From positions 36,624 through 100,623 of the IMG/VR virus record IMGVR_UViG_3300013233_000195: a stretch of DNA of 64,000 bases; one strand, written 5' to 3'. This document shows positions 1-64,000 of this stretch, piece after piece. The notes beneath the pieces were generated by a model. It was not told the origin of the DNA, ran no database searches, and saw nothing but the letters and a program-made list of their open reading frames with translations. Every line of letters starts with the position of its first letter. Within the stretch, counting starts at the first letter, position 1. Position numbers and translations under genes: made by a program. This DNA is from a virus.

Positions 1-2
1 AT

Positions 3-197
3 CACATTCCTTCCGAGGAACAAGCTGCCTGGATTCACGCTGTGCTCAATGACGCTGGGCCAGATGGTGTAACAGTAAAACTCAAGAAAGAGGACGCCGA
101 GTGGCTGGCGAGACCGTGCTCCCGACATGGAAGGTACGCCTGCATGTTCCGCATCAAAGAAGCGGTGAAGCGAGCGCTGGACGCGAGTGATGAGTAG
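3..197 (+). CDS. Partial small protein, 3' end only
   Basis: An open frame enters from the left window edge and ends in TAG at 195-197, giving 64 visible residues. The next ORF starts at 190, inside this one, in the overlapping style of the whole plus-strand operon. The product is charged (ends KRALDASDE) and contains a C-x-H-x4-C stretch, but no family was recognised. The start lies outside the window. Confidence 0.6.
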   Translation, partial: HIPSEEQAAWIHAVLNDAGPDGVTVKLKKEDAEWLARPCSRHGRYACMFRIKEAVKRALDASDE

Positions 198-294
198 CGG
201 CGGGCGGAAGAAGCCGCCCTTCGTGCCGGACCAGGCCCTATTTACAGGGAGGAGCCTAATGAAAATAAGGAGGATTGGCATTTGGATGCACTAG
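190..294 (+). CDS. Small ORF starting MSSGGRKKP
   Basis: This 34-codon frame overlaps the end of the previous gene. Its first nine residues are identical to those of the ORF starting at 427, so the two starts look like a local duplication. After about 24 residues it runs into a stop while a neighbouring frame stays open, so it may be a truncated or frameshifted copy. Function unknown. Confidence 0.35.
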   Translation: MSSGGRKKPPFVPDQALFTGRSLMKIRRIGIWMH

Positions 295-434
295 ACCATC
301 TAGCTATTGTGCTATATGGAAGGCCAGCTACTGCGAGAGAGTATTTGGGGGGATCTAATGCAAAGATTCTTGAAGACGCGGCGAAGATACTGGAAAGACT
401 TTTGTGTGAGCTAAAGGAGAAAGACAATGAGTAG
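282..434 (+). CDS. Small hypothetical protein, TTG start
   Basis: A 50-codon frame with an AGGAGG ribosome-binding site at 268-273, eight bases before a TTG at 282. It reads LDALDHLAIVLYG and ends CELKEKDNE, overlapping the ATG of the next gene at 427. The frame is open back to 198 without an ATG, so a frameshift relative to the ORF at 190 is possible. Predicted mostly helical; unknown function. Confidence 0.4.
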   Translation: MDALDHLAIVLYGRPATAREYLGGSNAKILEDAAKILERLLCELKEKDNE

Positions 435-636
435 TGGTGGAAGAAAGAAGCCGGTATTCCTCCCGAACCCAAGGCTGACGGTGGGCGAAGCAAGAGCCCT
501 TCGTAGTTCGAAGGTTATTATGGGGTGGGGGGATGTAATGAGGGTCCATGCCCCAAACTGTAGGTGCCCTGCGTGCCGTGGCATCCGCAAGCTCCGCGCC
601 GCGCTCAAGCGGATGGAAGAGGAGGAGAAGCCGTGA
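427..636 (+). CDS. Small zinc-binding-like protein
   Basis: 69 aa, beginning MSSGGRKKP like the ORF at 190. The C-terminal third carries a CRCPAC cysteine cluster followed by a basic helix and an acidic end (MEEEEKP). A second possible start is ATG 538, just before the cysteine cluster, after a G-rich stretch. The gene overlaps both neighbours by a few bases, as in a translationally coupled operon. Function unknown. Confidence 0.5.
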   Translation: MSSGGRKKPVFLPNPRLTVGEARALRSSKVIMGWGDVMRVHAPNCRCPACRGIRKLRAALKRMEEEEKP

Positions 637-1016
637 AGATCGACCACCGCGAGCTGGAGCGCGACCTGGCCCGCAACCCGGCGGACTACGACGATGACAA
701 GGTGCAGACGCGAACCTGCCACTTAGCCAACCAGTACGGGCACGTCTTTGGAAAGGTGGTACTGGCTCCTGAATGCGGGAGCGACTTCTGTGATAGCTGC
801 GGCGATTGTTTGGGCTGTTCGCAAGCAGACGGTCCCTGCCTCGTGGACGAAGACGGGAACCACTTCTGGGTCCATTACAGCGACGACGTGGAGGCGTTGA
901 AAAAGTGGCTCGAAGAAAGGGAGGTGGACGAGGCGCACAGGGAAAAGCTGGTCGCCACCTGGAGTGATTTCGACCCACTCAAGCAGGCAGAGAAGGAGGA
1001 AAAAAACAATGAGTGA
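633..1016 (+). CDS. Cysteine-rich hypothetical protein
   Basis: The GTG at 633 overlaps the previous stop (GTGA) and follows GGAGGAGAAG, so it is preferred over the longer frame from 564. The product is 127 aa. The central segment C-x4-C-x2-C-x2-C-x2-C (from CGSDFCDSCGDCLGC) could bind one metal ion; the rest is acidic and helical. No family was recognised. Confidence 0.6.
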   Translation: MKIDHRELERDLARNPADYDDDKVQTRTCHLANQYGHVFGKVVLAPECGSDFCDSCGDCLGCSQADGPCLVDEDGNHFWVHYSDDVEALKKWLEEREVDEAHREKLVATWSDFDPLKQAEKEEKNNE

Positions 1017-1069
1017 TCACAAGGGAGAAGTGGGAAGCCGACGTGTTCTACGAGGTCTGGAGGCTAGTG

Positions 1070-1414
1070 ATGATTAACCTAGACGACAACCGCCGGACGG
1101 GGCGTACATCACGGATGCTCGCTGAGGCAGAACGCTTGGTTCGCGAGGAGGGCAAGCCTGTTCTAATTGTTGCGGCGAACTATGCTCAGTCCGAGGCCCT
1201 TCTCAAGCAGATTCCAAAGGATATTTCTGGTTCGATAGAAGTGCTTACTCTCCGAGAAGCGGCAACGCGGATCGACTTCGGCGAGGGCGATTGGCCCCGG
1301 ATGTGGGGTTTTTGTGTCTGCCTGGCAGATCACTACGCGACCGAGTTGTTTCTGGAGGAATGTGCTGGGTGGCTGATTGATCAGAGGAATCAGTGGGAAG
1401 CTGGAGGTGAGTGA
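1070..1414 (+). CDS. P-loop-like small protein
   Basis: ATG 1070 gives 114 aa. The frame is open back to a GTG at 1013 that overlaps the previous stop, so a 133-aa form is possible. The N-terminus has TGRTSRML, a degenerate Walker A seen in several phage nucleotide-binding proteins, followed by a hydrophobic beta strand (KPVLIVAANY) and alternating strands and helices. It precedes an ATPase gene and may be an NTPase accessory. The start is uncertain because a 22-codon ORF (1009-1077) overlaps it. Confidence 0.5.
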   Translation: MINLDDNRRTGRTSRMLAEAERLVREEGKPVLIVAANYAQSEALLKQIPKDISGSIEVLTLREAATRIDFGEGDWPRMWGFCVCLADHYATELFLEECAGWLIDQRNQWEAGGE

Positions 1415-2493
1415 TGCGAATTGAAGAGTTGCAGCTACACAACTTCCGCCGCTATGAAGCCGCTTTGTTCCGTTTCCACCCACAGTTCACAGTCCTCGTC
1501 GGTGACAACGGGAAGGGCAAGACAACGGTGCTTGATGCACTGGCGGTGCTGTTTGGCACCTACTTTCAGGGTTCGGGGATTGAGATAGGGCGACGAACAA
1601 TCCAGAAGTCAGACGCACGCTTCGTCGTACACGAAGTCGAGGGGCAGGTCTCGTTCGAGCCGCAACGCACGGTCTACCTCAAGGCGACGGTGGAAACCGG
1701 TGGCCGGTTGCTCACCTGGAGGCGAGATCTTGGAGATCGGGGCTCCAAGGCCCGAGAGCTTATTGAGTTGGGAGCGCAGCATCGCGATAGGGTCGCGGCG
1801 GGAGACTTCACCGACCTCCCGCTGATGCTCTACTATGGCTCGGGTCGGCTGTGGTGCCCTCACAAGGATGTGCAGCCCGACCGCCCAGGCTCTCGCCTGG
1901 ATGCATATCGCTTCAGCCTTGACCCCAAGTCCGACCACAAGGGCTTCGAGAGGTGGTTCAAGCGCCTCACATACGCCGCGCTTCAGAAGGGCACGGAAAG
2001 CCCGGCAATTGAGGCGGTCGCGCACGTCGTGAAGTCTTGCATCCCGGATGCACAATCTTTTTTCTTCGACACTGGTGGGGACCACATGGTCCTCTCCTTG
2101 GATGATGGGGAGTCGGTCCCTTTCGACAACCTCTCGGATGGCTTTCGGAACATGGTCGCGATGGTTGCGGACATCGCCCATCGTGCGAGCCGCCTCAACC
2201 CCCACCTCGGAGCGGACGCCCCCGCTCTCACGCGGGGGATTGTGCTCATCGACGAGATCGACCTCCATCTCCATCCGCGCTGGCAACGACGTGTCGTCCA
2301 CGACCTGAAGACCGCCTTCCCGGCACTCCAGTTCATCGCCACCACCCATTCGCCGTTCATCCTTCAATCTCTCAGTCCCGGCGAGGTCATCGACCTTGAT
2401 CTCGACACGAGCGCAGCCATCGTCAAGGCGACCCTGCCAGGAGCCGCGGCGCTGGCGAAGAAGGAGGCTATAAAAGATGAAAAGCGATCTTGA
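1414..2493 (+). CDS. RecF/OLD-like AAA ATPase
   Basis: 359 aa in the ABC/SMC-type ATPase superfamily. Visible motifs in order: an N-terminal strand typical of this group (RIEELQLHNFRRY), Walker A GDNGKGKT at residues 30-37, an ABC-signature-like LSDGFRNM in the second half, Walker B (IVLIDEIDLHLHP) and the H-loop histidine in FIATTHSPF. This resembles stand-alone RecF- or OLD-type ATPases that act on DNA ends or in defence and counter-defence. No TOPRIM nuclease domain follows, so it is not a full OLD nuclease. ATG 1414 lies one codon inside a GTG at 1411 and follows GGAGG. The region is visibly GC-richer than the later plus-strand genes. Confidence 0.85.
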   Translation: MRIEELQLHNFRRYEAALFRFHPQFTVLVGDNGKGKTTVLDALAVLFGTYFQGSGIEIGRRTIQKSDARFVVHEVEGQVSFEPQRTVYLKATVETGGRLLTWRRDLGDRGSKARELIELGAQHRDRVAAGDFTDLPLMLYYGSGRLWCPHKDVQPDRPGSRLDAYRFSLDPKSDHKGFERWFKRLTYAALQKGTESPAIEAVAHVVKSCIPDAQSFFFDTGGDHMVLSLDDGESVPFDNLSDGFRNMVAMVADIAHRASRLNPHLGADAPALTRGIVLIDEIDLHLHPRWQRRVVHDLKTAFPALQFIATTHSPFILQSLSPGEVIDLDLDTSAAIVKATLPGAAALAKKEAIKDEKRS

Positions 2494-2776
2494 AATCCAC
2501 GAAGAATGTGCTAGAATTCAGGAACAACTAGAAAATCAGCGCGATGAGGCCATCGCTCGTGCAGACAGACTTGAACGGGAGCGAGCGGATGAGCGCGACC
2601 ATCCGTGGGCCGACTTTCTGGCCGCTAGGGTCCGGGCCATCAGATGGCTGCGCTCACAGAGGAAAACGAGCGGGGAAATCGCACAAGCGGTGTCACTGGA
2701 TGCTTCGCAGGTGTTTTCGATCCTGCTCAAGAGTGATATTCTGCCGGAGGAGACTCACATGGAGGAGAAGTCATGA
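2477..2776 (+). CDS. Coiled-coil protein with C-terminal HTH
   Basis: 99 aa. It starts within the end of the ATPase gene, after AAGGAGG with a nine-base spacer. Residues 10-40 form a charged coiled-coil helix. Residues 52-85 (IRWLRSQRKTSGEIAQAV onwards) fit a helix-turn-helix of the sigma70 region 4 or transposase type. It is the only recognised DNA-binding-like regulator in the left operon. Role inferred only. Confidence 0.6.
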   Translation: MKSDLEIHEECARIQEQLENQRDEAIARADRLERERADERDHPWADFLAARVRAIRWLRSQRKTSGEIAQAVSLDASQVFSILLKSDILPEETHMEEKS

Positions 2777-3111
2777 AAGGACGTAGACCGTGGCGGCCTC
2801 ACCCAAAAGCTGATTCCTTGATTCTCGACGTTGACGGGCATGTTGTGTGCAAGGTCTCTCTGCCCACCGGACAACCAGCGAAGCCAATCCGGGACATGGT
2901 GGTGCGTGCGGTGAACCTTTATGAAAGAGTGCAAGGGACCCGAGAAGAGAGGCCAAGTGTTATACTTGCCGATGACAAGCCAAGGAAGGTTAACGTAGAT
3001 TGTCGGAAGTCTCGTACTCGTCATTCCCGGCAAGTCAGGAGACTTCCAAGATTTGTGCCGGATCGGTTTGCTAGCTCAAAGGGCCTCTGGACAAAAGGAG
3101 ATGCAAAATGA
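2773..3111 (+). CDS. Basic hypothetical protein
   Basis: 112 aa. It starts at an ATGA overlap with the previous stop, after GGAGGAG. The first half looks like a small beta-rich domain (DSLILDVDGHVVCKV); the second half is strongly basic with many Arg and Lys, so nucleic-acid binding is plausible. No family recognised. Confidence 0.6.
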   Translation: MKGRRPWRPHPKADSLILDVDGHVVCKVSLPTGQPAKPIRDMVVRAVNLYERVQGTREERPSVILADDKPRKVNVDCRKSRTRHSRQVRRLPRFVPDRFASSKGLWTKGDAK

Positions 3112-3305
3112 AGTTCAAACCACTTACAAGACAGCAGTTAGAAACACTTAGAGATGATGATGGCATTGCAGTCTTTGAACCCGACACATGGCAAGTTGCT
3201 TGTACCGCTCTCTATTACCTGGACCTACTTTGCGATGCCACTATCCGGGCTGAGAGACTTGAACGGGAAATACAAGATTCCAATTCAGAAGAAGAAAATA
3301 AATGA
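3108..3305 (+). CDS. Small hypothetical protein
   Basis: 65 aa, coupled to its neighbour by an ATGA overlap at 3108, with AAAGGAG upstream. It contains no obvious motif and ends in a charged helix (RLEREIQDSNSEEENK). From here on base composition is clearly more AT-rich than in the first 2.5 kb. Confidence 0.55.
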   Translation: MKFKPLTRQQLETLRDDDGIAVFEPDTWQVACTALYYLDLLCDATIRAERLEREIQDSNSEEENK

Positions 3306-3475
3306 GAAAATCAACAAAAGGTGTCTTTACAAAAGTCTTCTTTGCTGCCCTCTTTGCAATGGCAGGTGCTCAAGTCCTTGGAGTTCCTGCACAGTTGATT
3401 GCTGGAGGTGGACTAATTATTGCTGCCGCACTCTTCCTTGTGGTGGCTCTTGTAGACTTTCTTATTCCCCTTTAA
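3302..3475 (+). CDS. Small two-helix membrane protein
   Basis: 57 aa. The ATG at 3302 overlaps the previous stop. After a short basic N-terminus (MRKSTKG) there are two hydrophobic segments, roughly residues 8-28 and 32-56, separated by a glycine-rich turn (AGGG). The layout suits a small inner-membrane protein, but nothing identifies it as a holin. Confidence 0.55.
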   Translation: MRKSTKGVFTKVFFAALFAMAGAQVLGVPAQLIAGGGLIIAAALFLVVALVDFLIPL

Positions 3476-3485
3476 GGAGAACACA

Positions 3486-4121
3486 ATGCAGTATCCAAAG
3501 ATTCAATCTGTTTGGAAAAGAGATCCAAAAACGCCCAAGTATCTTTTGGAAGGCCAGTGGACCACACCAGAATTCGAGTACCTTAAGGATCTCTTCTGGG
3601 AGTGGACGGAGAAGGTTGATGGAATGAATATCCGAGTCATCTGGGACAAGGATAGCCCCCAGCCACTTCGGTTCGCTGGTAGGACGGACAGAGCACAGAT
3701 CCCAACATTTCTACTAGACAAACTTTTTGAGTTGTTCCCACCAACTAAGTTTGCAGACTTTCCAGATCAGATTACTCTGTTTGGAGAAGGTTACGGTGAA
3801 AAGATTCAGAAGGGTGGGGGCAATTACGGCGAGCCTTCCTTTGTGCTTTTCGATGTTTTCTGTGGCATGTGGCTCAAAAGAGACAATGTTAATGACATCG
3901 CCGCAGTGCTAGGTATTCGATCTGTGCCAGTCGTAGGTTTTGGGACTCTTCCAGAACTGGTTAAGTATGCTGAAGCTGGTCCCGACTCATGCTGGGGAGA
4001 TTTCACTGCTGAAGGATTTGTTGCCCGCCCAACATTTGAGTTGCTTGACAGAAGAGGAAACAGAATCATCACAAAGATAAAGTACAAGGACTTTAATCAT
4101 GGAGATTCAAATGTCGTTTGA
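3486..4121 (+). CDS. RNA ligase (Rnl2-like)
   Basis: 211 aa with the covalent nucleotidyltransferase motifs of the RNA ligase/mRNA capping superfamily. Motif I is KVDGMNIR, with K43 as the AMP-accepting lysine; motif III/IIIa-like segments (EGYGEKIQ, FVLFDVF) follow; motif IV is EGFVARP and motif V is TKIKYKDF. It would seal 3'-OH/5'-phosphate RNA ends through ATP-dependent adenylation. In tRNA-rich phages such ligases are thought to repair tRNAs cut by host anticodon nucleases, an inference here. No polynucleotide kinase partner was found in the window. AAGGAGA upstream supports the start. It is shorter than T4 Rnl2 and lacks an evident C-terminal domain. Confidence 0.85.
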   Translation: MQYPKIQSVWKRDPKTPKYLLEGQWTTPEFEYLKDLFWEWTEKVDGMNIRVIWDKDSPQPLRFAGRTDRAQIPTFLLDKLFELFPPTKFADFPDQITLFGEGYGEKIQKGGGNYGEPSFVLFDVFCGMWLKRDNVNDIAAVLGIRSVPVVGFGTLPELVKYAEAGPDSCWGDFTAEGFVARPTFELLDRRGNRIITKIKYKDFNHGDSNVV

Positions 4122-4269
4122 TAGCGCTGTAAAGGTCTCTAGAATCATTATAACGGTTGCATCTGGTTTCACAGGCATCTTCCTCCTTGGAGCGGCCCCA
4201 AAAACCATTCTAGGTATCTTCCTGCTTGCTTATGCGTTTATCCGCATCATAGGAGATCTCTACTTATGA
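4111..4269 (+). CDS. Small membrane protein
   Basis: 52 aa, with GGAG seven bases before the ATG and a start inside the end of the RNA ligase gene. Two hydrophobic stretches (about residues 10-28 and 33-47) separated by a short polar turn (APKT) indicate a small integral membrane protein. Role unknown. Confidence 0.5.
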   Translation: MSFDSAVKVSRIIITVASGFTGIFLLGAAPKTILGIFLLAYAFIRIIGDLYL

Positions 4270-4394
4270 AGACCAAAAAACCAACAATTCTAGACAATAA
4301 CAACCTTACTAGAAAAGAGCGTAAGGCGGTTATACGAGCACTTTATCAACTCATCCAAAACTTAGAGGATCAATGGCAATTATGGAAAAGATGA
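4266..4394 (+). CDS. Small basic protein
   Basis: 42 aa. The ATG overlaps the previous TGA (ATGA) and the stop overlaps the next start at 4391. The sequence is lysine- and arginine-rich with a predicted helix (RKERKAVIRALYQLIQNLEDQW). Unknown function. Confidence 0.45.
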   Translation: MKTKKPTILDNNNLTRKERKAVIRALYQLIQNLEDQWQLWKR

Positions 4395-4702
4395 CAAGTA
4401 CACAAGAACAACCGACCACACTAAGACTTTGTCACCGCTCCGAAGCCCCCAAAACATCTTTGACTTTTGAGACCGCATTACCAGTCTACAACAAGCTCAA
4501 GCCATTTCTAGCCCTTCGTAAAAACCTTCTATTCCCAGGGCAGTTTAGATCAGCCGGAAAACATCGTTGTTTGGCAACCTCCGCAAGAATGTTTACCGAA
4601 GTCGTGTGGGCACCAAATCCAGCGCAAAAATACAGAAGGCTCAGATACGACGAGTTCTGCGCATACTACAACATTTACCCTTTCAATGGTCGTGAATTTT
4701 AA
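4391..4702 (+). CDS. Hypothetical protein upstream of methyltransferase
   Basis: 103 aa from ATG 4391, which overlaps the previous stop (ATGA); an in-frame ATG at 4373 is the alternative. The C-terminal half is rich in aromatic residues (KYRRLRYDEFCAYYNIYPF). Its stop overlaps the start of the methyltransferase (TAATG), so the two are probably co-translated. No family recognised. Confidence 0.55.
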   Translation: MTSTQEQPTTLRLCHRSEAPKTSLTFETALPVYNKLKPFLALRKNLLFPGQFRSAGKHRCLATSARMFTEVVWAPNPAQKYRRLRYDEFCAYYNIYPFNGREF

Positions 4703-5394
4703 TGCTTACCGTAGGTTCCTGCTTTACTGGCATCGGTGGTATTGATATTGGGCTCTCACTAGCAGGGCTCAAAGTCCTTTGGCAGATTGAAATAGATCCC
4801 CAATGCCAAAGAATCCTAAAATCCCATTGGCCCATCACAACACTTTACAAGGATATTTGCAATGTTCCAAAGACAATCAAGCACGTTGACGTTATCACTG
4901 GAGGTATCCCCTGCCAACCCACAAGCCAAGCAGCCGCCAGAACCCACAGGGGGAAACATTGGATGTGGCCTCCCTTCTTCAACCTTATCAAAACTCTCAA
5001 ACCCAAATACGTTATCATTGAAAATCCCCAAAGTCTTCGCTTCCGTCAAAGAGGACTTGGCGAAATACTCCAAGACTTGGCCCAAATCGGGTATGATGCG
5101 GAATGGTCTGTGTTACGAGCTTCCGACATTGGAGCACCACACAGAAGAGCCCGAATATGGGTGGTTGCCCACCCCCACAGCAAAAGCAAACCAGACAGCA
5201 CCATCCATGCAGAAGCACCGCTCCTGTCGCAATTTACAAAGACTGTTCCCTGGCCCGATCCACCCAAACATATTCGAATGGCTTCTTGGGTTCCCCATAG
5301 ATATGACAGACTTAGAATGCTTGGAAACGCGGCCATGCCCGCCATGGCCCACACAATAGGAGAATACATTCTCAATCATAATGGAGAATCATGA
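4702..5394 (+). CDS. DNA (cytosine-5) methyltransferase
   Basis: 230 aa Dcm-type enzyme that transfers methyl from SAM to C5 of cytosine in DNA. Motif I is FTGIGGIDIGL (residues 8-18), the catalytic Cys is in PCQ at residue 71, motif VI is the variant ENP (107-109), motif VIII is GAPHRRARIW (144-153), and motif IX/X is near the end (LGNAAMPAMAHTIGEYI). The target-recognition region between VIII and IX is very short, so specificity cannot be read. A likely role is protection of phage DNA from host restriction. A second frame inside this gene (4862-5359) also looks conserved. The stop overlaps the next ATG. Confidence 0.9.
   Translation: MLTVGSCFTGIGGIDIGLSLAGLKVLWQIEIDPQCQRILKSHWPITTLYKDICNVPKTIKHVDVITGGIPCQPTSQAAARTHRGKHWMWPPFFNLIKTLKPKYVIIENPQSLRFRQRGLGEILQDLAQIGYDAEWSVLRASDIGAPHRRARIWVVAHPHSKSKPDSTIHAEAPLLSQFTKTVPWPDPPKHIRMASWVPHRYDRLRMLGNAAMPAMAHTIGEYILNHNGES
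4862..5359 (+). CDS. Overprinted ORF inside the methyltransferase
   Basis: 165 codons in the +1 frame within the methyltransferase gene. It has its own AAGGA at 4849-4853, eight bases before the ATG. It reads TWPKSGMMRNG, then WLPTPTAKA, then FEWLLGFPIDMTDLE. From memory, these resemble motifs that recur in many phage methyltransferase-associated proteins (WPRSGMM, LPTPTA, EWLMGFP), which a chance shadow should not show. The same bases encode GYDAEW and HRRARIW in the main frame. It may be a true overlapping gene or the trace of an ancestral frameshifted domain. Expression is unproven. Confidence 0.45.
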   Translation: MFQRQSSTLTLSLEVSPANPQAKQPPEPTGGNIGCGLPSSTLSKLSNPNTLSLKIPKVFASVKEDLAKYSKTWPKSGMMRNGLCYELPTLEHHTEEPEYGWLPTPTAKANQTAPSMQKHRSCRNLQRLFPGPIHPNIFEWLLGFPIDMTDLECLETRPCPPWPTQ

Positions 5395-5615
5395 AACCTT
5401 TTAGAATTGTCCACACAAAGGAAACCAATCATTATGAAATCCGTGAAATCGTCTATGACACAAACAAGAACATTGTAAACTCTTTTCCCACAATCCTTGT
5501 AGAAGCAACACAAGAAGAACTCTTACAAAAGGTTAAAGATATAATGGAAGCGTTCTCCTCCCCAGTTTTACACTCTTCACCACTACATAGACGTAGTAGG
5601 CTAAAAGAACACTAA
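5391..5615 (+). CDS. Small hypothetical protein
   Basis: 74 aa, coupled to the methyltransferase by an ATGA overlap. The first 55 residues look like a compact alpha/beta fold ending in a helix (TQEELLQKVKDIMEAF); the tail is basic. Unknown function. Confidence 0.55.
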   Translation: MKPFRIVHTKETNHYEIREIVYDTNKNIVNSFPTILVEATQEELLQKVKDIMEAFSSPVLHSSPLHRRSRLKEH

Positions 5616-5657
5616 AGATACTGAGATAACCATTATCATCACACAAAGGATAATAAA

Positions 5658-5876
5658 ATGAGAACAAAACAAGATCAACTATGCCCGCGCTGTATGGGCA
5701 CAGGAACCTACATATTTCCAGGCGACTCGACCCCAACCTCCTGTGAGTGGTGCCATACCACTGGCAAGGTAGACCGGTACACAAAAGATAGGTGTATAGA
5801 GTTCTACAGACAACAGAAACAAAAGAAGCACATCTCCACCCTCCCAATCCATTTGAGGCCAGCACAGGGCAAATGA
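5658..5876 (+). CDS. DnaJ-like zinc-finger mini-protein
   Basis: 72 aa, with AAAGGA upstream of the ATG. It has paired motifs CPRCMGTGTY and CEWCHTTGKV, matching the CxxCxGxG repeats of the DnaJ cysteine-rich domain, so it probably binds one zinc ion. There is no J domain. It is the last gene of the plus-strand operon. Similar mini-proteins are common in phages, with no fixed role known. Confidence 0.65.
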   Translation: MRTKQDQLCPRCMGTGTYIFPGDSTPTSCEWCHTTGKVDRYTKDRCIEFYRQQKQKKHISTLPIHLRPAQGK

Positions 5877-5908
5877 GGGGGACTACAAGCGATTCTCACA
5901 CAAGAGTT

Positions 5909-5938
5909 GAGCACAGGGAGTGGCCCCCGCTTGTGCTC
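5909..5938. terminator. Hairpin after the plus-strand operon
   Basis: GAGCACA (5909-5915) and TGTGCTC (5932-5938) form a 7-bp inverted repeat around a GC-rich loop, just downstream of the last plus-strand gene. There is no clear T run directly after it, so this is only a possible terminator for the convergent junction. Confidence 0.35.
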
Positions 5939-6045
5939 GTTAGTATAACATACCATTTTTTTGAGCTAAATTTACATTGGCTAATTTTTTTTGAGCTTCT
6001 GTGCTCTCACCTGTGCTCTTTAGTGTAACATACCATTTTTTTGAG
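5932..6045. repeat. Two 34-bp direct repeats in the convergent gap
   Basis: The 34-bp segments at 5932-5965 and 6012-6045 share TAACATACCATTTTTTTGAG and differ at only two clear positions; their starts are 80 bp apart. They lie in the AT-rich gap between the two converging transcription blocks (5877-6190), where no gene is seen. A protein-binding or termination role is possible but unsupported. Confidence 0.6.
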
Positions 6046-6109
6046 TCATTTTTATGGTGGCTATTTTTTAGCTTAGTTCATGCCACCTTGAGATTTCCGA
6101 TTTTGGAGT

Positions 6110-6129
6110 AAAAGATATCTATATCTTTT
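6110..6129. repeat. Perfect AT-rich palindrome
   Basis: AAAAGATAT and ATATCTTTT flank a 2-bp centre, making a 20-bp palindrome that ends in a T run on both strands. It could act as a bidirectional terminator or a protein site between the converging operons. Confidence 0.45.
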
Positions 6130-6153
6130 TATCCGGAGTTGGACTGGCGGAAT

Positions 6154-6180
6154 GCCCCACGCGCGCGTTGCGCGTGGGGC
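6154..6180 (-). terminator. GC-rich hairpin downstream of 6191 gene
   Basis: Perfect 11-bp arms (GCCCCACGCGC and its complement) around a 5-base loop lie 10 bp beyond the stop of the minus-strand gene ending at 6191. No U tract follows directly, but the palindrome at 6110-6129, further on, supplies T runs. Likely a termination region for the leftmost leftward gene. Confidence 0.45.
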
Positions 6181-6190
6181 CCGCCCCTAC

Positions 6191-6868
6191 CTACTCCGCG
6201 TCGTCGTCCGCGTCGTCGTCCGCGTCGTCGTCCGCGTCGTCGTCCGCGTCGTCGTCCGCGTCGATCAACGCGCGGACGGCCGATTCGGACGCATCCCGCT
6301 CCAGCGTATCAAGCTGGCGGGCCAGCGTTTCGTGATCGGCGATCACGCGTCCCAAAAGCGTGTCGTCGTCCCCAGTAGGACGTTCCAAGAGAGAACGAAC
6401 CCCGCGCAATGCCGACAGATAGAGTTTGTCATGATTCAGAACCGGATACCAGATAGACTTTTGAACCCCCTCCATCGCAAGCCGGGCCTCAGGCTTGTGG
6501 GCAAGGTGCGCAGGGAGTCCGGAAACAATCGCGGCTTGCGCCGTCCATCGGGCGGTTTTTCCCGCCGCGTGATAGGCGACTAGCCGACATTCTCGAAGTA
6601 CTGTATCGGCCTCTTTTCCACCTACCTTGTAGGCGTGAATCTCCACCTCCTGCCCCTTGGGTTTGCGTCCACGCCGCGTAGCTTTGCCTGATACTCCCTC
6701 CGCGATCTTTCGGATTGCGTCAAGGGGATCATCATCGGCCACCATTCCGAGAATCCCGACACCGGCCAAGCCAATCATGCCGACCAAGGTGCCAGCGTTG
6801 ACGACTTGCGCCACAAGCTCCAACGCGAGCAACGCAAGAGCAAAAACGAGGAGCCAAGAACTACGCAT
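6191..6868 (-). CDS. Membrane-anchored protein with acidic repeat tail
   Basis: 225 aa. The N-terminus has two hydrophobic segments (about residues 3-24 and 27-44). A basic linker (GKATRRGRKPKG) and a helical middle domain of about 130 residues follow. The C-terminus is at least five ADDD units encoded by a 12-bp tandem DNA repeat (6194-6263). Such an acidic tail could mimic nucleic acid or bind cations, but that is inference. GGAAGGAAGG upstream supports the start. It forms a two-gene unit with the next small membrane gene and is GC-rich. Confidence 0.6.
   Translation of the reverse strand: MRSSWLLVFALALLALELVAQVVNAGTLVGMIGLAGVGILGMVADDDPLDAIRKIAEGVSGKATRRGRKPKGQEVEIHAYKVGGKEADTVLRECRLVAYHAAGKTARWTAQAAIVSGLPAHLAHKPEARLAMEGVQKSIWYPVLNHDKLYLSALRGVRSLLERPTGDDDTLLGRVIADHETLARQLDTLERDASESAVRALIDADDDADDDADDDADDDADDDAE
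6194..6263. repeat. 12-bp tandem repeat encoding ADDD units
   Basis: The 12-bp unit TCCGCGTCGTCG is repeated at least five times without gaps. It keeps the reading frame of the acidic tail above. Copy number probably varies by slippage without changing frame. Confidence 0.8.
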
Positions 6869-6871
6869 AAC

Positions 6872-7033
6872 CTACCTTCCTTCCATGCGCCGACAATCGG
6901 CGCGCTTGCGGGCCCTCACGGTCCCTACGATAGGGACCATGAACAACCCGATCAATCCTAGCAGGCTACAACCCACTAGTGCCACGACTACGCCGCCCCT
7001 TGCGCCGTCGCCGTGGACTAGTGCATAGTCCAT
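6872..7033 (-). CDS. Small membrane protein
   Basis: About 53 aa from ATG 7033; an upstream TTG at 7060 would add nine residues. One strong hydrophobic segment (GVVVALVGCSLLGLIGLFMVPIVG) is followed by a basic tail (RARKRADCRR), predicting an inner-membrane protein with a cytoplasmic C-terminus. Its stop lies just before the ribosome-binding site of the next gene. No sigma70 promoter was recognised upstream; the four-copy 15-bp motif array lies about 320 bp upstream. Confidence 0.45.
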   Translation of the reverse strand: MDYALVHGDGARGGVVVALVGCSLLGLIGLFMVPIVGTVRARKRADCRRMEGR

Positions 7034-7060
7034 GCCAGACTCTATCCCGTTGATTTTCAA

Positions 7061-8035
7061 CGACTTAGGTTTTCGCCGATCCGTCGATCCGTCAAGCCCA
7101 CCGACACCATCCCGACGGCCAAAACGGCGTAACTCGTTGTCACGTAAGGAGTTAGGCCATTTTCGACCAGCGTAAAGAATTCCGTCAACGGTAAAATCGA
7201 CCGAAACTCGGAAACGCCGAATTCAGCCCCTACAGGCCGAATACGCCCATTCTGCGGTAGGTCCAGAATTATCGAAAGATTCCGTCGATCTGGCCTAACT
7301 TGAGAAAAATCAACGGGTTACGAGGTTCCAGGTTTCGGCTGGCGGATCGGACGGTTTGGCACGATTCTTGCTCAAATCTCGAGGGTTTTTTTTGGCACGA
7401 TTCTTGCTCTGGCACGATTCTTGCTCTGGCACGATTCTTGCTCAACGGCCAAATGATAATAGATTCCCATTCTCAACCCCCCCCATGCTAAACATATCTA
7501 TAGTGTATTCTATACTGTATATTGCTTATCTTATTTCTAATCTTATATTCCAATCCAGTCTTCTAATATTCCAGCCAGTTATTAGTATTCTATTCCGATC
7601 TCCCCAATTTCTTGTTAGAATGGGGCCAAAATCGACTAGAATTTCTTATATTGATAGTATGAGCCCAATACAGTCAATATAGCGTTTTTCACCTCCCCAA
7701 AATGCGTATATTGATAGATAGCTGGGATTATTCCTAAAGGAAACGCACTTTAGCCTTTTCAGAACCGCTATAATCTTTGTATTTCACAGGGGATAATATC
7801 AGGCTAATAACAGTATTATTTATCGCCACAATCAACCGATTTCGGTTGCCATCGCCAGTAAGGCGTCTAGCTTGCGCTCTAAGCGATTTTCATCTTTGGG
7901 GATGCCTGGAGTACCCTATTCGACGATCGTCGATCCTGACGCAATTCAGGGCCGTTCCCGTCGATTCTCCGCCCGTGATCGGGACGCAATTCCCGATTCC
8001 GGGAATCTGGACGCGATACCACAATATGAATATAC
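7061..8035. other. Gene-free control region, candidate origin
   Basis: No convincing ORF on either strand for almost 1 kb. The first 300 bp are GC-rich, then comes the array of four 15-bp motifs (7357-7441), then an AT-rich stretch (about 7480-7770). The stretch contains TATATTGATAG at 7650 and 7705 and an inverted TCAATATA. Direct repeats beside AT-rich DNA are typical of replication origins or complex control regions. No DnaA-box consensus was recognised. Origin function is inferred from architecture only. Confidence 0.4.
7357..7441 (+). promoter_or_regulatory. Array of four sigma54-consensus-like motifs
   Basis: Four exact copies of TGGCACGATTCTTGC lie at 7357-7371, 7393-7407, 7410-7424 and 7427-7441; the last three have a 17-bp period. 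Each contains GG-N10-GC and matches the bacterial sigma54 -24/-12 consensus (TGGCACG-N4-TTGC) at every fixed position, pointing right. All nearby genes point left, so the sites could instead be iterons or operators for a phage protein. Three more exact copies occur near leftward promoters. Confidence 0.6.
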
Positions 8036-8073
8036 AAAAAAAATAGGCGCTAGGAGGAATCCCCTAGCACCTA
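8036..8073 (-). terminator. Rho-independent terminator
   Basis: On the minus strand a stem-loop (AGGTGCTAGG paired with CCTAGCGCCT, small mismatches) is followed by eight T residues. It lies downstream of the leftward operon ending at 8095 and marks the left end of the small-gene block. Confidence 0.8.
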
Positions 8074-8078
8074 TTACT

Positions 8079-8106
8079 ATAGAAGACTAGATTACTAGTC
8101 TTCTAT
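8079..8106. repeat. 12-bp inverted repeat spanning a stop codon
   Basis: ATAGAAGACTAG and its exact complement surround the loop ATTA. The right arm contains the end and stop codon of the gene at 8095. With the adjacent terminator it may stabilise the mRNA 3' end. Confidence 0.6.
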
Positions 8107-8250
8107 CCTCCTGTAGGAAAAGCACGCGCAAAGCTCCTCAGGATCATACGACTCTCTGTATCTCTTTGCAAGAGCCAGAGCTTCCCTGTGCGTGTCCACA
8201 ATCCCGATCCGGATTTCCCCATCTGGGACTTCCATATAGACTTCAATCAT
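8095..8250 (-). CDS. Small hypothetical protein
   Basis: 51 aa. GGAGGAGGAAGAAG precedes ATG 8250, so the longer upstream frame was rejected. Sequence MIEVYMEVPDGEIRIGIVDT then an alanine-rich helix suggests a small alpha/beta fold. It overlaps the preceding gene by 8 bp and is the last gene of its operon. Confidence 0.6.
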   Translation of the reverse strand: MIEVYMEVPDGEIRIGIVDTHREALALAKRYRESYDPEELCACFSYRRIED

Positions 8251-8485
8251 CTTCTTCCTCCTCCAGAAGATCATGAACCGCCCCACAGTCTTCACAAATG
8301 GCACAAGTAATGCCATCTACGAGCCTTCCGCCGCACATACAATACCGGATGGTATTGCTATTCTCTTCGTCCAGTGCATTCCGAATTGAATGATTCAATT
8401 CGGAGAGCTTTTCTAGCCCCACAATATGGGCAGGAAGAATATACTCCTCTTCCTGCCCATAGGGGATTCCGGTTCCTTCAGCCAT
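8243..8485 (-). CDS. Zinc-ribbon-like small protein
   Basis: 80 aa from ATG 8485. The C-terminal part carries CMCGGRLV and CAICEDCG, enough cysteines for a rubredoxin-like zinc ribbon, then an acidic tail (LLEEEEDD). It overlaps both neighbours. Role unknown; one of many cysteine-rich mini-proteins in this phage. Confidence 0.6.
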   Translation of the reverse strand: MAEGTGIPYGQEEEYILPAHIVGLEKLSELNHSIRNALDEENSNTIRYCMCGGRLVDGITCAICEDCGAVHDLLEEEEDD

Positions 8486-8857
8486 TGTTATTCTCCAAAT
8501 CGTGAAGGAACGAGTCAACAACGTTTGCGGCCTTTTCTTCCACACCATATCTTTGCAGATACTCGTGGAGAATATGGTTGATAGAATCATCATCATCCAT
8601 ATCCATAAGCATGAAGAGGCTGTTTTCCAAATCGTCCTTCAATTCCGATTCTTCCAATTCTCCATGCTTATACGCTTCCCCGAGAAGATCCGCAAGGAAA
8701 TGGAAAGAACTAACGATGAGAGTCCGAAAAGTCTTATCGTCAATTCCACTATCTAGGCCAGCCTCATGCCCATTGTGAAGAAAACTCACAAAAGGCATGA
8801 GAGAACTTGTCAATTGGAGCCACAATCTTAGTGACTCCAAAGAATGATCTTTGTTCA
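8478..8857 (-). CDS. Helical acidic hypothetical protein
   Basis: 126 aa from ATG 8857, preceded by AAGGAGG. The protein is almost wholly helical with an acidic middle (LMDMDDDD). It shows weak pattern similarity to the helical proteins at 14045 and 14500 but lacks their cysteines. Unknown function. Confidence 0.55.
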
Positions 8858-8859
8858 TT

Positions 8860-9012
8860 CTAAGCCTCCTTCCTTTCCTCCTGGAGAGCCACAATGATAT
8901 TCTGAGTGATAAGATCACACTCCTTATCACTAAGGACATCCTCATACGAATACAGCAGACTTTGCAAATCGCCCATAAACTGGGCGATTCTGAGAGACAG
9001 ATCCTGTTCCAT
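8860..9012 (-). CDS. Small helical protein
   Basis: 50 aa, MEQDLSLRIAQFMGDL onward, all helix-prone. The ATG overlaps the stop of the upstream gene (TAATG) and GGAGG lies upstream. No motif seen. Confidence 0.5.
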   Translation of the reverse strand: MEQDLSLRIAQFMGDLQSLLYSYEDVLSDKECDLITQNIIVALQEERKEA

Positions 9013-9215
9013 TACATATCCTCCCTGCGGCCATAAAGGCCCAAAAGAGTAAGAATGAGACTATCCACAACGTATCTAACGTCAGTGTTATCATGCTTGG
9101 CACACAGGTCCAGAAGACTAAGCACAATTTGAACAAGTCTTCCAGTAACAGGTTCACTATCAATGCTAATAGGAAGAGTCAGAGTATAGACTTCAGTCTT
9201 GGTGCGAAGCTCCAT
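9012..9215 (-). CDS. Small helical protein, first gene of its operon
   Basis: 67 aa. TAGGAGG six bases before ATG 9215 fixes the start. It is the first gene after the promoter at 9285-9314. No family recognised. Confidence 0.55.
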   Translation of the reverse strand: MELRTKTEVYTLTLPISIDSEPVTGRLVQIVLSLLDLCAKHDNTDVRYVVDSLILTLLGLYGRREDM

Positions 9216-9284
9216 ATCTAACCTCCTATGGAAAGAGAAAAGAGAAAAAGTAATATCTAATAGGCTTTGCAAGCCTACGCTCCA

Positions 9285-9314
9285 AGTATCGACCCGGACC
9301 CGGGGGCCGGTCAA
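9285..9314 (-). promoter_or_regulatory. Sigma70-like promoter (weaker)
   Basis: Minus strand TTGACC (9309-9314), 18-bp GC-rich spacer and GATACT (9285-9290). It is less perfect than the other promoters in the window. It sits 70 bp before the start of the five-gene operon 9215-8095. Confidence 0.5.
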
Positions 9315-9316
9315 GC

Positions 9317-9336
9317 TTGTAAAAACTTTTTTACAA
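9317..9336. promoter_or_regulatory. Palindromic operator-like site
   Basis: TTGTAAAAA and TTTTTACAA arms around a 2-bp centre form a 20-bp palindrome directly upstream of the -35 box of the promoter at 9285. The position fits an activator or repressor dimer site. Confidence 0.5.
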
Positions 9337-9346
9337 TCGGCCCGGC

Positions 9347-9361
9347 TGGCACGATTCTTGC
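9347..9361 (+). promoter_or_regulatory. 15-bp GG-N10-GC motif, copy 5
   Basis: Exact copy of TGGCACGATTCTTGC, 32 bp upstream of the -35 of the leftward promoter at 9309. If it were a sigma54 promoter it would fire rightward, antisense to the 9684 gene. Confidence 0.6.
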
Positions 9362-9449
9362 GGGGCCGGCCAGATGGCCTACTGAACAAACGTATAGTAA
9401 AATTTGAAAATCCTTTTTATTGATTGATTTTTTCCCCTTCCGCTGTTTA

Positions 9450-9657
9450 TCTTATAATCTCTTTTATATCGCCTAGCTTATCTTATGGGGGATTTCTTAT
9501 CGGGTGTCTTATCTCTAATGAGGCTTCATATCGGCTATCTTATTCTATCATGCTTGACTCTTATCTTATCGGGGCTCTTATAGTGGTTTATATCTTATAA
9601 TGGAATTCTTATCGGGTGTCTTATAATAAAAAAGGGGATAAGAGCTTTCGCTCTTAT
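9450..9657. repeat. Twelve TCTTAT hexamers in about 200 bp
   Basis: TCTTAT occurs at 9450, 9481, 9495, 9507, 9538, 9559, 9564, 9576, 9593, 9607, 9619 and 9652. The block TCTTATCGGGTGTCTTAT is present twice (9495 and 9607). No gene is seen between 9216 and 9683. The density is far above expectation and suggests a clustered binding site; the last copy lies in a terminator stem. Confidence 0.6.
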
Positions 9658-9661
9658 CCCC
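9628..9661 (-). terminator. Strong rho-independent terminator
   Basis: Minus-strand stem GGGGATAAGAGC / GCTCTTATCCCC with a GAAA tetraloop is followed by six T residues. It ends the leftward operon whose last gene stops at 9684. Confidence 0.9.
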
Positions 9662-9683
9662 TGTGAGAGAAGAAAGGCTTATA

Positions 9684-10091
9684 TTAGGAAAGCCTCTCCG
9701 CAAGATTGTTGAGATCCTCAAGCATTCCCTTCCCTTGCGTATTCGCAAGAATGGTGTTCATTTCCTGAGCATCGAAGTTTCCTTCACTATCAGTGAAGAG
9801 AAACATCGTAAGAGCAGTAGCAAAGGAAAGCTGAACGTTGAGAGGATTTCCTTCTTCATCCGGAAGAGTCTTTTGAATGACAGGAAAACGCTGTACGTTT
9901 CCCCTACCCTTGCCAGGAAACTTGATAGTAAGCTGCAAGGAAGGAATCTCTTCTCCTGTTTCCGTATCAGGCTTGGAAACAAGCTGAGCGGAAAGATACT
10001 TATGGGGCGATGGGTATTCCTTATGGACAGTGATATTGCTCTGTGATTCTGCCTTATGATTCTCGGGGACTTCAGGAATGAATCCCAGCAT
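9684..10091 (-). CDS. Hypothetical protein, beta-rich
   Basis: 135 aa from ATG 10091, preceded by AAAGGAATTACA; an upstream in-frame ATG is less well placed. Alternating strands in residues 20-75 (SIPSLQLTIKFPGKGRGN-like) suggest an OB-like or beta-sandwich fold; single-strand DNA binding is only a guess. It is the last gene of the operon driven from 12430, directly before a strong terminator. Confidence 0.5.
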   Translation of the reverse strand: MLGFIPEVPENHKAESQSNITVHKEYPSPHKYLSAQLVSKPDTETGEEIPSLQLTIKFPGKGRGNVQRFPVIQKTLPDEEGNPLNVQLSFATALTMFLFTDSEGNFDAQEMNTILANTQGKGMLEDLNNLAERLS

Positions 10092-10218
10092 TGTAATTCC
10101 TTTCATTGTGTTCATTGTGTTGTGCTATGACCCTAATAGCTTGTGAAACCGTTTTACCATGCTTCACAAGGTATAAGAACATTGGACGCTTCTGGAGAAT
10201 GCTTTGTTTCTCTTTCAT
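10072..10218 (-). CDS. Small protein, possible HTH
   Basis: 48 aa: AAGGAAG lies just before ATG 10218 and the 3' end overlaps the next start by 20 bp. The segment MFLYLVKHGKTVSQAIRVIA resembles a helix-turn-helix, but the protein is very short. Unknown role. Confidence 0.45.
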   Translation of the reverse strand: MKEKQSILQKRPMFLYLVKHGKTVSQAIRVIAQHNEHNERNYNAGIHS

Positions 10219-10282
10219 ATCTTCCTTATGAGAAGAAGGGAAGAGACTGTATTTCTATAGAATTCCTCCTATTTTGAATTGA

Positions 10283-10447
10283 TTAGATATTCCTTGGATG
10301 CTGGGCGATCCAGCGTATGAATTCCGGAAGATTCTTATTCTTTGTTTTCCTTTTTGTTCCCTTTCGGAAACACTTAGCGGATTTGTGCGATGCGTGGGTG
10401 TATTTCAGGTTTCTATCTCTTTTGGACTTTTGCTGTCTTCTTTTCAT
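10283..10447 (-). CDS. Very basic small protein
   Basis: 54 aa from ATG 10447, with AAGGAA upstream. The N-terminal half is mostly Lys and Arg (MKRRQQKSKRDRN), so nucleic-acid or ribosome binding is plausible. It overlaps the previous gene by 35 bp. Confidence 0.45.
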   Translation of the reverse strand: MKRRQQKSKRDRNLKYTHASHKSAKCFRKGTKRKTKNKNLPEFIRWIAQHPRNI

Positions 10448-10598
10448 GATGTTCCTTCTGTCGTTGGAAATGACTCGAACAAAGGAAAATCCTTTCACCA
10501 AACTTATAGATGTGGTGTGTTGCGATGTTATCACAGCGGGAACAGTAGTATGTTCCATTGATCTTTGTGACTGGAGCTTGCCTTGTGTTGTATCTCAT
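10413..10598 (-). CDS. Zinc-finger-like small protein
   Basis: 61 aa; GGAGGAGAA directly precedes ATG 10598. CSRCDNIATHH and LCSSHF supply Cys and His residues in a C-x2-C ... C-x2-H arrangement compatible with one zinc site. Basic C-terminus. Role unknown. Confidence 0.5.
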   Translation of the reverse strand: MRYNTRQAPVTKINGTYYCSRCDNIATHHIYKFGERIFLCSSHFQRQKEHHEKKTAKVQKR

Positions 10599-11035
10599 TT
10601 CTCCTCCGCAGTAAGTATAAGTCTGATTGCCGCATTCCAATCTATTGCGTTTGATTCACACATTTTTCGGACAACTGGATTGAGCTTGAGAAACCCCTCA
10701 ATAAAGTGATATTGATCCTTTGTCTTGGTAAAGACCTCATCCCTGCAAAAGTGAAGGTGCAGGAAACTTCCAAAGAAATGAATTGAAATGGTCTCAAACA
10801 GAGAACTGTTATCTTCTTTCTCAGAGGGAAAGCAGACATTCTTTTTCAACCCCTTTCTAAGGTCAATTCTAAGGCCCTCTTCCATACCCTTTTCTTTGGG
10901 AAGCCTTACAAAGACCGTCCACTCACAAGCAATTGTTGGAAAGAACCTACTCTTTCCACCGAGAAAACACTCACAATCATAGAAGTCCAGAAGATCCCTG
11001 ACCACATTTAGCACCCATGCACCGCTGATAAGCAT
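10595..11035 (-). CDS. Hypothetical protein
   Basis: 146 aa from ATG 11035, which overlaps the stop of the upstream gene (TAATG). Mixed alpha/beta with several hydrophobic strands (WTVFVRLP, ISIHFFGSFLHLHF). No family recognised. Confidence 0.55.
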   Translation of the reverse strand: MLISGAWVLNVVRDLLDFYDCECFLGGKSRFFPTIACEWTVFVRLPKEKGMEEGLRIDLRKGLKKNVCFPSEKEDNSSLFETISIHFFGSFLHLHFCRDEVFTKTKDQYHFIEGFLKLNPVVRKMCESNAIDWNAAIRLILTAEEK

Positions 11036-11340
11036 TATTCTTCTCCCTTTCTTGTGTCCACTGATTCGACTTGAAGCAGAGTTGGTGGCACAACCCAAAT
11101 CCCTTTTGTTTTGTCTTCCCTTACTTTGACGTTCTTGACACAAACCTTTATAACTGTCCCATGATAAACTTCCCTTCTCTTGTGAAGCCAAGAGACTCTT
11201 GAACCGACATGAATGGTCTCTCTTACTTTCTGAAGAGCCCTATCCTGGAGCAATTGATTGATTACAATTCTCTCGGATGGCAAGAGATTCTTTCCATGTT
11301 GCAGAATAATGGAATAAACCTCTGTGAAAGCGGTACTCAT
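11035..11340 (-). CDS. SH3/KOW-like small protein
   Basis: 101 aa. Residues 45-90 (GSRVSWLHKRREVYHGTVIKV then WVVPPTLLQVE) have the strand pattern and Gly spacing of a small SH3-like barrel with a KOW-type turn. Many phages encode such domains without known function. GGAGGAAAGTA precedes the start. Confidence 0.55.
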   Translation of the reverse strand: MSTAFTEVYSIILQHGKNLLPSERIVINQLLQDRALQKVRETIHVGSRVSWLHKRREVYHGTVIKVCVKNVKVREDKTKGIWVVPPTLLQVESVDTRKGEE

Positions 11341-11444
11341 TACTTTCCTCCCCTACTGTGAAGGTTTGAAAAGAAGTTACTCCAGCCTCTTATGAGGAGA
11401 AGTATGACAAAAATGTAGATGGCAATGCCAAAAAGGAAGCGCAT
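11340..11444 (-). CDS. Tiny single-pass membrane protein
   Basis: 34 aa (MRFLFGIAIYIFVILLLIRG then a polar tail). Both ends overlap neighbours as TAATG, indicating translational coupling. One clear transmembrane helix. GGGAGG lies ten bases before the ATG. Confidence 0.5.
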   Translation of the reverse strand: MRFLFGIAIYIFVILLLIRGWSNFFSNLHSRGGK

Positions 11445-11737
11445 TATACTTCTGCCTCCCTTGTGTTTTCGATATACTCTCTTGCCTCCTCAAGAGAGTA
11501 GAAGCAGTGAGAACGTGGATTTGTGGAACGGGATGGAAGAACTTCCCAAGTATTTCCGAAACACTCTAGGAAAGTTACTCCATAGAGCTGCTTTTTGGAG
11601 ATAGGACCAATTCCCGTTGAAATTTCATAAATAAGACGATAGGAAGCCTGCCCATACTCCACGATGTTTGGAGTCATCCAGTTTGTTTTTGGAAGTACAT
11701 GATTGAAGATTGCGCGAATTTCGCTGTTTGTCATCAT
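11444..11737 (-). CDS. Hypothetical protein, paralogue of 12958 gene
   Basis: 97 aa from ATG 11737 (ATGA overlap with the upstream stop). It shares the pattern MTPxxVEYxQ...YELSxGxGPIxxKxLYGVTFL with the gene at 12958-13272, so the two arose by duplication. Function unknown. Confidence 0.6.
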   Translation of the reverse strand: MMTNSEIRAIFNHVLPKTNWMTPNIVEYGQASYRLIYEISTGIGPISKKQLYGVTFLECFGNTWEVLPSRSTNPRSHCFYSLEEAREYIENTREAEV

Positions 11738-12045
11738 TTCTTGCCTCCAAAGGTAGCCTGAAATTCTTCCAAAAAGCACTCCAAGCACTCAATTGCATCA
11801 TCAATCTCTGGAATCCGCAATCTTGAGGAATACTGCTTTTCGAAAATTACTGGGAGACATAGGCTGTACCGATAAACAGCCTCATTTCCCAAAAGGATCA
11901 TTGGAGGAGTTAGAAAACTCTCAATCTCTGGAGAGTACCAAGACTGTCCATTCTCTGTTCTCTTACGGATGTTCCGCAAGAGAACAAGCATCATTTCTAC
12001 CCTAAAACCAATTACTGCTCCCATCTCTGCCTTGAAGCTAATCAT
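11734..12045 (-). CDS. Hypothetical protein
   Basis: 103 aa, coupled at both ends to its neighbours. Hydrophobic N-terminal third, then an acidic helix (EIDDAIECLECFLEEF). No motif recognised. Confidence 0.5.
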   Translation of the reverse strand: MISFKAEMGAVIGFRVEMMLVLLRNIRKRTENGQSWYSPEIESFLTPPMILLGNEAVYRYSLCLPVIFEKQYSSRLRIPEIDDAIECLECFLEEFQATFGGKK

Positions 12046-12365
12046 TATTCACCTCCCTTGATTATTCCTAGACTCTTGAGAAGTTGAATGTTCTCTGCGG
12101 AGAGTTGAGACATAATATCAATCTTTTCTCCGCGCTTCCTTGCTCTTTTCATGGGAATAACTGTCTTTCGTTCTTCCCTCCAAACAGTCTTTCCACTCTT
12201 GAGATAATAGATTCTCTGGCAGGAACTACAATACTTTGTATCACTCCCCTTTCTTACGGTTAGGCGTGAATGACAGGAAGGACAAAAGGTTTCTTTTGGC
12301 CTATTGTCCTTCAATCTTTCTGCTCTGCATTCTGGACACATGCAATTCGGACAATACATTTTCAC
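12045..12365 (-). CDS. Double zinc-ribbon protein, operon leader
   Basis: 106 aa. Cysteine pairs CPNCMCPEC, CPSC and CSSC make two zinc ribbons in the first 60 residues, followed by a basic linker and a helical tail. It is the first gene after the strong promoter at 12402-12430. Single zinc ribbons of this kind often contact RNA polymerase or nucleic acids; role here unknown. Confidence 0.6.
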   Translation of the reverse strand: MKMYCPNCMCPECRAERLKDNRPKETFCPSCHSRLTVRKGSDTKYCSSCQRIYYLKSGKTVWREERKTVIPMKRARKRGEKIDIMSQLSAENIQLLKSLGIIKGGE

Positions 12366-12374
12366 TCTCCTTTC

Positions 12375-12396
12375 TCTTGGGGACTTTCCCCTAGCG
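12375..12396 (-). promoter_or_regulatory. Leader hairpin shared with 15043 promoter
   Basis: On the minus strand the early transcript contains GCGCTAGGGGAAAGTCCCCAAG, with GGGGA/TCCCC forming a small hairpin. The same segment follows the promoter at 15043-15071, so the two leaders are copies. Confidence 0.6.
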
Positions 12397-12401
12397 CTTG
12401 C

Positions 12402-12430
12402 ATTATACCATGGCGAGACGTGGCTGTCAA
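12402..12430 (-). promoter_or_regulatory. Consensus sigma70 promoter
   Basis: Minus strand TTGACA (12425-12430), 17-bp spacer, TATAAT (12402-12407) with the extended -10 TGG. It drives the leftward operon 12365-9684. A CGAATTTCG-type palindrome and the 15-bp motif lie upstream. Confidence 0.9.
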
Positions 12431-12450
12431 GCCCGAAATTCGCCGGGTTT

Positions 12451-12465
12451 TGGCACGATTCTTGC
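12451..12465 (+). promoter_or_regulatory. 15-bp GG-N10-GC motif, copy 6
   Basis: Exact TGGCACGATTCTTGC, 20 bp upstream of the -35 of the promoter at 12425. The same spacing is kept at the 15043 promoter, supporting an activator or operator role on the leftward promoter. Confidence 0.65.
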
Positions 12466-12564
12466 GGGGCCGGACAACCGTCGGTTTTCGCCTTTTCTTC
12501 AAACTTTCGGGATAAATTGAAACAAATGTTTTCACTTTTTTATATTTCCGCCATTATTGAGTTA

Positions 12565-12777
12565 CTATTTTGAAGATGATTCCTCATCCTCTACTTCAAT
12601 AACTACAGTAAAGAGGCTGCAACTATCGAAAGCAGACATATGAGCATCACCTTGTATTTGTGAGATTGAAATGATCTTTCCCTGTAGTCGGAGTGCATTG
12701 AGCATATCCTCAATTAATTTAGCCCGATCTTCAAAACCAAATCCAATCGTAAACTCTTCTACTTTCAGCTTACTCAT
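12565..12777 (-). CDS. Small hypothetical protein
   Basis: 70 aa: strand-helix-strand pattern (EEFTIGFGFEDRAKLIEDML ... LFTVVIEVEDEE) reminiscent of small ferredoxin-like folds, with an acidic end. It is the last gene of the operon starting at 15071. Confidence 0.5.
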   Translation of the reverse strand: MSKLKVEEFTIGFGFEDRAKLIEDMLNALRLQGKIISISQIQGDAHMSAFDSCSLFTVVIEVEDEESSSK

Positions 12778-12958
12778 TTTTCCCCTCCTTTTCCACCTTC
12801 CTAGCTAATCTCCTCCGCCTTGACATTTCATTAGCCTTATTTCGGCAAGTAAAGCAGTATTTTGTGGTTACTAAGGGTGATTGTCCACACTGAATACAAC
12901 GCTTTTCTTTCTTACGCTTCAATTGCCAACGTCTTTGCCGAGAAACTTGCTTATCCAT
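12770..12958 (-). CDS. Basic zinc-ribbon mini-protein
   Basis: 62 aa. CIQCGQ and CFTCRN form a C-x2-C ... C-x2-C zinc site flanked by Arg/Lys-rich helices (RQRRWQLKRKKEKR). Probable nucleic-acid-binding protein; no specific family. Confidence 0.55.
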   Translation of the reverse strand: MDKQVSRQRRWQLKRKKEKRCIQCGQSPLVTTKYCFTCRNKANEMSRRRRLARKVEKEGKNE

Positions 12959-13272
12959 TATTCCTCCTTAGCGCTAGTGTGATTATTCTTGACTTCCTCA
13001 AGGTATTCTTTGGCCTCCTTTAGTGTAAGGAAGACTTGATCTTTTGAGAGGTCTCTATCATCCCATTCTCCCAATTCCCCCAAATGCAAGAAAGTTACCC
13101 CATAAAGAGTCTTATGGGTGATTGGTCCTTCGCCATAAGACAATTCATAGATGGTATCTGGAGTCAATTGTGCGTATTCGACTACTCCCGGTGTCATTAT
13201 GTTTCTTTGTCCATTGAATACCTCTGAGAAGATTTCCTCTATCTCTTGGCTTGACAGAGTCTTTGATAACAT
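12958..13272 (-). CDS. Hypothetical protein, paralogue of 11444 gene
   Basis: 104 aa from ATG 13272, with GAGGAGAG upstream. It shares the MTPGVVEYAQ ... GPITHKTLYGVTFL core with the gene at 11444-11737. Function unknown. Confidence 0.6.
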   Translation of the reverse strand: MLSKTLSSQEIEEIFSEVFNGQRNIMTPGVVEYAQLTPDTIYELSYGEGPITHKTLYGVTFLHLGELGEWDDRDLSKDQVFLTLKEAKEYLEEVKNNHTSAKEE

Positions 13273-13273
13273 A

Positions 13274-13492
13274 TTATCTCTCCTCTGGAAGAGCACTAGT
13301 AAGGACTTTGATCTCTTCAACGGACATATGCTGTTCCATCGCCATTTTCAAAACACTGCAAGTCTCCTTATGTTTGTAACAGTTACCAGCAAAGTAACCG
13401 CCCATGAAAAGCAGAGTGAAAGCCAGAAAAGAGATCCAGCCCCAAAGATATAGCTTATTATCACTGAGCTGTGGGTTTACTGCTCTTCTCAT
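13274..13492 (-). CDS. Single-pass membrane protein
   Basis: 72 aa from ATG 13492 (GGAGGAATAATA upstream). One transmembrane helix at about residues 14-36 (LYLWGWISFLAFTLLFMGGY), then a Cys/His-containing soluble tail. Unknown function. Confidence 0.55.
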   Translation of the reverse strand: MRRAVNPQLSDNKLYLWGWISFLAFTLLFMGGYFAGNCYKHKETCSVLKMAMEQHMSVEEIKVLTSALPEER

Positions 13493-13505
13493 TATTATTC
13501 CTCCT

Positions 13506-14045
13506 TTACATGCCCAGGTCATAGATGACTGGCGCTCTAGTATTACAAGAGATTCCACAATTTGTCACAGAACCCCATGAGAAGAAGACATCGTTGATAC
13601 CGTACTTCTCAGTGAGGCCCTTGACCAATTCCTTATCTTCATCCTCAAGACAAGCGTCATGATCAAGGGGGATGTATTCGCAAATTACAACGGGTTCAAC
13701 GAATTGTCGAGTGAATGAGCAACGCTTTGAAGGCGAAAAAGCGTAGAAAGTGGGAAAGTATGGTCTATCCTCATTATCAATATCATGCCATGCAGACCAC
13801 TCATTCTCCCCTTGAACCCCTATCTTGATTACAAAGCCAAACTCTGGAAAAGATAGGACATCTCGACTAGCATTGATCTCTCTGTGGTCTTTGAACGAGT
13901 ATTCCTGCCCATCAATGAAGATTCGAGGAGTCCTATAATCTACTTCATCCATCAACTCCTTTGACGTGGAAGCAGTCAATTCTCCCAATTGAAGCCGTTG
14001 AATAATAATAACCCGATGTCCGAGAACTTCAAAGGACTGAATCAT
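13506..14045 (-). CDS. Hypothetical protein
   Basis: 179 aa from ATG 14045, which overlaps the upstream stop. Beta-rich N-terminal half (FEVLGHRVIIIQRLQLGEL), then an acidic stretch (CLEDEDKELVKGL) and a cysteine pair near the end. No family recognised. Confidence 0.55.
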   Translation of the reverse strand: MIQSFEVLGHRVIIIQRLQLGELTASTSKELMDEVDYRTPRIFIDGQEYSFKDHREINASRDVLSFPEFGFVIKIGVQGENEWSAWHDIDNEDRPYFPTFYAFSPSKRCSFTRQFVEPVVICEYIPLDHDACLEDEDKELVKGLTEKYGINDVFFSWGSVTNCGISCNTRAPVIYDLGM

Positions 14046-14503
14046 TATCTTCCTCCCTCCATTTCTTCCAACCAATCCAAGAAGGCTTCAAGATACTCGA
14101 TCTTCCTATCGTAGTCGGTATCTCTAGCAGTAGCGTACTCATCAAGAGCACCGTAGCAAACCTCAAAGCAATGATGGTAATTAGGAGGAGTATACTTATC
14201 GCACTTGTGAAAAACACAATCACTGCAATAATTCCGGGCAAGCTTACAGTATGGGCAGGTAGACATTAGAAGGGTCAGAATTTGGTCAATATAGACTTCC
14301 TCCCCCCCGTCGTTAGGATCAATCTCTTTATCTCGGAGACTTTCGAGAAGATCCACGAGAATGTTCAATTTCTCCATCGTAAGAGTAAAGGCAATTCTCG
14401 CTCCTTCAATAGAAGTAGAAGAATAGCCTTCTGCTACAAAGTCACTTAGTTTGTCCAAATACGTACTCCACCGTTCCACAATCTCCGCATAAGATTGAAT
14501 CAT
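14045..14503 (-). CDS. Cysteine-rich helical protein, tandem paralogue 2
   Basis: 152 aa. A helical N-terminal domain (LTMEKLNILVDLLESLRD) is followed by STCPYCKLARNYCSDC, a four-Cys metal site, and a helical C-terminus. It is a clear tandem duplicate of the adjacent gene at 14500-14988. Function unknown. Confidence 0.6.
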   Translation of the reverse strand: MIQSYAEIVERWSTYLDKLSDFVAEGYSSTSIEGARIAFTLTMEKLNILVDLLESLRDKEIDPNDGGEEVYIDQILTLLMSTCPYCKLARNYCSDCVFHKCDKYTPPNYHHCFEVCYGALDEYATARDTDYDRKIEYLEAFLDWLEEMEGGR

Positions 14504-14988
14504 TCCTCTTCTCCTTCCTTTCCAAAGTGTTCTTCAAACCAATCCATGAAGGCTTCAAGATACTTGATTTTCCCTTGGAAGAAGTCATCATCCTTCAGGT
14601 TAGTATACTTATCAAGGGCACGACGGGATACTCGCAAACAGGGAGGAGGAAAGCCAGGCTCGTTTTTATGAAACCTGGAGAAGAGACAATCTTCACAGTA
14701 GCTGCCTGAGAGTTTACAGTAGGGGCAAGTTGACATTGAAAGACAAAGGATATTCTCAATATCCTCCCAAAGCTCAAACCCATTCTCATCTAGGGAATGA
14801 GGATCAACCTTGTAATCCCTAAGATCCTTGAGAAGATCCATGAGAATGTTCAATTTTTCCATTGTCAAACCGTAGGCAATATGCGCTCCACGAGAAGAAT
14901 TAGGTGGATAACCTTCACCACCAAAACTCTTCAATTCTTCTAAGAAAAGAGTCCAACGTTCTTCAATTGCCTCAAAAGAATCCATCAT
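14500..14988 (-). CDS. Cysteine-rich helical protein, tandem paralogue 1
   Basis: 162 aa, first gene after the promoter at 15043-15071. It shares LTMEKLNILxDLLxxLRD and MSTCPYCKLxxxYCxDC with the next gene. The four cysteines probably bind zinc. Function unknown. Confidence 0.6.
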   Translation of the reverse strand: MMDSFEAIEERWTLFLEELKSFGGEGYPPNSSRGAHIAYGLTMEKLNILMDLLKDLRDYKVDPHSLDENGFELWEDIENILCLSMSTCPYCKLSGSYCEDCLFSRFHKNEPGFPPPCLRVSRRALDKYTNLKDDDFFQGKIKYLEAFMDWFEEHFGKEGEEE

Positions 14989-15014
14989 ATCCTCCTAGAT
15001 GGAAGTTTTGGAGT

Positions 15015-15036
15015 GCTTGGGGACTTTCCCCTAGCG
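15015..15036 (-). promoter_or_regulatory. Leader hairpin, second copy
   Basis: Same GCGCTAGGGGAAAGTCCCCAAG leader segment as at 12375-12396, directly downstream of the promoter at 15043. Confidence 0.6.
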
Positions 15037-15042
15037 CCTATA

Positions 15043-15071
15043 ATTATACCACGGCGGAGATCGGGTGTCAA
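15043..15071 (-). promoter_or_regulatory. Consensus sigma70 promoter
   Basis: Minus strand TTGACA (15066-15071), 17-bp spacer, TATAAT (15043-15048), extended -10 TGG. It drives the operon 14988-12565. Flanking sequence on both sides is duplicated at the 12402 promoter. Confidence 0.9.
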
Positions 15072-15091
15072 GCCCGAATTTCGCCGGGTTT

Positions 15092-15106
15092 TGGCACGAT
15101 TCTTGC
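15092..15106 (+). promoter_or_regulatory. 15-bp GG-N10-GC motif, copy 7
   Basis: Exact TGGCACGATTCTTGC, again 20 bp upstream of the leftward -35 box. Confidence 0.65.
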
Positions 15107-15125
15107 GAGGAGCCACAAGCGGAGA

Positions 15126-15166
15126 CAAAAAAATAGCCTAAAGGATATGGAAATCCTTTAGGCTAT
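15126..15166 (-). terminator. Strong rho-independent terminator
   Basis: Minus-strand 14-bp perfect stem (ATAGCCTAAAGGAT and complement) with a 6-base loop, followed by a run of T. It ends the operon whose last gene stops at 15232. Confidence 0.9.
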
Positions 15167-15178
15167 TATAAAACGAAT

Positions 15179-15211
15179 ATGTCAACCCCTTGCTGTTATA
15201 TTTCAGCGAAA
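15179..15211. repeat. 33-bp direct repeat, copy A
   Basis: Nearly identical to 15943-15975: both read ATGTCAACCCC then CTGTTATATTTCAG. CTGTTATATTTCAG is partly palindromic. This copy lies between a gene end and a terminator. Confidence 0.6.
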
Positions 15212-15231
15212 GTTTCGACAACTTTGTAATG

Positions 15232-15636
15232 TTACTCTTTCTTCTTTTTCTCCTTCTTATCAGGAGGCTTGATACTAGCAACACCAATGGGAAGAGTCTT
15301 CAGAAGGCCATCTTGAAGATAGCGCTTTAGAATGTCATTAAGATCCTGGATAATCTTACTAAAGTAGGCATACTGTGCATCTCTGGAGTCTATTCCAGAG
15401 ATAACACAGTGTAAGAAGGTAAGGAAACCAAGAGAAGCTGAGAGGGTTACGTTTGATTGTGCAATAAGACTCGTAATCCAAGGTTCTCGTAACTCGGGAT
15501 TAGGAGTATCGGGACTTGGAGTAGTAGTCTCAACAAAATGGATAATGGCTTTCACTGTTTGAAGACACTCTTCAAGTGATTCTAAACGAATCTCTTGCTT
15601 CTGTGTCTCCTCATCCCTTAGCAGACGCATTATCAT
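15232..15636 (-). CDS. Hypothetical protein with basic tail
   Basis: 134 aa from ATG 15636 (GGAG five bases upstream). Helical middle with a hydrophobic segment (SASLGFLTFLHCVISG), then a strongly basic end (KKEKKKKE). Overlaps the upstream gene by 26 bp. Unknown. Confidence 0.5.
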   Translation of the reverse strand: MIMRLLRDEETQKQEIRLESLEECLQTVKAIIHFVETTTPSPDTPNPELREPWITSLIAQSNVTLSASLGFLTFLHCVISGIDSRDAQYAYFSKIIQDLNDILKRYLQDGLLKTLPIGVASIKPPDKKEKKKKE

Positions 15637-15943
15637 TAGTCTCCTTCTGTTCTTCCTTCCACAGGTAGAAGATTGCAAGAGTTAGAGCCCAAAGAGAGCC
15701 CCAATCCTTATCCCCTACCAGAGTCCTAATATCGGAGACATTCGTACCTGTTTTACAATATCCTACGGAAGCGTATTCGTGAACCTCATCTCCAAATCTA
15801 GCTAGAACAGAAATGTTAGGACTCTCTGGGCCAGCATCGCAAAGGTAAAAGTCATGCAGTTTATTCTTTGGTGAAGCAGAACCAAGGAACCTGCAACAAC
15901 CACAATGATGTACGAAAGTAGGCTTCCCTTGAACTTGTAGCAT
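15611..15943 (-). CDS. Hypothetical protein
   Basis: 110 aa. The N-terminus has HHCGCCRF and later cysteines that could bind metal; a hydrophobic helix follows near residue 90. The ATG is immediately preceded by copy B of the 33-bp repeat, which supplies its AGGGGG ribosome-binding site. Confidence 0.5.
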   Translation of the reverse strand: MLQVQGKPTFVHHCGCCRFLGSASPKNKLHDFYLCDAGPESPNISVLARFGDEVHEYASVGYCKTGTNVSDIRTLVGDKDWGSLWALTLAIFYLWKEEQKETNDNASAKG

Positions 15944-15975
15944 GTCAACCCCCTACTGTTATATTTCAGGGAAAA
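15943..15975. repeat. 33-bp direct repeat, copy B
   Basis: Second copy of the 15179 repeat. It spans the start-codon region and ribosome-binding site of the gene starting at 15943, so a translational or regulatory role is possible. Confidence 0.6.
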
Positions 15976-15981
15976 ATTGAG

Positions 15982-16608
15982 TTATTGGTGGATGTCGCAA
16001 GCTATGATGAGAGCATCGGAATGCTTTTCAAGGTAGCTAAAGTATTCCTCGCTCCAACCTTCCTGTGTTAAGAATAGGTCTCTGGAATGCCAAGTTCCCT
16101 TAAGATCAAGAAAAGCATAAGGTACTTGGAACTCCTTCTCCCTTGGAGAAAAGGCTAGAAGCTCTTGGATACTGCAAGTATTCCCCTTGAAAGCCCGATA
16201 CTTCTCTTTGAGGACTTCCCGCTTATCCTGCGGGAACAGATCATAAATGATGTCTTGCCATCTACCTCCAAAACCCCACCACTCCCACTTTCCATTGGGA
16301 TTAGCTGTGGTAGTATGAACCCCAGTACCATCACAATCAGCGCAGTTAGGATCGGGAAAACCCTTTTTAGGATCGTTTGCTACCGTAGTATCAATGAAAT
16401 CCCTACGCTCAATTGGATCATCAATGCCGGCTTCATTGCATTGAACAATCGCTTCACGAGTAGCCTCCCAGCCAACACAATAACACTTCGTATCATGCGG
16501 GGAGGAGAGATTTGCCTCATCAAAGGGATGAAGCCGATTCTCTACTTCCTCTTCAATCTGTGGGATTTCGATGTCTGATGGCAGAATGACATGAAGATAG
16601 TAGTGCAT
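15982..16608 (-). CDS. Phage protein with WxxGGRW motif
   Basis: 208 aa from ATG 16608. A central CADCDGTG zinc-type motif is followed by NPNGKWEWWGFGGRWQDIIY. The 'KWDWYxxGGRW' pattern recurs in many phage and plasmid hypothetical proteins, known only as a conserved domain. Stop at 15982; the next gene upstream overlaps by one base. Confidence 0.65.
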   Translation of the reverse strand: MHYYLHVILPSDIEIPQIEEEVENRLHPFDEANLSSPHDTKCYCVGWEATREAIVQCNEAGIDDPIERRDFIDTTVANDPKKGFPDPNCADCDGTGVHTTTANPNGKWEWWGFGGRWQDIIYDLFPQDKREVLKEKYRAFKGNTCSIQELLAFSPREKEFQVPYAFLDLKGTWHSRDLFLTQEGWSEEYFSYLEKHSDALIIACDIHQ

Positions 16609-16796
16609 TATGCTTCCCCCTTTCCGCAAAGATCACAGATTCCAGGATGTTGGCCCATATAGATACTACAGTATTCCTCGCCCTTTTTGTTCTTAGGCCA
16701 GGGCTCTTTCCATTCTTGAATCTCTCGTTCGCAGGCTTCACAAACTTGAATGGTGTCGCCTGATGGAGTCTGGTAAGTAATCACTGAGATTGTCAT
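16608..16796 (-). CDS. Two-site zinc-finger mini-protein
   Basis: 62 aa with CEAC near residue 20 and CDLCGKG at the end, separated by a Trp/Lys-rich linker. One or two zinc sites are likely. It is coupled to both neighbours by overlapping stop and start codons. Role unknown. Confidence 0.55.
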   Translation of the reverse strand: MTISVITYQTPSGDTIQVCEACEREIQEWKEPWPKNKKGEEYCSIYMGQHPGICDLCGKGEA

Positions 16797-17197
16797 TACT
16801 TGTGCCCCTTCTTACTGTTCTTCTTAGCGGAGTTTGCCCTCATGGGAGCAAGACAAACGACCTTGACAGAACCATTACGCTTTCTTTCCTTCCTGGACAG
16901 TTCCCCAAAACGTGACATAGCCTCGTCAATATCCTCCTCGTCCATTCCAGACACCATAGTAGCAAGATAAAGACGAAAGGCTTCCTGCCACTGAATGGGC
17001 CTATCAACACCAGGCTTCACAAACGTAGGAGAGAAGACTCCTTGGGGAAAACGCTGTGTTTCATCTACTTCCGCATCGAGAGCATAGTGCATGTTCAGGA
17101 TCTCATCCTGGAGTCTGCGATAACCCTTTGCAGCGTCATCTCTCTCAATCTTAGTATAAAAGAGATCCCTGAGCATCTTCTGCGTGATCTTCCGCAT
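16796..17197 (-). CDS. Helical hypothetical protein
   Basis: 133 aa from ATG 17197 (AGGAGAAGGAAA upstream); the longer upstream frame was rejected. Long helices with a basic C-terminus (SAKKNSKKGHK). No family. Confidence 0.55.
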   Translation of the reverse strand: MRKITQKMLRDLFYTKIERDDAAKGYRRLQDEILNMHYALDAEVDETQRFPQGVFSPTFVKPGVDRPIQWQEAFRLYLATMVSGMDEEDIDEAMSRFGELSRKERKRNGSVKVVCLAPMRANSAKKNSKKGHK

Positions 17198-17207
17198 TTT
17201 CCTTCTC

Positions 17208-17846
17208 CTAGTGAAGAGGGTAATCAACCCATGAAACCGAACGATCCCAGCAAGCGCGACAAGAGCCACAATTGTTGCCCTGTAGCCTTGCAGGGCACCT
17301 ATAAGTGTCCTTTGGCGCTTCACCCTTTGTAACGGTCGAAAAAGGGAGCTTGCGAAACCTCTTAGGCTTTTTATTGATAAAAGGCCCGCTTACTCTCACT
17401 ACTAGGTTCTTTGGCAGTCTTCCTCCTTCTTCATAGAATCTACGAAGAATGTCTGTTTGCCTTGTTGGCAGCCAATGCTTTACATTGGGAGTTCTCTTGC
17501 AGACTTCCACAATTCTACGAAAGTGTTGGAGACTCTGAAGATCTCCTGAATCATGCCAACGGAAGTAAGGATGCTTTTTGGCTCTCTTTCCAATAAGAGT
17601 TACCATTGCTTCAATCCACTTAGGACTTCCTAGCTTTGCATATCTACGGAAGTAAGCGCTTTTGGCTGAGGGATAGGTATAGTTCCCTCTATTGTTCGCA
17701 TAGCAGTGACCACAAACAGAGTTTGGAACACCCATCATCTTCTTGCCGAGCTTACAAGTGCTTACTGGAAGCCCAAAAGCGTATCCTGGCATCTTAGAGG
17801 GTTCGGAAAGCCCTCCAACGATTTCGTTTGCCATTTTGATATTCAT
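17208..17846 (-). CDS. Gp88-like protein
   Basis: 212 aa matching the phage 'gene product 88' family: MPGYAFGLPVSTCKLG, VCGHCYA, FRWHDSGDLQSLQHF, WLPTRQ and a cysteine-rich end (CPARLQGNNCGSCRACW). The conserved Cys and HDSGD motifs suggest a metal-dependent enzyme, but its reaction is not known to me. GGAGCATAATGT precedes ATG 17846. Confidence 0.75.
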   Translation of the reverse strand: MNIKMANEIVGGLSEPSKMPGYAFGLPVSTCKLGKKMMGVPNSVCGHCYANNRGNYTYPSAKSAYFRRYAKLGSPKWIEAMVTLIGKRAKKHPYFRWHDSGDLQSLQHFRRIVEVCKRTPNVKHWLPTRQTDILRRFYEEGGRLPKNLVVRVSGPFINKKPKRFRKLPFSTVTKGEAPKDTYRCPARLQGNNCGSCRACWDRSVSWVDYPLH

Positions 17847-17998
17847 ACATTATGCTCCGTAGAATGAATGATTACCCATAGAAAGGCACCCATACAAAGA
17901 GCTGTGCAAAGATTAGACACTACCCCCAGCGAAAAAAGGTAAATAATGAAACCCGGAGCAATTGCAAATGTAGCGACTTTTTTGGTTCTATTATCCAT
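17843..17998 (-). CDS. Small two-helix membrane protein
   Basis: 51 aa from ATG 17998. Two hydrophobic segments (IAPGFIIYLFSLGVV and LCTALCMGAFLWVII) with a short basic N-terminus. Coupled to the Gp88-like gene. Unknown role. Confidence 0.5.
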   Translation of the reverse strand: MDNRTKKVATFAIAPGFIIYLFSLGVVSNLCTALCMGAFLWVIIHSTEHNV

Positions 17999-18527
17999 TG
18001 TGTTCCCTCCGAATTCGGAAGGTATGGTCATTCTGGTCAAATGAGTCAAACTTGAGGAAAAACTGACTTTCAGAATCCTCTGTTAGTGCCTTGAGAATCT
18101 CCAAAGAAAGCGGATCTGGAGTCTCGTAAACAGGCTGTGCTAATGGAAAACCAAAGGGTCGAGAGAATCTCTCAATGGTAGCCCAGTTATGCCAATAAGA
18201 GTGCCCAGTTGACCAAAGATCCGTTATAAAGAATTCATTTACGGCCTCTGGAACAATACCCTGGACTGCAAAGAGAGGGAACATTGCCACCATCTCTGTG
18301 GGTTGGAGAACATGTCCTGGGAAGATCTCATTTCCAACAGAAATTGTCCTTACAATCTCTATAGTTTCCCCCTTGATTACAAGGTGTGACCCAGAGTCAT
18401 TATCATACAGCAAAGTTGGAAAACCCACAGGAGTCTTGAGAAGAATCTTAGGTCCAAAGTCTCTCAAAAACTCCGGTGGATTATCAAAATCCAGGAGAGG
18501 ATGAATTTGTGGACTAGTTAGCTTCAT
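17991..18527 (-). CDS. Hypothetical protein
   Basis: 178 aa from ATG 18527 (GGAGAAGAGC upstream). Beta-rich with several aromatic residues (STGHSYWHNWATIERF). No family recognised. Confidence 0.55.
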   Translation of the reverse strand: MKLTSPQIHPLLDFDNPPEFLRDFGPKILLKTPVGFPTLLYDNDSGSHLVIKGETIEIVRTISVGNEIFPGHVLQPTEMVAMFPLFAVQGIVPEAVNEFFITDLWSTGHSYWHNWATIERFSRPFGFPLAQPVYETPDPLSLEILKALTEDSESQFFLKFDSFDQNDHTFRIRREHNG

Positions 18528-18546
18528 GCTCTTCTCCAAAGGAATA

Positions 18547-18573
18547 GGAGGGGGCATTAGCCCCCTCCTATTC
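18547..18573 (-). terminator. GC-rich hairpin after DUF932 gene
   Basis: Perfect arms ATAGGAGGGGG / CCCCCTCCTAT lie just beyond the stop of the 18582 gene. Only a weak T stretch follows, so partial termination or mRNA stabilisation is more likely than full termination. Confidence 0.45.
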
Positions 18574-18581
18574 TCACTTGT

Positions 18582-19646
18582 TTAGACCAATGCCAAGATT
18601 GCGGAAGCCTTACGATCTAGGTCCGCTCGACTTCCAGCAAACTTGCTATTCTGAGAAAGTCGAGTCATAGCATCCACAACGGAGAAAGCACTGAATCGGT
18701 TAGAAGTCTCTTCAATAAGGTCTGTGACCATTTCCGAAGCCTTCTTCGAATACCCCTGCTTCTGGAGAAGCGTAAGAACCTCTTCCTTATAGCCCAGGTC
18801 AGTATTCTCAGCAGCCCGCATCTTTGTTACAAAAGCATCCTTGCGAAGGTCTGAGATCCTGATAAGATCCTCGACCATATAGCTGATATCGCTAAGGATT
18901 CTCTGTGAGTTTCCAACATGCCGACGGACAACCTGCTGAACCTCCGTAGCATCCCAAACAATATGGTTTGCACAGATGTACTGGTACCAGAAGGTCTCAA
19001 TACCAACAGAGCGAGAACCAACCTCTGAATTCCAAACAAAGAATCCAGGTGAGAACTCCTGGTTTTGTCCGCCAACATCAAGCTCTACACGAGTATCAGG
19101 ATCAACGAGAAACATGAACATATCCTGCTCACCCGTATAAAGCCCAGTAGCTCCATTAAACCCCTTCTTAGGAGGAGCATAATGAGGAGCGGCCTTTGAG
19201 ATTGCGTCCACAACCTGAGAATCCCAAATTCGGGAATACTTATTGCTTGTTACTGCTCGAAGCTGTGCGTCAGGCTTTCCCTCTTTCAGAGTTACAAGAG
19301 AACGAACTGAACCAGCAGCAGAAGCTCTCTGTGAAAACAGTTCATTCAAAGCCACTGCTGCCGTGTGAGAAGACAGCCGATTGATCGTTCTCTTCTCTGC
19401 TCCGGCCATTCTACAAAGCTGAGAGAATGCCCAGGAGTTGATTGAGTAGGTATTACTGGAAGTACAAAGATTCACAGTGAGAGTATTGGGATCTGACTCA
19501 AAAGAGAGCTGATTAGCAGGCACGGAGAACTCTCCACTATCGCTCATTCGTTCCAGACAAGCCCTGTGAAGACTGGGAATGTCTTCAAAAGTCTCATCTG
19601 CCTTACGACTGAAAAGCTGATGACTGGCCTTCAAAAGATTTGCCAT
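18582..19646 (-). CDS. DUF932 / phage-plasmid-like protein
   Basis: 354 aa. The pattern SVPANQLSFESDPNTL, then VTSNKYSRIWDSQVVDAI, then IETFWYQYICANHIVWDA fits the DUF932 (TIGR03299-like) family common in phages and plasmids. The biochemical role is unknown; the fold mixes beta strands and a helical C-terminus. It overlaps the next gene upstream by 16 bp and is co-transcribed from 20189. Confidence 0.75.
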   Translation of the reverse strand: MANLLKASHQLFSRKADETFEDIPSLHRACLERMSDSGEFSVPANQLSFESDPNTLTVNLCTSSNTYSINSWAFSQLCRMAGAEKRTINRLSSHTAAVALNELFSQRASAAGSVRSLVTLKEGKPDAQLRAVTSNKYSRIWDSQVVDAISKAAPHYAPPKKGFNGATGLYTGEQDMFMFLVDPDTRVELDVGGQNQEFSPGFFVWNSEVGSRSVGIETFWYQYICANHIVWDATEVQQVVRRHVGNSQRILSDISYMVEDLIRISDLRKDAFVTKMRAAENTDLGYKEEVLTLLQKQGYSKKASEMVTDLIEETSNRFSAFSVVDAMTRLSQNSKFAGSRADLDRKASAILALV

Positions 19647-20017
19647 TTTCTTGGCTCCTGATTAAGAGTAGCCCTAGCCCGCCTAACTTGAGCGTGCAAC
19701 CAATCAATGAACTGGAGACAGTCATCTCGGTTTACATTAGCTCTTCCTCCTATATGCCATTCATAAGGCTCTAGGGACGCTTTCATACGAAACTGCTCCG
19801 GTGTTGGAAGCCCCGCAGCATACTTGCTTGTCTCCTTGTAATCGTAGAGAGTCCAAAGAGTCCCATCATCCCCACGAAGTACCCATTCTGTTGATACTTT
19901 GCCCCCATCTCCAGCACCATTTGGAGAACCTAATGCCACCACAAGCTCAGGATAGGTAGCTGAAAAGTAACCCTTTAGACAAGTGCCTTCAGGGCTATCA
20001 CTGATTACTGCATACAT
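19631..20017 (-). CDS. Conserved phage protein (WHIGG motif)
   Basis: 128 aa from ATG 20017 with GGGAGG upstream. The pattern KVSTEWVLRGDDGTLWTLYDYK ... EPYEWHIGG is found in a widespread phage hypothetical family. Residues after WHIGG are a helical end. It is the first gene after the promoter at 20161 and the tandem 48-bp leader repeats. Confidence 0.65.
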   Translation of the reverse strand: MYAVISDSPEGTCLKGYFSATYPELVVALGSPNGAGDGGKVSTEWVLRGDDGTLWTLYDYKETSKYAAGLPTPEQFRMKASLEPYEWHIGGRANVNRDDCLQFIDWLHAQVRRARATLNQEPRKWQIF

Positions 20018-20044
20018 AAGCAATCCTCCCATGCCAACGTCGTG

Positions 20045-20153
20045 TCATGACGGGATTGACCCACCAAGGGAAAAGGTCGGATTGTTCCCGACAATCTACC
20101 CTGTATCATGACGGGATTGACCCACCAAGGGATAAGGCCGGATTGTTCCCGAC
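20045..20153. repeat. Tandem 48-bp leader repeats
   Basis: Two copies (20045-20092 and 20106-20153) identical at all but two positions, period 61 bp. They fall between the promoter -10 (20161) and the first start codon (20017), so both would be transcribed. Each copy has CGGGA/TCCCG ends that can pair across about 30 nt. They could be tandem RNA elements or operators. Confidence 0.7.
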
Positions 20154-20160
20154 GGCCAAC

Positions 20161-20189
20161 ATTATAGCACGGCGGAGCGGGGCCGTCAA
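20161..20189 (-). promoter_or_regulatory. Strong sigma70 promoter
   Basis: Minus strand TTGACG (20184-20189), 17-bp spacer, TATAAT (20161-20166). A second TTGACG and a T6 run lie just upstream (to 20212), an arrangement repeated at the 26792 promoter. It drives the operon 20017-15232. Confidence 0.85.
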
Positions 20190-20219
20190 GGAAAAAATCG
20201 TCAACCCCCCGTCAACCCC

Positions 20220-20447
20220 TCACTCGCAGGAGTCTGGTCTTGTAAAATAGTAGTAAAAATCATGTTGATTGGTATAAACGTCGCAAGTGCAAGGTACTGC
20301 ATGCGTTCTATTATATCTCTCAAAAAATTGCTCGTTGAAATCCTGATTGTAGAGACTATGATCGGGGAAAATACACTTTACTACATCACTGCAAGCAGAG
20401 AGGAGAAGAACAGCACAAAGAATAACCGCAGACCAAAGGTAACGCAT
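20220..20447 (-). CDS. Small lipoprotein
   Basis: 75 aa with a type II signal peptide: MRYLWSAVILCAVLLLSACS, lipobox LSAC with Cys 19. The mature part of about 57 residues has three more cysteines and many aromatic residues. Phage lipoproteins of this size can block receptors (for example T5 Llp) or act in lysis as outer spanins; neither is proven here. TAGGAGG precedes the ATG. Confidence 0.7.
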   Translation of the reverse strand: MRYLWSAVILCAVLLLSACSDVVKCIFPDHSLYNQDFNEQFFERYNRTHAVPCTCDVYTNQHDFYYYFTRPDSCE

Positions 20448-20457
20448 GGTAAACCTC

Positions 20458-21543
20458 CTAGAATGGGGGACGAACTGCCATAGCCTTCCGAATAGTCAAT
20501 CCCAGGTAGTAGTCGCTATCATGGTGTGTCCTAGCCTTTCCGTGTGAGTAATTCCACAGGATTGTGGCTATCTCAGCTACAGTGAAGCGATTTTTAGCTA
20601 GGAAGGCAGCTAAAGCGTAGTCAAGACCTGAACGAGAGTGATCTGCTTTCTGCGTTGTATTCCCAAGCCACAGTTGGCGCACTCTTTCATTACGAAGTAG
20701 CTCTAAAGAGAACCTAGCAGGAAGCTGTGCTTCCTTATAATCTCCCAGAGTAAAGTCAACTCCCTCAATAGTACGAAAGTTACTACTCTGTATATTTTCA
20801 ACAGAGATTTTGGTAACTTCATCCATCATGAGAGAAAGTCTACCATCCCAAGGTTGAAGGATCTTAGCCATTCTGTGGGGGCGCTCTGGAGTATTCTCTC
20901 CTTTGATGCAGAGAGTCCCAGGAATCTTTACAATTCGGGCAAGATCGTAGACATTATCAATATTAATCCTAAACTTATGTTCCCACTTACTTCTTAGCTG
21001 ATCCTCCCACACCATTAACTGTTTGGTAATCTCTTCTCTCTTATTGGGTTCAATCTTGTAATGATGCACAGGGAACCAGGGATAGGCTCCATTTCCAGAG
21101 CTAATAATGGGATTGTTCTCATCCTTGGCAATCTCTTGAGCAGCTCTAATTGCCTGTAGGTGCTCTGCTTCTGTTGCCGCACAATTTCCACAGTTGGGCC
21201 TTTTGGCATCTATGTCAAGAGACAGGTTAGAAATCCACTCAATGTCAGTAGAACGTCCTCCCCGGCAAATGTCTTCCTTATGGAAGGAAATCCTATTTCT
21301 TAGATTGGGAGTGACAATAGCCTTTGGTCTTGCATTTCTTCCTGCGTAGAGATTATACTTTCCAGCAAGCTCTGCTAGAGCATCTACAAAAGCATCTTCG
21401 GACACAAAGAAACCCAACCCAATGTGTGGGCCAAAGCGCTCCTTTGGATTGATTGCTCGGACCTCTGTACATGACTGTGGGAGTTCATGGTGTCCCAAGA
21501 GCTTCCAAAAGGCTCTGACATCCTTTTCATTAAACTTTTCCAT
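20458..21543 (-). CDS. PrimPol-type primase (AEP superfamily)
   Basis: 361 aa. The archaeo-eukaryotic primase core shows the catalytic D-x-D as LSLDIDAKRP (D110, D112), the SGNGAYPWFP motif (about 149-157) and the late motif RIVKIPGT (203-210). The C-terminal 80 residues (TQKADHSRSGLDYALAAFL onward) resemble a PriCT-type helical extension. It probably synthesises primers for phage DNA replication. No helicase domain is fused. The gene overlaps the metallopeptidase-like gene by 14 bp. Confidence 0.8.
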   Translation of the reverse strand: MEKFNEKDVRAFWKLLGHHELPQSCTEVRAINPKERFGPHIGLGFFVSEDAFVDALAELAGKYNLYAGRNARPKAIVTPNLRNRISFHKEDICRGGRSTDIEWISNLSLDIDAKRPNCGNCAATEAEHLQAIRAAQEIAKDENNPIISSGNGAYPWFPVHHYKIEPNKREEITKQLMVWEDQLRSKWEHKFRINIDNVYDLARIVKIPGTLCIKGENTPERPHRMAKILQPWDGRLSLMMDEVTKISVENIQSSNFRTIEGVDFTLGDYKEAQLPARFSLELLRNERVRQLWLGNTTQKADHSRSGLDYALAAFLAKNRFTVAEIATILWNYSHGKARTHHDSDYYLGLTIRKAMAVRPPF

Positions 21544-22027
21544 GTTTAGCCCTTGTTATATCCTTCCCACGAAACTCAACCCCATACGTTTGATAGGCTT
21601 CTTTCAGCTCTTTTGCTTTTTCGGTTCCCATAAAGTATCTAACTAGCTTGAGATAGGTTGCCGCAAACTCTCGACCATGCCAGCTAGCTTTAGCTGGTCT
21701 AATAGTATGCGCTATCTCCTCCAAAAGCACGCCAATACGCCGAAACTCTCTAGGAGCCTTTATATAGAACCCTGTAATGGGATTCCAACCACCTTCTGCA
21801 CTCTGCCTCCCCCTACCATCATGTACCTTAATTTTCAGACTTTTGTAGGGGCAGAGGTTTTTGAGAAACCAGGGACTCGTTGTCACAAGGTCTACGAAGT
21901 CTTGACATACTTGAACAGAGACAAATTCGGGGAGATCTCTAAAAAGATGAAAAGTAACATTCTGTGCCTCATAAAACTTATCTCTCTGGTAATCCCTGTA
22001 AGTGTTCGAAAATGGACTCTTTCTCAT
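21530..22027 (-). CDS. Metallopeptidase-like protein, degenerate active site
   Basis: 165 aa. The segment LLEEIAHTIRPAKASWHGREFAATYLKLVRYFMG resembles small putative zinc hydrolases of actinobacteria and phages (HEIAH ... HGxxFxATxLxLV; written here in part). The first His of HExxH is Glu in this protein (EEIAH), so catalysis by the usual mechanism is doubtful. Located next to the primase. Role unknown. Confidence 0.55.
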   Translation of the reverse strand: MRKSPFSNTYRDYQRDKFYEAQNVTFHLFRDLPEFVSVQVCQDFVDLVTTSPWFLKNLCPYKSLKIKVHDGRGRQSAEGGWNPITGFYIKAPREFRRIGVLLEEIAHTIRPAKASWHGREFAATYLKLVRYFMGTEKAKELKEAYQTYGVEFRGKDITRAKHGKV

Positions 22028-22043
22028 AGCCTCCCCTATTTAT

Positions 22044-22120
22044 TTTGGTGTCCTGCATGGGAATCGAACCCATTTCTGGGGGTTGAAGGCCCCCGATCCT
22101 AACCAATAGACGAGCAGGAC
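22044..22120 (-). tRNA. tRNA-Glu (TTC)
   Basis: Complete cloverleaf with 7-bp acceptor stem (GTCCTGC/GCAGGAC), anticodon TTC in loop CCTTCAA, GGTTCGATTCC T arm, and encoded CCA at 22044-22046. Confidence 0.92.
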
Positions 22121-22344
22121 TATACACCTTTGCTATTTTCTTCTTTATCAATCCAATTTCCAATGTCTTGCAAAAGGGACGCACCGACAACAACGCAACC
22201 CCAGTAGAAGAAAAAGAAGGAGAAGAAAACTCCCAGAAAAGCTAAGACACCAACTTTTGATAAAATCAGTGGTAGAGAATACTTCACCAGGCAGAAAGCA
22301 CTCACAAGAAATGTGAGTATCTTTGCAACAATCTTTCTGGTCAT
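22120..22344 (-). CDS. Membrane protein
   Basis: 74 aa. Two or three hydrophobic segments (VAKILTFLVSAFCLV, VLAFLGVFFSFFFFYWGCVVV). First gene after the promoter at 22396; its stop touches the start of tRNA-Glu. Unknown role. Confidence 0.5.
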   Translation of the reverse strand: MTRKIVAKILTFLVSAFCLVKYSLPLILSKVGVLAFLGVFFSFFFFYWGCVVVGASLLQDIGNWIDKEENSKGV

Positions 22345-22395
22345 CTCCGCCCCCCTTTACTATGTTGGGGGAACTGGATTCTCTCCAGTCCCCCC

Positions 22396-22424
22396 ATTCT
22401 ACCACATCCAGAGCAGGATGTCAA
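22396..22424 (-). promoter_or_regulatory. Sigma70 promoter
   Basis: Minus strand TTGACA (22419-22424), 17-bp spacer, TAGAAT (22396-22401) with TGG. It starts the unit 22344-20220, including tRNA-Glu, the metallopeptidase-like gene and the primase. Confidence 0.8.
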
Positions 22425-22431
22425 GGAAAAA

Positions 22432-23247
22432 TTACCAACCCAGGTCGATCCCCGCCGTTAGGAGAGTCAAAGCCTGTACCTGCTCAGTCTCCAGCCGGTC
22501 ATACCTTACTCTCAGATCTAGATCAAGAGAAAGATACTTCACTAGAGCATACTCAAAGTCCATCTCTCCCTCAACCACGGAGTCGGCGAAATCTTCGTCC
22601 ACAGGGTAGAAGAGTTCAAGAGAACGGTTAAGAGTTAAGTTCTCCCACCAAGTAGGCAGAACACTTGTGGAAGACAGAAGAATCCCATAATCATTCCTTG
22701 GAGAGCTTTCTCCTGTGAAAACGGGATAATCTGAAACCGTTCGACGGTAGCGGAAGCCTAGCTCGTTGAACCCATTGTCATTCTGGACCTGATAAGCAAA
22801 ATCTGAGTCCAGGGTGTAAGGGTCAAAAGGCTCCACTACTTGCGTTCCATCGGCCTTGAAAACATTATCAATGCCTGTGGTGCCCCGAACGCGGGCAAGA
22901 ACGAAAGAGTTGCTTGTGGAGTCTCCTAGCGCCCTTCCAAGCGAAACAGCAAGCCTACCTCGGTTTAGAAATGGGTTCCGGTCCTCATTCTTACCATCGT
23001 GAGCACCATACTCCACGTCAATGGAGTAAAGGGTCTGTAGACCAATAAAGGTGAGAAAATCAACCTGATTCTGAAGTTGAAGTTCTCCGCGATAGGTGTA
23101 CTGCTCCTGGCCACCGCGTGCCCAGTTGTCATTGAAACTAGCCATACCCTGAAGTTCTACATCTCCTGCCGCGAAGGCACCTGTTGCCCAGCATACAATA
23201 GCTGAGGTCAAGGCACCTAGAATGAACCACTTGATCTTATTCTTCAT
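22432..23247 (-). CDS. Phage-encoded outer-membrane beta-barrel-like protein
   Basis: 271 aa. A signal peptide of about 26 residues ends in GAFA|AGD. The mature protein is a series of amphipathic strands rich in Tyr, Phe and Trp, and it ends in an aromatic residue (LLTAGIDLGW), as outer-membrane barrels do. It may fit a DUF481-like barrel. A phage-made barrel could exclude superinfection by replacing the receptor, or act at release. It directly follows the M23 peptidase gene. This is strong evidence for a Gram-negative host. Confidence 0.7.
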   Translation of the reverse strand: MKNKIKWFILGALTSAIVCWATGAFAAGDVELQGMASFNDNWARGGQEQYTYRGELQLQNQVDFLTFIGLQTLYSIDVEYGAHDGKNEDRNPFLNRGRLAVSLGRALGDSTSNSFVLARVRGTTGIDNVFKADGTQVVEPFDPYTLDSDFAYQVQNDNGFNELGFRYRRTVSDYPVFTGESSPRNDYGILLSSTSVLPTWWENLTLNRSLELFYPVDEDFADSVVEGEMDFEYALVKYLSLDLDLRVRYDRLETEQVQALTLLTAGIDLGW

Positions 23248-23808
23248 TTATTCCCTCCATAAAAGTCGGGGATTGATTGCTACGTTGTTGTCCAAAACCT
23301 CGTAATGCAAATGGTAGCCCCTGGCGTTGCCGGTATTTCCAACAGTTCCAAGTATATCCCCTTGAACTACTTCTTTGCCCTTATAGACATTTGTTCTGTC
23401 TAGATGGGCGTATACTGTCGCAAGACCATTCTGGTGATCTACACAGACAGTATTTCCATATCCAGGGTAATAGCCTACCTCAGTCACAACTCCTGTTGCG
23501 GTGACTTTGATGGGAGTTCCCCATGGAGAAGCAAGATCAATCCCGGTATGATCTCTGGTTCTTAGTTTCCCAAACCCCGCACTTACTGGACCGGGAACAG
23601 GCGGAGAAAGGGGAAGATGAGAAATAGACTTTTCTATGTCATATTCCACCCCCTGCATTGACTCAGTATTTTCTTTGAGTTGGAAGACCTCCTGCTCTAG
23701 GATAGTTACCCTCTGTGAGAGATCCTCTATATGGGACATGAAAAACCCAGCCCCAACAAAAAGTCCCCATGCAATAGCACAGAGGATGATAGCAAAGGTG
23801 TATCGCAT
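23248..23808 (-). CDS. M23 metallopeptidase, membrane-anchored
   Basis: 186 aa from ATG 23808. One N-terminal transmembrane helix (residues 4-24), a coiled coil (26-60), a proline-rich linker and an M23 (lysostaphin/LytM) domain. Zinc ligands are H87 and D91 (HTGID) and H168 (HLH, 166-168), with H135 in YAHLD. It should cut peptide cross-links in peptidoglycan, in lysis or at infection. The gene has its own AUG just after tRNA-Arg(TCT). Confidence 0.85.
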   Translation of the reverse strand: MRYTFAIILCAIAWGLFVGAGFFMSHIEDLSQRVTILEQEVFQLKENTESMQGVEYDIEKSISHLPLSPPVPGPVSAGFGKLRTRDHTGIDLASPWGTPIKVTATGVVTEVGYYPGYGNTVCVDHQNGLATVYAHLDRTNVYKGKEVVQGDILGTVGNTGNARGYHLHYEVLDNNVAINPRLLWRE

Positions 23809-23829
23809 TGCTTTGCCCCCAATAAAAAG

Positions 23830-23905
23830 TGGAAGCCCCGGTGGGATTCGAACCCACGGCTTGCTCATTAGAAGTGAGCCACTCTGTCCACTGAGTTACG
23901 GGGCC
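23830..23905 (-). tRNA. tRNA-Arg (TCT)
   Basis: Cloverleaf with anticodon TCT in loop CTTCTAA, T arm GTGGGTTCGAATCCCAC, encoded CCA at 23830-23832; the first acceptor pair is G-U. Confidence 0.9.
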
Positions 23906-23910
23906 TCTTA

Positions 23911-24273
23911 TTATTCTGACTCTTCTGCCCAGAAGTGAAGGATTCCGCCACCATCGAGCAAGAAGAAGGCGTCTTGTCCTTGTTTGTATACCGCTGTAAC
24001 CTTTCGCACGGGATTAAACTCATAGGGCTCAAGTCCATCCATATCCGAAGCATTCAGAGACCAGTGAACTAGCTCATCGTCAACTTCTTCCCCACCAAAC
24101 ACTCGAAAAGTGTCTTGTGAGGCAAAGGACATCATAAGGGTCTTCTGAGAAACCCTGGAGATCATCTGGATTTCTTGATTGACAAAGTAACCCAGTCCCT
24201 GGGCATTGGAACTCTCCGGCCAATCTACAAGAGTTGATCCAGTATCCATCTGAAAGCCAATGTGAGCTAGCAT
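23911..24273 (-). CDS. Hypothetical protein between tRNAs
   Basis: 120 aa from ATG 24273, six bases after GGAG; an ATG two codons upstream is too close to the GGAG. Mixed beta strands with a final aromatic, acidic end (FWAEESE). No family recognised. Confidence 0.5.
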   Translation of the reverse strand: MLAHIGFQMDTGSTLVDWPESSNAQGLGYFVNQEIQMISRVSQKTLMMSFASQDTFRVFGGEEVDDELVHWSLNASDMDGLEPYEFNPVRKVTAVYKQGQDAFFLLDGGGILHFWAEESE

Positions 24274-24292
24274 TGTCATCTCCTTTTAGTAG

Positions 24293-24368
24293 TGGCACCC
24301 CCGGCAGGAATCAAACCCGCATCTTCACGGTTCGTAGCCGTGTGCCTTGTTCATTAGACCACAGGGGC
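24293..24368 (-). tRNA. tRNA-Arg (ACG)
   Basis: Acceptor GCCCCTG pairs with CGGGGGT; anticodon arm is CACGGCTACGAACCGTG, anticodon ACG; encoded CCA at 24293-24295. Needs A34-to-inosine editing to read CGU, CGC and CGA. Confidence 0.88.
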
Positions 24369-24369
24369 A

Positions 24370-24732
24370 TTATAGCTTTTTGTACTCTTCCAGCGTTAGG
24401 GCATTGCTGGCTCCACTAGGGAAATGCCCCTCCATCATACGCAAGAACTCGGGGAGAGTAGGAACCGGAATCTCTTTCCACAGTTCAACTCCTTGATGGA
24501 ATCCTAGCCTCCAAAACCGAACCTTGTTGCCTCTCCGTTGCCACCGATAGCAAGGTCTGCCAAAATAACGGACATCTTCAAACTCTCTGATAGCAACCCT
24601 CTCAGTAGGGTATTGGGGGTCTCTTCCCCCCCACCTTACAGAAGGCTTTTTTTGCTTCGCTTTTCTATCCGCTACCTTCTTTTGCTGTCTACCTCTTTTT
24701 TTAGCAGCTTCATAGGGAAGGCTAGAATTCAT
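24370..24732 (-). CDS. Basic hypothetical protein
   Basis: 120 aa, very basic first third (KKRGRQQKKVADRKAKQKK), then Trp/Arg-rich strands (PCYRWQRRGNKVRFWRLGF). AAGGAGAAG precedes the ATG. Possible nucleic-acid binding; unknown. Confidence 0.55.
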   Translation of the reverse strand: MNSSLPYEAAKKRGRQQKKVADRKAKQKKPSVRWGGRDPQYPTERVAIREFEDVRYFGRPCYRWQRRGNKVRFWRLGFHQGVELWKEIPVPTLPEFLRMMEGHFPSGASNALTLEEYKKL

Positions 24733-24747
24733 CTTCTTCTCCTTATG

Positions 24748-24826
24748 TGGCGCACGGTATGGGATTTGAACCCACGATCACTGGATTGACAGTCCAGGGC
24801 CTTAGACCAGACTAGACTAACCGTGC
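24748..24826 (-). tRNA. tRNA-Asp (GTC)
   Basis: Acceptor GCACGGT/ACCGTGC, anticodon GTC in loop CTGTCAA, encoded CCA at 24748-24750. The D arm looks slightly expanded. Its first 10 bases overlap the end of the 24817 gene. Confidence 0.85.
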
Positions 24827-25404
24827 ATATTCTTTTTCAATAGTCTGCGTGTACAGTTTACTTGCCACTTTGCCTCTGCCCACCTTACTGACTCTCTCCG
24901 CGCATAAGAGAGGATGTTTTCAGCAAGGTCATAACAGGCTTTCGTTGTGTTTATTGCAGTAATAAGAGTAATCTGCTCTACTGCATTGGGGAGCAAGCGA
25001 AATAGTAAGTTCCTGTAGTTTTTAAGTTCTTTATCTGTGATCTCCCCAGCAATCCACCGTCGCTTTACCTTTATGGCCTCTTTGATCCCTCTGGCCTCGT
25101 CTATTACAAGCTCAAAAGATCTAGCCCAAACAGCGCGTTCCATAAAACGACAGCCAAGCTCATGCAGCAGAGGAGCCGGAATCAGTTTTGGGCGTAGTAC
25201 CACCCAAAGCAGGTCTGCATACCATTCCTCATCTCGTCTATTTGTAGGAACTACCAAGATTCTCGGATTCAGTAGATCTTGTGCTGTCCAGAACTTTTTA
25301 CTCTTAAGCAGTTCCCGTACCCGCCTCCGTGGATATCTGTAACACGGTCTCCAAGAAATGATATCTTCAGCCGTTACACGAAAAGACTTTTCATCAAAAG
25401 ACAT
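24817..25404 (-). CDS. Conserved phage hypothetical protein
   Basis: 195 aa. The pattern DIISWRPCYRY ... TAQDLL ... DLLWVVLRPKLIP followed by a helical alanine/arginine-rich end is found in a recurrent phage hypothetical family. The stop codon lies inside the 5' end of tRNA-Asp. CAGGAGCC precedes the start. Function unknown. Confidence 0.6.
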   Translation of the reverse strand: MSFDEKSFRVTAEDIISWRPCYRYPRRRVRELLKSKKFWTAQDLLNPRILVVPTNRRDEEWYADLLWVVLRPKLIPAPLLHELGCRFMERAVWARSFELVIDEARGIKEAIKVKRRWIAGEITDKELKNYRNLLFRLLPNAVEQITLITAINTTKACYDLAENILSYARRESVRWAEAKWQVNCTRRLLKKNMHG

Positions 25405-25405
25405 T

Positions 25406-26179
25406 TTAGGCTCCTGAATCTTCTTGTTGGGGCCAGTTAAGATATGCTACATGAGTAGTTCTTCGTCTTACGCCTCCAGTTCTGATCCCCTTTGCCATTG
25501 TGGGCGCAAGGGAAATCCAATCTAGATTCCAGAGGCTGTCTGCATTATCTCCATAAGTGAAGATTACTGGAATACCTTTCTCCCCACAGGTTGAAATGAG
25601 TTTGTCAACTTGACTCTTAATATGACTATACTTATTGCCTCTGTTCTTACTTGAGTAGCCCCTAGTTCCATGATAAGGAGGATCTAGAAATACAAGATCT
25701 CCTGGTTGTGGATCATAGGTGCCAGCCGAGCCACGAACGACAATAAGATCCTTTAACCGTGGAAGTGCTCGAATGGTTTTCTCAACTGGAAGATTGTGCT
25801 GTGGGTAAATCTTCCAAGAGGAAAGCTGACCAACTACGAAACTTGTAACATTAACACGGATATAAGCCTGCTCCCCAGGAGAGAGATTTGGAATCTCTCG
25901 AACATCGGTCTTGGGTTTGGCCTGTTTAACTATTTTATCCAATTCCCAAAGTCTCTTGGGAGTTATATGAGCTAAGGCCAGCCACAGTTGAACAACTGGT
26001 ATGGATGTATCTAACCCAAAGCCCGGTAAACCAGAGTTCAACCAATATGCTCCAGAGCCAAGAAAAGGCTCTACTACTATTCTAGTGCCTGATGGCGGAT
26101 CTCGGAGAAGTTTAAGAACTCTCGTTTTCGATCCTTGATATCTGAACAGTTTGAGAGGCTTCCCATCAGGTAGCTTCAT
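25406..26179 (-). CDS. Dam-like DNA adenine methyltransferase
   Basis: 257 aa from ATG 26179. D12-class N6-adenine methylase motifs: KLFRYQGSKTRVLKLL near the N-terminus, SAM-binding VEPFLGSGAYWLN, and catalytic DPPY in LVFLDPPYHGTRGYS. Overall length fits Dam family enzymes, though the recognition site cannot be predicted. Probably protects phage DNA or alters gene timing. Confidence 0.85.
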   Translation of the reverse strand: MKLPDGKPLKLFRYQGSKTRVLKLLRDPPSGTRIVVEPFLGSGAYWLNSGLPGFGLDTSIPVVQLWLALAHITPKRLWELDKIVKQAKPKTDVREIPNLSPGEQAYIRVNVTSFVVGQLSSWKIYPQHNLPVEKTIRALPRLKDLIVVRGSAGTYDPQPGDLVFLDPPYHGTRGYSSKNRGNKYSHIKSQVDKLISTCGEKGIPVIFTYGDNADSLWNLDWISLAPTMAKGIRTGGVRRRTTHVAYLNWPQQEDSGA

Positions 26180-26382
26180 TACTTGGCCTCTGAAGTTACA
26201 GCAGACTCCTTCGCCCACTCACTTTCTAGGATCTCTTCAATGTTGTCAATTGCTAGAGCAAACGTATCTATCATGGCAGCGTCCTCAAGAGAGTATTGGG
26301 CATGATCCTCAAAAAAGCCATACACTTCTTGCAAATTCCCTAAAGCCCTGGACAGACGAAAACGGATGTTTGAAGGCATCAT
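26179..26382 (-). CDS. Small helical protein
   Basis: 67 aa, MMPSNIRFRLSRALGNLQEV onward, all helical. Its stop overlaps the methylase start (shared base 26179), so the two are coupled. AGGGGAAAGC precedes ATG 26382. Confidence 0.5.
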   Translation of the reverse strand: MMPSNIRFRLSRALGNLQEVYGFFEDHAQYSLEDAAMIDTFALAIDNIEEILESEWAKESAVTSEAK

Positions 26383-26391
26383 AGCTTTCCC

Positions 26392-26583
26392 CTACTTTGT
26401 TAGAGTACGAGCAGGCATTACTCGGTTACGACGGCGAGTAGCCCTCCACAACTCTCTAGCAGCCCTCTCAGTCATTCCATTGAACTTCATCAAATGATGG
26501 ACCTTATGCTTCTCAAGAACGCCCTCAGTCTTGTACTTCTCCCGAGAAGGCTTCTTGTTACTCCCTCTTCCCTTCTTAGCCAT
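26392..26583 (-). CDS. Small basic protein
   Basis: 63 aa with a basic N-terminus (KKGRGSNKKPSREK) and an HTH-like segment (MKFNGMTERAARELW). AGGAGAAAGCC precedes the start. Possibly DNA- or RNA-binding. Confidence 0.5.
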   Translation of the reverse strand: MAKKGRGSNKKPSREKYKTEGVLEKHKVHHLMKFNGMTERAARELWRATRRRNRVMPARTLTK

Positions 26584-26602
26584 TGGCTTTCTCCTAAAAG
26601 GT

Positions 26603-26681
26603 TGGTGGAGGCGGTGGGATTCGAACCCACATCTTCAACGGCTTAAAAGGCCGGTACTCTGCGCAATTGAGTTACGCCTCC
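26603..26681 (-). tRNA. tRNA-Lys (TTT)
   Basis: Acceptor GGAGGCG/CGCCTCC, anticodon loop CTTTTAA, T arm GTGGGTTCGAATCCCAC, encoded CCA at 26603-26605. Confidence 0.92.
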
Positions 26682-26687
26682 AATTTT

Positions 26688-26763
26688 TGGAACCCCCAAC
26701 AGGATTTGAACCTGTATCCTCTGCTTAGGAGGCAGGAGCACTATCCCCTTGTGCTATGGGGGC
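26688..26763 (-). tRNA. tRNA-Arg (CCT)
   Basis: Acceptor GCCCCCA, anticodon arm CTGCCTCCTAAGCAG (anticodon CCT), encoded CCA at 26688-26690. Confidence 0.9.
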
Positions 26764-26791
26764 TTGAGCCTATTGAGCCGTTCGTGCGCCC

Positions 26792-26820
26792 ATTATACCA
26801 CGACGGGAGGGGGGAGTCAA
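26792..26820 (-). promoter_or_regulatory. Sigma70 promoter for tRNA/methylase unit
   Basis: Minus strand TTGACT (26815-26820), 17-bp spacer, TATAAT (26792-26797), extended -10 TGG. TTGACGCTTTTTTG lies upstream, as at 20161. It is placed to transcribe 26763-22432. Confidence 0.85.
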
Positions 26821-26855
26821 GCAAAAAAGCGTCAACCCCCCTCCCGGTTGTGACT

Positions 26856-26932
26856 TGGTGGCCTCCCTCGGACTCGAACCGAGATCTTTTCGGTTAAGGG
26901 CCGAAATCTTTGCGCAATTAAGTTAGAAGGCC
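26856..26932 (-). tRNA. tRNA-Lys (CTT)
   Basis: Acceptor GGCCTTC/GGAGGCC with wobble, anticodon loop CCCTTAA, T arm CTCGGTTCGAGTCCGAG, encoded CCA at 26856-26858. Confidence 0.9.
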
Positions 26933-26938
26933 AAAATA

Positions 26939-27026
26939 TGGCGGAAGGTGAGAGGTTCGAACTCTCGCTGGTGTTACCCAGGCTACAGTTTAGCAAACTG
27001 ACGCCTTTCCACTCGGCCAACCTTCC
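26939..27026 (-). tRNA. tRNA-Ser (GCT)
   Basis: Class II tRNA with a long variable arm; anticodon arm CAGTTTGCTAAACTG, acceptor GGAAGGT/ACCTTCC, encoded CCA at 26939-26941. Confidence 0.92.
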
Positions 27027-27030
27027 AAGA

Positions 27031-27118
27031 TGGCGGAAGAGGAGGGATTCGAACCCCCACAGGTGTTACCCCGACTACTGGGTTCAAGCCAGCTACATTA
27101 CCGTTCTGTCACTCTTCC
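27031..27118 (-). tRNA. tRNA-Ser (TGA)
   Basis: Class II tRNA, long variable arm; anticodon arm CTGGCTTGAACCCAG, acceptor GGAAGAG/CTCTTCC, encoded CCA at 27031-27033. Confidence 0.9.
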
Positions 27119-27206
27119 TGGCGGTAGAGGTAGGATTCGAACCTACGGAGCTATTACACTCACCTATTTTCGAGATAGGCGCATTAATCCTCTCTGCCAC
27201 TCTACC
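27119..27206 (-). tRNA. tRNA-Ser (CGA)
   Basis: Class II tRNA; anticodon arm CCTATCTCGAAAATAGG, acceptor GGTAGAG/CTCTACC, encoded CCA at 27119-27121. It directly abuts tRNA-Ser(TGA), and its first 5 bases overlap the end of the 27202 gene. Confidence 0.9.
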
Positions 27207-27957
27207 TAATACTTTCCATCCAAGTTTCTAAATCTACTTCCCAGTCTTCCTTTTGACTAAACAAAAGATTAGCATTTGGAGCCTGATTCTTGAGAAAGGG
27301 TGTATTCTTCCAAAGAATTAAGCCTTTCTTCTTTAATGCCGCCGCCGCATGATACAGGCCAGAGTCATTTGCTATGATGCCTTGGCAACCAGCGATCTCC
27401 GCAAGACAAGCTCGTATATTTCCAATGTGTGTTGGGGCAATAATATCATTGTCCAACATCCCATCTTGAGCCCGCCTAAGATCGTTGAGGCTGCCCACAA
27501 AATGAACAGCTAATCCTTTACGACGACAGAGTTCTGCTGCCTTTAGGTAAATCTTAGGACCAGGATCTTTGGAGAGTACATAGTTTACTCTCTCCAAGCC
27601 AGAACCACGAACGAAAACGATGTAATCTCGTTCTTCGATTGGCTCTACACAATCTACATAGGTCCATGGAGGATTCTCCTTATCAGGAGGACCAAAAGTC
27701 TCCCAAAGATACCTCCAATCTTCTATGTCCGTTCTTCGTGTGATGCTATCAGAAGTAAACTTCAATTCTCCTTCTGGCTCATCAATTCGGCGGATAAAAG
27801 GACAGTCCAAAAAGCACAACTTTACATATTGCTTCGTAAAGAGTAATGGGACTGGTTCACCAATTACCCGCGATAATCCTTGAATTGCTGGAGTACAGTT
27901 AATGAAGTTGCCTAATGCCCAACTTTTATGTTGGAGGACATAGAAATCACTGTCCAT
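27202..27957 (-). CDS. Glycosyltransferase family 9-like protein
   Basis: 251 aa from ATG 27957 (GGAGAGAGCTA upstream). GT-B fold features of ADP-heptose:LPS heptosyltransferase-like GT9 enzymes: GNFINCTPAIQGLSR near the N-terminus, a second Rossmann half with LAVHFVGSLNDLRRA, and the donor-site region CQGIIANDSGLYHAAAAL. It would transfer a sugar from a nucleotide donor. It forms an overlapping trio with a sulfotransferase and a methyltransferase, suggesting modification of a cell-surface or virion glycan. Confidence 0.75.
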   Translation of the reverse strand: MDSDFYVLQHKSWALGNFINCTPAIQGLSRVIGEPVPLLFTKQYVKLCFLDCPFIRRIDEPEGELKFTSDSITRRTDIEDWRYLWETFGPPDKENPPWTYVDCVEPIEERDYIVFVRGSGLERVNYVLSKDPGPKIYLKAAELCRRKGLAVHFVGSLNDLRRAQDGMLDNDIIAPTHIGNIRACLAEIAGCQGIIANDSGLYHAAAALKKKGLILWKNTPFLKNQAPNANLLFSQKEDWEVDLETWMESIR

Positions 27958-28654
27958 TAGCTCTCTCCTGGAGTTTGTGATAGAGTTCAAAGGTAGCAGT
28001 TTTAGCCATTCGATTTCTCGTTCTATACCATCTTGGATTGATGAAGTCTCTATCTAACTCTGCTCCAGCAAACTCCTGCAAATGATCTAGTTGTGAAGAT
28101 CTAGACAGTAGCTCCTTGTACTCTACAAAGCAGTATCTCTCGGGTTCTTCATCTGCCTCAACAAGCAAAAAAGCATATAGCTCGTTCCAGAACCTCTCAA
28201 GCTGCTGCCTGCTCGGTCCCGCTGCCCACTTTACCGTGTTAGTGATTGCTTCTGGAGGATAGCGAAAGACCACCACAAATCCAACTTTAACTCCTTTGCT
28301 CTGAAAAACCTGATCCCATGCTCTATGCGTTGCTGAACTTCTTGGATCTTTGTAGGCAAAGGGGGGGTGACACCACTTCTCCATCTCTTGTGTATGGGAC
28401 TTTGAGATTTTCTCTATGGGGGTAAACCCCTTTACCATTTGAGATCTCCAGGCTACATCCTTATGGCCTCCTAGCAGAGCCCCATTCAAGGTTACAAAGT
28501 CCAAGTCCTCATACAGTCCTTGGGGATTTCTTTGTGTAGGTGGTATTAGGTTTTCTCCTTGGAACCAACTCTTTCTAAAGAGCCCCGAGGTCATAGATGT
28601 GCCACTACCATCGTAGCCCAGAATCAAAAGGGACTTTTGTTGTTTATCCTTCAC
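27947..28654 (-). CDS. Sulfotransferase-like protein
   Basis: 235 aa. The N-terminal PAPS-binding loop is LLILGYDGSGTSMTSGLF (5'-phosphosulfate motif GSGTS). The 3'-phosphate-type region follows in VVVFRYPPEAI, and FAYKDPRSSATHRAW fits the family. It would transfer sulfate from PAPS to a carbohydrate or other acceptor. It overlaps both neighbours by about 11 bp, so the three proteins are made together. Phage-encoded sulfotransferases are uncommon. The substrate is unknown. Confidence 0.75.
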   Translation of the reverse strand: MKDKQQKSLLILGYDGSGTSMTSGLFRKSWFQGENLIPPTQRNPQGLYEDLDFVTLNGALLGGHKDVAWRSQMVKGFTPIEKISKSHTQEMEKWCHPPFAYKDPRSSATHRAWDQVFQSKGVKVGFVVVFRYPPEAITNTVKWAAGPSRQQLERFWNELYAFLLVEADEEPERYCFVEYKELLSRSSQLDHLQEFAGAELDRDFINPRWYRTRNRMAKTATFELYHKLQERANGQ

Positions 28655-29258
28655 CAGTCTTTATTCTCCACAGCATCGCTGAGTTAGTGCTTCTTCCTTC
28701 CTTGGGAACATGGGTTCTATGAGCAAAGGCATAAACCTCAAAGTTTTCCTCTACTAGTCTATCATAGTCATCTAAAGATCGTCCAACGCAGTTAGCCGAT
28801 CTTGCTCTTGTGTCAGTACACTCATAGATGAAGAGCCAAAGTGGGTGACTTTGTGCCATCCAAGCAAGGATCTTGGAAACACCTTCATCACTATTATGCT
28901 GCAAAACATTGGCTGTGAAGACCATATCCACATCCCAAAAGGGGGCTGGTGGAACCGTTGTCACAATCTCTCTTGGATAGTCTTTTGGAAACTCTGAGTA
29001 GTCCACCACATCTACACCTTGATAGTGCGCAGGGTGGAATAAAGAGCACATTCGACCAGTACCACAGCCAAAGTCTAAGACTTGCAGCTTTCGATTCCGA
29101 ACCTTCTTAGGGAGCATATCTCGGATAAACTCCCTCTTTGTCTGAACTACTTTGTGCTGCTCTTCTATAGAGTCTGCACAGTGTCCAACAGACTGTTCAC
29201 CAAGTTTAGTGTATTGTTGTTGCCAATACTCTACAACTTCCTTAGGTGATATACCCAT
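28644..29258 (-). CDS. Class I SAM-dependent methyltransferase
   Basis: 204 aa from ATG 29258. Motif I is LQVLDFGCGTGRM, followed by a Rossmann pattern (YQGVDVVDYS, VDMVFTANVLQH). This fits small-molecule or glycan methyltransferases. It is the first gene of the glycan-modifying trio and lies directly before the tmRNA. Substrate unknown. Confidence 0.8.
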   Translation of the reverse strand: MGISPKEVVEYWQQQYTKLGEQSVGHCADSIEEQHKVVQTKREFIRDMLPKKVRNRKLQVLDFGCGTGRMCSLFHPAHYQGVDVVDYSEFPKDYPREIVTTVPPAPFWDVDMVFTANVLQHNSDEGVSKILAWMAQSHPLWLFIYECTDTRARSANCVGRSLDDYDRLVEENFEVYAFAHRTHVPKEGRSTNSAMLWRIKTGEG

Positions 29259-29271
29259 CTTCTCTCCCATA

Positions 29272-29588
29272 TGGTGGAGGTGGCGGGTATCGAGCCCGCG
29301 TCCATCAGCGAATCAACATTAGACTCTACATGCTTTTGCTTGGATTTCTAAGCTCCAAGCAGCTTGGCACCGGAGTTAGTTAAACAGCAACCTCGGAAAA
29401 CTGTGGTTCCGGTTCATGCGACACTCTTTCTCCCTCGAAACCGGGAAGAGAGGAGAAGAATGCTCCAACTTCAGTGAGTTGAAGGGTTACAATAGCTTCG
29501 TCAGTTATTGTGTTTGTTTTGGTCTTTTACGCAGCACCCTGCGGCATGCACTAATGATTACTTCCCTGTGTCGAATCCATTCACCCCC
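29272..29588 (-). ncRNA. ssrA: tmRNA (ssrA), phage-encoded
   Basis: 317 nt. The 5' end GGGGGTGAATGGATTCGAC and the 3' end GGACGCGGGCTCGATACCCG then CACCTCCACCA are typical tmRNA ends; 5' GGGGGTG pairs with 3' CACCTCC and CCA is encoded (29272-29274). Conserved GTGCATGCCG, a pk1-type hairpin (CGCAG GGTG CTGCG) and AAGCATGTAG are present. After AATAACT a frame opens at 29502 with GAC GAA GCT and stays open for 40 codons to TAA at 29380-29382. It ends in SEVAV, a plausible protease-tag tail. Usual tags are about 10 residues. tmRNA rescues stalled ribosomes and tags their products. Confidence 0.93.
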
Positions 29589-29784
29589 GTTGTTCTAAGA
29601 ATTTCCGTTCCTTTTCCGCTAGAATTCTGTGATGTTCGTCAAACCACTTATCTCGTAGCTCTTGTGAGATTGCGCCCATAGAGTACCAGTATTCAACTGT
29701 CCCAATGGACATCTTTTTGAGTAGTTTCCAGTCACAGGCTGGACAACGGCCTAGCCAATGACCCTGTGAACCATCACAATCCAT
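29581..29784 (-). CDS. Small protein with CxxC motif
   Basis: 67 aa from ATG 29784 (TTGGAGG upstream). CPACDW and a helical, charged second half (DKWFDEHHRILAEKERKF). The stop codon lies in the first bases of the tmRNA. Unknown function. Confidence 0.5.
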   Translation of the reverse strand: MDCDGSQGHWLGRCPACDWKLLKKMSIGTVEYWYSMGAISQELRDKWFDEHHRILAEKERKFLEQRG

Positions 29785-29798
29785 AATACCTCCAAGTT

Positions 29799-29886
29799 TG
29801 GTGCCGGAAGCGGGATTCGAACCCGCACGCCCCAATGGGACAGAGGATTTTAAGTCCCCCCGGTCTACCTATTCCACCATTCCGGC
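29799..29886 (-). tRNA. tRNA-Leu (TAA)
   Basis: Class II tRNA with long variable arm; acceptor GCCGGAA/TTCCGGC, anticodon loop CTTAAAA, encoded CCA at 29799-29801. Confidence 0.9.
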
Positions 29887-29889
29887 ACT

Positions 29890-29963
29890 TGGCTGGGCTG
29901 AGAGGAATCGAACCTCTGAAGGGTGGTTCAGAGCCACCCATTTTACCACTAAATTACAGCCCA
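29890..29963 (-). tRNA. tRNA-Gln (CTG)
   Basis: Anticodon arm GGTGGCTCTGAACCACC (CTG), T arm GAGGTTCGATTCCTC, encoded CCA at 29890-29892. Confidence 0.9.
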
Positions 29964-29970
29964 ACATAAT

Positions 29971-30046
29971 TGGCAGGTCGCGTAGGATTCGAACCCACAT
30001 CTTCTGGTTTTGGAGACCAGCATCTTCCCGGTTAGACCAGCGACCT
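29971..30046 (-). tRNA. tRNA-Trp (CCA)
   Basis: Acceptor AGGTCGC/GCGACCT, anticodon arm CTGGTCTCCAAAACCAG (CCA), encoded CCA tail at 29971-29973. Confidence 0.9.
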
Positions 30047-30048
30047 AT

Positions 30049-30135
30049 TGGTGCCCCAAGAGGGACTCGAACCCTCACGCCACTAGGACAACAGTTTCTA
30101 AGACTGTCGCGTCTGCCTTATTCCGCCATCGGGGC
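30049..30135 (-). tRNA. tRNA-Leu (TAG)
   Basis: Class II tRNA; anticodon arm CAGTCTTAGAAACTG, acceptor GCCCCGA, encoded CCA at 30049-30051. Its first 18 bases are also the 3' end of the 30118 gene. Confidence 0.9.
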
Positions 30136-30333
30136 ATCTAGTTCTACAAGTTTCTTGGTTTTCTCCTCAGGGCATTCTTCTACTCTGAATCGAGTTTTGC
30201 AGTGTAAGCATGTTGCAAACGTGGTATGCTCATGGGGCCACCTGGTATGGACGAGCTTGAAATACTTCCCCCAGCAGTAGGGACATAGTATGGCGCGGCC
30301 CCCAGGATCATTGGTAATAACGTCCACAGCCAT
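30118..30333 (-). CDS. Zinc-ribbon protein A
   Basis: 71 aa, AAGGAGATAAAGTAA before the ATG. CPYC and CLHC (residues 17-45) form a four-Cys zinc ribbon. It is a tandem paralogue of the next gene (shared spacing and CxxCxxxF pattern). Its last 18 bp, including the stop, lie inside tRNA-Leu(TAG). Confidence 0.55.
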   Translation of the reverse strand: MAVDVITNDPGGRAILCPYCWGKYFKLVHTRWPHEHTTFATCLHCKTRFRVEECPEEKTKKLVELDAPMAE

Positions 30334-30549
30334 TTACTTTATCTCCTTAGTAGGAGGTACAATGCAAGTTAGTCCTCTAAGTTCTTTCTCATAGTCATAA
30401 TCTAATCTGAACTTTGCCTTACACTTTATACAAGTAACTTGAAAGGCTCCATTGATCTTTCTCTTTGAGGCTTTGAACCTGTCATTATCACAGAAGCGGC
30501 AGAGGAGAGGAAGCCCCTCTGCTCCATTAGTAAGAGTTAGAATGTACAA
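30334..30549 (-). CDS. Zinc-ribbon protein B
   Basis: 71 aa with a TTG start at 30549, six bases after AAAGGAG. CRFC and CIKCKAKFRL form a zinc ribbon like that of the adjacent gene. Unknown function. Confidence 0.55.
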   Translation of the reverse strand: MYILTLTNGAEGLPLLCRFCDNDRFKASKRKINGAFQVTCIKCKAKFRLDYDYEKELRGLTCIVPPTKEIK

Positions 30550-30566
30550 CTTCTACTCCTTTTAGT

Positions 30567-30649
30567 TGGTGCCCAAGGTGGGATTCGAACCCACACGCCC
30601 GAAGGCGCGGTTTTTGAGACCGCTGTGTATGCCATTCCACCACTTGGGC
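30567..30649 (-). tRNA. tRNA-Leu (CAA)
   Basis: Class II tRNA; acceptor GCCCAAG, anticodon arm GCGGTCTCAAAAACCGC (CAA), encoded CCA at 30567-30569. Confidence 0.9.
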
Positions 30650-30656
30650 ACTTGTA

Positions 30657-30860
30657 AATACATCCCTGTTCTCTCCCCCCGCAGACAGAGATAGAGGGAG
30701 AAACCTCCTGCACCACGCAGCGGTTCAGGCTGTCTGTCCTATGTGAACCGCCTCCTCGGGACATGTTGTGGGGAGGGGCAGAACGGGGTCTCCAAAGTCC
30801 CCTTTTTGCTGAAGTCCGAGTTGGAGAAGGGACAACAGCCTTTTCTAACCCCTACCCCGT
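30657..30860 (-). ncRNA. Gene-free segment, possible structured RNA
   Basis: About 200 bp between two tRNAs with no convincing ORF. The minus strand has GCGGTTCA/TGAACCGC arms (8 bp) and two interleaved complementary pairs (GTCCC/GGGAC and TCTCCAA/TTGGAGA) near 30789-30833. No known RNA family was recognised; it may be a tRNA remnant or a new small RNA. Confidence 0.25.
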
Positions 30861-30864
30861 CTGT

Positions 30865-30940
30865 TGGTGCCGTGTGCGGGGTTTGAACCCGCGTCGCAGG
30901 GTTGAGAACCCTACATCCTATCCGACTAGACGAACACGGC
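30865..30940 (-). tRNA. tRNA-Glu (CTC)
   Basis: Acceptor GCCGTGT/ACACGGC, anticodon arm AGGGTTCTCAACCCT (CTC), encoded CCA at 30865-30867. A second Glu isoacceptor beside Glu(TTC). Confidence 0.9.
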
Positions 30941-30941
30941 A

Positions 30942-31017
30942 TGGTGGCTGTGGGAGGAATCGAACCCCCATTTTCTGGGTGTAAACCAGAAGCCTTAGGC
31001 CATTAGACTACACAGCC
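30942..31017 (-). tRNA. tRNA-Val (TAC)
   Basis: Acceptor GGCTGTG/CACAGCC, anticodon loop TTTACAC, T arm GGGGGTTCGATTCCTCC, encoded CCA at 30942-30944. Confidence 0.9.
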
Positions 31018-31022
31018 ATAAT

Positions 31023-31100
31023 TGGTAGTGCCGGTAGGATTTGAACCCACGACCAATGGCATATAAGGCCACCACTCTGACCAGACTGAGTTACGGCACC
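31023..31100 (-). tRNA. tRNA-Ile (TAT)
   Basis: Anticodon loop CTTATAT, anticodon TAT, reading AUA directly; most bacteria read AUA with a modified CAT tRNA instead. Acceptor GGTGCCG with a first G-U pair; encoded CCA at 31023-31025. Confidence 0.88.
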
Positions 31101-31108
31101 AGGTATTG

Positions 31109-31196
31109 TGGCGGTAGGTGTGAGATTCGAACTCACGGCGCTGTTACACGCTCACGCTTTCCAGACGTGTGCATTAGTCCACTCTGCCAACCTACC
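31109..31196 (-). tRNA. tRNA-Ser (GGA)
   Basis: Class II tRNA with long variable arm; anticodon arm CACGTCTGGAAAGCGTG (GGA), acceptor GGTAGGT/ACCTACC, encoded CCA at 31109-31111. Confidence 0.9.
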
Positions 31197-31201
31197 GAAA
31201 A

Positions 31202-31279
31202 TGGTCTCCAAGGCGGGATTCGAACCCGCGACCCCCCGGTCCCAAGCCGGGCGCTCTGGCCATTCTGAGCTACTCGGAG
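31202..31279 (-). tRNA. tRNA-Pro (TGG)
   Basis: Acceptor CTCCGAG/CTTGGAG, anticodon arm CCGGCTTGGGACCGG (TGG), T arm GCGGGTTCGAATCCCGC, encoded CCA at 31202-31204. Confidence 0.9.
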
Positions 31280-31280
31280 A

Positions 31281-31427
31281 TTATCTCTTCTTCTTCCTGC
31301 GTCTTGTTGCCGCAGCCTTCTTGGCCGCTTTCTTCCTCTTCTTCTTTGTTTCTTTTGCCCAACGCTTTGCAATGTCGGGATGAAACTTCCATAGAAAGCG
31401 CCTTTGCTTATCGCTCTTGAATGGCAA
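31281..31427 (-). CDS. Small basic protein (PFKSxKQRRFL family)
   Basis: 48 aa from a TTG at 31427, eight bases after GGAGG. The opening PFKSDKQRRFLWKFHPDIAK matches a family of very small phage proteins that usually begin MPFKSxKQR. The tail is an extreme Lys/Ala/Arg run. Probably binds nucleic acid; role unknown. Confidence 0.6.
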   Translation of the reverse strand: MPFKSDKQRRFLWKFHPDIAKRWAKETKKKRKKAAKKAAATRRRKKKR

Positions 31428-31440
31428 CGCAACCGCCTCC

Positions 31441-31914
31441 TTATGACTTCTTGGCCTTTCCTCGCACACGCTGTAACTTGATGCGCCCACAATCAATCTC
31501 AAAATGGCGGGCAACAGCAGTTACATATAGTTTCTTTGCCTTAGCTTCGCGCATAAGATTAACTCGCCTCTTACGAGAAGATCCCCAAAAGATGTCATTG
31601 TCGCCATCTTCTTTGTCATGTTCTTTGTAGAATAGCAAAGAAACCAGACCACCGGGCATAACTCGTATACTATGCTCTTTACTATGCCAAGCGGCCAAGT
31701 GCTTATAGTCACTTGTCCAATATGATTCTGCTGGTACAAAGCGACTAAGCACTGTGCAGATCACTGCTAAGGCTTCTCGCAAAGAAGCTCTATATCGAAG
31801 GCCCTCCTCATCCTCAATAATAGCTCTCCGAGTTGGAAGAGACCAATTAAGCCCTTGTTCAATCTTCAGAGCGAGTCTTTTGGCTTCGGCTGAATCTATG
31901 TTGAGTTTAGCCAC
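31441..31914 (-). CDS. Hypothetical protein
   Basis: 157 aa from GTG 31914 (AAAGGA eight bases upstream); a longer form from a GTG at 31950 is possible. Helical N-terminus, an aromatic middle (ESYWTSDYKHLAAW), and a basic end. No family recognised. Confidence 0.5.
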   Translation of the reverse strand: MAKLNIDSAEAKRLALKIEQGLNWSLPTRRAIIEDEEGLRYRASLREALAVICTVLSRFVPAESYWTSDYKHLAAWHSKEHSIRVMPGGLVSLLFYKEHDKEDGDNDIFWGSSRKRRVNLMREAKAKKLYVTAVARHFEIDCGRIKLQRVRGKAKKS

Positions 31915-31941
31915 CTTAGTGTTCCTTTGTAAAGTCCGTTG

Positions 31942-31996
31942 GGAGAGCACAGTCGCACTAACGCCAAGAACGCTTAAAAGGGTAACTGTGCTCTCC
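31942..31996. repeat. 12-bp inverted repeat between gene and tRNA
   Basis: GGAGAGCACAGT (31942-31953) and its exact complement (31985-31996) are 31 bp apart, between tRNA-Met and the 31914 gene start. It could form a processing hairpin or operator. Confidence 0.5.
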
Positions 31997-32002
31997 CGCC
32001 AA

Positions 32003-32076
32003 TGGTGGCTGTGGGTGGACTCAAACCACCTTAGTCGGCTTATGAAACCAATGCCCTATCTATAGACGACACAGCC
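32003..32076 (-). tRNA. tRNA-Met (CAT), elongator or Ile-lysidine type
   Basis: Acceptor GGCTGTG/CACAGCC, anticodon loop TTCATAA, encoded CCA at 32003-32005. Which CAT function it serves cannot be told from sequence; a TAT-Ile tRNA makes the Ile role less needed. Confidence 0.85.
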
Positions 32077-32078
32077 TT

Positions 32079-32155
32079 TGGGAGCGGGAGTGGGAGTCGA
32101 ACCCACGATCTCTGGCACATGAAACCAGCGAGGACGGCCTCTCCTCCATCCCGCA
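32079..32155 (-). tRNA. tRNA-Met (CAT), initiator-like
   Basis: Anticodon loop TTCATGT. The first acceptor position is unpaired (T1 opposite T72), as expected for an initiator, but the GGG/CCC anticodon-stem signature of bacterial initiators is absent. Encoded CCA at 32079-32081. Confidence 0.75.
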
Positions 32156-32158
32156 ACT

Positions 32159-32359
32159 CTATTGTTCTAAAACCCGAACATTGAAGCCCAAGCCAACCTT
32201 CATTCCAAGAATGCTTTTCTTAGAAGCCTCAGCGTAGCTTGTGAACTTTTGAGCGTCCTCCTTATCATGTACAAACATTCTACCATCCCAAAAAGCTATT
32301 GGAAACCAACCTATCTTCTTAGGGTAGTTATAATGCTTTTCCAGTACGATATAGAACAC
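32159..32359 (-). CDS. Small hypothetical protein
   Basis: 66 aa from GTG 32359 after GGGGG. Aromatic and basic (YNYPKKIGWFPIAFWDG). It is the first gene of the unit started at 32427, followed by two Met tRNAs. Unknown. Confidence 0.5.
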   Translation of the reverse strand: MFYIVLEKHYNYPKKIGWFPIAFWDGRMFVHDKEDAQKFTSYAEASKKSILGMKVGLGFNVRVLEQ

Positions 32360-32398
32360 TCAGTCACCCCCGAGGGGAGAGCCCCCACCGACGCGAGC

Positions 32399-32427
32399 AT
32401 TATACCACGCCGCCGCTCCGGTGTCAA
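32399..32427 (-). promoter_or_regulatory. Consensus sigma70 promoter
   Basis: Minus strand TTGACA (32422-32427), 17-bp spacer, TATAAT (32399-32404), extended -10 TGG. It feeds the tRNA/tmRNA block 32359-26856. Confidence 0.88.
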
Positions 32428-32434
32428 GGGAAAA

Positions 32435-32698
32435 TCACAGGCCGCCGAGGGTGCGCAGCTCCTCGTCGATCTCGTGGAGTTCTTTTACCGCCCATTGGCG
32501 ATCAAGGAGAACAAGACCAATTTCAAAGAGTTCAGAGCGAGTCATCGGCCTTTCTCCAGCCTCTTTGCGCTTTTCATTCTCCTCTTTCAACTTCTGAACC
32601 AACCGGAACATGACCGGAGCAAATGGCTGGTGTATATACACCGAGTATTGTCCATAGAACATGTCCTTGTTGGACTTTAGCCGGATCTTTCTAGTCAC
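32435..32698 (-). CDS. Small helical protein
   Basis: 87 aa from GTG 32698, five bases after GGAGG; a TTG four codons upstream is the alternative. A helical, charged protein (VQKLKEENEKRKEAGERPM) with a possible ribbon-helix-helix-like segment (MTRSELFEIGLVLL). Role unknown. Confidence 0.5.
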   Translation of the reverse strand: MTRKIRLKSNKDMFYGQYSVYIHQPFAPVMFRLVQKLKEENEKRKEAGERPMTRSELFEIGLVLLDRQWAVKELHEIDEELRTLGGL

Positions 32699-32711
32699 CG
32701 TATCCTCCAAG

Positions 32712-32785
32712 TGGAGCGGGCTATGGGATTCGAACCCATATGAACGGGGTGGAAACCCGACATGTTGCCATTACATCAAGCCCGC
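32712..32785 (-). tRNA. tRNA-Gly (TCC)
   Basis: Acceptor GCGGGCT with U73 discriminator, anticodon loop TTTCCAC, T arm ATGGGTTCGAATCCCAT, encoded CCA at 32712-32714. Confidence 0.9.
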
Positions 32786-32793
32786 AATGATTG

Positions 32794-32895
32794 AGAAGCA
32801 TTGTAGTAGTGGGATTCGAACCCACACAACCACCAACTACATCTTTTGGGTTGCAACTTGGTTTCCCTTCCAACTTGGGATACTACGATACTTCT
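32794..32895 (-). ncRNA. Aberrant tRNA-like structure
   Basis: A tRNA-like fold with a perfect T arm (GTGGGTTCGAATCCCAC), a D arm (TCCC/GGGA), a variable region, and an anticodon-position stem ACCAA/TTGGT. The loop of that stem is 21 nt instead of 7. The acceptor stem extends to 15 bp (AGAAG...GTAGTA with TACTAC...CTTCT; one mismatch, one wobble), and no CCA is encoded, unlike every other tRNA here. Either a decayed tRNA with a 14-nt insertion or a functional tRNA mimic. Confidence 0.5.
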
Positions 32896-32899
32896 CCGT

Positions 32900-32973
32900 T
32901 GGAGCAGCAGATGGGAATCGAACCCATGTACCTCCGTTAGTAACGGAGGATTCTACCACTGAATTACTACTGC
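32900..32973 (-). tRNA. tRNA with Gly-type body and ACT anticodon
   Basis: Perfect cloverleaf: acceptor GCAGTAG/CTGCTGC, loop TTACTAA giving anticodon ACT, encoded CCA at 32900-32902. The short variable region, G1-C72, C2-G71 and U73 are Gly-type features, but the anticodon would read AGU (Ser). Charging identity is therefore unclear. Confidence 0.75.
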
Positions 32974-33000
32974 GAATATGTTAAGCCAAAGTGTGTGAGT

Positions 33001-33102
33001 TTACAAATACTCCTCAGGATCACCCTTACAGCTAGAGTCAAAGGAATCAGGAGAACAGAAAAGTTCATACAGAAACAGAAAGAAGCCCGAAGAAAGAAAC
33101 AT
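33001..33102 (-). CDS. Tiny hydrophobic peptide
   Basis: 33 aa (MFLSSGFFLFLYELFCSP, then a polar tail) with TAGGAGGG upstream of ATG 33102. One hydrophobic N-terminal segment could insert in the membrane. It is the only candidate gene in this inter-tRNA gap. Confidence 0.4.
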   Translation of the reverse strand: MFLSSGFFLFLYELFCSPDSFDSSCKGDPEEYL

Positions 33103-33131
33103 TGGAAACCCTCCTATCTTTTTAGAGACAT

Positions 33132-33208
33132 TGGGGCGACGGGTGGGACTTGAACCCACTCAGTCCGGGTCACAGCCGGAGGGACTAACCAGTTATCCTA
33201 CCGCCGCC
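33132..33208 (-). tRNA. tRNA-His (GTG)
   Basis: Anticodon arm CCGGCTGTGACCCGG (GTG), C73 discriminator and an extra 5' G, as usual for His; encoded CCA at 33132-33134. Confidence 0.9.
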
Positions 33209-33224
33209 ATTATTCTGTGGAGAG

Positions 33225-33298
33225 CGCCTTCTCTGTTAGACCATCGGTGAACGATCAACCCCACCTTACGGGATTTGAACCCACATCTCTCTCCGTGC
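33225..33298 (-). pseudogene. tRNA remnant
   Basis: GTGGGTTCAAATCCCG (a T arm) is present near 33268-33284, and a D-arm-like GGTCTAACAGAGAAGGC lies near 33226-33244. The two pieces are in the wrong order to form one cloverleaf. Likely debris of former tRNA genes in the array. Confidence 0.4.
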
Positions 33299-33373
33299 TG
33301 GCTGCTAGGGTGGGATTTGAACCCACACTTTGACGATTAACAGTCGCCAGCTCTACCATTAAGCTACCTAGCA
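33299..33373 (-). tRNA. tRNA-Asn (GTT)
   Basis: Anticodon loop CTGTTAA, acceptor TGCTAGG/CCTAGCA, T arm GTGGGTTCAAATCCCAC, encoded CCA at 33299-33301. Confidence 0.9.
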
Positions 33374-33377
33374 ATTT

Positions 33378-33453
33378 TGGTGGACGAGGGAAGATTTGGA
33401 CTTCCGACCACCGACGTATCAGATCGGCACTCTGACCCCTGAGTTACTCGTCC
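33378..33453 (-). tRNA. tRNA-Ile (GAT)
   Basis: Acceptor GGACGAG/CTCGTCC, anticodon loop CTGATAC. The T loop reads TCCAAAT, so position 55 is C instead of the near-universal U. Encoded CCA at 33378-33380. Its 5' end overlaps the 33444 gene by 10 bp. Confidence 0.85.
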
Positions 33454-33653
33454 ACATTTTTACTATAGTCTTCAACAACTCGAATGGAAACCTTCACAAC
33501 TCCCTTTCGAGTGAGGGGAGGAGGAATGTCTCCCTTTTCTCGAAAGATCCTCAAACTAAGTCCAGGAGTACGATAGAAGAATCCAAACTCTTGCTTAGAA
33601 ACGTATCCTACTGAGTCAAGAATTTCCGATGTTGTGTTGTCCTGATCTATCAT
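33444..33653 (-). CDS. Small hypothetical protein
   Basis: 69 aa from ATG 33653 (GGAGATAAGA upstream). A short acidic N-terminus, then a basic beta-rich part (LTRKGVVKVSIRVV). Residues 14-45 could be an HTH of the MerR or excisionase type (VGYVSKQEFGFFYRTPG). Its stop lies in tRNA-Ile(GAT). Confidence 0.5.
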   Translation of the reverse strand: MIDQDNTTSEILDSVGYVSKQEFGFFYRTPGLSLRIFREKGDIPPPLTRKGVVKVSIRVVEDYSKNVDE

Positions 33654-33669
33654 TCTTATCTCCTCAAAG

Positions 33670-33746
33670 TGGAAGGGGTGGTCGGATTCGAACCGACGAT
33701 TGCGAGGTTCAAAGCCTCGTGTCTTTGTCCACTTGACGACACCCCT
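33670..33746 (-). tRNA. tRNA-Gln (TTG)
   Basis: Acceptor AGGGGTG/CACCCCT, anticodon arm CGAGGCTTTGAACCTCG (TTG), encoded CCA at 33670-33672. Confidence 0.92.
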
Positions 33747-33749
33747 GTT

Positions 33750-33825
33750 TGGTGGACGGGGCGGGATTCGAACCCGCATTTCACGGCTTGCAAGGCCGGT
33801 GTGTTCCCATTACCACTACTCGCCC
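33750..33825 (-). tRNA. tRNA-Ala (TGC)
   Basis: Anticodon loop CTTGCAA, T arm GCGGGTTCGAATCCCGC, acceptor GGGCGAG with a G-U pair, encoded CCA at 33750-33752. Confidence 0.88.
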
Positions 33826-33829
33826 AAAA

Positions 33830-33904
33830 TGGTGACTTCCCTGGGACTTGAACCCAGCCTGCGGGGGCTTCAACCCCGTGCTCTACCAGATGAGCTAGGA
33901 AGTC
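33830..33904 (-). tRNA. tRNA-Phe (GAA)
   Basis: Acceptor GACTTCC/GGAAGTC, anticodon loop TTGAAGC, T arm CTGGGTTCAAGTCCCAG, encoded CCA at 33830-33832. Confidence 0.92.
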
Positions 33905-33912
33905 AGTTTTTC

Positions 33913-33987
33913 TGGAGCCCTGCCTCGGATTCGAACCGAGATCTCCCACCTTACAAGAGTGGTATCATGCCATTAGACCAACAGGGC
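33913..33987 (-). tRNA. tRNA-Thr (TGT)
   Basis: Acceptor GCCCTGT, anticodon loop CTTGTAA, T arm CTCGGTTCGAATCCGAG, encoded CCA at 33913-33915. Confidence 0.92.
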
Positions 33988-33991
33988 AAAC

Positions 33992-34067
33992 TGGAGCTAC
34001 CGGCGTGATTCGAACACGCATCTCCTGTCTTACGAGAACAGTATCTTACCCATTAGACTACGGTAGC
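33992..34067 (-). tRNA. tRNA-Thr (CGT)
   Basis: Acceptor GCTACCG/CGGTAGC, anticodon arm CTGTTCTCGTAAGACAG (CGT), encoded CCA at 33992-33994. Confidence 0.92.
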
Positions 34068-34068
34068 A

Positions 34069-34143
34069 TGGAGCCGAAGAGCGGACTCGAACCGCTATCT
34101 CTTCCGTACCAAGGAAGGCTCTTGCCCTTAGAGCTACTCCGGC
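34069..34143 (-). tRNA. tRNA-Thr (GGT)
   Basis: Acceptor GCCGGAG, anticodon arm CTTCCTTGGTACGGAAG (GGT), T arm GCGGTTCGAGTCCGC, encoded CCA at 34069-34071. Third Thr isoacceptor in a row. Confidence 0.92.
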
Positions 34144-34144
34144 A

Positions 34145-34219
34145 TGGAGTCCGTGGGAGGATTCGAACCTCCGCATAGGTGGGTTGCAGCCACCCGCTTT
34201 GCCACTTAGCTACACGGAC
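34145..34219 (-). tRNA. tRNA-Cys (GCA)
   Basis: Acceptor GTCCGTG/CACGGAC with U73, anticodon arm GGTGGCTGCAACCCACC (GCA), encoded CCA at 34145-34147. Confidence 0.92.
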
Positions 34220-34555
34220 CTATGTAATCGTATAAACTGCAAACTCAATCAGAAGCTCAAAGACCTTGGCCTCCACAAACTCTGGGAGATAGGGAATGTC
34301 AATGAGACGATTCACTGCCTCCACAGCAACCTTCTTCTTATCCGCGCTAGTCCAGTTGCCCACTTCATCGGCAACTCGCTCAACCACATCGACTACTCCA
34401 AGGACAGCGGAAAAGATCACGCGCATGGAGTCAAGACTCCAACCGGACATACCGTGCAATTGAGTATTAACAGTAGACAACTCCTCAAGAATCAAGTCTA
34501 CCGCCGTATCTGGAGTAACTCCTTGGTAATCGGGAAGATCATTTGCTTTGACCAT
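34220..34555 (-). CDS. Helical hypothetical protein
   Basis: 111 aa, GGAGGCGTTAG before the ATG. Long amphipathic helices (AVLGVVDVVERVADEVG). Located between tRNA-Tyr and tRNA-Cys; the stop is flush with tRNA-Cys. Unknown. Confidence 0.5.
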   Translation of the reverse strand: MVKANDLPDYQGVTPDTAVDLILEELSTVNTQLHGMSGWSLDSMRVIFSAVLGVVDVVERVADEVGNWTSADKKKVAVEAVNRLIDIPYLPEFVEAKVFELLIEFAVYTIT

Positions 34556-34577
34556 CTAACGCCTCCTTGTTAGAAAA

Positions 34578-34668
34578 TGGTGGCAGGGGAAGGATTTGAA
34601 CCTTCGATGTTCAGCACATGGGCACCTGTTTTACAGACAGGCTCGTTCAACCGCTCCGACACCCTGCC
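34578..34668 (-). tRNA. tRNA-Tyr (GTA)
   Basis: Class II tRNA with long variable arm; anticodon arm CCTGTCTGTAAAACAGG, acceptor GGCAGGG/CCCTGCC, encoded CCA at 34578-34580. Confidence 0.92.
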
Positions 34669-34680
34669 AAGAGTGTTCCT

Positions 34681-36330
34681 CTACTCTGCGTATAGTATAC
34701 CATACAATTGCTCTTTTGTCAAGACCTTTATTTTGAATCCTGCCTCGGATTCGTAGGTTCGCTTGCGGGCCTGGGAGTGCTTCTCCAGAAGTCCTGGGTG
34801 AGAACCTCCCCCTAAGTCCATGAAATCATAGAAGATAGCGGAACTGCCCCGGAGCGTCCGCCCGATCTTTTGAAGGACTGTCTTGCCCGATTTTCCTCCT
34901 GCGGCATTGATAGCAACATCAAGTTCCGGCAGGTCAAAACCTTCGCCAAGCAATGTAGTGACCAAAACCCTTAGTTTGCCCCTTCTGAAATCCTCAATCA
35001 ATTGATTTCTTTTGGCCCTTACTTGTGTGCCATAGGCCCCCTCAGCATAAGCTGAGAAACTAGTAATCTCCTCAATTTGCTGTTTTACTCGATCTACCAA
35101 AACGAGAACCCGGTGGCCCATTTCCGCATGAGCATCTGCAATCTGCGCAATTAGCTGATTCCGGTCTGTATTCCCCTCAATGCCCAGCTTTCTACAAATC
35201 TGAAACCATTCTCCACCAGAGAGCCTTGCCCTGTGCTTCCTCTTAGCAACTCTATCAGCCTCCGCCTTAATCTTTGCAAAGGGAGAGTCGATCTCAATTA
35301 ATCGCACATCAGGAGCTGCGAGGTATCCCTCTTCAATCAGTTCACTAGCGCTTTTCTTATGAAGAACTGGCCCCGTAGCAGCTTCAAGTAGGAATGATGG
35401 TTCTTTAGTAGAGTCATCATAATCATCTCTTAGTGTCGCTGTAAGACCAATTCGATAAGGAGCAGCGATAGCACCTGCGATAAGATACCAAGTATTAGGC
35501 TGTCCATATGTTTTGATCGTTCTATTGCCAACTCGTCGCTTTCTCATACCTCTGCCAACATGGTGGCACTCATCAAGGATTAGTAGCTTGTACTTGTCGG
35601 CTACTTGTCTAATGAAGTCATCTGGAGCAGACTTATACATAAGCCACAAGGAGTCGGCAGTAGAAATAAGAATATCTCGGTCAAGCTCCTTCCAGCCCCC
35701 ACCAAATCGACCAACTTTATTATCTCCAAAGCAGTCTCGCAATACTTGCGAGGTTTGCTTTAATAGTTCCAAGTTTGGCACTAAGTACAGTGTTGGAAGA
35801 CAAAGTTCTCCAATAAGCATTGTAGCTAGAAAGGTTTTGCCTGCTCCCGTCGCATGGAGGACAATACCACAGCGTTCGCTTAGAATGGACTCTAATGCCT
35901 CCTGCTGATAAGGTCTTGGCACTAACTCTGTAGAAGGCATAAGGTCAACTCTGTATGAGTCTACATCCTCTCGACGTTCCGCTACACAAAACTTAGGCCC
36001 CGAAAGAGGCTGTCCCATCATCCCCTTACCAAGAATGTAGAGACCGGGGGGAAAGAACTGTTCTTCACCGTTCTCAGGATAACCTGCCCAAGCGGGCTTT
36101 TCAGGATCAAGGGGATCTTCTAACTCCCGAACCACTTGGGGTAGCAAGCCAATTGGAAATACATCGTCTGCGAAGAGACAATGTGTGACATAAACCTCCT
36201 GAACCTCTCCCCCCACCCTTCTATAGGTATTTGTCCCGTAAGTGCAGAGTTCTCTTATTCTCTTTTTAAAGGCTGTATCGTCTGTTTGTACTAATACCTG
36301 ATTCTCAAAGATCAGCAGGTCTCGGTGCAT
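34681..36330 (-). CDS. SF2 DEAD/DEAH-type helicase
   Basis: 549 aa superfamily II helicase. Motif I is ATGAGKT (residues 160-166), motif II DECHH (253-257), motif III GLTATLR, motif V VTTLLGEGFDLPELDVAI, and motif VI QKIGRTLRG. The N-terminal 135 residues are a separate unrecognised domain. The DECH variant and layout resemble phage UvsW-like or RecG/XPB-type helicases that remodel branched DNA or R-loops. It has its own promoter at 36370, and a promoter for the tRNA array lies in its last codons. Confidence 0.85.
   Translation of the reverse strand: MHRDLLIFENQVLVQTDDTAFKKRIRELCTYGTNTYRRVGGEVQEVYVTHCLFADDVFPIGLLPQVVRELEDPLDPEKPAWAGYPENGEEQFFPPGLYILGKGMMGQPLSGPKFCVAERREDVDSYRVDLMPSTELVPRPYQQEALESILSERCGIVLHATGAGKTFLATMLIGELCLPTLYLVPNLELLKQTSQVLRDCFGDNKVGRFGGGWKELDRDILISTADSLWLMYKSAPDDFIRQVADKYKLLILDECHHVGRGMRKRRVGNRTIKTYGQPNTWYLIAGAIAAPYRIGLTATLRDDYDDSTKEPSFLLEAATGPVLHKKSASELIEEGYLAAPDVRLIEIDSPFAKIKAEADRVAKRKHRARLSGGEWFQICRKLGIEGNTDRNQLIAQIADAHAEMGHRVLVLVDRVKQQIEEITSFSAYAEGAYGTQVRAKRNQLIEDFRRGKLRVLVTTLLGEGFDLPELDVAINAAGGKSGKTVLQKIGRTLRGSSAIFYDFMDLGGGSHPGLLEKHSQARKRTYESEAGFKIKVLTKEQLYGILYAE
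34694..34722 (-). promoter_or_regulatory. Sigma70 promoter inside helicase 3' end
   Basis: Minus strand TTGACA (34717-34722), 17-bp spacer, TATACT (34694-34699) with TGG. It overlaps the helicase stop region and would start the tRNA array transcript (34668 leftward). Confidence 0.75.
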
Positions 36331-36369
36331 AAGTGGCTCCTTTGAATGGCGTAGCGGTCAACGGTCGGC

Positions 36370-36398
36370 ATTGTACCACGACGGCGGAGCGATGTCAA
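36370..36398 (-). promoter_or_regulatory. Sigma70 promoter for helicase
   Basis: Minus strand TTGACA (36393-36398), 17-bp spacer, TACAAT (36370-36375) with TGG; 40 bp before the helicase start. Confidence 0.85.
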
Positions 36399-36418
36399 GC
36401 ACTTTTTTCCCTTCCTTG

Positions 36419-37201
36419 TTAGGGCAGCTTGACGGCTCGGAACGAGGCTTTCGACCGCAGCCGGGAGTAGTTCCGGGGGGGCACGATGTCAAGCCTCGAC
36501 ACGTCATCCTCGGGATTGCTTCTGTCGGAAGCTCCCTTGAAAATAAAGTTATCTACCCAATAAGAGCCCCCACTACCCGATGCGATTGAAGTAGGACCAA
36601 ACTCCACTTTCTTCATTCCTTCATTAGTTGTACCCTTTACGGTCCACAGGGAGAAGGCGGTTTCTCCATTGATCCACACAGCCATTCCCCCATCACCATC
36701 AATGGCATCATAGTTTGACCGCCACTGAACTTCTATTTGGTAAAAGACATTTCTCTTCAATACTGGGCGATCTGTTACTACAGATGGGTAGTTTTGCCAT
36801 GTACTACCTTTCAGACGGGAGTATACGCGAATCGTGCCATCACTATGCCCATAAAGGCGAAGGAGGGCTTTTGCCGATCCAGAAGCATTTTTCATCCTTA
36901 GAATGTTGAAGTAACCACCAGAAGCCAGGGTGAAGGTAGAGCCAAGTTTAATAGCGAAACGCATGAAGATTAGATCTGCGTCGGTACTAAACTCTGTCGT
37001 TGCATCTTCTCCAACATAGGTAGCACTCGTATCATTGATATCAAATTGCAAGGAGCGATTTGTCTTACCTCCCCACATGAACACATCCTTTGCAGTTGAG
37101 TTGTCAGAGATAGCAGTAGTACCTGGAACACTGTTAATGCCCCAATCTTGTGTGTATTCTGTATCTGTATTAGTAATTCTTGTAAAAGCTACTCTAGTCA
37201 T
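36419..37201 (-). CDS. Concanavalin A-like lectin-fold tail protein
   Basis: 260 aa with a jelly-roll/LamG-like strand pattern: LIFMRFAIKLGSTFTLASGG, then FYQIEVQWRSN, then GGMAVWINGETAF and GGSYWVDNFIF. Such domains bind carbohydrate in phage tail fibres and accessory tail proteins. It is the last gene of the structural operon, and its start overlaps the stop of the large tail protein. Probably receptor or glycan binding (inferred). Confidence 0.7.
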   Translation of the reverse strand: MTRVAFTRITNTDTEYTQDWGINSVPGTTAISDNSTAKDVFMWGGKTNRSLQFDINDTSATYVGEDATTEFSTDADLIFMRFAIKLGSTFTLASGGYFNILRMKNASGSAKALLRLYGHSDGTIRVYSRLKGSTWQNYPSVVTDRPVLKRNVFYQIEVQWRSNYDAIDGDGGMAVWINGETAFSLWTVKGTTNEGMKKVEFGPTSIASGSGGSYWVDNFIFKGASDRSNPEDDVSRLDIVPPRNYSRLRSKASFRAVKLP

Positions 37202-40200
37202 TAGATCCCCTCAATTGTTCTGAGAGTGAAGGTTGATGTGCCTCTAGAGAGATTATGAACAATCTTCTTTGGGTAGCCGGTTACTGCGTTGTTTTCAAAG
37301 CCTGAGAACATCACAGGATCTACAATCTTGAGCTGTGTAGCCGCCCCATTCTCATCAAGAATGCCCAACCAAGGAAGAAGGGGAGTTGTAACCTTTAGCT
37401 CTAAGTGTGGCTCATAGAGAGCATCTGCAATGTCTGTGGCTAAGTCCTTTGCCTGTGTATAATAAATGAACTTATTATTGACCTTTAGCTCCTTTTCACC
37501 ATACCTACTAATACTAGTAGAACGGATAACGGACACTCTATTGAAGTCTTGCTGGTTTAGTTCCACACCTGGGAAGGTTAGACTAACTCTATCTCCCTCT
37601 TTCCATAGAAGTTTTGCATCCTGAATAACTCCGTTTTCATCTCTTGGACCGGGGAACTTAATATAGGCTCCACTCTCCCCAAGAGGGTAGAAGGCATCAT
37701 AGGCCCCCAGATGAATGAAGGGCTCAATTGATATTGGTCCCTCACTAAGTGAGACATTATCAAGGAGTGCCACTGGTCCCAAGTGGCTTTCACGGAGAAC
37801 TGCAATGCGGATTTCAACTCGCACATTTCGAGTAGTTCCCGAAGCCTGTGTTGTAAATTGCCCCTGAAGGCGAGTCCAACGCCCCTGAATAGAATGAGAA
37901 GTGAGAGCATAAGAAGCCCCATTATCAATATCATAAATAGCTATAGAGAGGACACCACCGGGGTCATTCGGAGGAGTGTTTGTAGTTCCTGGTTGAGTAA
38001 CTATTTTACTCCAGAAACTCCAAGAGTGTAATGTGTTAGAAGCAACAACAACATCTTGACGAACATATCCAAAAGATAAACCACTGGTGTAAAATGCCTG
38101 CATTTGTAGACTATTTCGACCATTAATAAAATCTTCCGTATTTGCAGTTAGGAGAACACTACTATGGTCCGTCCATCCCACAAACTCAAAGTTAGTTGAA
38201 TCTCTTCCTTGAGAATACTCCATTACTGGATTCTCAATAAAGTTTCCAACTTCCCCACTCCAGCCAGATGACCCCTCAACAACCTCAATGAGATCTCCCT
38301 GTGCAAAGGTGTCCGTAAATGCAGAAGAAATCTCCACCTGATTTAGTGTGATTTGCGCGTCTGTGGGTGTTGTTTTAACAGTAGCAGTAGCAGTAACCTC
38401 GCTATCTCCAACAGTTTTGTGGGCTTTAAGAGCATCTCCCCTAGCTATAGACTCTACTCCTGAAGAAAGTGTTACTGTTGTTCCTCCGGTATAAGCACTT
38501 CCAAAACTTGTAGACCAGCTCACATCATGCTGTAAAAATTCAAAGAGTGGCGAGTCAAGAGATTGCTCCCTTGAAGATGAAACATATCCCCCCTGACTAC
38601 ACTTCAGTTCTATTGCCATTTTTCTTCGGTTATCCTGAGTTAATTCCACCTCAACCTGATCAAGACTGCCTTCTTCGTCAGATCTAGGCTTTGCTAGAAC
38701 TTCTCCTGAGGGCTCGCCTAATAGTGTACCATAGGGTGTAACAGTAATTTTGTTCTTAATCTCCGTATAACCAAAAGTTTCTGTGAGGTCTACTAACAAA
38801 TCTGTTGTATTGACTCCATTACTATAAGAGCCTATTGTGTAGGTTGGTGAAGCAGTCTCAGGTCGTGGGACTACAAAGAAGTCTCCGTTGGCATCGAAAC
38901 CTCCTACATGATTTGTAGGAGCCACCAACTGGCTAATTGCTTGCCATTTGTTCATTCCAGAGAACTCTGCAAGAGGCACGCGATCAGCCAAGTAAGAGTC
39001 GTACTTGAATAGCCTCCAATTTCCCATTGTGAAGTTCTGCTCATCCTCTTGGTGAGTAGCATACCTGTTTGGTGTAGGACTCGTAATACCCCACAAGATG
39101 GTAGATCCTGCCCGAGTGTCTTCATCAAGAGCTAGTGTTGGCGTTGCAAGATATAGGTCTGTAAAATCTGCGATAGTACCATCACTAAGAATCTGTGGCG
39201 CTGGATAAGGAGGAAGGCCGTTCGCAGGCCAAGTCCACTTATAGAGTTTACCAGAACCACCCTCCATAAAGTAAACATCTCTAGCAGAGCTATAGTCATC
39301 AGTACCCGTATAAGCACTTGTGATTCCATAGAAGGGAAATGGCCCACGAATAATCGTATAAGAAGAGCCCATCCAGTCAGGCCCAACCTGGACCTCTAAA
39401 CCAAAAGGATTTCCAGTATTAAGTTCTTGTCTAAAGAAGGTAGAAGTTAGAAAGCGTAAGCCCGACATACCTGTTACATAGTAGGGGGCTCCAGCCTCAA
39501 GAAATGATTGTCCTGAGTTTGCGTTCCAGCGAGCACCACTTAAATAACCCAGAGAGTAGGAGTAATAAGCACCATATTGTACACTTTCTACAGGCGGAGA
39601 AACAAGATTTGCGTCTTGATCTAATCTGACAACTCCATATAGGAAGATATAGTCGGTTCCTAGAATCTGAGTAGCAACCATAGCCATTGGGTCTGGTTCA
39701 GCAGCATGAGAAGCTGCGCCCATATAGCTTGGAAGATCACCAATTTTCACGGAGGAGCCGGAGCCCGCAGCGGTCGCTGGCACATCCCAGCGGTATAGTT
39801 CATATTTTTTCCCATAAGGAGTTGAAGTATCATCAACAAAACGAGTATAAAGAATGTAACCTTTCCCATTTGTTCCCTGGGAGGGATAGAAAGCAACCGC
39901 ACCTCTTTGCCCCTCAGAAAAGCGAAGACCCATTTCTGGAGCAGTCATTGAGTTCCCATAGTTTCTTGTAGAAAATCCCTCAAAGTATCCCTTAGGAGCA
40001 TACGTGGGCAAAACCTGCCATAGAGGATCTTGAGCAGGAACAGTATCATCTCCAGTTGTACTAACCATGTCTCCCTGATTCCAGTCCTGCAAACTCCGTA
40101 GCTGAATTTCTGGATTCATGTCTAGGGATGAGTTATCCTTTGCATACTCGTAGTCTAACCACTGTCTATAGGGCAGAGCTAAGTTCTCCCCCGAACGATA

Positions 40201-41346
40201 TATCCATGAGAGCCCAGTCTCCGACCAATGGTTCCCCCAAATAAATGCACCACCGGACAGATTAGTTGTTGTGCCACAATCTCGATAAGAGAATAGTCCT
40301 GGAAAGTAGTTTCCTAAACTCCCATTGGAGGAAAGTGTGGTTCCATCATAAGTATAAACATAGGCAAGAACATTCCTATCCGGCTGAGTAAAATTCTTAC
40401 CTACGGGAGCATCAGTAACGAGTAAGTGCAGCCAGCCAGTCGCCTGATTTAGCCACATTCTCGTGATGTGATAGTTAGCATGAGTTGTTCCTACCTTGGT
40501 ATACTTGTCCAACGAAGGCTGATAGTACCACAACTCCTCACCACAGCCAATCCATAGAGCAGTTGTAGAGCCCACAGTTCCCCACACACAGGCTTCGGGG
40601 ATCTTTCTAAGCTGATTCCACTTAGTTCCATCCCACTCAGGAGGAGTTCCCAGAGAGGAGATTCGGAAAGAGCCATCCGCAGTGGGTGTTTCTAGAGCAA
40701 CTGGTATGTTGTATGTTGTTGGTAAAACTCCCGAAGAGTCTCCAAAGTCTGTTGCGAGGAGCTTCTTAATAAGAGCACTCCTTGAGACCATTTCCCACCA
40801 GTCTCTACCATCCTTGACGCTCTCTGCCTGCCCCTCCTGGAGCTTCCAAGCTAGTGACTTTAACTTGAACGTCACCTTTTGATTCTTTCTTTGGAAGGAA
40901 ACGTCCTTAATGACTACCGTAGCCATTGGCAGGTGCTCTGGAGATCCTCCTTGCGTTGGATACACCTTGAGCACTATACGGAGCTTTCTATTTGCCCAGT
41001 TAATCATTGTTCCAGTGATAGTAGTTCCAAAGACTGGAGTAGAGTTATCTACAGTCTTTAATCCAGAAGGCAAGGGAAGGGTAGTGAAGAACCCCGAGCT
41101 ATTGTTAAAGGTTAACGAAGAAGTGGAGCTGAGGAAGGTTCCGCTTGTTCCTCCTCTACCAACGGTCTTTTCAACTGCATGTGTGACGGAACCAATTCTT
41201 TGTGCAAGATCCCTTCCCTTGTTTTCTAGATAGTCTGTAAGATCTACCCAGGCTCCATTATCGTCCTCAATCCACACCATGGGAACATAGGAAGCCTTAC
41301 GACTTTCAAAGTCTGCTTTTAGCTGGTCAGATGCTGTAACTGACAT
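37201..41346 (-). CDS. Large tail protein (tail tip or fibre)
   Basis: 1,381 aa. Tail-module position (last large gene) and sequence suggest a tail-tip, baseplate or central fibre protein. Residues 1-190 look like a structured adaptor (WIEDDNGAWVDLTDYLENKG). Residues 200-740 are Trp/Tyr/Gly-rich repeats of a beta-propeller type. About 1,090-1,240 resemble a carbohydrate-binding jelly roll (NFEFVGWTDHSS onward). No catalytic motif was recognised. The stop overlaps the start of the lectin-fold gene. Confidence 0.65.
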   Translation of the reverse strand: MSVTASDQLKADFESRKASYVPMVWIEDDNGAWVDLTDYLENKGRDLAQRIGSVTHAVEKTVGRGGTSGTFLSSTSSLTFNNSSGFFTTLPLPSGLKTVDNSTPVFGTTITGTMINWANRKLRIVLKVYPTQGGSPEHLPMATVVIKDVSFQRKNQKVTFKLKSLAWKLQEGQAESVKDGRDWWEMVSRSALIKKLLATDFGDSSGVLPTTYNIPVALETPTADGSFRISSLGTPPEWDGTKWNQLRKIPEACVWGTVGSTTALWIGCGEELWYYQPSLDKYTKVGTTHANYHITRMWLNQATGWLHLLVTDAPVGKNFTQPDRNVLAYVYTYDGTTLSSNGSLGNYFPGLFSYRDCGTTTNLSGGAFIWGNHWSETGLSWIYRSGENLALPYRQWLDYEYAKDNSSLDMNPEIQLRSLQDWNQGDMVSTTGDDTVPAQDPLWQVLPTYAPKGYFEGFSTRNYGNSMTAPEMGLRFSEGQRGAVAFYPSQGTNGKGYILYTRFVDDTSTPYGKKYELYRWDVPATAAGSGSSVKIGDLPSYMGAASHAAEPDPMAMVATQILGTDYIFLYGVVRLDQDANLVSPPVESVQYGAYYSYSLGYLSGARWNANSGQSFLEAGAPYYVTGMSGLRFLTSTFFRQELNTGNPFGLEVQVGPDWMGSSYTIIRGPFPFYGITSAYTGTDDYSSARDVYFMEGGSGKLYKWTWPANGLPPYPAPQILSDGTIADFTDLYLATPTLALDEDTRAGSTILWGITSPTPNRYATHQEDEQNFTMGNWRLFKYDSYLADRVPLAEFSGMNKWQAISQLVAPTNHVGGFDANGDFFVVPRPETASPTYTIGSYSNGVNTTDLLVDLTETFGYTEIKNKITVTPYGTLLGEPSGEVLAKPRSDEEGSLDQVEVELTQDNRRKMAIELKCSQGGYVSSSREQSLDSPLFEFLQHDVSWSTSFGSAYTGGTTVTLSSGVESIARGDALKAHKTVGDSEVTATATVKTTPTDAQITLNQVEISSAFTDTFAQGDLIEVVEGSSGWSGEVGNFIENPVMEYSQGRDSTNFEFVGWTDHSSVLLTANTEDFINGRNSLQMQAFYTSGLSFGYVRQDVVVASNTLHSWSFWSKIVTQPGTTNTPPNDPGGVLSIAIYDIDNGASYALTSHSIQGRWTRLQGQFTTQASGTTRNVRVEIRIAVLRESHLGPVALLDNVSLSEGPISIEPFIHLGAYDAFYPLGESGAYIKFPGPRDENGVIQDAKLLWKEGDRVSLTFPGVELNQQDFNRVSVIRSTSISRYGEKELKVNNKFIYYTQAKDLATDIADALYEPHLELKVTTPLLPWLGILDENGAATQLKIVDPVMFSGFENNAVTGYPKKIVHNLSRGTSTFTLRTIEGI

Positions 41347-41358
41347 AATTCATCTCCC

Positions 41359-42837
41359 CTATGGGATTGCCGAGATAAAGGTAAGTGTTACGTTTGTCTT
41401 ATCTAAGTCTGCTGCAAGGTTCTTTGATCTGCTTCCAATGATAAGGTTTCCAATGAGCACAGGAGGAACTCCGACAAGATAAGGATGAAGAGTTAGCATG
41501 TGCCCTCTTCGTTGCCAATCAAGGAGTCTCTCTAGTGCTCGATACATGCTGTTTGGGATGTATGCAAAGGTAGCAGAGAGCTGAACAAAGTTTTGTCTTC
41601 CAGGATCTCCAAGAGAGGAGAATGCTCTTAGCGTTCGATCCCCTAGAGCCAGGATTTTGTTATTGTCTATATAGGTGAACTGAATAGAGTTGACCTGTGG
41701 ATACTCAGGAAACTCGTAGTAACCTTTATACTTCACAAGAGGACTTCCTACAGGGTAGTCGTGACTGCCCAACCCACCATTGGTATTCCCAAATGTGATC
41801 TCTCCAGTTGTGTTATTTATCGCTGTTATTGTCCTTCGCTCGCCCCAATTAGAGGAACCTACCGGAGACCCACTTATCATAGACAAGTACACATCGTCGT
41901 TTACAGCGAACTCCTGTGGATCAAAGACTGTAAATACCGAGAAGGAGCCTGATGTTGGCTTTGCAACAGCAGTATAGGCTTCTACACCAGTAGCATGTTC
42001 AGCCCATACTTGTCCGAGAAGAAGCTGCCCACTCAGACTTCCTCCTGCTGTCGCTAAAATCAGTTGATGGGGAGTTAAGGAGGGGATATAGTCCCCACTA
42101 GACTCCATAACAGATGTAGTCGTGGCCCGTGTCCAAGGAGTAACAGTAGCTCCATCTGTGTCATAATCATGAAGAGACGGAGCTGATCCTGTCCCATAGT
42201 TTGAAGCAGAATCCAGAACATGGTTTCGTCCAGTTACCCCTCCCGATGGATAAAGAGTCCAACCATCTCCAGATAGTGGAGAAGAGTTGTACCAACCCCA
42301 GTAAACACCACAGCGGTAGATTCTATGAATTCTAAGAGACTCGTCTCTACAGCGAACAGACACATTTCCTGATGAAGCGGACAAAGTATATGCTTGAAAA
42401 TATGGTGAAAATGGACCTCCCATAGACGCTTTTGCATGATAGCTGTCTTCTGGGGTGATACCTTTTGGTATTAGAGTGCTCAGTGAAGAGGTTGCATAAC
42501 CAGCGGCTTGATTAGAACCGTAGCAATACACTACATCTCCACTAGCAAAAGCAGAGCCGAGAGTAGCATCAAGAGTTACCAAGTCTGTAGAGGTGTCTAC
42601 AGAGACTACATATCGAACAATGTTAGTGCCTGCTGCGGAGGAGTCTGTGCTGGGACCAATATGAACAGCGTCACCAATACGCAAGTTCTCTGTGCTGCTG
42701 CCCGACAGATCTATAATGTTTGTTGCTGCTGTATGTGCTCCACTTAAGGTTGTAGCAATCCGCCATCCCTCTTGTGGGATACTGTTTGCCATATTTATGG
42801 CAACTCCCATTTCCCACAGTTTGTATGAAGTGGACAT
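41359..42837 (-). CDS. Tail protein, paralogue B
   Basis: 492 aa. Beta-rich. It shares with the adjacent 42840 gene the opening (ATNIIDLSG / TDIITINET type), a middle strand pattern and the end MYRALERLLDWQRRGHMLTLHP versus MYLRLLDLKAWQDRGNLLTFHP. These are duplicated tail or distal-tail components. Function beyond tail structure is not evident. Confidence 0.65.
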   Translation of the reverse strand: MSTSYKLWEMGVAINMANSIPQEGWRIATTLSGAHTAATNIIDLSGSSTENLRIGDAVHIGPSTDSSAAGTNIVRYVVSVDTSTDLVTLDATLGSAFASGDVVYCYGSNQAAGYATSSLSTLIPKGITPEDSYHAKASMGGPFSPYFQAYTLSASSGNVSVRCRDESLRIHRIYRCGVYWGWYNSSPLSGDGWTLYPSGGVTGRNHVLDSASNYGTGSAPSLHDYDTDGATVTPWTRATTTSVMESSGDYIPSLTPHQLILATAGGSLSGQLLLGQVWAEHATGVEAYTAVAKPTSGSFSVFTVFDPQEFAVNDDVYLSMISGSPVGSSNWGERRTITAINNTTGEITFGNTNGGLGSHDYPVGSPLVKYKGYYEFPEYPQVNSIQFTYIDNNKILALGDRTLRAFSSLGDPGRQNFVQLSATFAYIPNSMYRALERLLDWQRRGHMLTLHPYLVGVPPVLIGNLIIGSRSKNLAADLDKTNVTLTFISAIP

Positions 42838-42839
42838 GT

Positions 42840-44255
42840 CTACACCATCTCTCTAAAGGAGAAATTGAAACTTGTTTTTCCAGTATGCCAAGATGGCCCC
42901 TTTTTAATACCTGAGAGAAACATCTTCCCAACCATAACTTGTGGATACTCCGCGACAAAGGGATGGAAGGTTAGGAGATTGCCTCGATCTTGCCAAGCCT
43001 TTAGATCTAAGAGCCTCAAATACATGTCTTCAGGGACATCTTGGAAATAGCATGAGAATGTTCCCTTTTTAGTCCTCTCCAACTCATCATAGTTGCCCAG
43101 CAAACGTCGTGTTCCACTTCCAAGAACTATCTGCTTTGGGTCAGTCAACTGGTATGATAATGAGCCCATCATAGGGTATTCGGTAAACTCATAGTAACCA
43201 CCATTGATAGCAAAAACTGGAGCGTTTACCAAATAAGTGTTAGTTGGAGCAGAAGTAAGAACAATTGTATTGCTGTCAGGTATACTACTAATTGTAAGCC
43301 TTTCCGCTGCCTTGTTCTTATCACTAAATAGCCAAACTTCGTCTGCTGCTGAAAAGTTTGAGGAGTCCCACACATCAAGAGTCATGCCCGTTGTGAGGGG
43401 AGTTCTTAGTCCCGTCTTCTCTTTTGTCACTCCCAGCGCGTGTTCAAAGATTACTGCACCAAGATGTGCATAGTAGTCTGCTGTATCCCCAGTATCATAT
43501 ACACGAACATTCACATAGGCCCACGAAGAATCAGTTATCTCGGCAAGAAAGTCTTGTGGACGTGCTGCCATAGCTTCAACACGATTGAATAAGTCTCCTA
43601 GCAGCCTACCGGACCCAGATGTTGAAGACAGAGAAAACATGTCTCTGCCTGCACCTAAGTTTCCTAGCTGACAAACTATGACGGAGCCAGCATTACCAAC
43701 AGTATTTACATACCCATTAATCAACATTGTAGCTCGGTATTGAGCATAGTATATATCATTCAAGTCTATGTGATGCTTGATGCCTGCAAGGGTTTTATAG
43801 AATCGGAAAAGGGCTCCACCAGATTGCCTTCCTCTCACTCCACCAGCCCACAGGGAGGTTGCTGGGTCCATTCCAAGAAACTCTGTCTCTTGTGTGGAGT
43901 CATATTCAATCCAACCAGCGGGACGATAGGAACCCACCAGAGTTACAGTATCGCCGGAATTATAGGAATATGACAACACAGAGTCAAGAGTTACTGAAGT
44001 TCCCGATACTGCAGAGACCTTCCTAGTTTCTTGCTTCCCTGTATAGGCGGAACTAGTATTAGAGCTAGCTCCAATAACCACCTTATCTTGGATTCCACCA
44101 TATTTTGAGAAATCTGTTTCATTGATAGTGATGATGTCCGTTCCAGCAGTTATGTTAGCACTAAGAGTGAAAGTGCTAACTTCCTTCTTAGCGAAGTTCC
44201 AGTTCTCTAGAGGAAGCCACACTCCCATTTGAAAGTATCCATTTGCTGCGGACAT
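42840..44255 (-). CDS. Tail protein, paralogue A
   Basis: 471 aa, directly after the tape measure gene, the usual place of distal tail (Dit) or tail-tip proteins. It is paralogous to the next gene, with similar ends and the motif YYEFTEYPMMGSLSYQLTD versus YYEFPEYPQVNSIQFTYID. Probably tail-tip or Dit-like; inferred from order. Confidence 0.65.
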   Translation of the reverse strand: MSAANGYFQMGVWLPLENWNFAKKEVSTFTLSANITAGTDIITINETDFSKYGGIQDKVVIGASSNTSSAYTGKQETRKVSAVSGTSVTLDSVLSYSYNSGDTVTLVGSYRPAGWIEYDSTQETEFLGMDPATSLWAGGVRGRQSGGALFRFYKTLAGIKHHIDLNDIYYAQYRATMLINGYVNTVGNAGSVIVCQLGNLGAGRDMFSLSSTSGSGRLLGDLFNRVEAMAARPQDFLAEITDSSWAYVNVRVYDTGDTADYYAHLGAVIFEHALGVTKEKTGLRTPLTTGMTLDVWDSSNFSAADEVWLFSDKNKAAERLTISSIPDSNTIVLTSAPTNTYLVNAPVFAINGGYYEFTEYPMMGSLSYQLTDPKQIVLGSGTRRLLGNYDELERTKKGTFSCYFQDVPEDMYLRLLDLKAWQDRGNLLTFHPFVAEYPQVMVGKMFLSGIKKGPSWHTGKTSFNFSFREMV

Positions 44256-44268
44256 ACTCTAGCCCCCT

Positions 44269-47200
44269 TTAGCTAGAAGCGGGAATATCTACCTTCTCCA
44301 GAGTGATCGAGCCATCATCCAGCGCATCCTGAATAGCATCTACGGTAACGGTTCCAATAGCCTCCTGAGCAGCCTCAATACTATCTGGACCTATTACAAG
44401 CGTTTCAGCATCAAAGTTCACTGTAGGCTGCACAAAGACATTGATAGGCTGTCCTACTGTAGTCACTCCCAATGTCGTTCTTTCAGCTCCAGAGCCCTTT
44501 GTTCCCCCACTTCCAGTTCCAGTATCTTGATTGTCTTGCTTTGTAATGTCATTCATAGCATTCTCAGCACCCGTACTTGCCATAGCGGCAACAGGAGCCG
44601 CAACTAGAGACACGGCTGCGTAACGAGCAGCAGATGCAGCGTGGGTAGCAGCAGCCCCAAAAGCCTTTGGATCTCCCATAATACCTTTTGCAAGGGCTGC
44701 CAGAGCTTCAGCAGCTTGAACAGCGGCTTGAGTTTCAGCATAATCTCGAATTGAAGCTATTGCTGAAGCAGCCCAACTCTTCCACACAGCCTTCCAAATC
44801 TGGTTTAGTGTAGCACTAGACCTGATCTGGTGCTTTGTCCACTTATTGAAGATTGTGTTCATTGTCTTGAAAGCTGCACCAAATCCATCTGCCATCGCCT
44901 GCTGACCATTTAGATGAAACTCAAAGTAGGCTTGATCATAAGCTGTGCGCTCATCAATAGCTGCTGCATGAATATCTTTAATTTCATCCTCGGAGTCAGA
45001 GATAGCGCTCGTCAAAGTATTTATCCGATCCGTCAACGCCTGTGGTGTGGGAACTCCAAGCCAGTTTAGAGATACTACTTCACGAGAAAGGGAAGTCTTT
45101 TCTACTTCTAGCTTATGCCTGATCTCCTCTTGTGCCTTCACGGCGGCATTTTCAGCGTCTGTAATGGATTGTCTTCCCTCATCACGCTGATGCACACGGT
45201 GAGCACCACGAGCACTGGTGGCGGCCCCCTGACCAGCACTATGAACTTGATCTAGCAATTGCTGACGCTTTTTCTCTGCATTATACTGACGGTCTGCTTC
45301 TCTAATGATTTGGTCTACATGGCTCTTTTGCTCCTTTAGCAACTTCTCATGTGCTTTCCTCTCATCTTCAAGCAGCTTATCGTTGTGTTCCCTCTTTAAC
45401 CTTTCTGTTTCCGCATCATGTTCATTAGTTATGTATGTGATCTTGTCATTTGCATCATTAATGAGCCTCTCTAATTCAGCATACTGCGCCTGATCGACTG
45501 CGTTCATATCATCCTTATGTACTTCCTTTTTCTGCTCTTCCCATTGTGCTATTTGTTCCTGTAGTGGTCTCATCTTACTCTCAAAGGCAAACTTACGAGC
45601 TAGCATGTCTGCTTCAAAATCTTTGCCCTGATTACGAAGATGGAGAACTTGTGCATCTTCGTACATCTTCTCTAACTTAGCTAGCCACTTCTTTACTGCC
45701 TCAGTAATGTCCTGGATCTTCTTAGACCAATCTTCAACCTCTTCTTGATTCTGCTTCTTACCATTTTCAACTCGTTCAATACCAAGAAGGTACATAAGGT
45801 GATTTATCCTCTTAAGTTCTTTATAATTTTCATTTGCTGCCTTTATGTGTCTTGACTTAACTTCTTCATCGCTTATCCTGCGATGGCTAATCGAAATTGC
45901 TGACCGTGCCATAGAACGAAGTGTTGAAGCAGAAATGCCAGCTACAGTATCATTACGAGTTCTCCTTTCGAGTTCCTGTTGCTGTGTAAGTGCGTGTTCT
46001 GCATTATCAGCATTTTCTTGGGCCTGGGTAGCCTCCTCATTAAGCTGTTCCGCAATGGCAGTACGAAGGGCAAGGACTGCATTAAGCTGATCTGCTAAGT
46101 TCTTAGCACTTTCATACTGGTGAACAAGTGCTGGATCTAGCTTTTGAAACTCTAAATCAGTTAATTTACTAAGTGCAGAGTCAAATTGTTCGACTTCTTC
46201 TCGAAGGGCCTTTTCTCGATATGCAGGCAAACCTGTAGCGCTCCCAGTAATTGGGGGCACAGCACTTATTGATCCTGGAGGTATGGTGCCCAATTGAGTA
46301 GGAGGCCCCCCGAATGGCTTGGGAGGTACACCGGACATTGCCCGAGCCTCCCTCTGCTTCTTCATATATTCATCAATAGCATTAGCAGCATCCTCAAGAT
46401 GCTGAACGATGCCCTGGTGCTGTAAATCCTCTAGAAGTTTTGCTAAATTCTCTCTTTCCTCATTAATCCTCTTAGCTCCAATACCAAAGGTCTCATAGAG
46501 AGCCTTGTTCAGTCCGGTAAAATTCTTAAGAATTGGAAGGCCATTTCTAAATGTGTCAATCAAGAAGGAAACTGCAAAGATTACACCCATCAGAGCCATT
46601 GGATTAAACGCAATCTTCTGCACAGCGGCAAAGATCTTAGACTCTGTGATTAGCGTTCGATAGATTTGACGTAACTTAGTCATAGCTCTTGTGCGCAGAG
46701 GTATATAGTTCATTTCCTCTTTTATTAGATTAACACGTTGTTGTGCTAGAGCTACACCCTCCCTAGCAGCACCTACCTTTGCTTGTGCAGCAGCCGAAGG
46801 CCCTGCCGTAGCAGCCATAACCCCTCTTGCCTCAGAAGATATTGGCCCAGCAGCCCCAACAAAGAGGGAGGCTTTAGCTGCACCCCTACGACCCGCCGAT
46901 ATAGTGGCACTACGCTCCGCAAGAGCCAACTGCTCCTCAGCCTTATTTAAGTTTGCAACTCGAAGTTCTAGTTCTTGTTGCATTGCCCTGTTAATGTTGT
47001 CTTCATTGGCTAACTTAGCTGCTGCCATTGTGCCTTCAGTTTCCTGCTTTAGTGCGATCTGCTCCAGCATATCACTGTTCATTGCCAGCTCTTGTTTATT
47101 CTTAGCTACAGCCTGACCCGCATTAGCTATTTGAACTTTATAAGATGCAGCAAGAACCTTCTTCTTCTTGGCAAGTAAAGTTATCTCCCTTTCAGCGGTG

Positions 47201-48741
47201 GCAGCATGTCTCTTGCCCCTTCGAGCAAGATTTCTAGCATTATGAGCCTCCTCAGCAAATGCTAAGTTTGCCACTTCTCTCTCGGCCTTAAGAGCAACAA
47301 TTGCCTCCCCTTGTGCTGAGGCCGATGCACCATCAATCTGTTGCAACTGAGTAGCTGCTGTCATCTGAGCCCTATACATACCCTCAGAAGCAACCTTTCT
47401 TTCCTTAATAAGCGCTATATTCTTTGTCGCTTGAGCTTGCTCCTGCTGTCCCCTAGCAAGTTGCTTCTGAGAAGCAGCCTCCTGTGCAACAATAGTCTCC
47501 TGAGTTGCAACAGCCTCCTTCTGGAGAGTCTCATACAGACCCGTAAGCTCCTTGTTAGACGCTTCCAACCCAATTAATAACTTTTGTCTATTAGCAGTGT
47601 CCACCGCACTGAAATCACTTGCTAACTTAGCTGCAGCAACTTTGGAGATTTTATTTAGAAGGGCAAAGATAATAACTAGATCAAACAAGGAAGAAGGATC
47701 AAAGCCTTTAAAGATTTTACTAAGAGAGTCACCAAGGCCCGCAGCCACAGCTCCAAATTGCTTAAACTTTCCAATAAGAGCATCAATCTGAGTAGACATA
47801 CCCGTAGAGATAGCAGCTTGATTCTCTCTAGCCCAGACACCTAGAGCCTTAGCAGAGTCCCAAATGGATGTGTTCAGAACGGTCATTGCGGGCTGTAGAC
47901 CTTCACCAATAGCAGCTCTGGATTCAAAGATTTGAACCTTCATAGCCTGTAGCTGTCCAGAGAAGTTTCCTGCCATCCTAGCTGCATCTCCATGGTAAAT
48001 TGCTGCTAGTTTAATTAATCCGTTAGCAACTGCAAGATTCTTCTCATATTCAGAGATCTCATTCTTAGTCTTACCAACAGTCTTAAGGTAGTCCTTGAGA
48101 ATAAGATCCAGGTTCTTTGTAATACCTGCATTATCAACCATGATGGACTGGAAGTTCTTGAATCCCTGAGAAGCGCCAACAATAGCCTCTCCCATTGCTA
48201 GCGTTCCTTGGCGGTTGAATGCTGCCGAGTCCTTGAAAGCATTCATTAGCTCAACCGCTTTGTCCAAACCGATGTGAGTGGCTAGAATGTTCTTCAAGCC
48301 CGCTGCGGCTTCTGTAATAGTAATCAGCCCATCTGCTGCAAGAGCCCTTGCCGCCATTTGTGCCTCTTGCATACTTTCTCTCATAGCCACAGCTACAGAA
48401 CTAAGACCCATCATAGCATTCTGCATTTGGACTGCTGCATTGACAAAGTTTTTTGCCATAAGGGCAATGGGTGCGGTCATCGTAGCTATAGTAAATCGGA
48501 GTAGCAGCAAACGGTTACGGATAACTCCAGTATACCTCTGCATACCCTTAGTATTCAGACGCATTCTCTTAGAGAAATCATTTAGCTTTCGCTCAATGCG
48601 CTCAAGTTCTGAAACACTCTTACTAGCATAGCCTGCTGTCGCCCTCTCTGCCTGAGACAGAGAGCGCTGTAAAGGCCTAGCATCGCCCTCAAAGACCATA
48701 GCTGCACGAAGCTGTCCACTTGTTAGTGGCAATTTGTTCAC
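44269..48741 (-). CDS. Tail length tape measure protein
   Basis: 1,490 aa, mostly long helix and coiled coil with hydrophobic patches, directly downstream of the frameshifted chaperone pair as in siphophages. The N-terminal quarter (LRFTIATMTAPIALMAKNFV ... MGLSSVAVAM) matches phage tape measure proteins. At about 1.5 A per residue the tail would be around 220 nm (rule of thumb). No lysozyme or peptidase domain was recognised. It may fold into the tail tube and help DNA entry. Confidence 0.85.
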   Translation of the reverse strand: MNKLPLTSGQLRAAMVFEGDARPLQRSLSQAERATAGYASKSVSELERIERKLNDFSKRMRLNTKGMQRYTGVIRNRLLLLRFTIATMTAPIALMAKNFVNAAVQMQNAMMGLSSVAVAMRESMQEAQMAARALAADGLITITEAAAGLKNILATHIGLDKAVELMNAFKDSAAFNRQGTLAMGEAIVGASQGFKNFQSIMVDNAGITKNLDLILKDYLKTVGKTKNEISEYEKNLAVANGLIKLAAIYHGDAARMAGNFSGQLQAMKVQIFESRAAIGEGLQPAMTVLNTSIWDSAKALGVWARENQAAISTGMSTQIDALIGKFKQFGAVAAGLGDSLSKIFKGFDPSSLFDLVIIFALLNKISKVAAAKLASDFSAVDTANRQKLLIGLEASNKELTGLYETLQKEAVATQETIVAQEAASQKQLARGQQEQAQATKNIALIKERKVASEGMYRAQMTAATQLQQIDGASASAQGEAIVALKAEREVANLAFAEEAHNARNLARRGKRHAATAEREITLLAKKKKVLAASYKVQIANAGQAVAKNKQELAMNSDMLEQIALKQETEGTMAAAKLANEDNINRAMQQELELRVANLNKAEEQLALAERSATISAGRRGAAKASLFVGAAGPISSEARGVMAATAGPSAAAQAKVGAAREGVALAQQRVNLIKEEMNYIPLRTRAMTKLRQIYRTLITESKIFAAVQKIAFNPMALMGVIFAVSFLIDTFRNGLPILKNFTGLNKALYETFGIGAKRINEERENLAKLLEDLQHQGIVQHLEDAANAIDEYMKKQREARAMSGVPPKPFGGPPTQLGTIPPGSISAVPPITGSATGLPAYREKALREEVEQFDSALSKLTDLEFQKLDPALVHQYESAKNLADQLNAVLALRTAIAEQLNEEATQAQENADNAEHALTQQQELERRTRNDTVAGISASTLRSMARSAISISHRRISDEEVKSRHIKAANENYKELKRINHLMYLLGIERVENGKKQNQEEVEDWSKKIQDITEAVKKWLAKLEKMYEDAQVLHLRNQGKDFEADMLARKFAFESKMRPLQEQIAQWEEQKKEVHKDDMNAVDQAQYAELERLINDANDKITYITNEHDAETERLKREHNDKLLEDERKAHEKLLKEQKSHVDQIIREADRQYNAEKKRQQLLDQVHSAGQGAATSARGAHRVHQRDEGRQSITDAENAAVKAQEEIRHKLEVEKTSLSREVVSLNWLGVPTPQALTDRINTLTSAISDSEDEIKDIHAAAIDERTAYDQAYFEFHLNGQQAMADGFGAAFKTMNTIFNKWTKHQIRSSATLNQIWKAVWKSWAASAIASIRDYAETQAAVQAAEALAALAKGIMGDPKAFGAAATHAASAARYAAVSLVAAPVAAMASTGAENAMNDITKQDNQDTGTGSGGTKGSGAERTTLGVTTVGQPINVFVQPTVNFDAETLVIGPDSIEAAQEAIGTVTVDAIQDALDDGSITLEKVDIPASS

Positions 48742-48751
48742 CTACTTCTGT

Positions 48752-49363
48752 TTACTTCTTGAACTTCTTGCGAGCTTCTTCAAGAGACTGTCTCTCTGCT
48801 CTCGCTCGTTCTCCTCTGATAATGTCAAACATGTCAAGGACATACTGAGGTTGGTCCCAGATGCCGCCGGATTCCGGTAGTGTGTGATATGTACTTGCTG
48901 TTGTTTCCAAGTTCATGTAGTACAGGGAAACTTGATCTATTACTGCCTCTCCACAGAGTTGGGGAAAGTGAGCCTTGTGAACATCGAACAGAGACCAGTC
49001 TGGATAGAAGTTATCTCGCAACTCCGCTAGAACCTCAAGAAACTCCTCCTTCGTGGAGATCTTCTGAACAGTGTATGTCCCCGTAGGTCTATGAGTGTTC
49101 TCATCGTGGTCAGGGACACGAAGTAGAAAGAGATTCTGCTCCCAGTCCATGTCATTGCTGTCTTCATAATCATGCCTATGAAGAAGACACTGACGAGTTT
49201 TCCAGAACTGGTTTCTATTTAGTTCACAGTTGGCACAATTATACTTCTTTCTTCTTTCTACTTTGCCTACCTTCCAATGGTGCCACGCTGCCGAGTATTC
49301 TAGTTGCTGCTTCACTTTTGGAAGACATCGAAGAAATCTCATTGGCAAAGGACAACATAGCAT
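48752..49363 (-). CDS. Tail assembly chaperone, frameshifted extension
   Basis: Frame that overlaps the end of the 49239-49721 gene by 125 bp and lies +1 (equal to -2) to it. The region unique to this frame has a metal-site-like YNCANCELNRNQFWKTRQC and about 140 more residues. As in lambda G/GT, ribosomes probably shift near the end of the upstream gene (purine run AGAAAGAAGAAAGAAG, 49242-49257) to make a fusion. The listed start is only the open-frame limit. Confidence 0.7.
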   Translation of the reverse strand: MLCCPLPMRFLRCLPKVKQQLEYSAAWHHWKVGKVERRKKYNCANCELNRNQFWKTRQCLLHRHDYEDSNDMDWEQNLFLLRVPDHDENTHRPTGTYTVQKISTKEEFLEVLAELRDNFYPDWSLFDVHKAHFPQLCGEAVIDQVSLYYMNLETTASTYHTLPESGGIWDQPQYVLDMFDIIRGERARAERQSLEEARKKFKK

Positions 49364-49721
49364 TGAAGGCTTCCACAGAGAGGTGATCTAGAACATCTAG
49401 CTTACCCTCAACATCATCCTCTTCAATGGTAACTCCCTGCCCACTCTCATAGGCTTCTGGAGTAGGAAACCAATTTTCAATCTTGACAATGATTCGCAAC
49501 CACTCATTATCATCAGCCTTATTCAGCCGACCAGGGATAAACTCTCTCTGACCACCACGGCCCTCCTTAGAGGCATGAGTATAGTCTCTAAGAGTGAGAT
49601 TTGCCTGTCGGGCTGTCTTTGGACGAATGTAGAAGCGTGTTTGCTTGCTCTTGTCCGTAAGCTCTCGATCAGAATCAGAAATCCAAACTCGAATGTCCCT
49701 CTGAGGATCAACACCAATCAT
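49239..49721 (-). CDS. Tail assembly chaperone (G-like)
   Basis: 160 aa, in the G position just upstream of the tape measure. Acidic and helical C-terminal half (VEAFNAMLSFANEISSM), ending RKKKEV. It is the short product of a probable programmed frameshift with the 48752 frame. These chaperones coat the tape measure during tail assembly and are absent from virions. Confidence 0.75.
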   Translation of the reverse strand: MIGVDPQRDIRVWISDSDRELTDKSKQTRFYIRPKTARQANLTLRDYTHASKEGRGGQREFIPGRLNKADDNEWLRIIVKIENWFPTPEAYESGQGVTIEEDDVEGKLDVLDHLSVEAFNAMLSFANEISSMSSKSEAATRILGSVAPLEGRQSRKKKEV

Positions 49722-49740
49722 CTAGTTACCCTTCCTTTCT

Positions 49741-51258
49741 TTACCACGACCTATCAAAGCCATCAGAAAGTTCAATTCTGATAGGCTCCTTGGTCGTAAT
49801 TACATAGTCTCCTGAAGTAGAAGTTGGGTTGGAGTCCACAACGATTGTGGTATCCTCACGAACTTCGATAATCCTCCGTTCCTCTCCATTTTCAGCAAAC
49901 TGGATTGTATCCCCGTAATGAGGATAACCAACGTAAGAGCCCCCGCTACCACCAGCATCCATTGTGTCTACCCAGCTAGTACCAGACCCGGTAACAACTG
50001 CGGAAGCAATGCTGGAGATGCTTCCAGTATCGAAACGATACCCCGACACACTGAAAGGCAGTTCCCAACCAACCTCATCATCGCCAAGGTTCAAGTTTGC
50101 ACCCGTATACCTAAGATATGCAGCAATTGAGAACACACCGCTAGACCAATTAGCATTTGCATGATACCAAGGCCAGATCGCATCACCCCACCAGATGTAG
50201 AACGGAGTGATCCTCTGGGAAAGGAATCTGTTCAGTGGAGACATACCACCTACTGTAGCTGTTGCTGTAGTTAGTCTTGGATCAAACGGGATCGTGATTG
50301 ATCCTTCACCCGTGTAGTCTCCTGTCAAGAAACTTCTTACCAGCCCATTGTTGTAAAACTGTGCCTTCAAGTTGTTTGCAATGGTAATTGAAAACGCCTT
50401 GAGATCAATCATGGCACCAATTCCATAGTAGACACCACTAGTTGAGACATCTGCGGAGGAAGTCAGTGTGATAGAAGTATCACCACCACCCACGGAAGCA
50501 ATTTGATACTTTCTAAAAGTTGAGTTAGCTGTGTCATAGAACCACAGGTAGTCTCCTGCTGAGACATTATCCGTCCAGAAAGTGCCTGTTCCAGTAACCG
50601 CCGTTCCACCAGAACTGGTTTCAATTGTGCCCGAGTTGTAGATGTTTCCCAGTACAACGTGAGAATTCTTGAACAACAGAGGAGCTACTGACGATGGAGT
50701 GAAGTCATCACTACCAACGTCATAATCTGTTTCTAGATCATAACCTCGCAGTGTTGCAGTTGCCTTTAAGGCTCCTCCAATCTCTCCACCTAATTCTACA
50801 GATTCAGCAACTCCACCAACCAAGCGATGGCTAGCCGAAGTTCCTGACGGATGAATTTGCTTACAAAAAGAGAGCCATGTTTCTGTGTTCACATCTCCCG
50901 AAGTGGGTGGAACAAACTTCTTTTCAAAGATAGAGGCTGTTGCACCTTCAGTAGTACCGGCTTGAAAGAGTGAATACAAGAGCTCTGCTAGTGTCTCCAC
51001 ATTAGCCTCAAACTCAATAGGCGCACTAGGAGACTTCTGTGCTTGCTGATATTCTCTTCCACTACCTGACCACCGTTCCGCGAGTCCTGTTGCTTTAGCA
51101 GTATCAATAACCTCCTGCCCTGGATCAATTTCTGGAGTCCCTGTTAGGAGGATTCCAGCCTTGCCCGACGCAACTCCATCATTGCTTGACGATGCCGTAG
51201 CCATCGCCGTTTGTGGGGCAAGTCTGTATCTGATAAATGCTACTGTTCTAAGAGACAT
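49741..51258 (-). CDS. Tail-tube-like protein, paralogue 3
   Basis: 505 aa. The third of three adjacent paralogues; ends EPIRIELSDGFDRSW. Shared features: a Gly/Ala/Thr-rich opening, GLAERWSGSGRE, Lys-rich or aromatic beta strands, and the repeated C-terminal box. Extra strands near residues 225-290 may be an insertion. Position (before G/T and tape measure) is that of the major tail protein. Confidence 0.65.
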   Translation of the reverse strand: MSLRTVAFIRYRLAPQTAMATASSSNDGVASGKAGILLTGTPEIDPGQEVIDTAKATGLAERWSGSGREYQQAQKSPSAPIEFEANVETLAELLYSLFQAGTTEGATASIFEKKFVPPTSGDVNTETWLSFCKQIHPSGTSASHRLVGGVAESVELGGEIGGALKATATLRGYDLETDYDVGSDDFTPSSVAPLLFKNSHVVLGNIYNSGTIETSSGGTAVTGTGTFWTDNVSAGDYLWFYDTANSTFRKYQIASVGGGDTSITLTSSADVSTSGVYYGIGAMIDLKAFSITIANNLKAQFYNNGLVRSFLTGDYTGEGSITIPFDPRLTTATATVGGMSPLNRFLSQRITPFYIWWGDAIWPWYHANANWSSGVFSIAAYLRYTGANLNLGDDEVGWELPFSVSGYRFDTGSISSIASAVVTGSGTSWVDTMDAGGSGGSYVGYPHYGDTIQFAENGEERRIIEVREDTTIVVDSNPTSTSGDYVITTKEPIRIELSDGFDRSW

Positions 51259-51276
51259 TCATGTCACCTCCAAAGA

Positions 51277-52863
51277 TTAATTAGGGATTCCTCGATCCAC
51301 GCCGTCTGCAATTCGAATCGTTGCAGATCGTGGACTTCCAAGGTAAATATCATCAACATAGAGTGTTGCCGCAGCCGAGATACTTATTCGGAGAACCAGA
51401 GAGCCTGAGATTGAGGGAGCCTTAGTCCATCCTTGATAGTGTCTCCATTTGCTAGAAGTAGTTCCAGAAATTGTTAGACCAAGCCCAGAAATATAGGCAG
51501 CATCAGCATAACCGTTTATGATGACTGAGCCTGAGTTGGAGTCAACTCGATACCAAAAGCTGCAATAGATTAAAGCATACTGGGGGAAGTCTGTAGCTGA
51601 GTAAGAGCTACCGCTAGTCACAGTACCCACACCAGTAGCAACAACCTTAAGAGATTGAGAGCCCTCATGGACAATTGTGCCCTCCTTACTAGATGTTGCT
51701 AGGCCACCATCAGTCCAGTTACTTACTCCTGATAGTTCGCAGTTTCCATCTGCGATATTGTTAACTTCACCAGCAGTTCCTGTGAATGTGATCTCATTCA
51801 TAATCTCGTTATCACCAGACATTGCAAAGCTGGTAATTCTTCCATGAGCAGATAATAGAACATCTCCAGCAGAAAGGAACTCTGAGCCACCAGAGTCCCC
51901 GCTAGCCCGAGTAAGAGTTAGTGGAGAAGCTGTGCTAACATTTGTAAGAATGAGAAGAACCTCATTTCCTGAAACCATATTATTCAGGAATGTGCTGTTA
52001 GCCATTACAGAGAGATCTTGAGGGAAGGTGCAGGTACACTCTACATCAAACTTCCCAAGTACCCACGATTGGATCGAAGAGTTATTGTACACCCTTCCCA
52101 CTGCATTATTGCTAATCTTAATGGACCAGGACTCCAAGTTTACTTGTGTTTCAGACGAACTCACTGCATCAGCAATCACCGCGACAAGATCACTGGTAAG
52201 AAGTGGTGTCTTATCAGCGTAGGTGACAGCCGTTCCACCCATGTCGAAGGCGTCTGTAGCAGAAGCCCCAGCCAACTCAACAGACAGCTTCACAGCCTTT
52301 CCAGACTCACCACTGATTGTTAAGGATGTCACCACAGCTCCATCCATCTTGTGAGAGTTGGCTGAGTTCGTGGACATGACTCTGCCCAACGTTGCAAAGA
52401 ACTCTGCCTCAGCCCCACTAATGCCAGAGCCACTATCCCACTCCACAGGGGGCTTACAGAACTTTTCAAACGGAGTTGCATCTGCCTCAGACATTCCACT
52501 TTGATAGAGCAAGTGAAGCCAGAAAGGCAAAGTGTAAGCATCGGCGTCCATGCTCAGTGTAATTGTTGGCTTTAGTACAACTTGGGGGCTACTTAGCCAA
52601 CTCGTCGAACCATCTGGAAGAAATTCTCTTCCAGCACCTGTCCACCTTTGAGCAAGACCAGTTACTTTCTGCTCATCAGTAAGTTCAGGAGCAAAGGAGA
52701 GAGCAGGGTCACTTGTCACCATCAGTCCGTAGTCTCTTGCTGTTGCATCATCTTGGGGGTCCATTGAGGAGTCTGTAGGTGTAAAGCTAGTAATTGTCGT
52801 TGTTGCGCCCGTACTCTGTCCAGCGACAATAAGCTGCTCTGCAAACTTAGGTCTAATTGCCAT
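51277..52863 (-). CDS. Tail-tube-like protein, paralogue 2
   Basis: 528 aa; contains GLAQRWTGAGRE and ends ATIRIADGVDRGIPN. The C-terminal half contains an inserted carbohydrate-binding-like jelly roll (NCELSGVSNWTDGG ... YVDDIYLGSP) that the shorter paralogue at 52878 lacks. This suggests a decorated tube or specialised ring protein. Confidence 0.65.
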   Translation of the reverse strand: MAIRPKFAEQLIVAGQSTGATTTITSFTPTDSSMDPQDDATARDYGLMVTSDPALSFAPELTDEQKVTGLAQRWTGAGREFLPDGSTSWLSSPQVVLKPTITLSMDADAYTLPFWLHLLYQSGMSEADATPFEKFCKPPVEWDSGSGISGAEAEFFATLGRVMSTNSANSHKMDGAVVTSLTISGESGKAVKLSVELAGASATDAFDMGGTAVTYADKTPLLTSDLVAVIADAVSSSETQVNLESWSIKISNNAVGRVYNNSSIQSWVLGKFDVECTCTFPQDLSVMANSTFLNNMVSGNEVLLILTNVSTASPLTLTRASGDSGGSEFLSAGDVLLSAHGRITSFAMSGDNEIMNEITFTGTAGEVNNIADGNCELSGVSNWTDGGLATSSKEGTIVHEGSQSLKVVATGVGTVTSGSSYSATDFPQYALIYCSFWYRVDSNSGSVIINGYADAAYISGLGLTISGTTSSKWRHYQGWTKAPSISGSLVLRISISAAATLYVDDIYLGSPRSATIRIADGVDRGIPN

Positions 52864-52877
52864 ACTGAATCACCACC

Positions 52878-53933
52878 TTAAGGAATGTGTCTGTCAATAC
52901 CATCGGCCAATTCGATAGTAATTACATTGTTAGTACCATCGTAGGCACCTATGAAGGAGACCTCAGAAACGGTCTCGGGATCGTTAGTAACGCTTAGATC
53001 GCTGGTGCGAACATTCGCCGTGACCTTTAAATCCCCCGCAGAAGCAACTGGAGAGGTATTGTAGAACACAAAGGTCTTATCTGCACCATTTAGAAAATCA
53101 TCTAGCTGTTGGTTTGCTCCAATTGTTGAAGCATCCCAAAGAACCTTGAAGTTCCCCTCCACTTCAATCATACCTAATACAAAGCGTTGAGGATTCTTGC
53201 TATCATAGTGTCCATAGGTCGCATTATTCTTAACAGTAATACTAAAATCTGAGCACTTGAAAGCTGTTCCACCGAGTTCAAAGGTGAAATCTTGGTGCAT
53301 CAAAGGGACTTGATTTGTATACATATACCGCTGACTACCTGAGTCATGGTTCCAGCTATTGGTGAATACTGTGCCAATCAACTCCGAGGAAGCCTTGACT
53401 GCCTCTCCTTGAGCTGCAGAAAGGGTCATGCTACGACAGATTGCTCCATCAATTCTAAAGTTATCGCTTGAAGTCGAATCCAGAATCATACCTAAACTCA
53501 ACCAGATTTCCTCATAATTTGATAGGCCTTCAAAGTCTTGCGCTGTATAGACGGTGTATGTCTTTACATATGGAGAAGAAGCAGCTTCGGAAGCTCCTAC
53601 TTGAAATAGAGTCCACAGTGGTACAGCAAGATTGAAAGTAGAGGCTTCCCAAGGCCAGGTAGTTACCGGATCTCGTGTCCCAATCTGAAACTCACCGCCA
53701 ACCTCACCAGCAACTCGGAATGGCAATCCTTCAGTCAGTCTTGTATCAACAATGTTTTGCCCAGGATCAAGCACAGGGTAATCTGTTAGGGGGATTGCAT
53801 TCCTTCCCACATCTAAGCCTAGATAGCTACTCTCACTTGTTCCACTAGCCCCCTCAAAGGAAGCCGCCGTTGTTGCTCCTACAGTCTGACCATTGAAAGC
53901 ATAGATAATATGCTCCTTGGTTAGCTGTGTCAT
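52878..53933 (-). CDS. Tail-tube-like protein, paralogue 1
   Basis: 351 aa, the shortest of three tandem paralogues and the best candidate for the main tube subunit. It ends VITIELADGIDRHIP. It shares the LDPGQNIVDTRLTEGLPFRVAG opening region with the others and lies after the tail terminators. The C-terminal box ELADGxDRxIP is common to all three. Confidence 0.7.
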   Translation of the reverse strand: MTQLTKEHIIYAFNGQTVGATTAASFEGASGTSESSYLGLDVGRNAIPLTDYPVLDPGQNIVDTRLTEGLPFRVAGEVGGEFQIGTRDPVTTWPWEASTFNLAVPLWTLFQVGASEAASSPYVKTYTVYTAQDFEGLSNYEEIWLSLGMILDSTSSDNFRIDGAICRSMTLSAAQGEAVKASSELIGTVFTNSWNHDSGSQRYMYTNQVPLMHQDFTFELGGTAFKCSDFSITVKNNATYGHYDSKNPQRFVLGMIEVEGNFKVLWDASTIGANQQLDDFLNGADKTFVFYNTSPVASAGDLKVTANVRTSDLSVTNDPETVSEVSFIGAYDGTNNVITIELADGIDRHIP

Positions 53934-54262
53934 TAGTCCTCACGCTCCTTTACTGCTTCCTTTGTAGTATTAATCATAATCTTACTCTTAGCCTTCTTTG
54001 AGACCCTCTTCTTAGTCGGTATTTTGTGCCTCAAATCGCCGAACTCTTCCAAGGGAGTTGTACCCATCGTATGAGGAACAACATTCTTCTTTGCAAGTTC
54101 AACCTTTTCCAGTTCTAGGACGTTGTACTCATGCAACACCTGTTCTGGAACTTCTACAGCCTTTCCCCTTCGTAATGCTAGATACTTCTCCTTTTCCTCA
54201 AGACACTTGGGGCGTCTTGACCGGGGAAGTCTTGCTCCCTTCTTTAACCGAACCATTACCAT
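53933..54262 (-). CDS. Basic small protein in tail module
   Basis: 109 aa, Lys/Arg-rich, with a central helix (EYNVLELEKVELAKKNVV). Its start is preceded by GGAGGCGAGCACAA. Located between the terminator-like genes and tube genes. Function unknown. Confidence 0.5.
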   Translation of the reverse strand: MVMVRLKKGARLPRSRRPKCLEEKEKYLALRRGKAVEVPEQVLHEYNVLELEKVELAKKNVVPHTMGTTPLEEFGDLRHKIPTKKRVSKKAKSKIMINTTKEAVKERED

Positions 54263-54276
54263 TTGTGCTCGCCTCC

Positions 54277-56076
54277 TTATAGGCCGCCACCTTGACGAAT
54301 CTGAATGTCAACCTTTCCATGATTTGGGGCAACTCCAGTAAGCCCAAAGGCATTTGTCCCGAGTGCCCAGAAGTAATATGTTCCTGCCCACAGTGGGTAA
54401 ACTGTAACATAATAGCCAAAACCTGTATGATCCGAGGCCATATTGGGATATTCATTCTGAGGAACAAAGTTTCCCGACGTGTAAGGATATAAAAGATCAA
54501 CCCCATCTCGAATGTTCCCAGGAATCAAATAGTGGGCTCCTGTTGCACCATCAATGCCCATCCAAGGAGCGAAAGCATCTGTATTCAGAATTACCCAGCC
54601 ATTGGTGGGCATTGGACTACCATCTTGATACTGAGCATTATATAACGCTCTAAATGATCCCGTAGGACTGGTTTCTGAAGAGTCTTGAATAAAGCTCGAT
54701 GTTTGATTCACTATCCTTGGATACTCTACTGAGTCTGTAAGCTGTCCAAGCTCATCTTTTGTAATGTTACCAAAGTTTTTGTCTCTAGCTGTAAGTGTTA
54801 CATACAGATTAGGATCTCCACTGTGTGCATAGGTGGGTGGAGTGCTTTGACCTGCCCCATAAGTGACATCTGCTGCTGGAAGGGGAGTAATACCTCCACT
54901 ATCCATCGTATGCGCTGTTGTATATCCCGACTCACTATTATCTATGAAAGGCCAATCCCACCAACCACTCTGTGTATAACTACCTAAATCAACATCGTAA
55001 GTAAACACACTATGCAATGCACACTCACTAGGAAGATCTGTTGTGAATGTTCCACTAACCTTTAGAGAACCCTGATTTGAGTCATCCCCCTCATCAGCAG
55101 TAACACTTATAGATACACCGCTAAATGCCACTGTGTCACTGTCTTGAAGAGGCTCATTTCTAAATCTATGATTCTGAGTAATCATTTTTATCTCAGTAGC
55201 ATAGAGATAGGTTCTTTCTCCCTGCACAGCGGAACCATAGGTAATGGTTTCTACTCGTGAGTTCCAGCAAGCAGCTACTCCACCCGAAGGCCACTGGAAG
55301 TTTGCTTGAAGAACATCTTTAATGTCCTCTACAATACCCAAGTGGGTTTGGAGAGAAGTAACAGAGTTTGTCAGATGACTCCACAAGATAACCGAGACGG
55401 GACGATCAATGTTTTCCAGTCCAGTAAGTCTGTAATTGTATTGATCCTCTTCAACGGCTACAGAGATAGCAGGGAATCTTGGAATAGGTTCTATTGTCTG
55501 CTTTGTCCAGAAGTTAACTTCCGCTGAGACGGTAGCATCTGCTTGCAGAGCCGCCGAAACCAGGTCCAAGACATCCGTAGCTGCTGTCTTTGCCCAGGTT
55601 GCATTAACCGTTCGTACTGGTCGATCCTCTCGGCTAGTAACCACGATGGGAAGAACAACATGCTGTATTCCTTTGCTTCTAAAGGGAGGATCTTCTCCAA
55701 AAGTTGCTGCTTCTTTTGTAAGATCAAAAGACTTTTCAGTCCCACTCCGTGCTAGTGTGTAGTTCTCATGTAGAATATCTGAGATAGAGTCTGCAAGAGC
55801 CATTGAGTCTGTTGCCGCTGTTTGAAAAGGAATCTTTTCAGTATATACATGGATGTCAACGGCTCTATTAACATCGTAGGTTAGACCACTAAATCTTGCC
55901 CCAATTGTTTCCTCTCTAGGAATAACAAAAATAGCTGGGAAGACCGGCTGCTTAGTAAGAACTCCCCGTTTGAATGTCTTTATAGATTCCAGCCTTTCTC
56001 CGGTTCCAGACTCATCAACAAGTGTACTCTTGATTGTATCTATCAGTTCCCACATGGTAGTGTAAAATGCAGACAT
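54277..56076 (-). CDS. Tail terminator-like protein with extra domain
   Basis: 599 aa. It contains two repeats of a tail-terminator-like unit: TKQPVFPAIFVIP... and PIPRFPAISVAVEE..., each followed by RFSGLTYDVNRAVDIHV- or RLTGLENIDRPVSVILWS-type strands. About residues 300-599 add a beta-rich domain (Ig/FN3-like). Paralogous to the next gene. Terminators cap the tail at the head side; an elongated version suggests extra surface decoration. Confidence 0.6.
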   Translation of the reverse strand: MSAFYTTMWELIDTIKSTLVDESGTGERLESIKTFKRGVLTKQPVFPAIFVIPREETIGARFSGLTYDVNRAVDIHVYTEKIPFQTAATDSMALADSISDILHENYTLARSGTEKSFDLTKEAATFGEDPPFRSKGIQHVVLPIVVTSREDRPVRTVNATWAKTAATDVLDLVSAALQADATVSAEVNFWTKQTIEPIPRFPAISVAVEEDQYNYRLTGLENIDRPVSVILWSHLTNSVTSLQTHLGIVEDIKDVLQANFQWPSGGVAACWNSRVETITYGSAVQGERTYLYATEIKMITQNHRFRNEPLQDSDTVAFSGVSISVTADEGDDSNQGSLKVSGTFTTDLPSECALHSVFTYDVDLGSYTQSGWWDWPFIDNSESGYTTAHTMDSGGITPLPAADVTYGAGQSTPPTYAHSGDPNLYVTLTARDKNFGNITKDELGQLTDSVEYPRIVNQTSSFIQDSSETSPTGSFRALYNAQYQDGSPMPTNGWVILNTDAFAPWMGIDGATGAHYLIPGNIRDGVDLLYPYTSGNFVPQNEYPNMASDHTGFGYYVTVYPLWAGTYYFWALGTNAFGLTGVAPNHGKVDIQIRQGGGL

Positions 56077-57068
56077 TAGTAATCAACTCTCACTTCGCAT
56101 GCAAGGGTTATCAAAGAGGAGTAGAGAGTATCTCTCTTTCCATCTGCTGAGTAAGCCCCATGATCTACCCGAGGTATCCACGAGTCCACACACAACCCAC
56201 CCCAGCCATAGTTCTGAAATAACACATCTCGAACTTGCTCAACCCGACTAAGGTGTTGAGTTAGGGAAGACTGCGTTGGCAACATCTGACTCCACACAAT
56301 CAACTGCACAGCGACAACGCGAGATTCCCAACCAGTATGTCTAATCTGCTCAACTTCCTCCATCCCCATTGTCAGCGCAGGATATTTTGAAATCGGAGGA
56401 ATGTTCTGCTTTTCAAAAGTTTTGAAAACAGATGACAGCGTTGAATCTCCACTAATAGTAGTATAGATAGCGTCTAGAAGAGGTTTTACTCCTCCGCTTT
56501 GCCACGTTGTACTCTGTGTGATAACTGCTGGCAAATCTAGAAAGGTCTTGATGACAATTGGAATTTCAACACTCTGTAGTCCTTGTGCTCTCTCAGGATT
56601 GATAGGCCCTAGAGCAGCATTTCCAATATGTACGGTCAAAGCCTTATCTACATAGTCAACATTTTCTGTTGTTGTATTATCCAGTGTATGGTCTAGCAAC
56701 TTTGGATTCCAATTTATGATGTCTTGGAGGCTCTCCCACAGAGTAATTCCAGAGCGCATGGTCGAGCTTATTGGAACTCCCTTAGTATACAAGTTTGCCT
56801 GTAAGGAGTAGTTAGCCGTATACCTTCCCAAACCACCAGAAGGCTGCTGATACTCCTCGTAAAGGGGCACAAGGACAACTGTGGGAAACACAGCTAGTTT
56901 GGCTGATGGAGCTAAACTTAGCTTTTGTATTCCACTGAGGGCTCTTCCAGATTGTTTAAAATAGGTCAAAACATTCTTAAAGGTTGTCATCATATCAGAA
57001 AGGTTCTCCCGATATGGACGATTCTGTACTGACACTTCAGTTCCTCCAATGATTGTGGCTTTTGCCAT
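56076..57068 (-). CDS. Tail terminator-like protein, paralogue
   Basis: About 330 aa from ATG 57068; a TTG at 57116 would add 16 residues, and neither start has a good ribosome-binding site. It has two copies of the same unit (AVFPTVVLVPLYEEY and SKYPALTMGMEEVEQ). It shares the ITYGS/VDHGAYSxxGxRxTLY region with 54277. Located downstream of the tail-completion gene. Confidence 0.6.
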   Translation of the reverse strand: MAKATIIGGTEVSVQNRPYRENLSDMMTTFKNVLTYFKQSGRALSGIQKLSLAPSAKLAVFPTVVLVPLYEEYQQPSGGLGRYTANYSLQANLYTKGVPISSTMRSGITLWESLQDIINWNPKLLDHTLDNTTTENVDYVDKALTVHIGNAALGPINPERAQGLQSVEIPIVIKTFLDLPAVITQSTTWQSGGVKPLLDAIYTTISGDSTLSSVFKTFEKQNIPPISKYPALTMGMEEVEQIRHTGWESRVVAVQLIVWSQMLPTQSSLTQHLSRVEQVRDVLFQNYGWGGLCVDSWIPRVDHGAYSADGKRDTLYSSLITLACEVRVDY

Positions 57069-57212
57069 TTGTGCTGCTTCAATGTGTGGGGCTTTGGGAT
57101 AGAGCAGTTGCTCCAATAGAGGCTTTTACAGATAAAAGAACTACAGAGAGTTCTTTCTAAGAGGGGTGCGAGCTTAACTCGGAATACTACGTTACAACTT
57201 GAAAGAGCCTTG

Positions 57213-57980
57213 TTACTTATTGAATTTTCCGGTTGGGCGATACTTGCCCTTACCTCCTTTGAGAGACTTACCAAAATTACTGGTAGATCTTACATTTCCA
57301 CGCCGACCTCCACCAGACTTTGAACCTTTGGATAGCTTATTTCGTTTTGCTACTTGCTCTACAGCGCTTTCCATATATTCTCTGGCTAGACGCTTGAGTT
57401 TTGTGTTCAGAACGCCCGAGAAGGCTATGAAGGGTCTTGCAGGCACCACAAAGTGAGCAGCCTTGACCTTCTTCTTATACCCTTCTGGATAATGCTTCCA
57501 TCGAGGAAGCCTCATTGCCCGCTTCCCACGCATTGTAATTGCTGGTCGAGTTCCAGAGAAACCAAAGTTGTGCAATTGAGCTAAATCAATTACTCCTGTT
57601 TTTGTCTTTGCTAATACTGACATTCCAAAAGTTAATGTCTGAGCCGTAATTTTTAGAATGTTTCCTGGAGAGCCAATATGACCTGCTCGATAAAGTCTTC
57701 CAGAAGTTCCCCAAAGCTGTTTCTTAGGAGCTGGATAACCATGCATTTCTTTGTGTCTTACAGTTCTGAGTGTCAAGCGGTGCCAAGAACCACCGCGAAC
57801 TGGGTTAGTCTGATTTCTAAATGACCTTAGAGTGTTTTCTTCAAAGAGCTTTGCAGCCTGCTTGAAAAAAGGACGTAAGTTTTTAGACATAGAACGAAGA
57901 GTTCGAATCAAGTCATAAAAAGCGTCATCGTACAGCGTAACTTTAATTTGAACAAGATTATCTTTCGCCGGAGTTGTCAT
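57213..57980 (-). CDS. Tail completion / head-tail joining protein
   Basis: 255 aa. FEENTLRSFRNQTNPVRGGSWHRL ... LWGTSGRLYRA and a basic C-terminus fit the Mu gpG-like/'virion morphogenesis' family (phage tail S). It is adjacent to connector and terminator genes, in canonical order. Likely helps join the tail to the head. Confidence 0.75.
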   Translation of the reverse strand: MTTPAKDNLVQIKVTLYDDAFYDLIRTLRSMSKNLRPFFKQAAKLFEENTLRSFRNQTNPVRGGSWHRLTLRTVRHKEMHGYPAPKKQLWGTSGRLYRAGHIGSPGNILKITAQTLTFGMSVLAKTKTGVIDLAQLHNFGFSGTRPAITMRGKRAMRLPRWKHYPEGYKKKVKAAHFVVPARPFIAFSGVLNTKLKRLAREYMESAVEQVAKRNKLSKGSKSGGGRRGNVRSTSNFGKSLKGGKGKYRPTGKFNK

Positions 57981-58766
57981 TTACCACCACGGAGATAACA
58001 TCCCGCCGAAGAACATATTAGCTACATTGTTCCCCGGTGTCCTATGGAAGCTCACAAGTTCTGTATTATCATAAGGAGTCACATCATTTCCAAACATGTC
58101 AATGTGCCAAGTGCTAGGAATTGGGGCAATGTCTCTCGCAGGTCTAGATGTTAACTCTGCTTTGCCCTCAATGATAAGATTGAGAAGTTCCATTCCACGA
58201 TCATAGAATGTATTTCCTGCATCAGCCTCATTAGGCTGCTGCTGATTAAACACAGTATTTACAAGATGTCCACCAGTCAGCAGATTTGAAATTGGGATTA
58301 ATGAGGGCTGAGTATTGAACGTGTCTATGTAGAAAACATCTCCAGCTACAGCCGCTCCAGAAGACCATGCCGATGCCGTTCCATCAATGGAAAGAACTCC
58401 ATTGGTAGAAGTATAAGAAGTTGAAACCGTCCCAGTCCCCTGCGTACCACTCAAAGAACCACTTACCGAGAAAGAAGTTGTATCTGTAAAGGTTATTGTC
58501 CAAGTTTCTGTTATGGCATCTGCCGTGATACTAGCAGCTTCAAGCACCTTTGTTCCACTGTTTGCCGCTGGATTCCAGCCCACAAGGAAGGGTGTGGAAA
58601 GGAGAGCAGACAGCCCATACTTTTCACCCAAAGCAAGCTCAATAACCCCCTTAGCATGGAGCAGATGAGGAGTTAGCTCTGTATTAGATCGAACTGAGGA
58701 GTCAATAGACTGATCCAGTTCCCTTGCTCCCTGTGGGGTTGAGTAGAACTGTGTTGTAAAGCTCAT
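57981..58766 (-). CDS. Putative head-tail connector protein
   Basis: 261 aa. Position between capsid genes and tail completion suggests a neck/connector protein. The middle (about 85-145) is a Ser/Thr-rich beta insertion; flanking regions are helical. It is the first gene after the promoter at 58787. No specific family recognised. Confidence 0.5.
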   Translation of the reverse strand: MSFTTQFYSTPQGARELDQSIDSSVRSNTELTPHLLHAKGVIELALGEKYGLSALLSTPFLVGWNPAANSGTKVLEAASITADAITETWTITFTDTTSFSVSGSLSGTQGTGTVSTSYTSTNGVLSIDGTASAWSSGAAVAGDVFYIDTFNTQPSLIPISNLLTGGHLVNTVFNQQQPNEADAGNTFYDRGMELLNLIIEGKAELTSRPARDIAPIPSTWHIDMFGNDVTPYDNTELVSFHRTPGNNVANMFFGGMLSPWW

Positions 58767-58786
58767 TGAACTCCTCCTTCACTAGT

Positions 58787-58815
58787 AGTATACCACAACG
58801 CCAAGATTTTGTCAA
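58787..58815 (-). promoter_or_regulatory. Sigma70 promoter for tail operon
   Basis: Minus strand TTGACA (58810-58815), 17-bp spacer, TATACT (58787-58792) with TGG. It is placed to transcribe the whole tail module from 58766 to 36419. Confidence 0.85.
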
Positions 58816-58821
58816 GTAAAA

Positions 58822-59265
58822 TTATTTCCTTGGACGCTTGCGGGTACTGACCTTCGTAGACTTGATCTTAATTTCCTTCTGAGGTCTTTTAACTACTGAC
58901 ATCTCATTAAAAGTGGACTTCAAAACCCTTTTCTTTGGATCTAGCTTTAGAGTAGCAATTCCCTTACGGCGAAAGGCCCCAAGGATTAGACGGTTTGCCG
59001 TAGATCGTTGTTTAATTTCATTATGATTATTGAAAAGGGTCTCAGCAGCAAGAGATACAAGAACAGGCCACGGTTTCGTTCCATGTTGTACAATGGCCTC
59101 ATCCGTAACATCATCAGCATGAATTGCCAACCTCTCAGACCGCTGGCGTTTAATTGTAGAGTTCATTTGCTGCCGACCCTTGTTGGCAAGATATAATGCA
59201 ATTGCAGAAACAACCGCACTAAGAATCTTGCCAAAAACAGCGCTCCCGGTTAGTAGTTCAAACAT
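58822..59265 (-). CDS. Small membrane-anchored basic protein
   Basis: 147 aa from ATG 59265 (AAGAGGAGACAAAA upstream). One transmembrane helix near the N-terminus (VFGKILSAVVSAIALYLAN), then a basic soluble part ending STRKRPRK. Directly after the amidase, so a lysis accessory role is possible. Confidence 0.5.
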   Translation of the reverse strand: MFELLTGSAVFGKILSAVVSAIALYLANKGRQQMNSTIKRQRSERLAIHADDVTDEAIVQHGTKPWPVLVSLAAETLFNNHNEIKQRSTANRLILGAFRRKGIATLKLDPKKRVLKSTFNEMSVVKRPQKEIKIKSTKVSTRKRPRK

Positions 59266-59839
59266 TTTTGTCTCCTCTTTTAAGAAACTCATTCAGTCCT
59301 AGCATAATTCCGATTGAGGCTAGAATGAGATCAAATGAGTCATCAAGGTACTGAGAGTCCTCAAGACTTGTAATGAATCCAAGCTCCACAAGAGCAATAG
59401 GAATTTGTGGGGCTGTTTCTTTTAGAACCCATAGATTCTTTCGTTTCTTAGTTCGCCGTACCTTGATAGGCACGATGCTCTTCAGCCCTGCTAGTAAGTC
59501 CTTAGCAAGCTGCTTATGAGAGTCTTGATAGTATAGAACCTCAATCCCATGTGCTTGTGAGTTAACAAAAGCATTTGCATGAACTGAGAGAGCTACATCA
59601 GGCTTCAGAGTGTTTATCAGCTTAGTCCTTGTCTTGAGAGGACCACCAAGTACCCATGTTTCAGCGCCACAAGCTCCAAGAATCCATCGCAGATTGTGAG
59701 CCACCTCAGCAGTAATGTCACCCTCAACAAGTTCTCCCCAAGTTGCCCCCGAGTCTTTGCCAAGATGTCCAGCTAACAGGACAATTTTTTTCCCTCGAAG
59801 GTAATTGATAGGAGTTCGCTTACTGTTGGCTATGACCAT
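59258..59839 (-). CDS. N-acetylmuramoyl-L-alanine amidase (endolysin)
   Basis: 193 aa Amidase_3 family. Zinc ligands: H25 in LLAGHLG, E39 in ELVEGD, and H87 in SVHANAF; the catalytic Glu is in the VELGFITSLEDSQYL end motif. It cleaves the bond between muramic acid and L-alanine in peptidoglycan, and is probably the main endolysin. Flanked by two membrane-anchored proteins (58822 and 59820), likely a lysis cassette. No signal peptide. Confidence 0.85.
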   Translation of the reverse strand: MVIANSKRTPINYLRGKKIVLLAGHLGKDSGATWGELVEGDITAEVAHNLRWILGACGAETWVLGGPLKTRTKLINTLKPDVALSVHANAFVNSQAHGIEVLYYQDSHKQLAKDLLAGLKSIVPIKVRRTKKRKNLWVLKETAPQIPIALVELGFITSLEDSQYLDDSFDLILASIGIMLGLNEFLKRGDKNV

Positions 59840-60149
59840 CTTGTTTTATTAGCTCCAGGATTAGAGAGTTGTTTCTAGTTAACTCATCCTCAATACTACC
59901 TAGCCGTTGCTCCAGTCCCTGTTGAAAAATGTTGAAGGTTTCTAAGTTTACACTTGCTCTAGCATTGGCAGCCAACTCTTCCCTAGTAACATAATTTGAA
60001 GAGGTATTTATATCAAAACCAAATGAGCGATCTCGAACTTCCAATACCCCCAGAATTGAGACAACAAGAGCAAGAATACCAATAATCACCTTCAGTCCAC
60101 TCGTGTTTTTACAGTCATTATCATTTGCCAAGTCACCCACCTCTTTCAT
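59820..60149 (-). CDS. Membrane protein with coiled coil (holin or spanin candidate)
   Basis: 109 aa from ATG 60149. One transmembrane helix at about residues 19-39 (LKVIIGILALVVSILGVLEV), then a periplasmic helix/coiled coil (LEQRLGSIEDELTRNNSLILELI). This matches an i-spanin-like or accessory lysis protein, overlapping the amidase gene by 20 bp. Neither role is proven. Confidence 0.55.
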   Translation of the reverse strand: MKEVGDLANDNDCKNTSGLKVIIGILALVVSILGVLEVRDRSFGFDINTSSNYVTREELAANARASVNLETFNIFQQGLEQRLGSIEDELTRNNSLILELIKQDGHSQQ

Positions 60150-60222
60150 TTTCACTTCCCAAGATTAAAGTAGTTAGATGCCAAGGCAAATTAGTAGCCA
60201 CTGCATCTGTCCAAGTTGTGTG

Positions 60223-60252
60223 AGTAGGGACAGTCCGAAGACTGTCCCTACT
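60223..60252. terminator. 13-bp hairpin after capsid gene
   Basis: Perfect stem AGTAGGGACAGTC with its complement and a UUCG tetraloop on the minus strand, just beyond the capsid gene stop. No T run follows, so it probably stabilises or partially terminates the abundant capsid mRNA. Confidence 0.65.
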
Positions 60253-60267
60253 CTAATCAGTGGCTCT

Positions 60268-61449
60268 TTACGCCACATCAGCCATAGCAACATAGCCAAA
60301 GTGAAGTGGAGCGCAACCACCCATGTACGAGATCTTAAATCTGCGCACAATGTCAGAAGCGAAAGCAGACTCAGAGTTGTTGGTCTGCACTTCCACTCGT
60401 GGCTTCCACACCCACTGCCAGCGTGTCTGCTTCGCAGGATCACCAAGGTAGTAATCCTTTGGAGTAGGATTCACCTGATCTAGATAAGGTGAGGAGAACA
60501 CTCGGTACTTGTTACGGAATGTGTTGATTGCCCAATCAGCCGAATTGGACACACGATCTGTACCGATGACCTGATCTGCTGTGGTCTCAAGAGTTGCAGG
60601 AACCATTAGAATGTGAGGGTTCACAAACATATAGTCCCCACGCTCATCAACCATCTTGGCTAGCAGCACTCTTAGAGCATCAACACCAGCGAAAGCAAGT
60701 GCTCCCGCAGAAGTGGTGAGGTTAGCAGCAGCATATCCGCCACCAGTGAGCTTACCATACCAAGTAGCATGGGTAGCAGCATACATAGCCCGAGCAGTAC
60801 CATCAATCTTGAATGTTTGCTGTGTAGCCAAACCACTAGCGTTTACTGCCTGATCGGTTACAACTTCAACAATCCACCTGTGGCGATGAAGACCAATCTT
60901 CTCTCCAAGCTGAGATGCACGACGAACGATAGTTCCCCTGTCATCAAACAAGATAGCTTCCTTGGTAAGAGAAATTACCTCTCCGAACTTGTAGTTCTTG
61001 ATGTTGACAGTCTTCTCACCGATGTGTACTTCTTGATAAGCCTCATGCTCTTCAACACGAGTTAGGTTTGGAGCAGGCTCAATACCCGCAACGTCGTCCG
61101 ACTTGTGTGTCGAGGTCGTTTCGTGTACAAGCTGCTCTGCGCCGTTCAAACCATATTCATAAGCTGGAAGCATCTCAGAGCTAATTAGCTTTGACGTAAT
61201 GTATGGGAACTCACTAGCTCCTACAGCTTGAGCAATGCGCTCAGTGTTGTCAAGATCAAGCGCGTCTAGTTGCTGATCTGGATTGACAAAGGTGTCAAAC
61301 ATCTCTCTTAGAGAGAAGTCCATTGCCTTTGCCTTACCGGATGCCAGGAGCTTGCTGATCTGCCTTGCGGCAAGTCTGCGAGCCTTGGCAGAGTCAGTAC
61401 CAGTCTCTGCTTGAAATTGCTCAACAAGATTAGCAGTTCTATAAACCAT
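60268..61449 (-). CDS. Major capsid protein (Mu gpT-like)
   Basis: 393 aa. Middle and C-terminal regions (YKFGEVISLTKEAILFDD, MVDERGDYMFVNPHILMVP, GCAPLHFGYVAM) resemble Mu-like major head subunits with an HK97 fold. The N-terminal 90 residues are helical. Position between decoration protein and tail joining is as expected. No other Mu genes are seen in the window. Confidence 0.8.
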   Translation of the reverse strand: MVYRTANLVEQFQAETGTDSAKARRLAARQISKLLASGKAKAMDFSLREMFDTFVNPDQQLDALDLDNTERIAQAVGASEFPYITSKLISSEMLPAYEYGLNGAEQLVHETTSTHKSDDVAGIEPAPNLTRVEEHEAYQEVHIGEKTVNIKNYKFGEVISLTKEAILFDDRGTIVRRASQLGEKIGLHRHRWIVEVVTDQAVNASGLATQQTFKIDGTARAMYAATHATWYGKLTGGGYAAANLTTSAGALAFAGVDALRVLLAKMVDERGDYMFVNPHILMVPATLETTADQVIGTDRVSNSADWAINTFRNKYRVFSSPYLDQVNPTPKDYYLGDPAKQTRWQWVWKPRVEVQTNNSESAFASDIVRRFKISYMGGCAPLHFGYVAMADVA

Positions 61450-61474
61450 CTATTTACACCTCCCTTATCATCTA

Positions 61475-61948
61475 TTAAGTGGATGCTAGACCCCAGAAGT
61501 GGGCAGCATAGACGTTACCCAGTAGGGGAACGTTGAAGTAAACCAATCCATAGCCAGCAGCATCGAAGCGTTGGTAGGCCCAAGCAACGGTATCTGTTGG
61601 ATCTGGTGAAAGAACCCATTCGGTTCCATTGTCTCCCGATTGATACTCACAGATTGCTCCAGGATCACATGCTGCATCAACCTTGACGCGCATGACACCC
61701 TCAAGGGCCACAATTAGATTGTCGCTCTCAGCAGCAGCCAGACTTAGATAGCCCATAGCCACTCCGGCAAACTCAGTGCTTTCAGCTTGCGCATCCATTA
61801 CATCGAGTCCGGTATCTGTAGTATTCCAAATAACTAGATCACCATAGGTAACTTCCACAGCGGTATCAGTAAGACCACAAGGTAGTTCTGCGGTTTGATA
61901 AGGCATTGGATTGTACACCAAGGTAATGCTAGACTTTGTATTAGCCAT
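61475..61948 (-). CDS. Capsid decoration protein
   Basis: 157 aa, beta-rich small protein between the protease-scaffold and the capsid gene, the usual place of head decoration proteins. Features: an opening strand (SSITLVYNP), Gly/Asp/Cys-rich loops (AACDPGAICEYQSG) and a final hydrophobic strand. It resembles the DUF2190-type decoration family loosely. Confidence 0.65.
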   Translation of the reverse strand: MANTKSSITLVYNPMPYQTAELPCGLTDTAVEVTYGDLVIWNTTDTGLDVMDAQAESTEFAGVAMGYLSLAAAESDNLIVALEGVMRVKVDAACDPGAICEYQSGDNGTEWVLSPDPTDTVAWAYQRFDAAGYGLVYFNVPLLGNVYAAHFWGLAST

Positions 61949-61977
61949 TCATTTTCACCTTCCCTTCTTGGACCTAA

Positions 61978-63132
61978 TTAGTCAGCTTGCAAAATGTCTA
62001 GAGCGGCCTCCGTACTTAGCAGACCAGCTCTCTTCTGTGTTTCCTCCTTCTCGTTCTCGGAAACACCCATACCCTCGACCTTCCCCTTATCATTATCAGA
62101 CTTCTCAGTCTTTAGCGACTGTAGAAACTTAGCCTGCTCCTTCACAGCAGCCTTAACAGCCACTTCGTCACGACTAAGATCCCATAGAGACTCCATAATA
62201 ATCTTTGGAAGATCGGTGTCAATCTTGGCTTCCTTCAACTGAGCCACAACAAACTCCTTGCGCTCATGGAGAGCCTGAACACTCTCAAGCTCCTTCACAG
62301 CCTTCTCCGCATCCTCTGCACGTTCTTGGAGAGACTTGTTATCCTCCTCCAACTTGGAGATCTTCTCAGTAACCTCCTGTGCAGTGGTAGCGGAAGCGAC
62401 TAGCTCCTGGGCAAGAGTCTTGCCCTCCTCTGTCGAGGTAAGCCACTCATACACTTCTTGTCTTGTCATTTTTGCACCCCCCTCATTTTCTGAATTTTGA
62501 AGTTCTAAACGCTCTCTAATACGTGAAACTCCTGAAGTCGTCCACGATGCTTCAGGAGACCAGGATTCACTCGCCTTCACATTGTCAATTCCCCCACCAG
62601 CGGCGGGATAATCCACAAAGTCGGTTGAACGATACTTGAGAATCTCACGGATTGCAATGCCCCTCTGGTCCCCCTCTTCTTTTGGCTCAACCTTCGCAAA
62701 AAGGTCCACACTCACACCAAGACCTGAGAAAGATTCTCCATCAGCCACAGAGGCTTGGGCTCTCTTGAACATTGCATTTCCAAGTGCATCATCAATGAAA
62801 TATGCTTGTCCCTTTACAACACCATCAGGCTCCACCCAGGCTTTCACAGATGCAACCCAGTCAAGCACACTGCGGGGTGGCAGAGGGCCGGATGGCCTGT
62901 CCGCAACCACATGGTCAACATACATCTTGTCCCGACCTTCGTTGATCTTTTCAGCCACAGATGCAGTAATTTCTTTATCCCAGTAAACTCCATTTTTGGA
63001 CCAACCAGGACGGAGAATTGTAATTTTAGCGGACTTTTGACCATTTTCCTCTTGAACTTCTTGAAGTTCAATATCTTCACCAAAATGACACTCTTGAATT
63101 GCCATTTCCATTGTGTTTGCCATATTTTTCAT
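61978..63132 (-). CDS. Prohead protease fused to scaffold
   Basis: 384 aa. N-terminal half: WSKNGVYWDKEI (equivalent of the SxNGxxYPxE motif) and STDFVDYPAAGGGIDNV, typical of caudovirus prohead serine proteases with an H/S-type site. C-terminal half (about 220-384): long coiled coil (VTEKISKLEEDNKSLQERAEDAEKA, broken here), which acts as scaffold. It would mature the procapsid. TAGGGGGTGA precedes ATG 63132. Confidence 0.75.
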   Translation of the reverse strand: MKNMANTMEMAIQECHFGEDIELQEVQEENGQKSAKITILRPGWSKNGVYWDKEITASVAEKINEGRDKMYVDHVVADRPSGPLPPRSVLDWVASVKAWVEPDGVVKGQAYFIDDALGNAMFKRAQASVADGESFSGLGVSVDLFAKVEPKEEGDQRGIAIREILKYRSTDFVDYPAAGGGIDNVKASESWSPEASWTTSGVSRIRERLELQNSENEGGAKMTRQEVYEWLTSTEEGKTLAQELVASATTAQEVTEKISKLEEDNKSLQERAEDAEKAVKELESVQALHERKEFVVAQLKEAKIDTDLPKIIMESLWDLSRDEVAVKAAVKEQAKFLQSLKTEKSDNDKGKVEGMGVSENEKEETQKRAGLLSTEAALDILQAD

Positions 63133-63145
63133 TCACCCCCTAAAA

Positions 63146-63637
63146 TCAATACAGTGTATCTCCATTGTCCACAGGAATTGGCTCAAAGTACTCAATCTCT
63201 GGACTTCTGCGGAAAAAGAGGCAGGACACTGGACCGCTGTTCATGGAGTCCTGCGGTTGACTCAGCCGCACCTGTGGTAGACTGCACACACCAGTTCCGG
63301 TCACATCGCGCATAGTAGCAAAAACACAGGGGCTCTTGCACAGCACGGTCGTGCCTGGTCCTGTTGGTGCTGTCATTTCAACAGCCTCATTTATTTCATT
63401 TTGTTTGATTTTTGATGTTTTCTGGTGGGATTTTGCTGAGATTTTTTCCACAGCGGAGTGGAGAATTTCCACAAACTGGGGAGATTTCATTTTGGCTTCA
63501 CTGACCTGATTGCACAGGAGATCAGCAATTTCAGATGCTGCTCTATCTCGCTGATAAGCTGTCAGAGCGCTTGAATCCGCTTCAAGCATCTGCACAGCTT
63601 TCAACCTGATTTTTTGCCGTAAGTCTAATGAACCCAT
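63146..63637 (-). CDS. Hypothetical protein leading the head operon
   Basis: 163 aa from ATG 63637, eight bases after GGAGG; the longer upstream frame runs across two promoters and was rejected. Helical first half (LRQKIRLKAVQMLEADSSAL), then a Cys-rich, unstructured second half. It precedes the protease-scaffold gene; a minor head role is possible. Confidence 0.55.
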   Translation of the reverse strand: MGSLDLRQKIRLKAVQMLEADSSALTAYQRDRAASEIADLLCNQVSEAKMKSPQFVEILHSAVEKISAKSHQKTSKIKQNEINEAVEMTAPTGPGTTVLCKSPCVFATMRDVTGTGVCSLPQVRLSQPQDSMNSGPVSCLFFRRSPEIEYFEPIPVDNGDTLY

Positions 63638-63718
63638 AAGCATACCTCCACAGACATAGTGAAAAATCACAAGCGTAAAAAGTACCCCAACCTGTTGAGA
63701 CTTCCCCGACTCAAGACT

Positions 63719-63747
63719 AGTATACCACACTTCGGCTGTTTTGTCAA
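63719..63747 (-). promoter_or_regulatory. Sigma70 promoter, proximal tandem copy
   Basis: Minus strand TTGACA (63742-63747), 17-bp spacer, TATACT (63719-63724) with TGG. It drives the head operon. Confidence 0.85.
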
Positions 63748-63832
63748 GGGGTAAAGATTTTCCACCCCACAGGCAGAGCCATTCCTGCCCGACATCCCAC
63801 AACCACCGCAGAGAGTCCCCCGACTCAAGTGA

Positions 63833-63861
63833 ATTATACCACAAGTTGCCCAGTTTGTCAA
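63833..63861 (-). promoter_or_regulatory. Sigma70 promoter, distal tandem copy
   Basis: Minus strand TTGACA (63856-63861), 17-bp spacer, TATAAT (63833-63838) with TGG. The surrounding block (CCCGACTCAAG ... GTCAAGGGGTAAAGATT) duplicates that of the 63719 promoter, 114 bp away. Confidence 0.88.
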
Positions 63862-63938
63862 GGGGTAAAGATTCCACAGGCATAATTCCACTCCTGTGCC
63901 CTCCTAACCCACACAAACAGCTTGTTCCCAAGACCCCA

Positions 63939-63995
63939 GGAAGCCGCCGAAGGCGAGCTTCCCACCCCCGGCGAGCCGAAGGCGAAGCCGTGGGG
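63939..63995. other. GC-rich hairpins at the right edge
   Basis: Two imperfect GC-rich inverted repeats (63939-63962 and 63961-63995) close the window. They lie upstream of the head-operon promoters and may be a terminator region for genes beyond the edge. No gene was seen between 63862 and 64000. Confidence 0.35.
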
Positions 63996-64000
63996 TGAAT

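Follow-up and report, generated by a model that had tools for sequence, protein, structure and literature searches.

Intergenic arrays of sigma54-consensus sites in an environmental phage: putative docking sites for the host sigma54 holoenzyme

Why would a phage carry several perfect copies of a bacterial sigma54 (RpoN) promoter element that are not followed by any gene to be transcribed? The question is raised by the virus record IMGVR_UViG_3300013233_000195, of which positions C1:36624-100623, a stretch of 64,000 nt called the window below, were analysed within the 100,623-bp record. Coordinates are window positions unless marked as record positions. A sequence-only reading of this DNA had described four exact copies of the 15-mer TGGCACGATTCTTGC, three of them at a 17-bp period and all directed rightward, and had proposed three functions for them: sigma54 promoters of a primer or small RNA, a decoy for host sigma54, or iterons bound by a phage initiator.

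Seven exact copies and their surroundings

The four copies are where they had been described and have the reported period and direction, but the count was too low, as three more exact copies are found as single sites farther to the right (Table 1). All seven copies lie on the + strand of the window. There are no others in the whole 100,623-bp record, where the reversed-pattern control of TGGCACGATTCTTGC gave no match at all. A search permitting up to three mismatches to the 15-mer found 11 matches in the window against a mean of 1.64 in shuffled sequences, with none of the 100 shuffles reaching 11, and base composition predicts 0.04 occurrences of TGGCACG-N4-TTGC in the record. The number of exact copies, the shuffles and the compositional expectation together reject a chance repeat. 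A coding repeat is rejected as well, because the copies are intergenic, all seven being located in intergenic gaps or at operon boundaries. Each of them contains the GG-N10-GC core, as had been claimed for the first four, within the TGGCACG-N4-TTGC consensus, and the N4 spacer is identical in all the copies of this phage. After TTGC, the four array copies continue with T and the three single ones with G.

Table 1. Window coordinates of the sigma54-consensus sites and of the neighbouring features
Feature	Position	Strand	Details
Sigma54-consensus site 1, array	7357..7371	+	T-TGGCACGATTCTTGC-T; exact match; 1st of 41 when ranked with E. coli ChIP-seq sites
Sigma54-consensus site 2, array	7393..7407	+	Exact match; 1st of 41
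Sigma54-consensus site 3, array	7410..7424	+	Exact match; 17-bp period; 1st of 41
Sigma54-consensus site 4, array	7427..7441	+	Exact match; 17-bp period; 1st of 41
Single sigma54-consensus site	9347..9361	+	Exact match; 32 bp from -35 of a back-to-back sigma70 promoter (leftward)
Single sigma54-consensus site	12451..12465	+	Exact match; 20 bp upstream of -35 of leftward sigma70 promoter
Single sigma54-consensus site	15092..15106	+	Exact match; 20 bp upstream of -35 of leftward sigma70 promoter
Gene-free region with array	7034..8094		1061 bp
Sigma70-like promoter	9285..9314	-	TTGACC-18-GATACT, 9/12
Sigma70 promoter	12402..12430	-	TTGACA-17-TATAAT, extended TG, 12/12
Sigma70 promoter	15043..15071	-	TTGACA-17-TATAAT, extended TG, 12/12
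Terminator closing the operon right of the gene-free region	8042..8075	-	15 pairs, T run
Terminator, probably for the operon transcribed from 12402	9633..9662	-	
Terminator immediately upstream of the single site at 15092	15132..15167	-	Lacks a rightward T run

The record encodes a family A DNA polymerase, a DnaB helicase, a UvsX-like recombinase, an SbcC-like nuclease subunit, a ribonucleotide reductase, a head protein and an endolysin; 35 tRNA genes are clustered on the - strand of the window between 22046 and 34668. No close relatives were found in IMG/VR using either the DNA polymerase or a gene adjoining one of the sites, and the DNA polymerases of isolates are only distantly related to that of the phage (<60% identity). 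The genes are directed rightward up to about 6.0 kb of the window and leftward from 6.2 kb (6191) to its end. The sites are found in the left portion of this leftward half, surrounded by small genes of which most have no family match, and all seven point rightward, in opposition to these genes.

The earlier statement that no rightward gene follows the array holds. With the genes running leftward from 6191, the + strand ORFs after the array matched no PHROG family, and the Rfam search revealed no family at its gathering score. Likewise, no convincing rightward terminator was found after the array and no clear promoter immediately to the left of it. The AT-rich stretch that was said to follow the array does exceed the window in AT content, but the excess is mild (58% over the 589 bp at 7442-8030 versus 54%). 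A C9 tract is located after the array at approximately 7478-7486.

All three single sites are paired with a leftward sigma70 promoter at an operon boundary, a back-to-back geometry that the sequence-only reading had not noted. The promoter modules at 12402 and 15043 constitute a duplicated 79-bp repeat with 81% identity, and both are directly followed by the same 22-nt leader, which contains a GGGGA/TCCCC hairpin (12376-12397 and 15016-15037). The palindrome TTGTAAAAACTTTTTTACAA at 9317-9336, between the -35 element and the leftmost single site, holds TGTAAA-N6-TTTACA, which has the shape of a TyrR box. Just to the right of the same site, the gene-free stretch 9440-9655 contains about 12 TCTTAT / CTTATC repeats with a spacing of about 31 bp. 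A second class of sigma70 promoters, at record positions 20550(+), 56812(-) and 63443(-), carries GGGGGGTTGACR a short distance before the true -35 and lacks TGGCACGATTCTTGC.

Sigma54 identity of the sites and similar arrays in other phages

The match to the sigma54 -24/-12 consensus was assessed with a scoring matrix based on 40 sigma54 sites mapped by ChIP-seq in E. coli (table in PMC4591121). On this E. coli matrix, the array copies ranked 1st of 41 and the single copies 2nd. Since the spacer does not vary among the seven copies, this phage taken alone would fit the site of any protein or a recent duplication, and the identification is based on the perfect consensus together with population evidence from other phages. 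Base preferences were compared at positions that the search had not fixed. A pyrimidine precedes TGG in 0.85 of the phage sites and 0.69 of the E. coli sites, and A or T follows TTGC in 0.88 and 0.89, respectively. Position 7 is A in 0.49 versus 0.51 and position 9 is T in 0.60 versus 0.49; a part of the phage set was anchored on the 15-mer, which raises the spacer bases A, T, T and C and leaves the flanking positions unbiased. The E. coli matrix and these unselected positions support the assignment of the TGGCACGATTCTTGC copies to sigma54-type sites, as had been suggested from the consensus. The G found in place of A or T after TTGC in the single copies weakens it.

Within the arrays of other phages, all nine anchor bases are intact in 383 sites and one is changed in 34, a ratio that is somewhat inflated because the arrays were chosen for intact sites. 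The single changes are mostly at positions 0, 3, 4 and 11, which are also variable in the E. coli sites. Meanwhile, the pairwise identity of spacers and flanks between array copies is only about 0.3-0.55. Conserved contact bases amid drifted spacers and flanks point to purifying selection on the -24/-12 sigma54 contacts in the related arrays.

No gene for sigma54 or a sigma54 activator was found in the phage itself. Sigma54_activat and Sigma54_DBD domains were detected neither in this record nor in 40 other records bearing arrays or the 15-mer; a phage-encoded sigma54 or activator was rejected on these grounds.

The exact 15-mer is present in at least 120 IMG/VR stretches, some of them by chance. 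Near it, TGGC-N7-TTGC occurs 12.2 times per 10 kb, compared with 1.2 farther off and 0-0.4 for control patterns. An array scan, defined as two TGGCAYR-N4-TTGCW sites within 30 bp with no selection on the spacer, found paired sites in at least 120 IMG/VR stretches versus 6 with a control pattern in which the same bases were permuted. The same pairs were found in 99 stretches within 257 Gb of bacterial and archaeal genomes. In 40 whole records bearing arrays or the 15-mer, there are 188 single-site matches and none to the reversed pattern. The phage arrays comprise up to nine sites at close spacing, often in both orientations, and many of them alternate in orientation at 18-25 bp, mixed orientations being seen at spacings of 19-28 bp; the phasing of the sites on the helix peaks at 25-28 bp and is suggestive only. 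It seems that arrays of putative sigma54 sites are a widespread phage phenomenon, which the sequence-only reading, confined to one window, had overlooked.

A single TerL family is common to 57 of the 152 array loci, the others having no such terminase nearby. This makes it unlikely that the binding protein belongs to one terminase lineage; arrays spread over phages that do not share a terminase are better explained by a host factor. Searches with DNA and with the small-terminase protein revealed no isolate phage with similar arrays, and a 19-bp match in an Aeromonas phage, located inside an annotated small gene, was set aside as looking like chance. In the literature searched, there was no report of sigma54 arrays or sigma54 decoys in phages; the lack of an isolate with terminase-linked arrays may be the reason.

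Some of the bacterial entries deserve mention. The bacterial genome of Rhodoplanes tepidamans (L271) contains four exact sigma54-consensus copies at the 17-bp period seen in the window. In the Chitinophagales MAG JAIXLO01 (L254, L256, L298), a 383-kb contig has 13 sigma54-consensus sites in 8 kb, and another contig has further clusters of sites; this may be mobile or viral DNA.

Other short words accompany the arrays in related phages. Perfect DnaA boxes (TTATCCACA) reach 4.18 per 10 kb near the arrays and 0.09 far from them, about a 46-fold difference, with boxes at 17 of the 142 loci. Tracts of six or more G reach 17.1 versus 2.8 per 10 kb, about sixfold. On the strength of these two excesses, some of the related array regions may be origins or may capture more than one host factor. 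Clusters of DnaA boxes stand beside arrays at, for example, L136 (10.0-10.5 kb), L157, L010 and L030, and G/C homopolymer tracts are seen by arrays at L158, L126, L132 and L185, as at 7478-7486 of the window. The words GGGGAGGGG or GGGGCGGGG adjoin arrays at 24-25 loci. Palindrome-like words around TTGACATGTG / CACTTGTCA were also noticed by arrays and are possibly sites of another regulator.

Docking sites, operators, promoters or iterons

Orientation relative to genes was counted for arrays with sites in the same orientation and both flanking genes in one direction, with genes taken from a simple ORF method. Phage arrays are directed against the genes in 14 cases and along them in 3, whereas the tandem sites of bacteria show 2 and 17 (Fisher p 2.5e-5). 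The median distance to the following co-directional gene is 324 bp in phages versus 99.5 bp in bacteria. A co-directional gene or RNA downstream, which would mark a sigma54 promoter, was not found in the studied phage. What is expected of a decoy was found: several consensus sites, of high affinity as far as the score indicates, located in non-coding DNA and not aimed at the neighbouring genes.

The best explanation appears to be that the seven sites are putative docking sites for the host sigma54 holoenzyme (E-sigma54), not promoters of phage genes, and act as a sponge or parking array. We put it forward tentatively, at slightly below an even chance. Without an activator, closed complexes of E-sigma54 persist in a stable, silent state (PMC3844500), and regulators of E. 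coli can be titrated with decoy DNA (PMC7826281). On the phage sites, host E-sigma54 would form such a stable closed complex, from which transcription starts only by the action of an activator ATPase. As the phage does not appear to supply one, the complex would open only if an activator of the host acted on it. The sites are placed in gene-free operon boundaries and face away from the neighbouring sigma70 promoters; sigma70 transcription of the phage genes would be left untouched. Their number would grow with the replication of phage DNA, and the soaking up or parking of the sigma54 holoenzyme would starve the host sigma54 regulon, which in many hosts would comprise nitrogen, stress, pili and flagella functions. 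Binding, silence, titration and benefit to the phage are what we infer from the DNA. Among the three functions proposed earlier, the decoy fits best, given the apparently silent arrays, the lack of an activator gene and sites that are not aimed at genes; promoters of a primer or small RNA and iterons of a phage initiator fit poorly.

Two considerations count against a sponge. Seven sites per genome would make a small one unless the copy number is high, and three sites with a spacing of only 17 bp are probably too close for each to hold a full holoenzyme simultaneously.

The consistent placement of sites upstream of sigma70 promoters hints at a role in cis and argues against a pure sponge. The main rival is accordingly a set of cis-regulatory operators, at which a bound regulator, either the host sigma54 holoenzyme or a protein with a very similar site, would raise, lower or insulate the adjacent leftward sigma70 promoters. 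The array would then act on the last leftward unit, and the 15-mer would mark a small regulon of small-gene operons. The three single copies, each 20 or 32 bp upstream of a -35 in an arrangement resembling that of stoperators, speak for such operators, as does the lack of TGGCACGATTCTTGC at the five remaining strong sigma70 promoters in the record. On the -24 side of sites in general, strong sigma70 promoters are back-to-back with the site in 36 cases and in the opposite orientation in 13. The back-to-back geometry recurs in nine unrelated phage loci (L178, L140, L200, L011, L029, L066, L108, L117 and L008), where the -35 is mostly 16-60 bp from the site, and L178 has a pair of sites at each of several leftward operons. 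However, both 20-bp cases belong to one duplicated module, the array has no clear promoter just to its left, and no DNA-binding phage regulator was recognised among the small genes tested, most of which lack any family. The variable distances (from 16 to more than 60 bp) and the mixed orientations of arrays in other phages argue against a pure operator. We consider the operators rather unlikely as the explanation; local action in cis and a sponge are not mutually exclusive.

Real sigma54 promoters, from which antisense or small RNAs would be read rightward once an activator of the host is switched on, are improbable. Their -24/-12 elements are perfect, the single-copy sites of other phages are more promoter-like (36 along the flanking genes, 19 against), and 181 of the 241 sites in terminase-linked arrays point away from the terminase gene, towards a divergent operon. 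However, every site in this phage is opposed to the genes, and the array is followed by no rightward gene, Rfam RNA or convincing terminator. Neither the 17-bp tandem spacing nor the alternating orientations in relatives are promoter-like, and co-directional genes lie much farther from the phage sites than from the bacterial ones.

Least probable, with little in its favour beyond repeats arranged in tandem at 17 bp within 1 kb of gene-free DNA, the mildly AT-rich stretch beside them, the C9 tract, and the DnaA boxes and G tracts near related arrays, is an origin with iterons for a phage initiator (possibly joined by host DnaA in related phages), because 6900-8200 contains no DnaA box, the neighbouring genes match no initiator family, relatives conserve exactly the sigma54 contacts with orientation and spacing free, and an initiator leaves unexplained both the three distant copies at sigma70 promoters and the sigma54-like consensus shared by unrelated phages.

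Returning to the sponge or parking array, a more general form of it can be suggested. Many unrelated environmental phages may have had near-perfect sigma54 docking arrays, sometimes with DnaA boxes, selected as sponges for transcription (and replication) factors, a suggestion that we regard as plausible and still short of probable. The same reading would make the arrays a DNA-based device of host takeover targeting an alternative sigma factor, which is offered with equal caution. If true, plain DNA instead of a protein would disable or hold in place a global regulator of the host, which governs nitrogen use, the response to envelope stress and, in a large number of hosts, also the pili and flagella serving as phage receptors. 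Effects on superinfection and host shut-off would be explained without an inhibitor gene. The arrays would also mark by sequence the phages whose hosts possess sigma54 and could serve as tools, in the form of off-the-shelf sigma54 sponges.

Comparison with known systems

The phage sites share with bacterial sigma54 promoters the GG-N10-GC core, the TGGCACG-N4-TTGC consensus and the pyrimidine before the core, and their scores equal those of the best E. coli sites. They differ in being repeated up to nine times, often in both orientations, and, in this phage, in having neither a following gene nor a phage activator gene.

The datA locus of E. coli is a cluster of decoy sites for DnaA. In synthetic decoy plasmids, high-affinity sites are clustered in non-coding DNA of a multicopy molecule and can titrate a regulator (PMC7826281); the phage arrays would resemble them in this. 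The difference from both is that the putative target of the phage DNA is an alternative sigma factor or its holoenzyme.

Proteins of other phages, namely T7 Gp2, T7 Ocr and SPO1 Gp44, block host RNA polymerase (PMC3778932, PMC7064336, PMC8208478). Interference with the host transcription machinery would be the common feature; the agents there are proteins, while the candidate agent here is DNA itself and would be specific to sigma54.

The stoperators of mycobacteriophage L5 are short asymmetric intergenic sites that have a fixed orientation relative to transcription and are bound by the phage repressor. The sites described here are likewise short, asymmetric, intergenic and fixed in orientation relative to transcription. 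They differ from stoperators in sequence, match the consensus of a host sigma factor and occur in unrelated phages.

Follow-up and report, generated by a model that had tools for sequence, protein, structure and literature searches.

A phage tmRNA gene with an unusually long, coding-like tag frame and a reduced pseudoknot domain

The tmRNA is the RNA that frees stalled ribosomes, and in the usual picture of ssrA the peptide that it adds is a short C-terminal degron. The window analyzed here, a stretch of 64,000 nucleotides from a virus known from a single metagenomic contig, raises the question of what such an RNA does when its tag frame is open for 40 codons, and whether a frame of that length is a tag at all. 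A preliminary description had proposed a phage tmRNA at this locus, and cmscan bears this out, with the proposed coordinates being exact: on the minus strand, 29588..29272 matches Rfam RF00023 over its full length (model 1-374) with 115.8 bits and an E value of 1.5e-44, the gathering score being 47, and a scan of the whole 100,623-base virus record returned the same match. The locus is a complete one-piece tmRNA (ssrA) gene (Table 1). ARAGORN found 35 tRNAs and did not report the tmRNA at 29588..29272; since it misses this gene, long-tag tmRNAs may be under-counted.

Table 1. Features of the tmRNA locus and its surroundings (positions in the window)
Feature	Position	Strand	Basis
tmRNA (ssrA) gene, one-piece, 317 nt, CCA encoded	29272..29588	(-)	RF00023, full model
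Acceptor stem 5' strand GGGGGUG, pairs with CACCUCC (29276-29282)	29582..29588	(-)	7-bp helix, pairing probability 1.00 (fold)
Long connector helix (H2) 5' strand, pairs with 29306-29333 in segments	29544..29568	(-)	Fold, segment probability 0.61-0.99
PK1 hairpin CGCAG GGUG CUGCG	29530..29543	(-)	Fold and inspection
Resume context UAACU directly 5' of the resume codon, conserved U-5 and A-4 kept	29503..29507	(-)	Rfam alignment; TAACT followed by G also in phage tmRNAs L031 and L034
Tag frame, 40 codons, DEAIVTLQLTEVGAFFSSLPGFEGERVSHEPEPQFSEVAV (plus the alanine carried by the tmRNA)	29383..29502	(-)	Translation
Hairpin CUUCAACU/AGUUGGAG in the frame, aligned by Rfam to helix 5, no in-frame stop inside	29463..29484	(-)	Rfam and fold
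Hairpin CAUUCUUCUCC.../...GGAGAAAGAGUG in the frame, aligned by Rfam to the PK2 stem	29422..29462	(-)	Rfam and fold
Helix ACCGGA/UCCGGU, 29413-29408 with 29374-29369, 33-nt loop holding the stop codon	29369..29413	(-)	Perfect 6 bp, pairing probability 0.94
Tag stop codon UAA	29380..29382	(-)	Translation
PK4-like pseudoknot: AAGC/GCUU (4 bp), loop UGCUUGGA pairs with UCCAAGCA (8 bp)	29337..29365	(-)	8-bp stem probability 0.98 (fold); 4-bp stem by inspection
T arm GCGGG CUCGAUA CCCGC	29283..29299	(-)	Rfam alignment; helix probability 0.99 (fold)
Upstream small ORF, 67 aa from ATG, stop codon overlapping the first 8 nt of the tmRNA	29581..29784	(-)	ORF analysis
Downstream CDS, weak methyltransferase match below the Pfam cut-off, start 1 nt after the CCA end	28644..29270	(-)	
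tRNA array, 35 genes, all 20 amino acids, around the tmRNA	22046..34668	(-)	ARAGORN

Sequence and predicted fold together give a tRNA-like domain with a 7-bp acceptor stem, a T arm, a CCA end and no anticodon arm. The acceptor stem, as read from the sequence, includes a G3.U wobble and is accompanied by a discriminator A, both of which are alanine identity elements (a G.U at the third pair marks alanine tRNAs). Three details are less regular: the T-loop (29288-29294) carries C54 and A60 where U54, which is near-universal, and U60 are usual; the D-arm segment is 1-2 nt short; and the pseudoknot pairing of PK1 with the downstream GACC comes to at most 3 bp by folding and inspection, so that PK1 is minimal or doubtful. 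These features might lower the activity of the RNA. PK2 and PK3 were not recognizable in this tmRNA, and of the typical four pseudoknots only PK4 is clear. Since the number of pseudoknots varies among tmRNAs (PMC3985003), this shortfall leaves the membership of the RNA in the tmRNA family intact. The tRNA-like half, H2 and PK4 are intact. Like E. coli ssrA, the standard form of RF00023, the RNA combines a tRNA-like domain bearing G3.U and CCA with a connector helix, a resume context, a PK4-like pseudoknot and a stop codon within a helix loop; unlike the standard one-piece tmRNA, which has 363 nt and a tag of about 10 codons, it has 317 nt and a tag of 40. Overall, it is a tmRNA of the standard form in which the tag is unusually long and coding-like and the pseudoknot domain is reduced.

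The reading of the long tag depends on where translation resumes. The covariance model places the resume codon at GAC (29502), whose G aligns with the first base of GCA, the usual resume codon, and from there the frame stays open for 40 codons until TAA at 29382-29380, as the preliminary description had read it. The short frame by which the same description would have been refuted (TKLL followed by a stop, from ACG one base later) is not the one that the model selects, and that refutation fails. The register also agrees with two unrelated phage tmRNAs: L031, read by eye, has AATAACT followed by GGC AAT ACA TAC CGC ATG GCT GCT TAA, and L034 has TTTTTAACT followed by GGC AAC GAT ... TTA GCT GCT TAA. 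Aspartate resume codons are rare but known (PMC1168896), and the tag begins with D-E, like the common (N)DE tag start. A less favorable point is that a predicted hairpin of 6 bp encloses the resume codon in its loop. An assembly error or another resume frame could still hide a short true tag, namely TKLL, DEAL or DELL after one lost base, or ..NPSTH, each followed by a stop, and such short frames do adjoin the long one; moreover, the UGA that ends ..NPSTH lies in the loop of the first hairpin, which is the helix 5 loop of the Rfam alignment. We nevertheless regard this explanation as highly improbable, given the register set by the covariance model and by the TAACT followed by G in L031 and L034, the lack of a hydrophobic ALAA-like end in all of the short peptides, and the scores of those frames (-15 and -29 bits, where the long frame reaches +13; stops included). 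A canonical tag hidden behind a one-base indel was likewise rejected: inserting or deleting one base anywhere in the first 60 nt of the frame does not give a short tag of the canonical ..ALAA type.

Known tmRNAs carry the stop codon in the helix 5 loop (PMC1168896), whereas here it is found outside the hairpin assigned to helix 5 by Rfam, about 80 nt later, in the loop of another well-predicted 6-bp helix (29369..29413). This later helix is a probable functional equivalent of helix 5, and pseudoknots 2 and 3 appear to have been given up. Either helix 5 would have moved together with the stop, or the frame would have grown through helix 5 and PK2 to end in the former PK3. In both scenarios the ribosome would have to open two or three hairpins during tag synthesis, and the cost would fall on pseudoknots that are dispensable in vitro, as the last three of the four are in E. 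coli tmRNA (PMC3985003). With its message domain extended across the pseudoknot region next to an intact tRNA-like half, the RNA provides a natural test of how much a tmRNA can dispense with.

Length alone is weak evidence that the frame is used, because 40 open codons arise by chance from this composition in 14-17% of cases (0.144 with base shuffles, 0.171 with a first-order Markov model). We therefore turn to codon usage, using a codon model trained on 43 large ORFs of the same record. The whole tag scores +10.1 bits of log-odds, while in-frame gene stretches of equal length average 6.0; stop-free dinucleotide shuffles of the tag average -2.0 and stop-free off-frame stretches of the phage's own genes -5.7, and in each of these two controls a fraction of 0.0003 reaches the score of the tag. 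The signal extends past the length of an ordinary tag, since codons 13-40 score +5.6, reached by 0.017 of the shuffles and 0.012 of the off-frame stretches, and codons 17-40 score +4.1 (0.012 and 0.029, respectively). The GC content by codon position in the tag frame is 0.70/0.40/0.38. Among synonymous recodings, the fraction that folds at least as stably as the natural sequence is 0.155 and 0.043 for the whole RNA and 0.47 and 0.33 for the frame region; random recodings thus fold nearly as well, which argues for a mainly coding frame region and against a folded RNA element that lacks stops by accident. To judge from codon usage, translation would cover the long tag in full and not just its first part. 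The case for coding, as opposed to a pseudoknot region open by chance, is good but not final, because it comes from one 40-codon sequence without relatives.

These results bear directly on the idea that the RNA is decayed or run-on, i.e., that a mutation removed the original stop in helix 5 and the former pseudoknots are read through by chance, the extra residues being meaningless. Besides the chance figures given above, the alignment of the first two in-frame hairpins to helix 5 and PK2 speaks for such an origin, and C54 of the T-loop and the weak PK1 could be signs of decay. On the other hand, codons 13-40 carry the phage codon bias to an extent that 1.2-1.7% of stop-free controls reach, the late stop is enclosed by a helix, and the tRNA-like half, H2 and PK4 are intact; hence, we consider decay unlikely.

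How unusual is the tag among its kind? In the sample compared, which consisted of about 22 other phage tmRNAs (phages of Stenotrophomonas, Xanthomonas, Alcaligenes, Pseudomonas, Bordetella, Acinetobacter and Streptomyces, Bacillus phage G, and IMG/VR contigs), a tag of 8-16 residues is the rule. The four exceptions have 25-33, namely 25 in LinStu and in the permuted form on contig L033, 28 in Boopy and 33 in Tunturi_4, so that the 40-residue tag is the longest of this sample and its description as unusually long holds. Among tmRNAs, the most frequent tag length is 10 residues (PMC11915505, on a 97,179-sequence database). The preliminary description had mentioned long tags in actinophages, and we found them: LinStu (Bixzunavirus, Bxz1 group) has the 25-aa tag ATDTDATVTDAEIEAFFAEEAAALV and Gordonia phage Boopy one of 28 aa, in RNAs of 435 and 402 nt. 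Like the window tmRNA, both are phage-encoded, one-piece and located inside a large tRNA array, and their tags are long, acidic/hydrophobic and without an ALAA end (theirs being ..AALV). Kinship with Bxz1 on account of the VT..AFF pattern, by contrast, found no support, as an alignment to the Bxz1 tag no worse than that of the window tag was reached by 11% of shuffled tags (p ~0.11), and to the Boopy tag by 41% (0.41), whereas the Bxz1 and Boopy tags are clearly related to each other (shuffle p 0.00025). Homology of the window tag to the Bxz1 type (AEIEAF..EAAALV) was hence rejected. Nor does it resemble another protein of the same phage, the top score of 37 lying within those of shuffles (33-43).

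Two further comparisons concern long tags of other origin. The tmRNA of Tunturiibacter phage Tunturi_4 also carries a long tag, of 33 aa (ANTVTSTIRNVASVRTGFFRSAEPITNRYAVAA), but differs in its permuted two-piece form, in the AVAA end of the tag and in the adjoining RF-1-domain release factor gene. This stand-alone gene (L015:218-565) places two ribosome-rescue genes together. In Mycoplasma, an extended ssrA tag, much longer than usual, serves Lon proteolysis (Ge and Karzai, 2009), with a reading by Lon (Gur and Sauer, 2008), as cited in PMC3985003 and PMC11986505; it is bacterial and ends in AFA, an end that the window tag (EVAV) does not have, and we claim no sequence likeness. The long phage tags do not form one family and seem to have arisen more than once, judging from a small sample of phage tmRNAs that was selected through similarity searches.

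Searches for relatives of the locus itself gave little. The 3-kb region had no megablast match in phages, a distant blastn search with the tmRNA matched only about 33 nt of the ends of other tmRNAs, and the neighboring proteins (helicase, methyltransferase-like) and the capsid had no match in IMG/VR contigs. Pattern searches for the tmRNA in IMG/VR contigs returned other phage tmRNAs, prophage-edge copies and chance matches and no relative, and the single match of a pattern in genome contigs was due to chance. A tblastn search with the tag was uninformative, as the exact tag of LinStu, a phage represented in the collection, likewise returned nothing. Among 50,697 phage records, the capsid had a single match, to a Vibrio phage (23.7% identity), which does not bear out a link to actinophages. 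The phage is far from known ones, and the lack of relatives holds for the collections searched, from which records very near to this genome may be absent.

Given these observations, we consider it probable that the locus encodes an active, alanine-charged phage tmRNA that works with host SmpB and adds a degron-like A+40 tag, its stop codon having been moved past helix 5. For its expression and charging, as well as for tagging and the fate of the tagged proteins, we infer the following course. The gene context points to the mode of expression: the overlap of the upstream ORF with the tmRNA suggests co-transcription, and an ORF that ends inside the tmRNA together with a next gene that starts one base after CCA suggests processing from a longer transcript. 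The RNA, charged with alanine, would enter host ribosomes stalled on broken messages together with host SmpB, which would have to serve because neither an SmpB gene nor an RF-1-domain gene was found in the (possibly incomplete) record. After the alanine has been transferred, translation would resume at GAC and add 40 residues, giving an A+40 tag with the tail ..EVAV from a frame lengthened by moving its stop past helix 5 into the PK2/PK3 space, where a helix encloses it. The tag would most likely still mark proteins for destruction, as a long hydrophobic degron that proteases, Lon or ClpXP for example, can engage; both the hydrophobic middle LQLTEVGAFFSSLPGF and the small and hydrophobic EVAV end of the tag would fit a degron, while the C-terminal AV in place of AA may weaken recognition by ClpX. 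In infection, the tmRNA would keep ribosomes running alongside the 35 phage tRNAs and RtcB, and the combination of tRNA array, RtcB ligase and tmRNA would fit a phage that sustains translation while host messages and tRNAs are cut.

A function of its own for the long tag, as raised in the preliminary description, is possible, although none of the present results points to a separate one. It is conceivable, if rather doubtful, that selection has made the 40-residue extension a peptide module of the phage that does more than ordinary ssrA degradation, redirecting stalled products to a chosen protease or partner, or shielding them. If so, the phage would be reprogramming the ribosome-rescue pathway of its host, and tags of 25-40 aa in several unrelated phage tmRNAs would represent a recurrent phage strategy. 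Taken together with the four other phage tmRNAs whose tags have 25-33 residues, a coding-like tag of 40 residues suggests that the use of tmRNA by phages may differ from that by their hosts. Very unlikely, in our view, is that the RNA serves mainly as an inhibitor or competitor of host tmRNA/SmpB with an incidental tag. TLD-only tmRNA-like genes do exist in phages (DS6A, PMC4131195; L027, L032), and that of mycobacteriophage DS6A is reported to inhibit host tmRNA; however, a decoy would need none of what the window RNA retains, namely a full message part, the connector, PK4 and a coding-like frame.

Several minor observations were made along the way. The DS6A-like genes L027:10069-10156 and L032:4831-4918 have 88 nt, consist of the tRNA-like domain only (RF00023, 68.4 bits) and lie inside a tRNA array. 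A permuted phage tmRNA at L033:6267-6656 (-) has a 25-residue tag, ANDNIIAFPIVGNDFGIEAELAMAA (read by eye), which resembles two ordinary tags in tandem. The phage tmRNA at L031:4300-4865 (-), on a contig of 156 kb, is split near the T arm by a group I intron (Rfam Intron_gpI, 94.3 bits), and its tag is apparently GNTYRMAA. In the record studied here, the tRNA set at 22046-34668 is almost self-sufficient for decoding. The same record also encodes the RtcB RNA ligase (L036:13216-14472), a family A DNA polymerase fused to a uracil-DNA glycosylase domain (L035:4040-6709) and, outside the window, a class II ribonucleotide reductase (L036:1727-5065) with an inserted LAGLIDADG domain, probably an intein.
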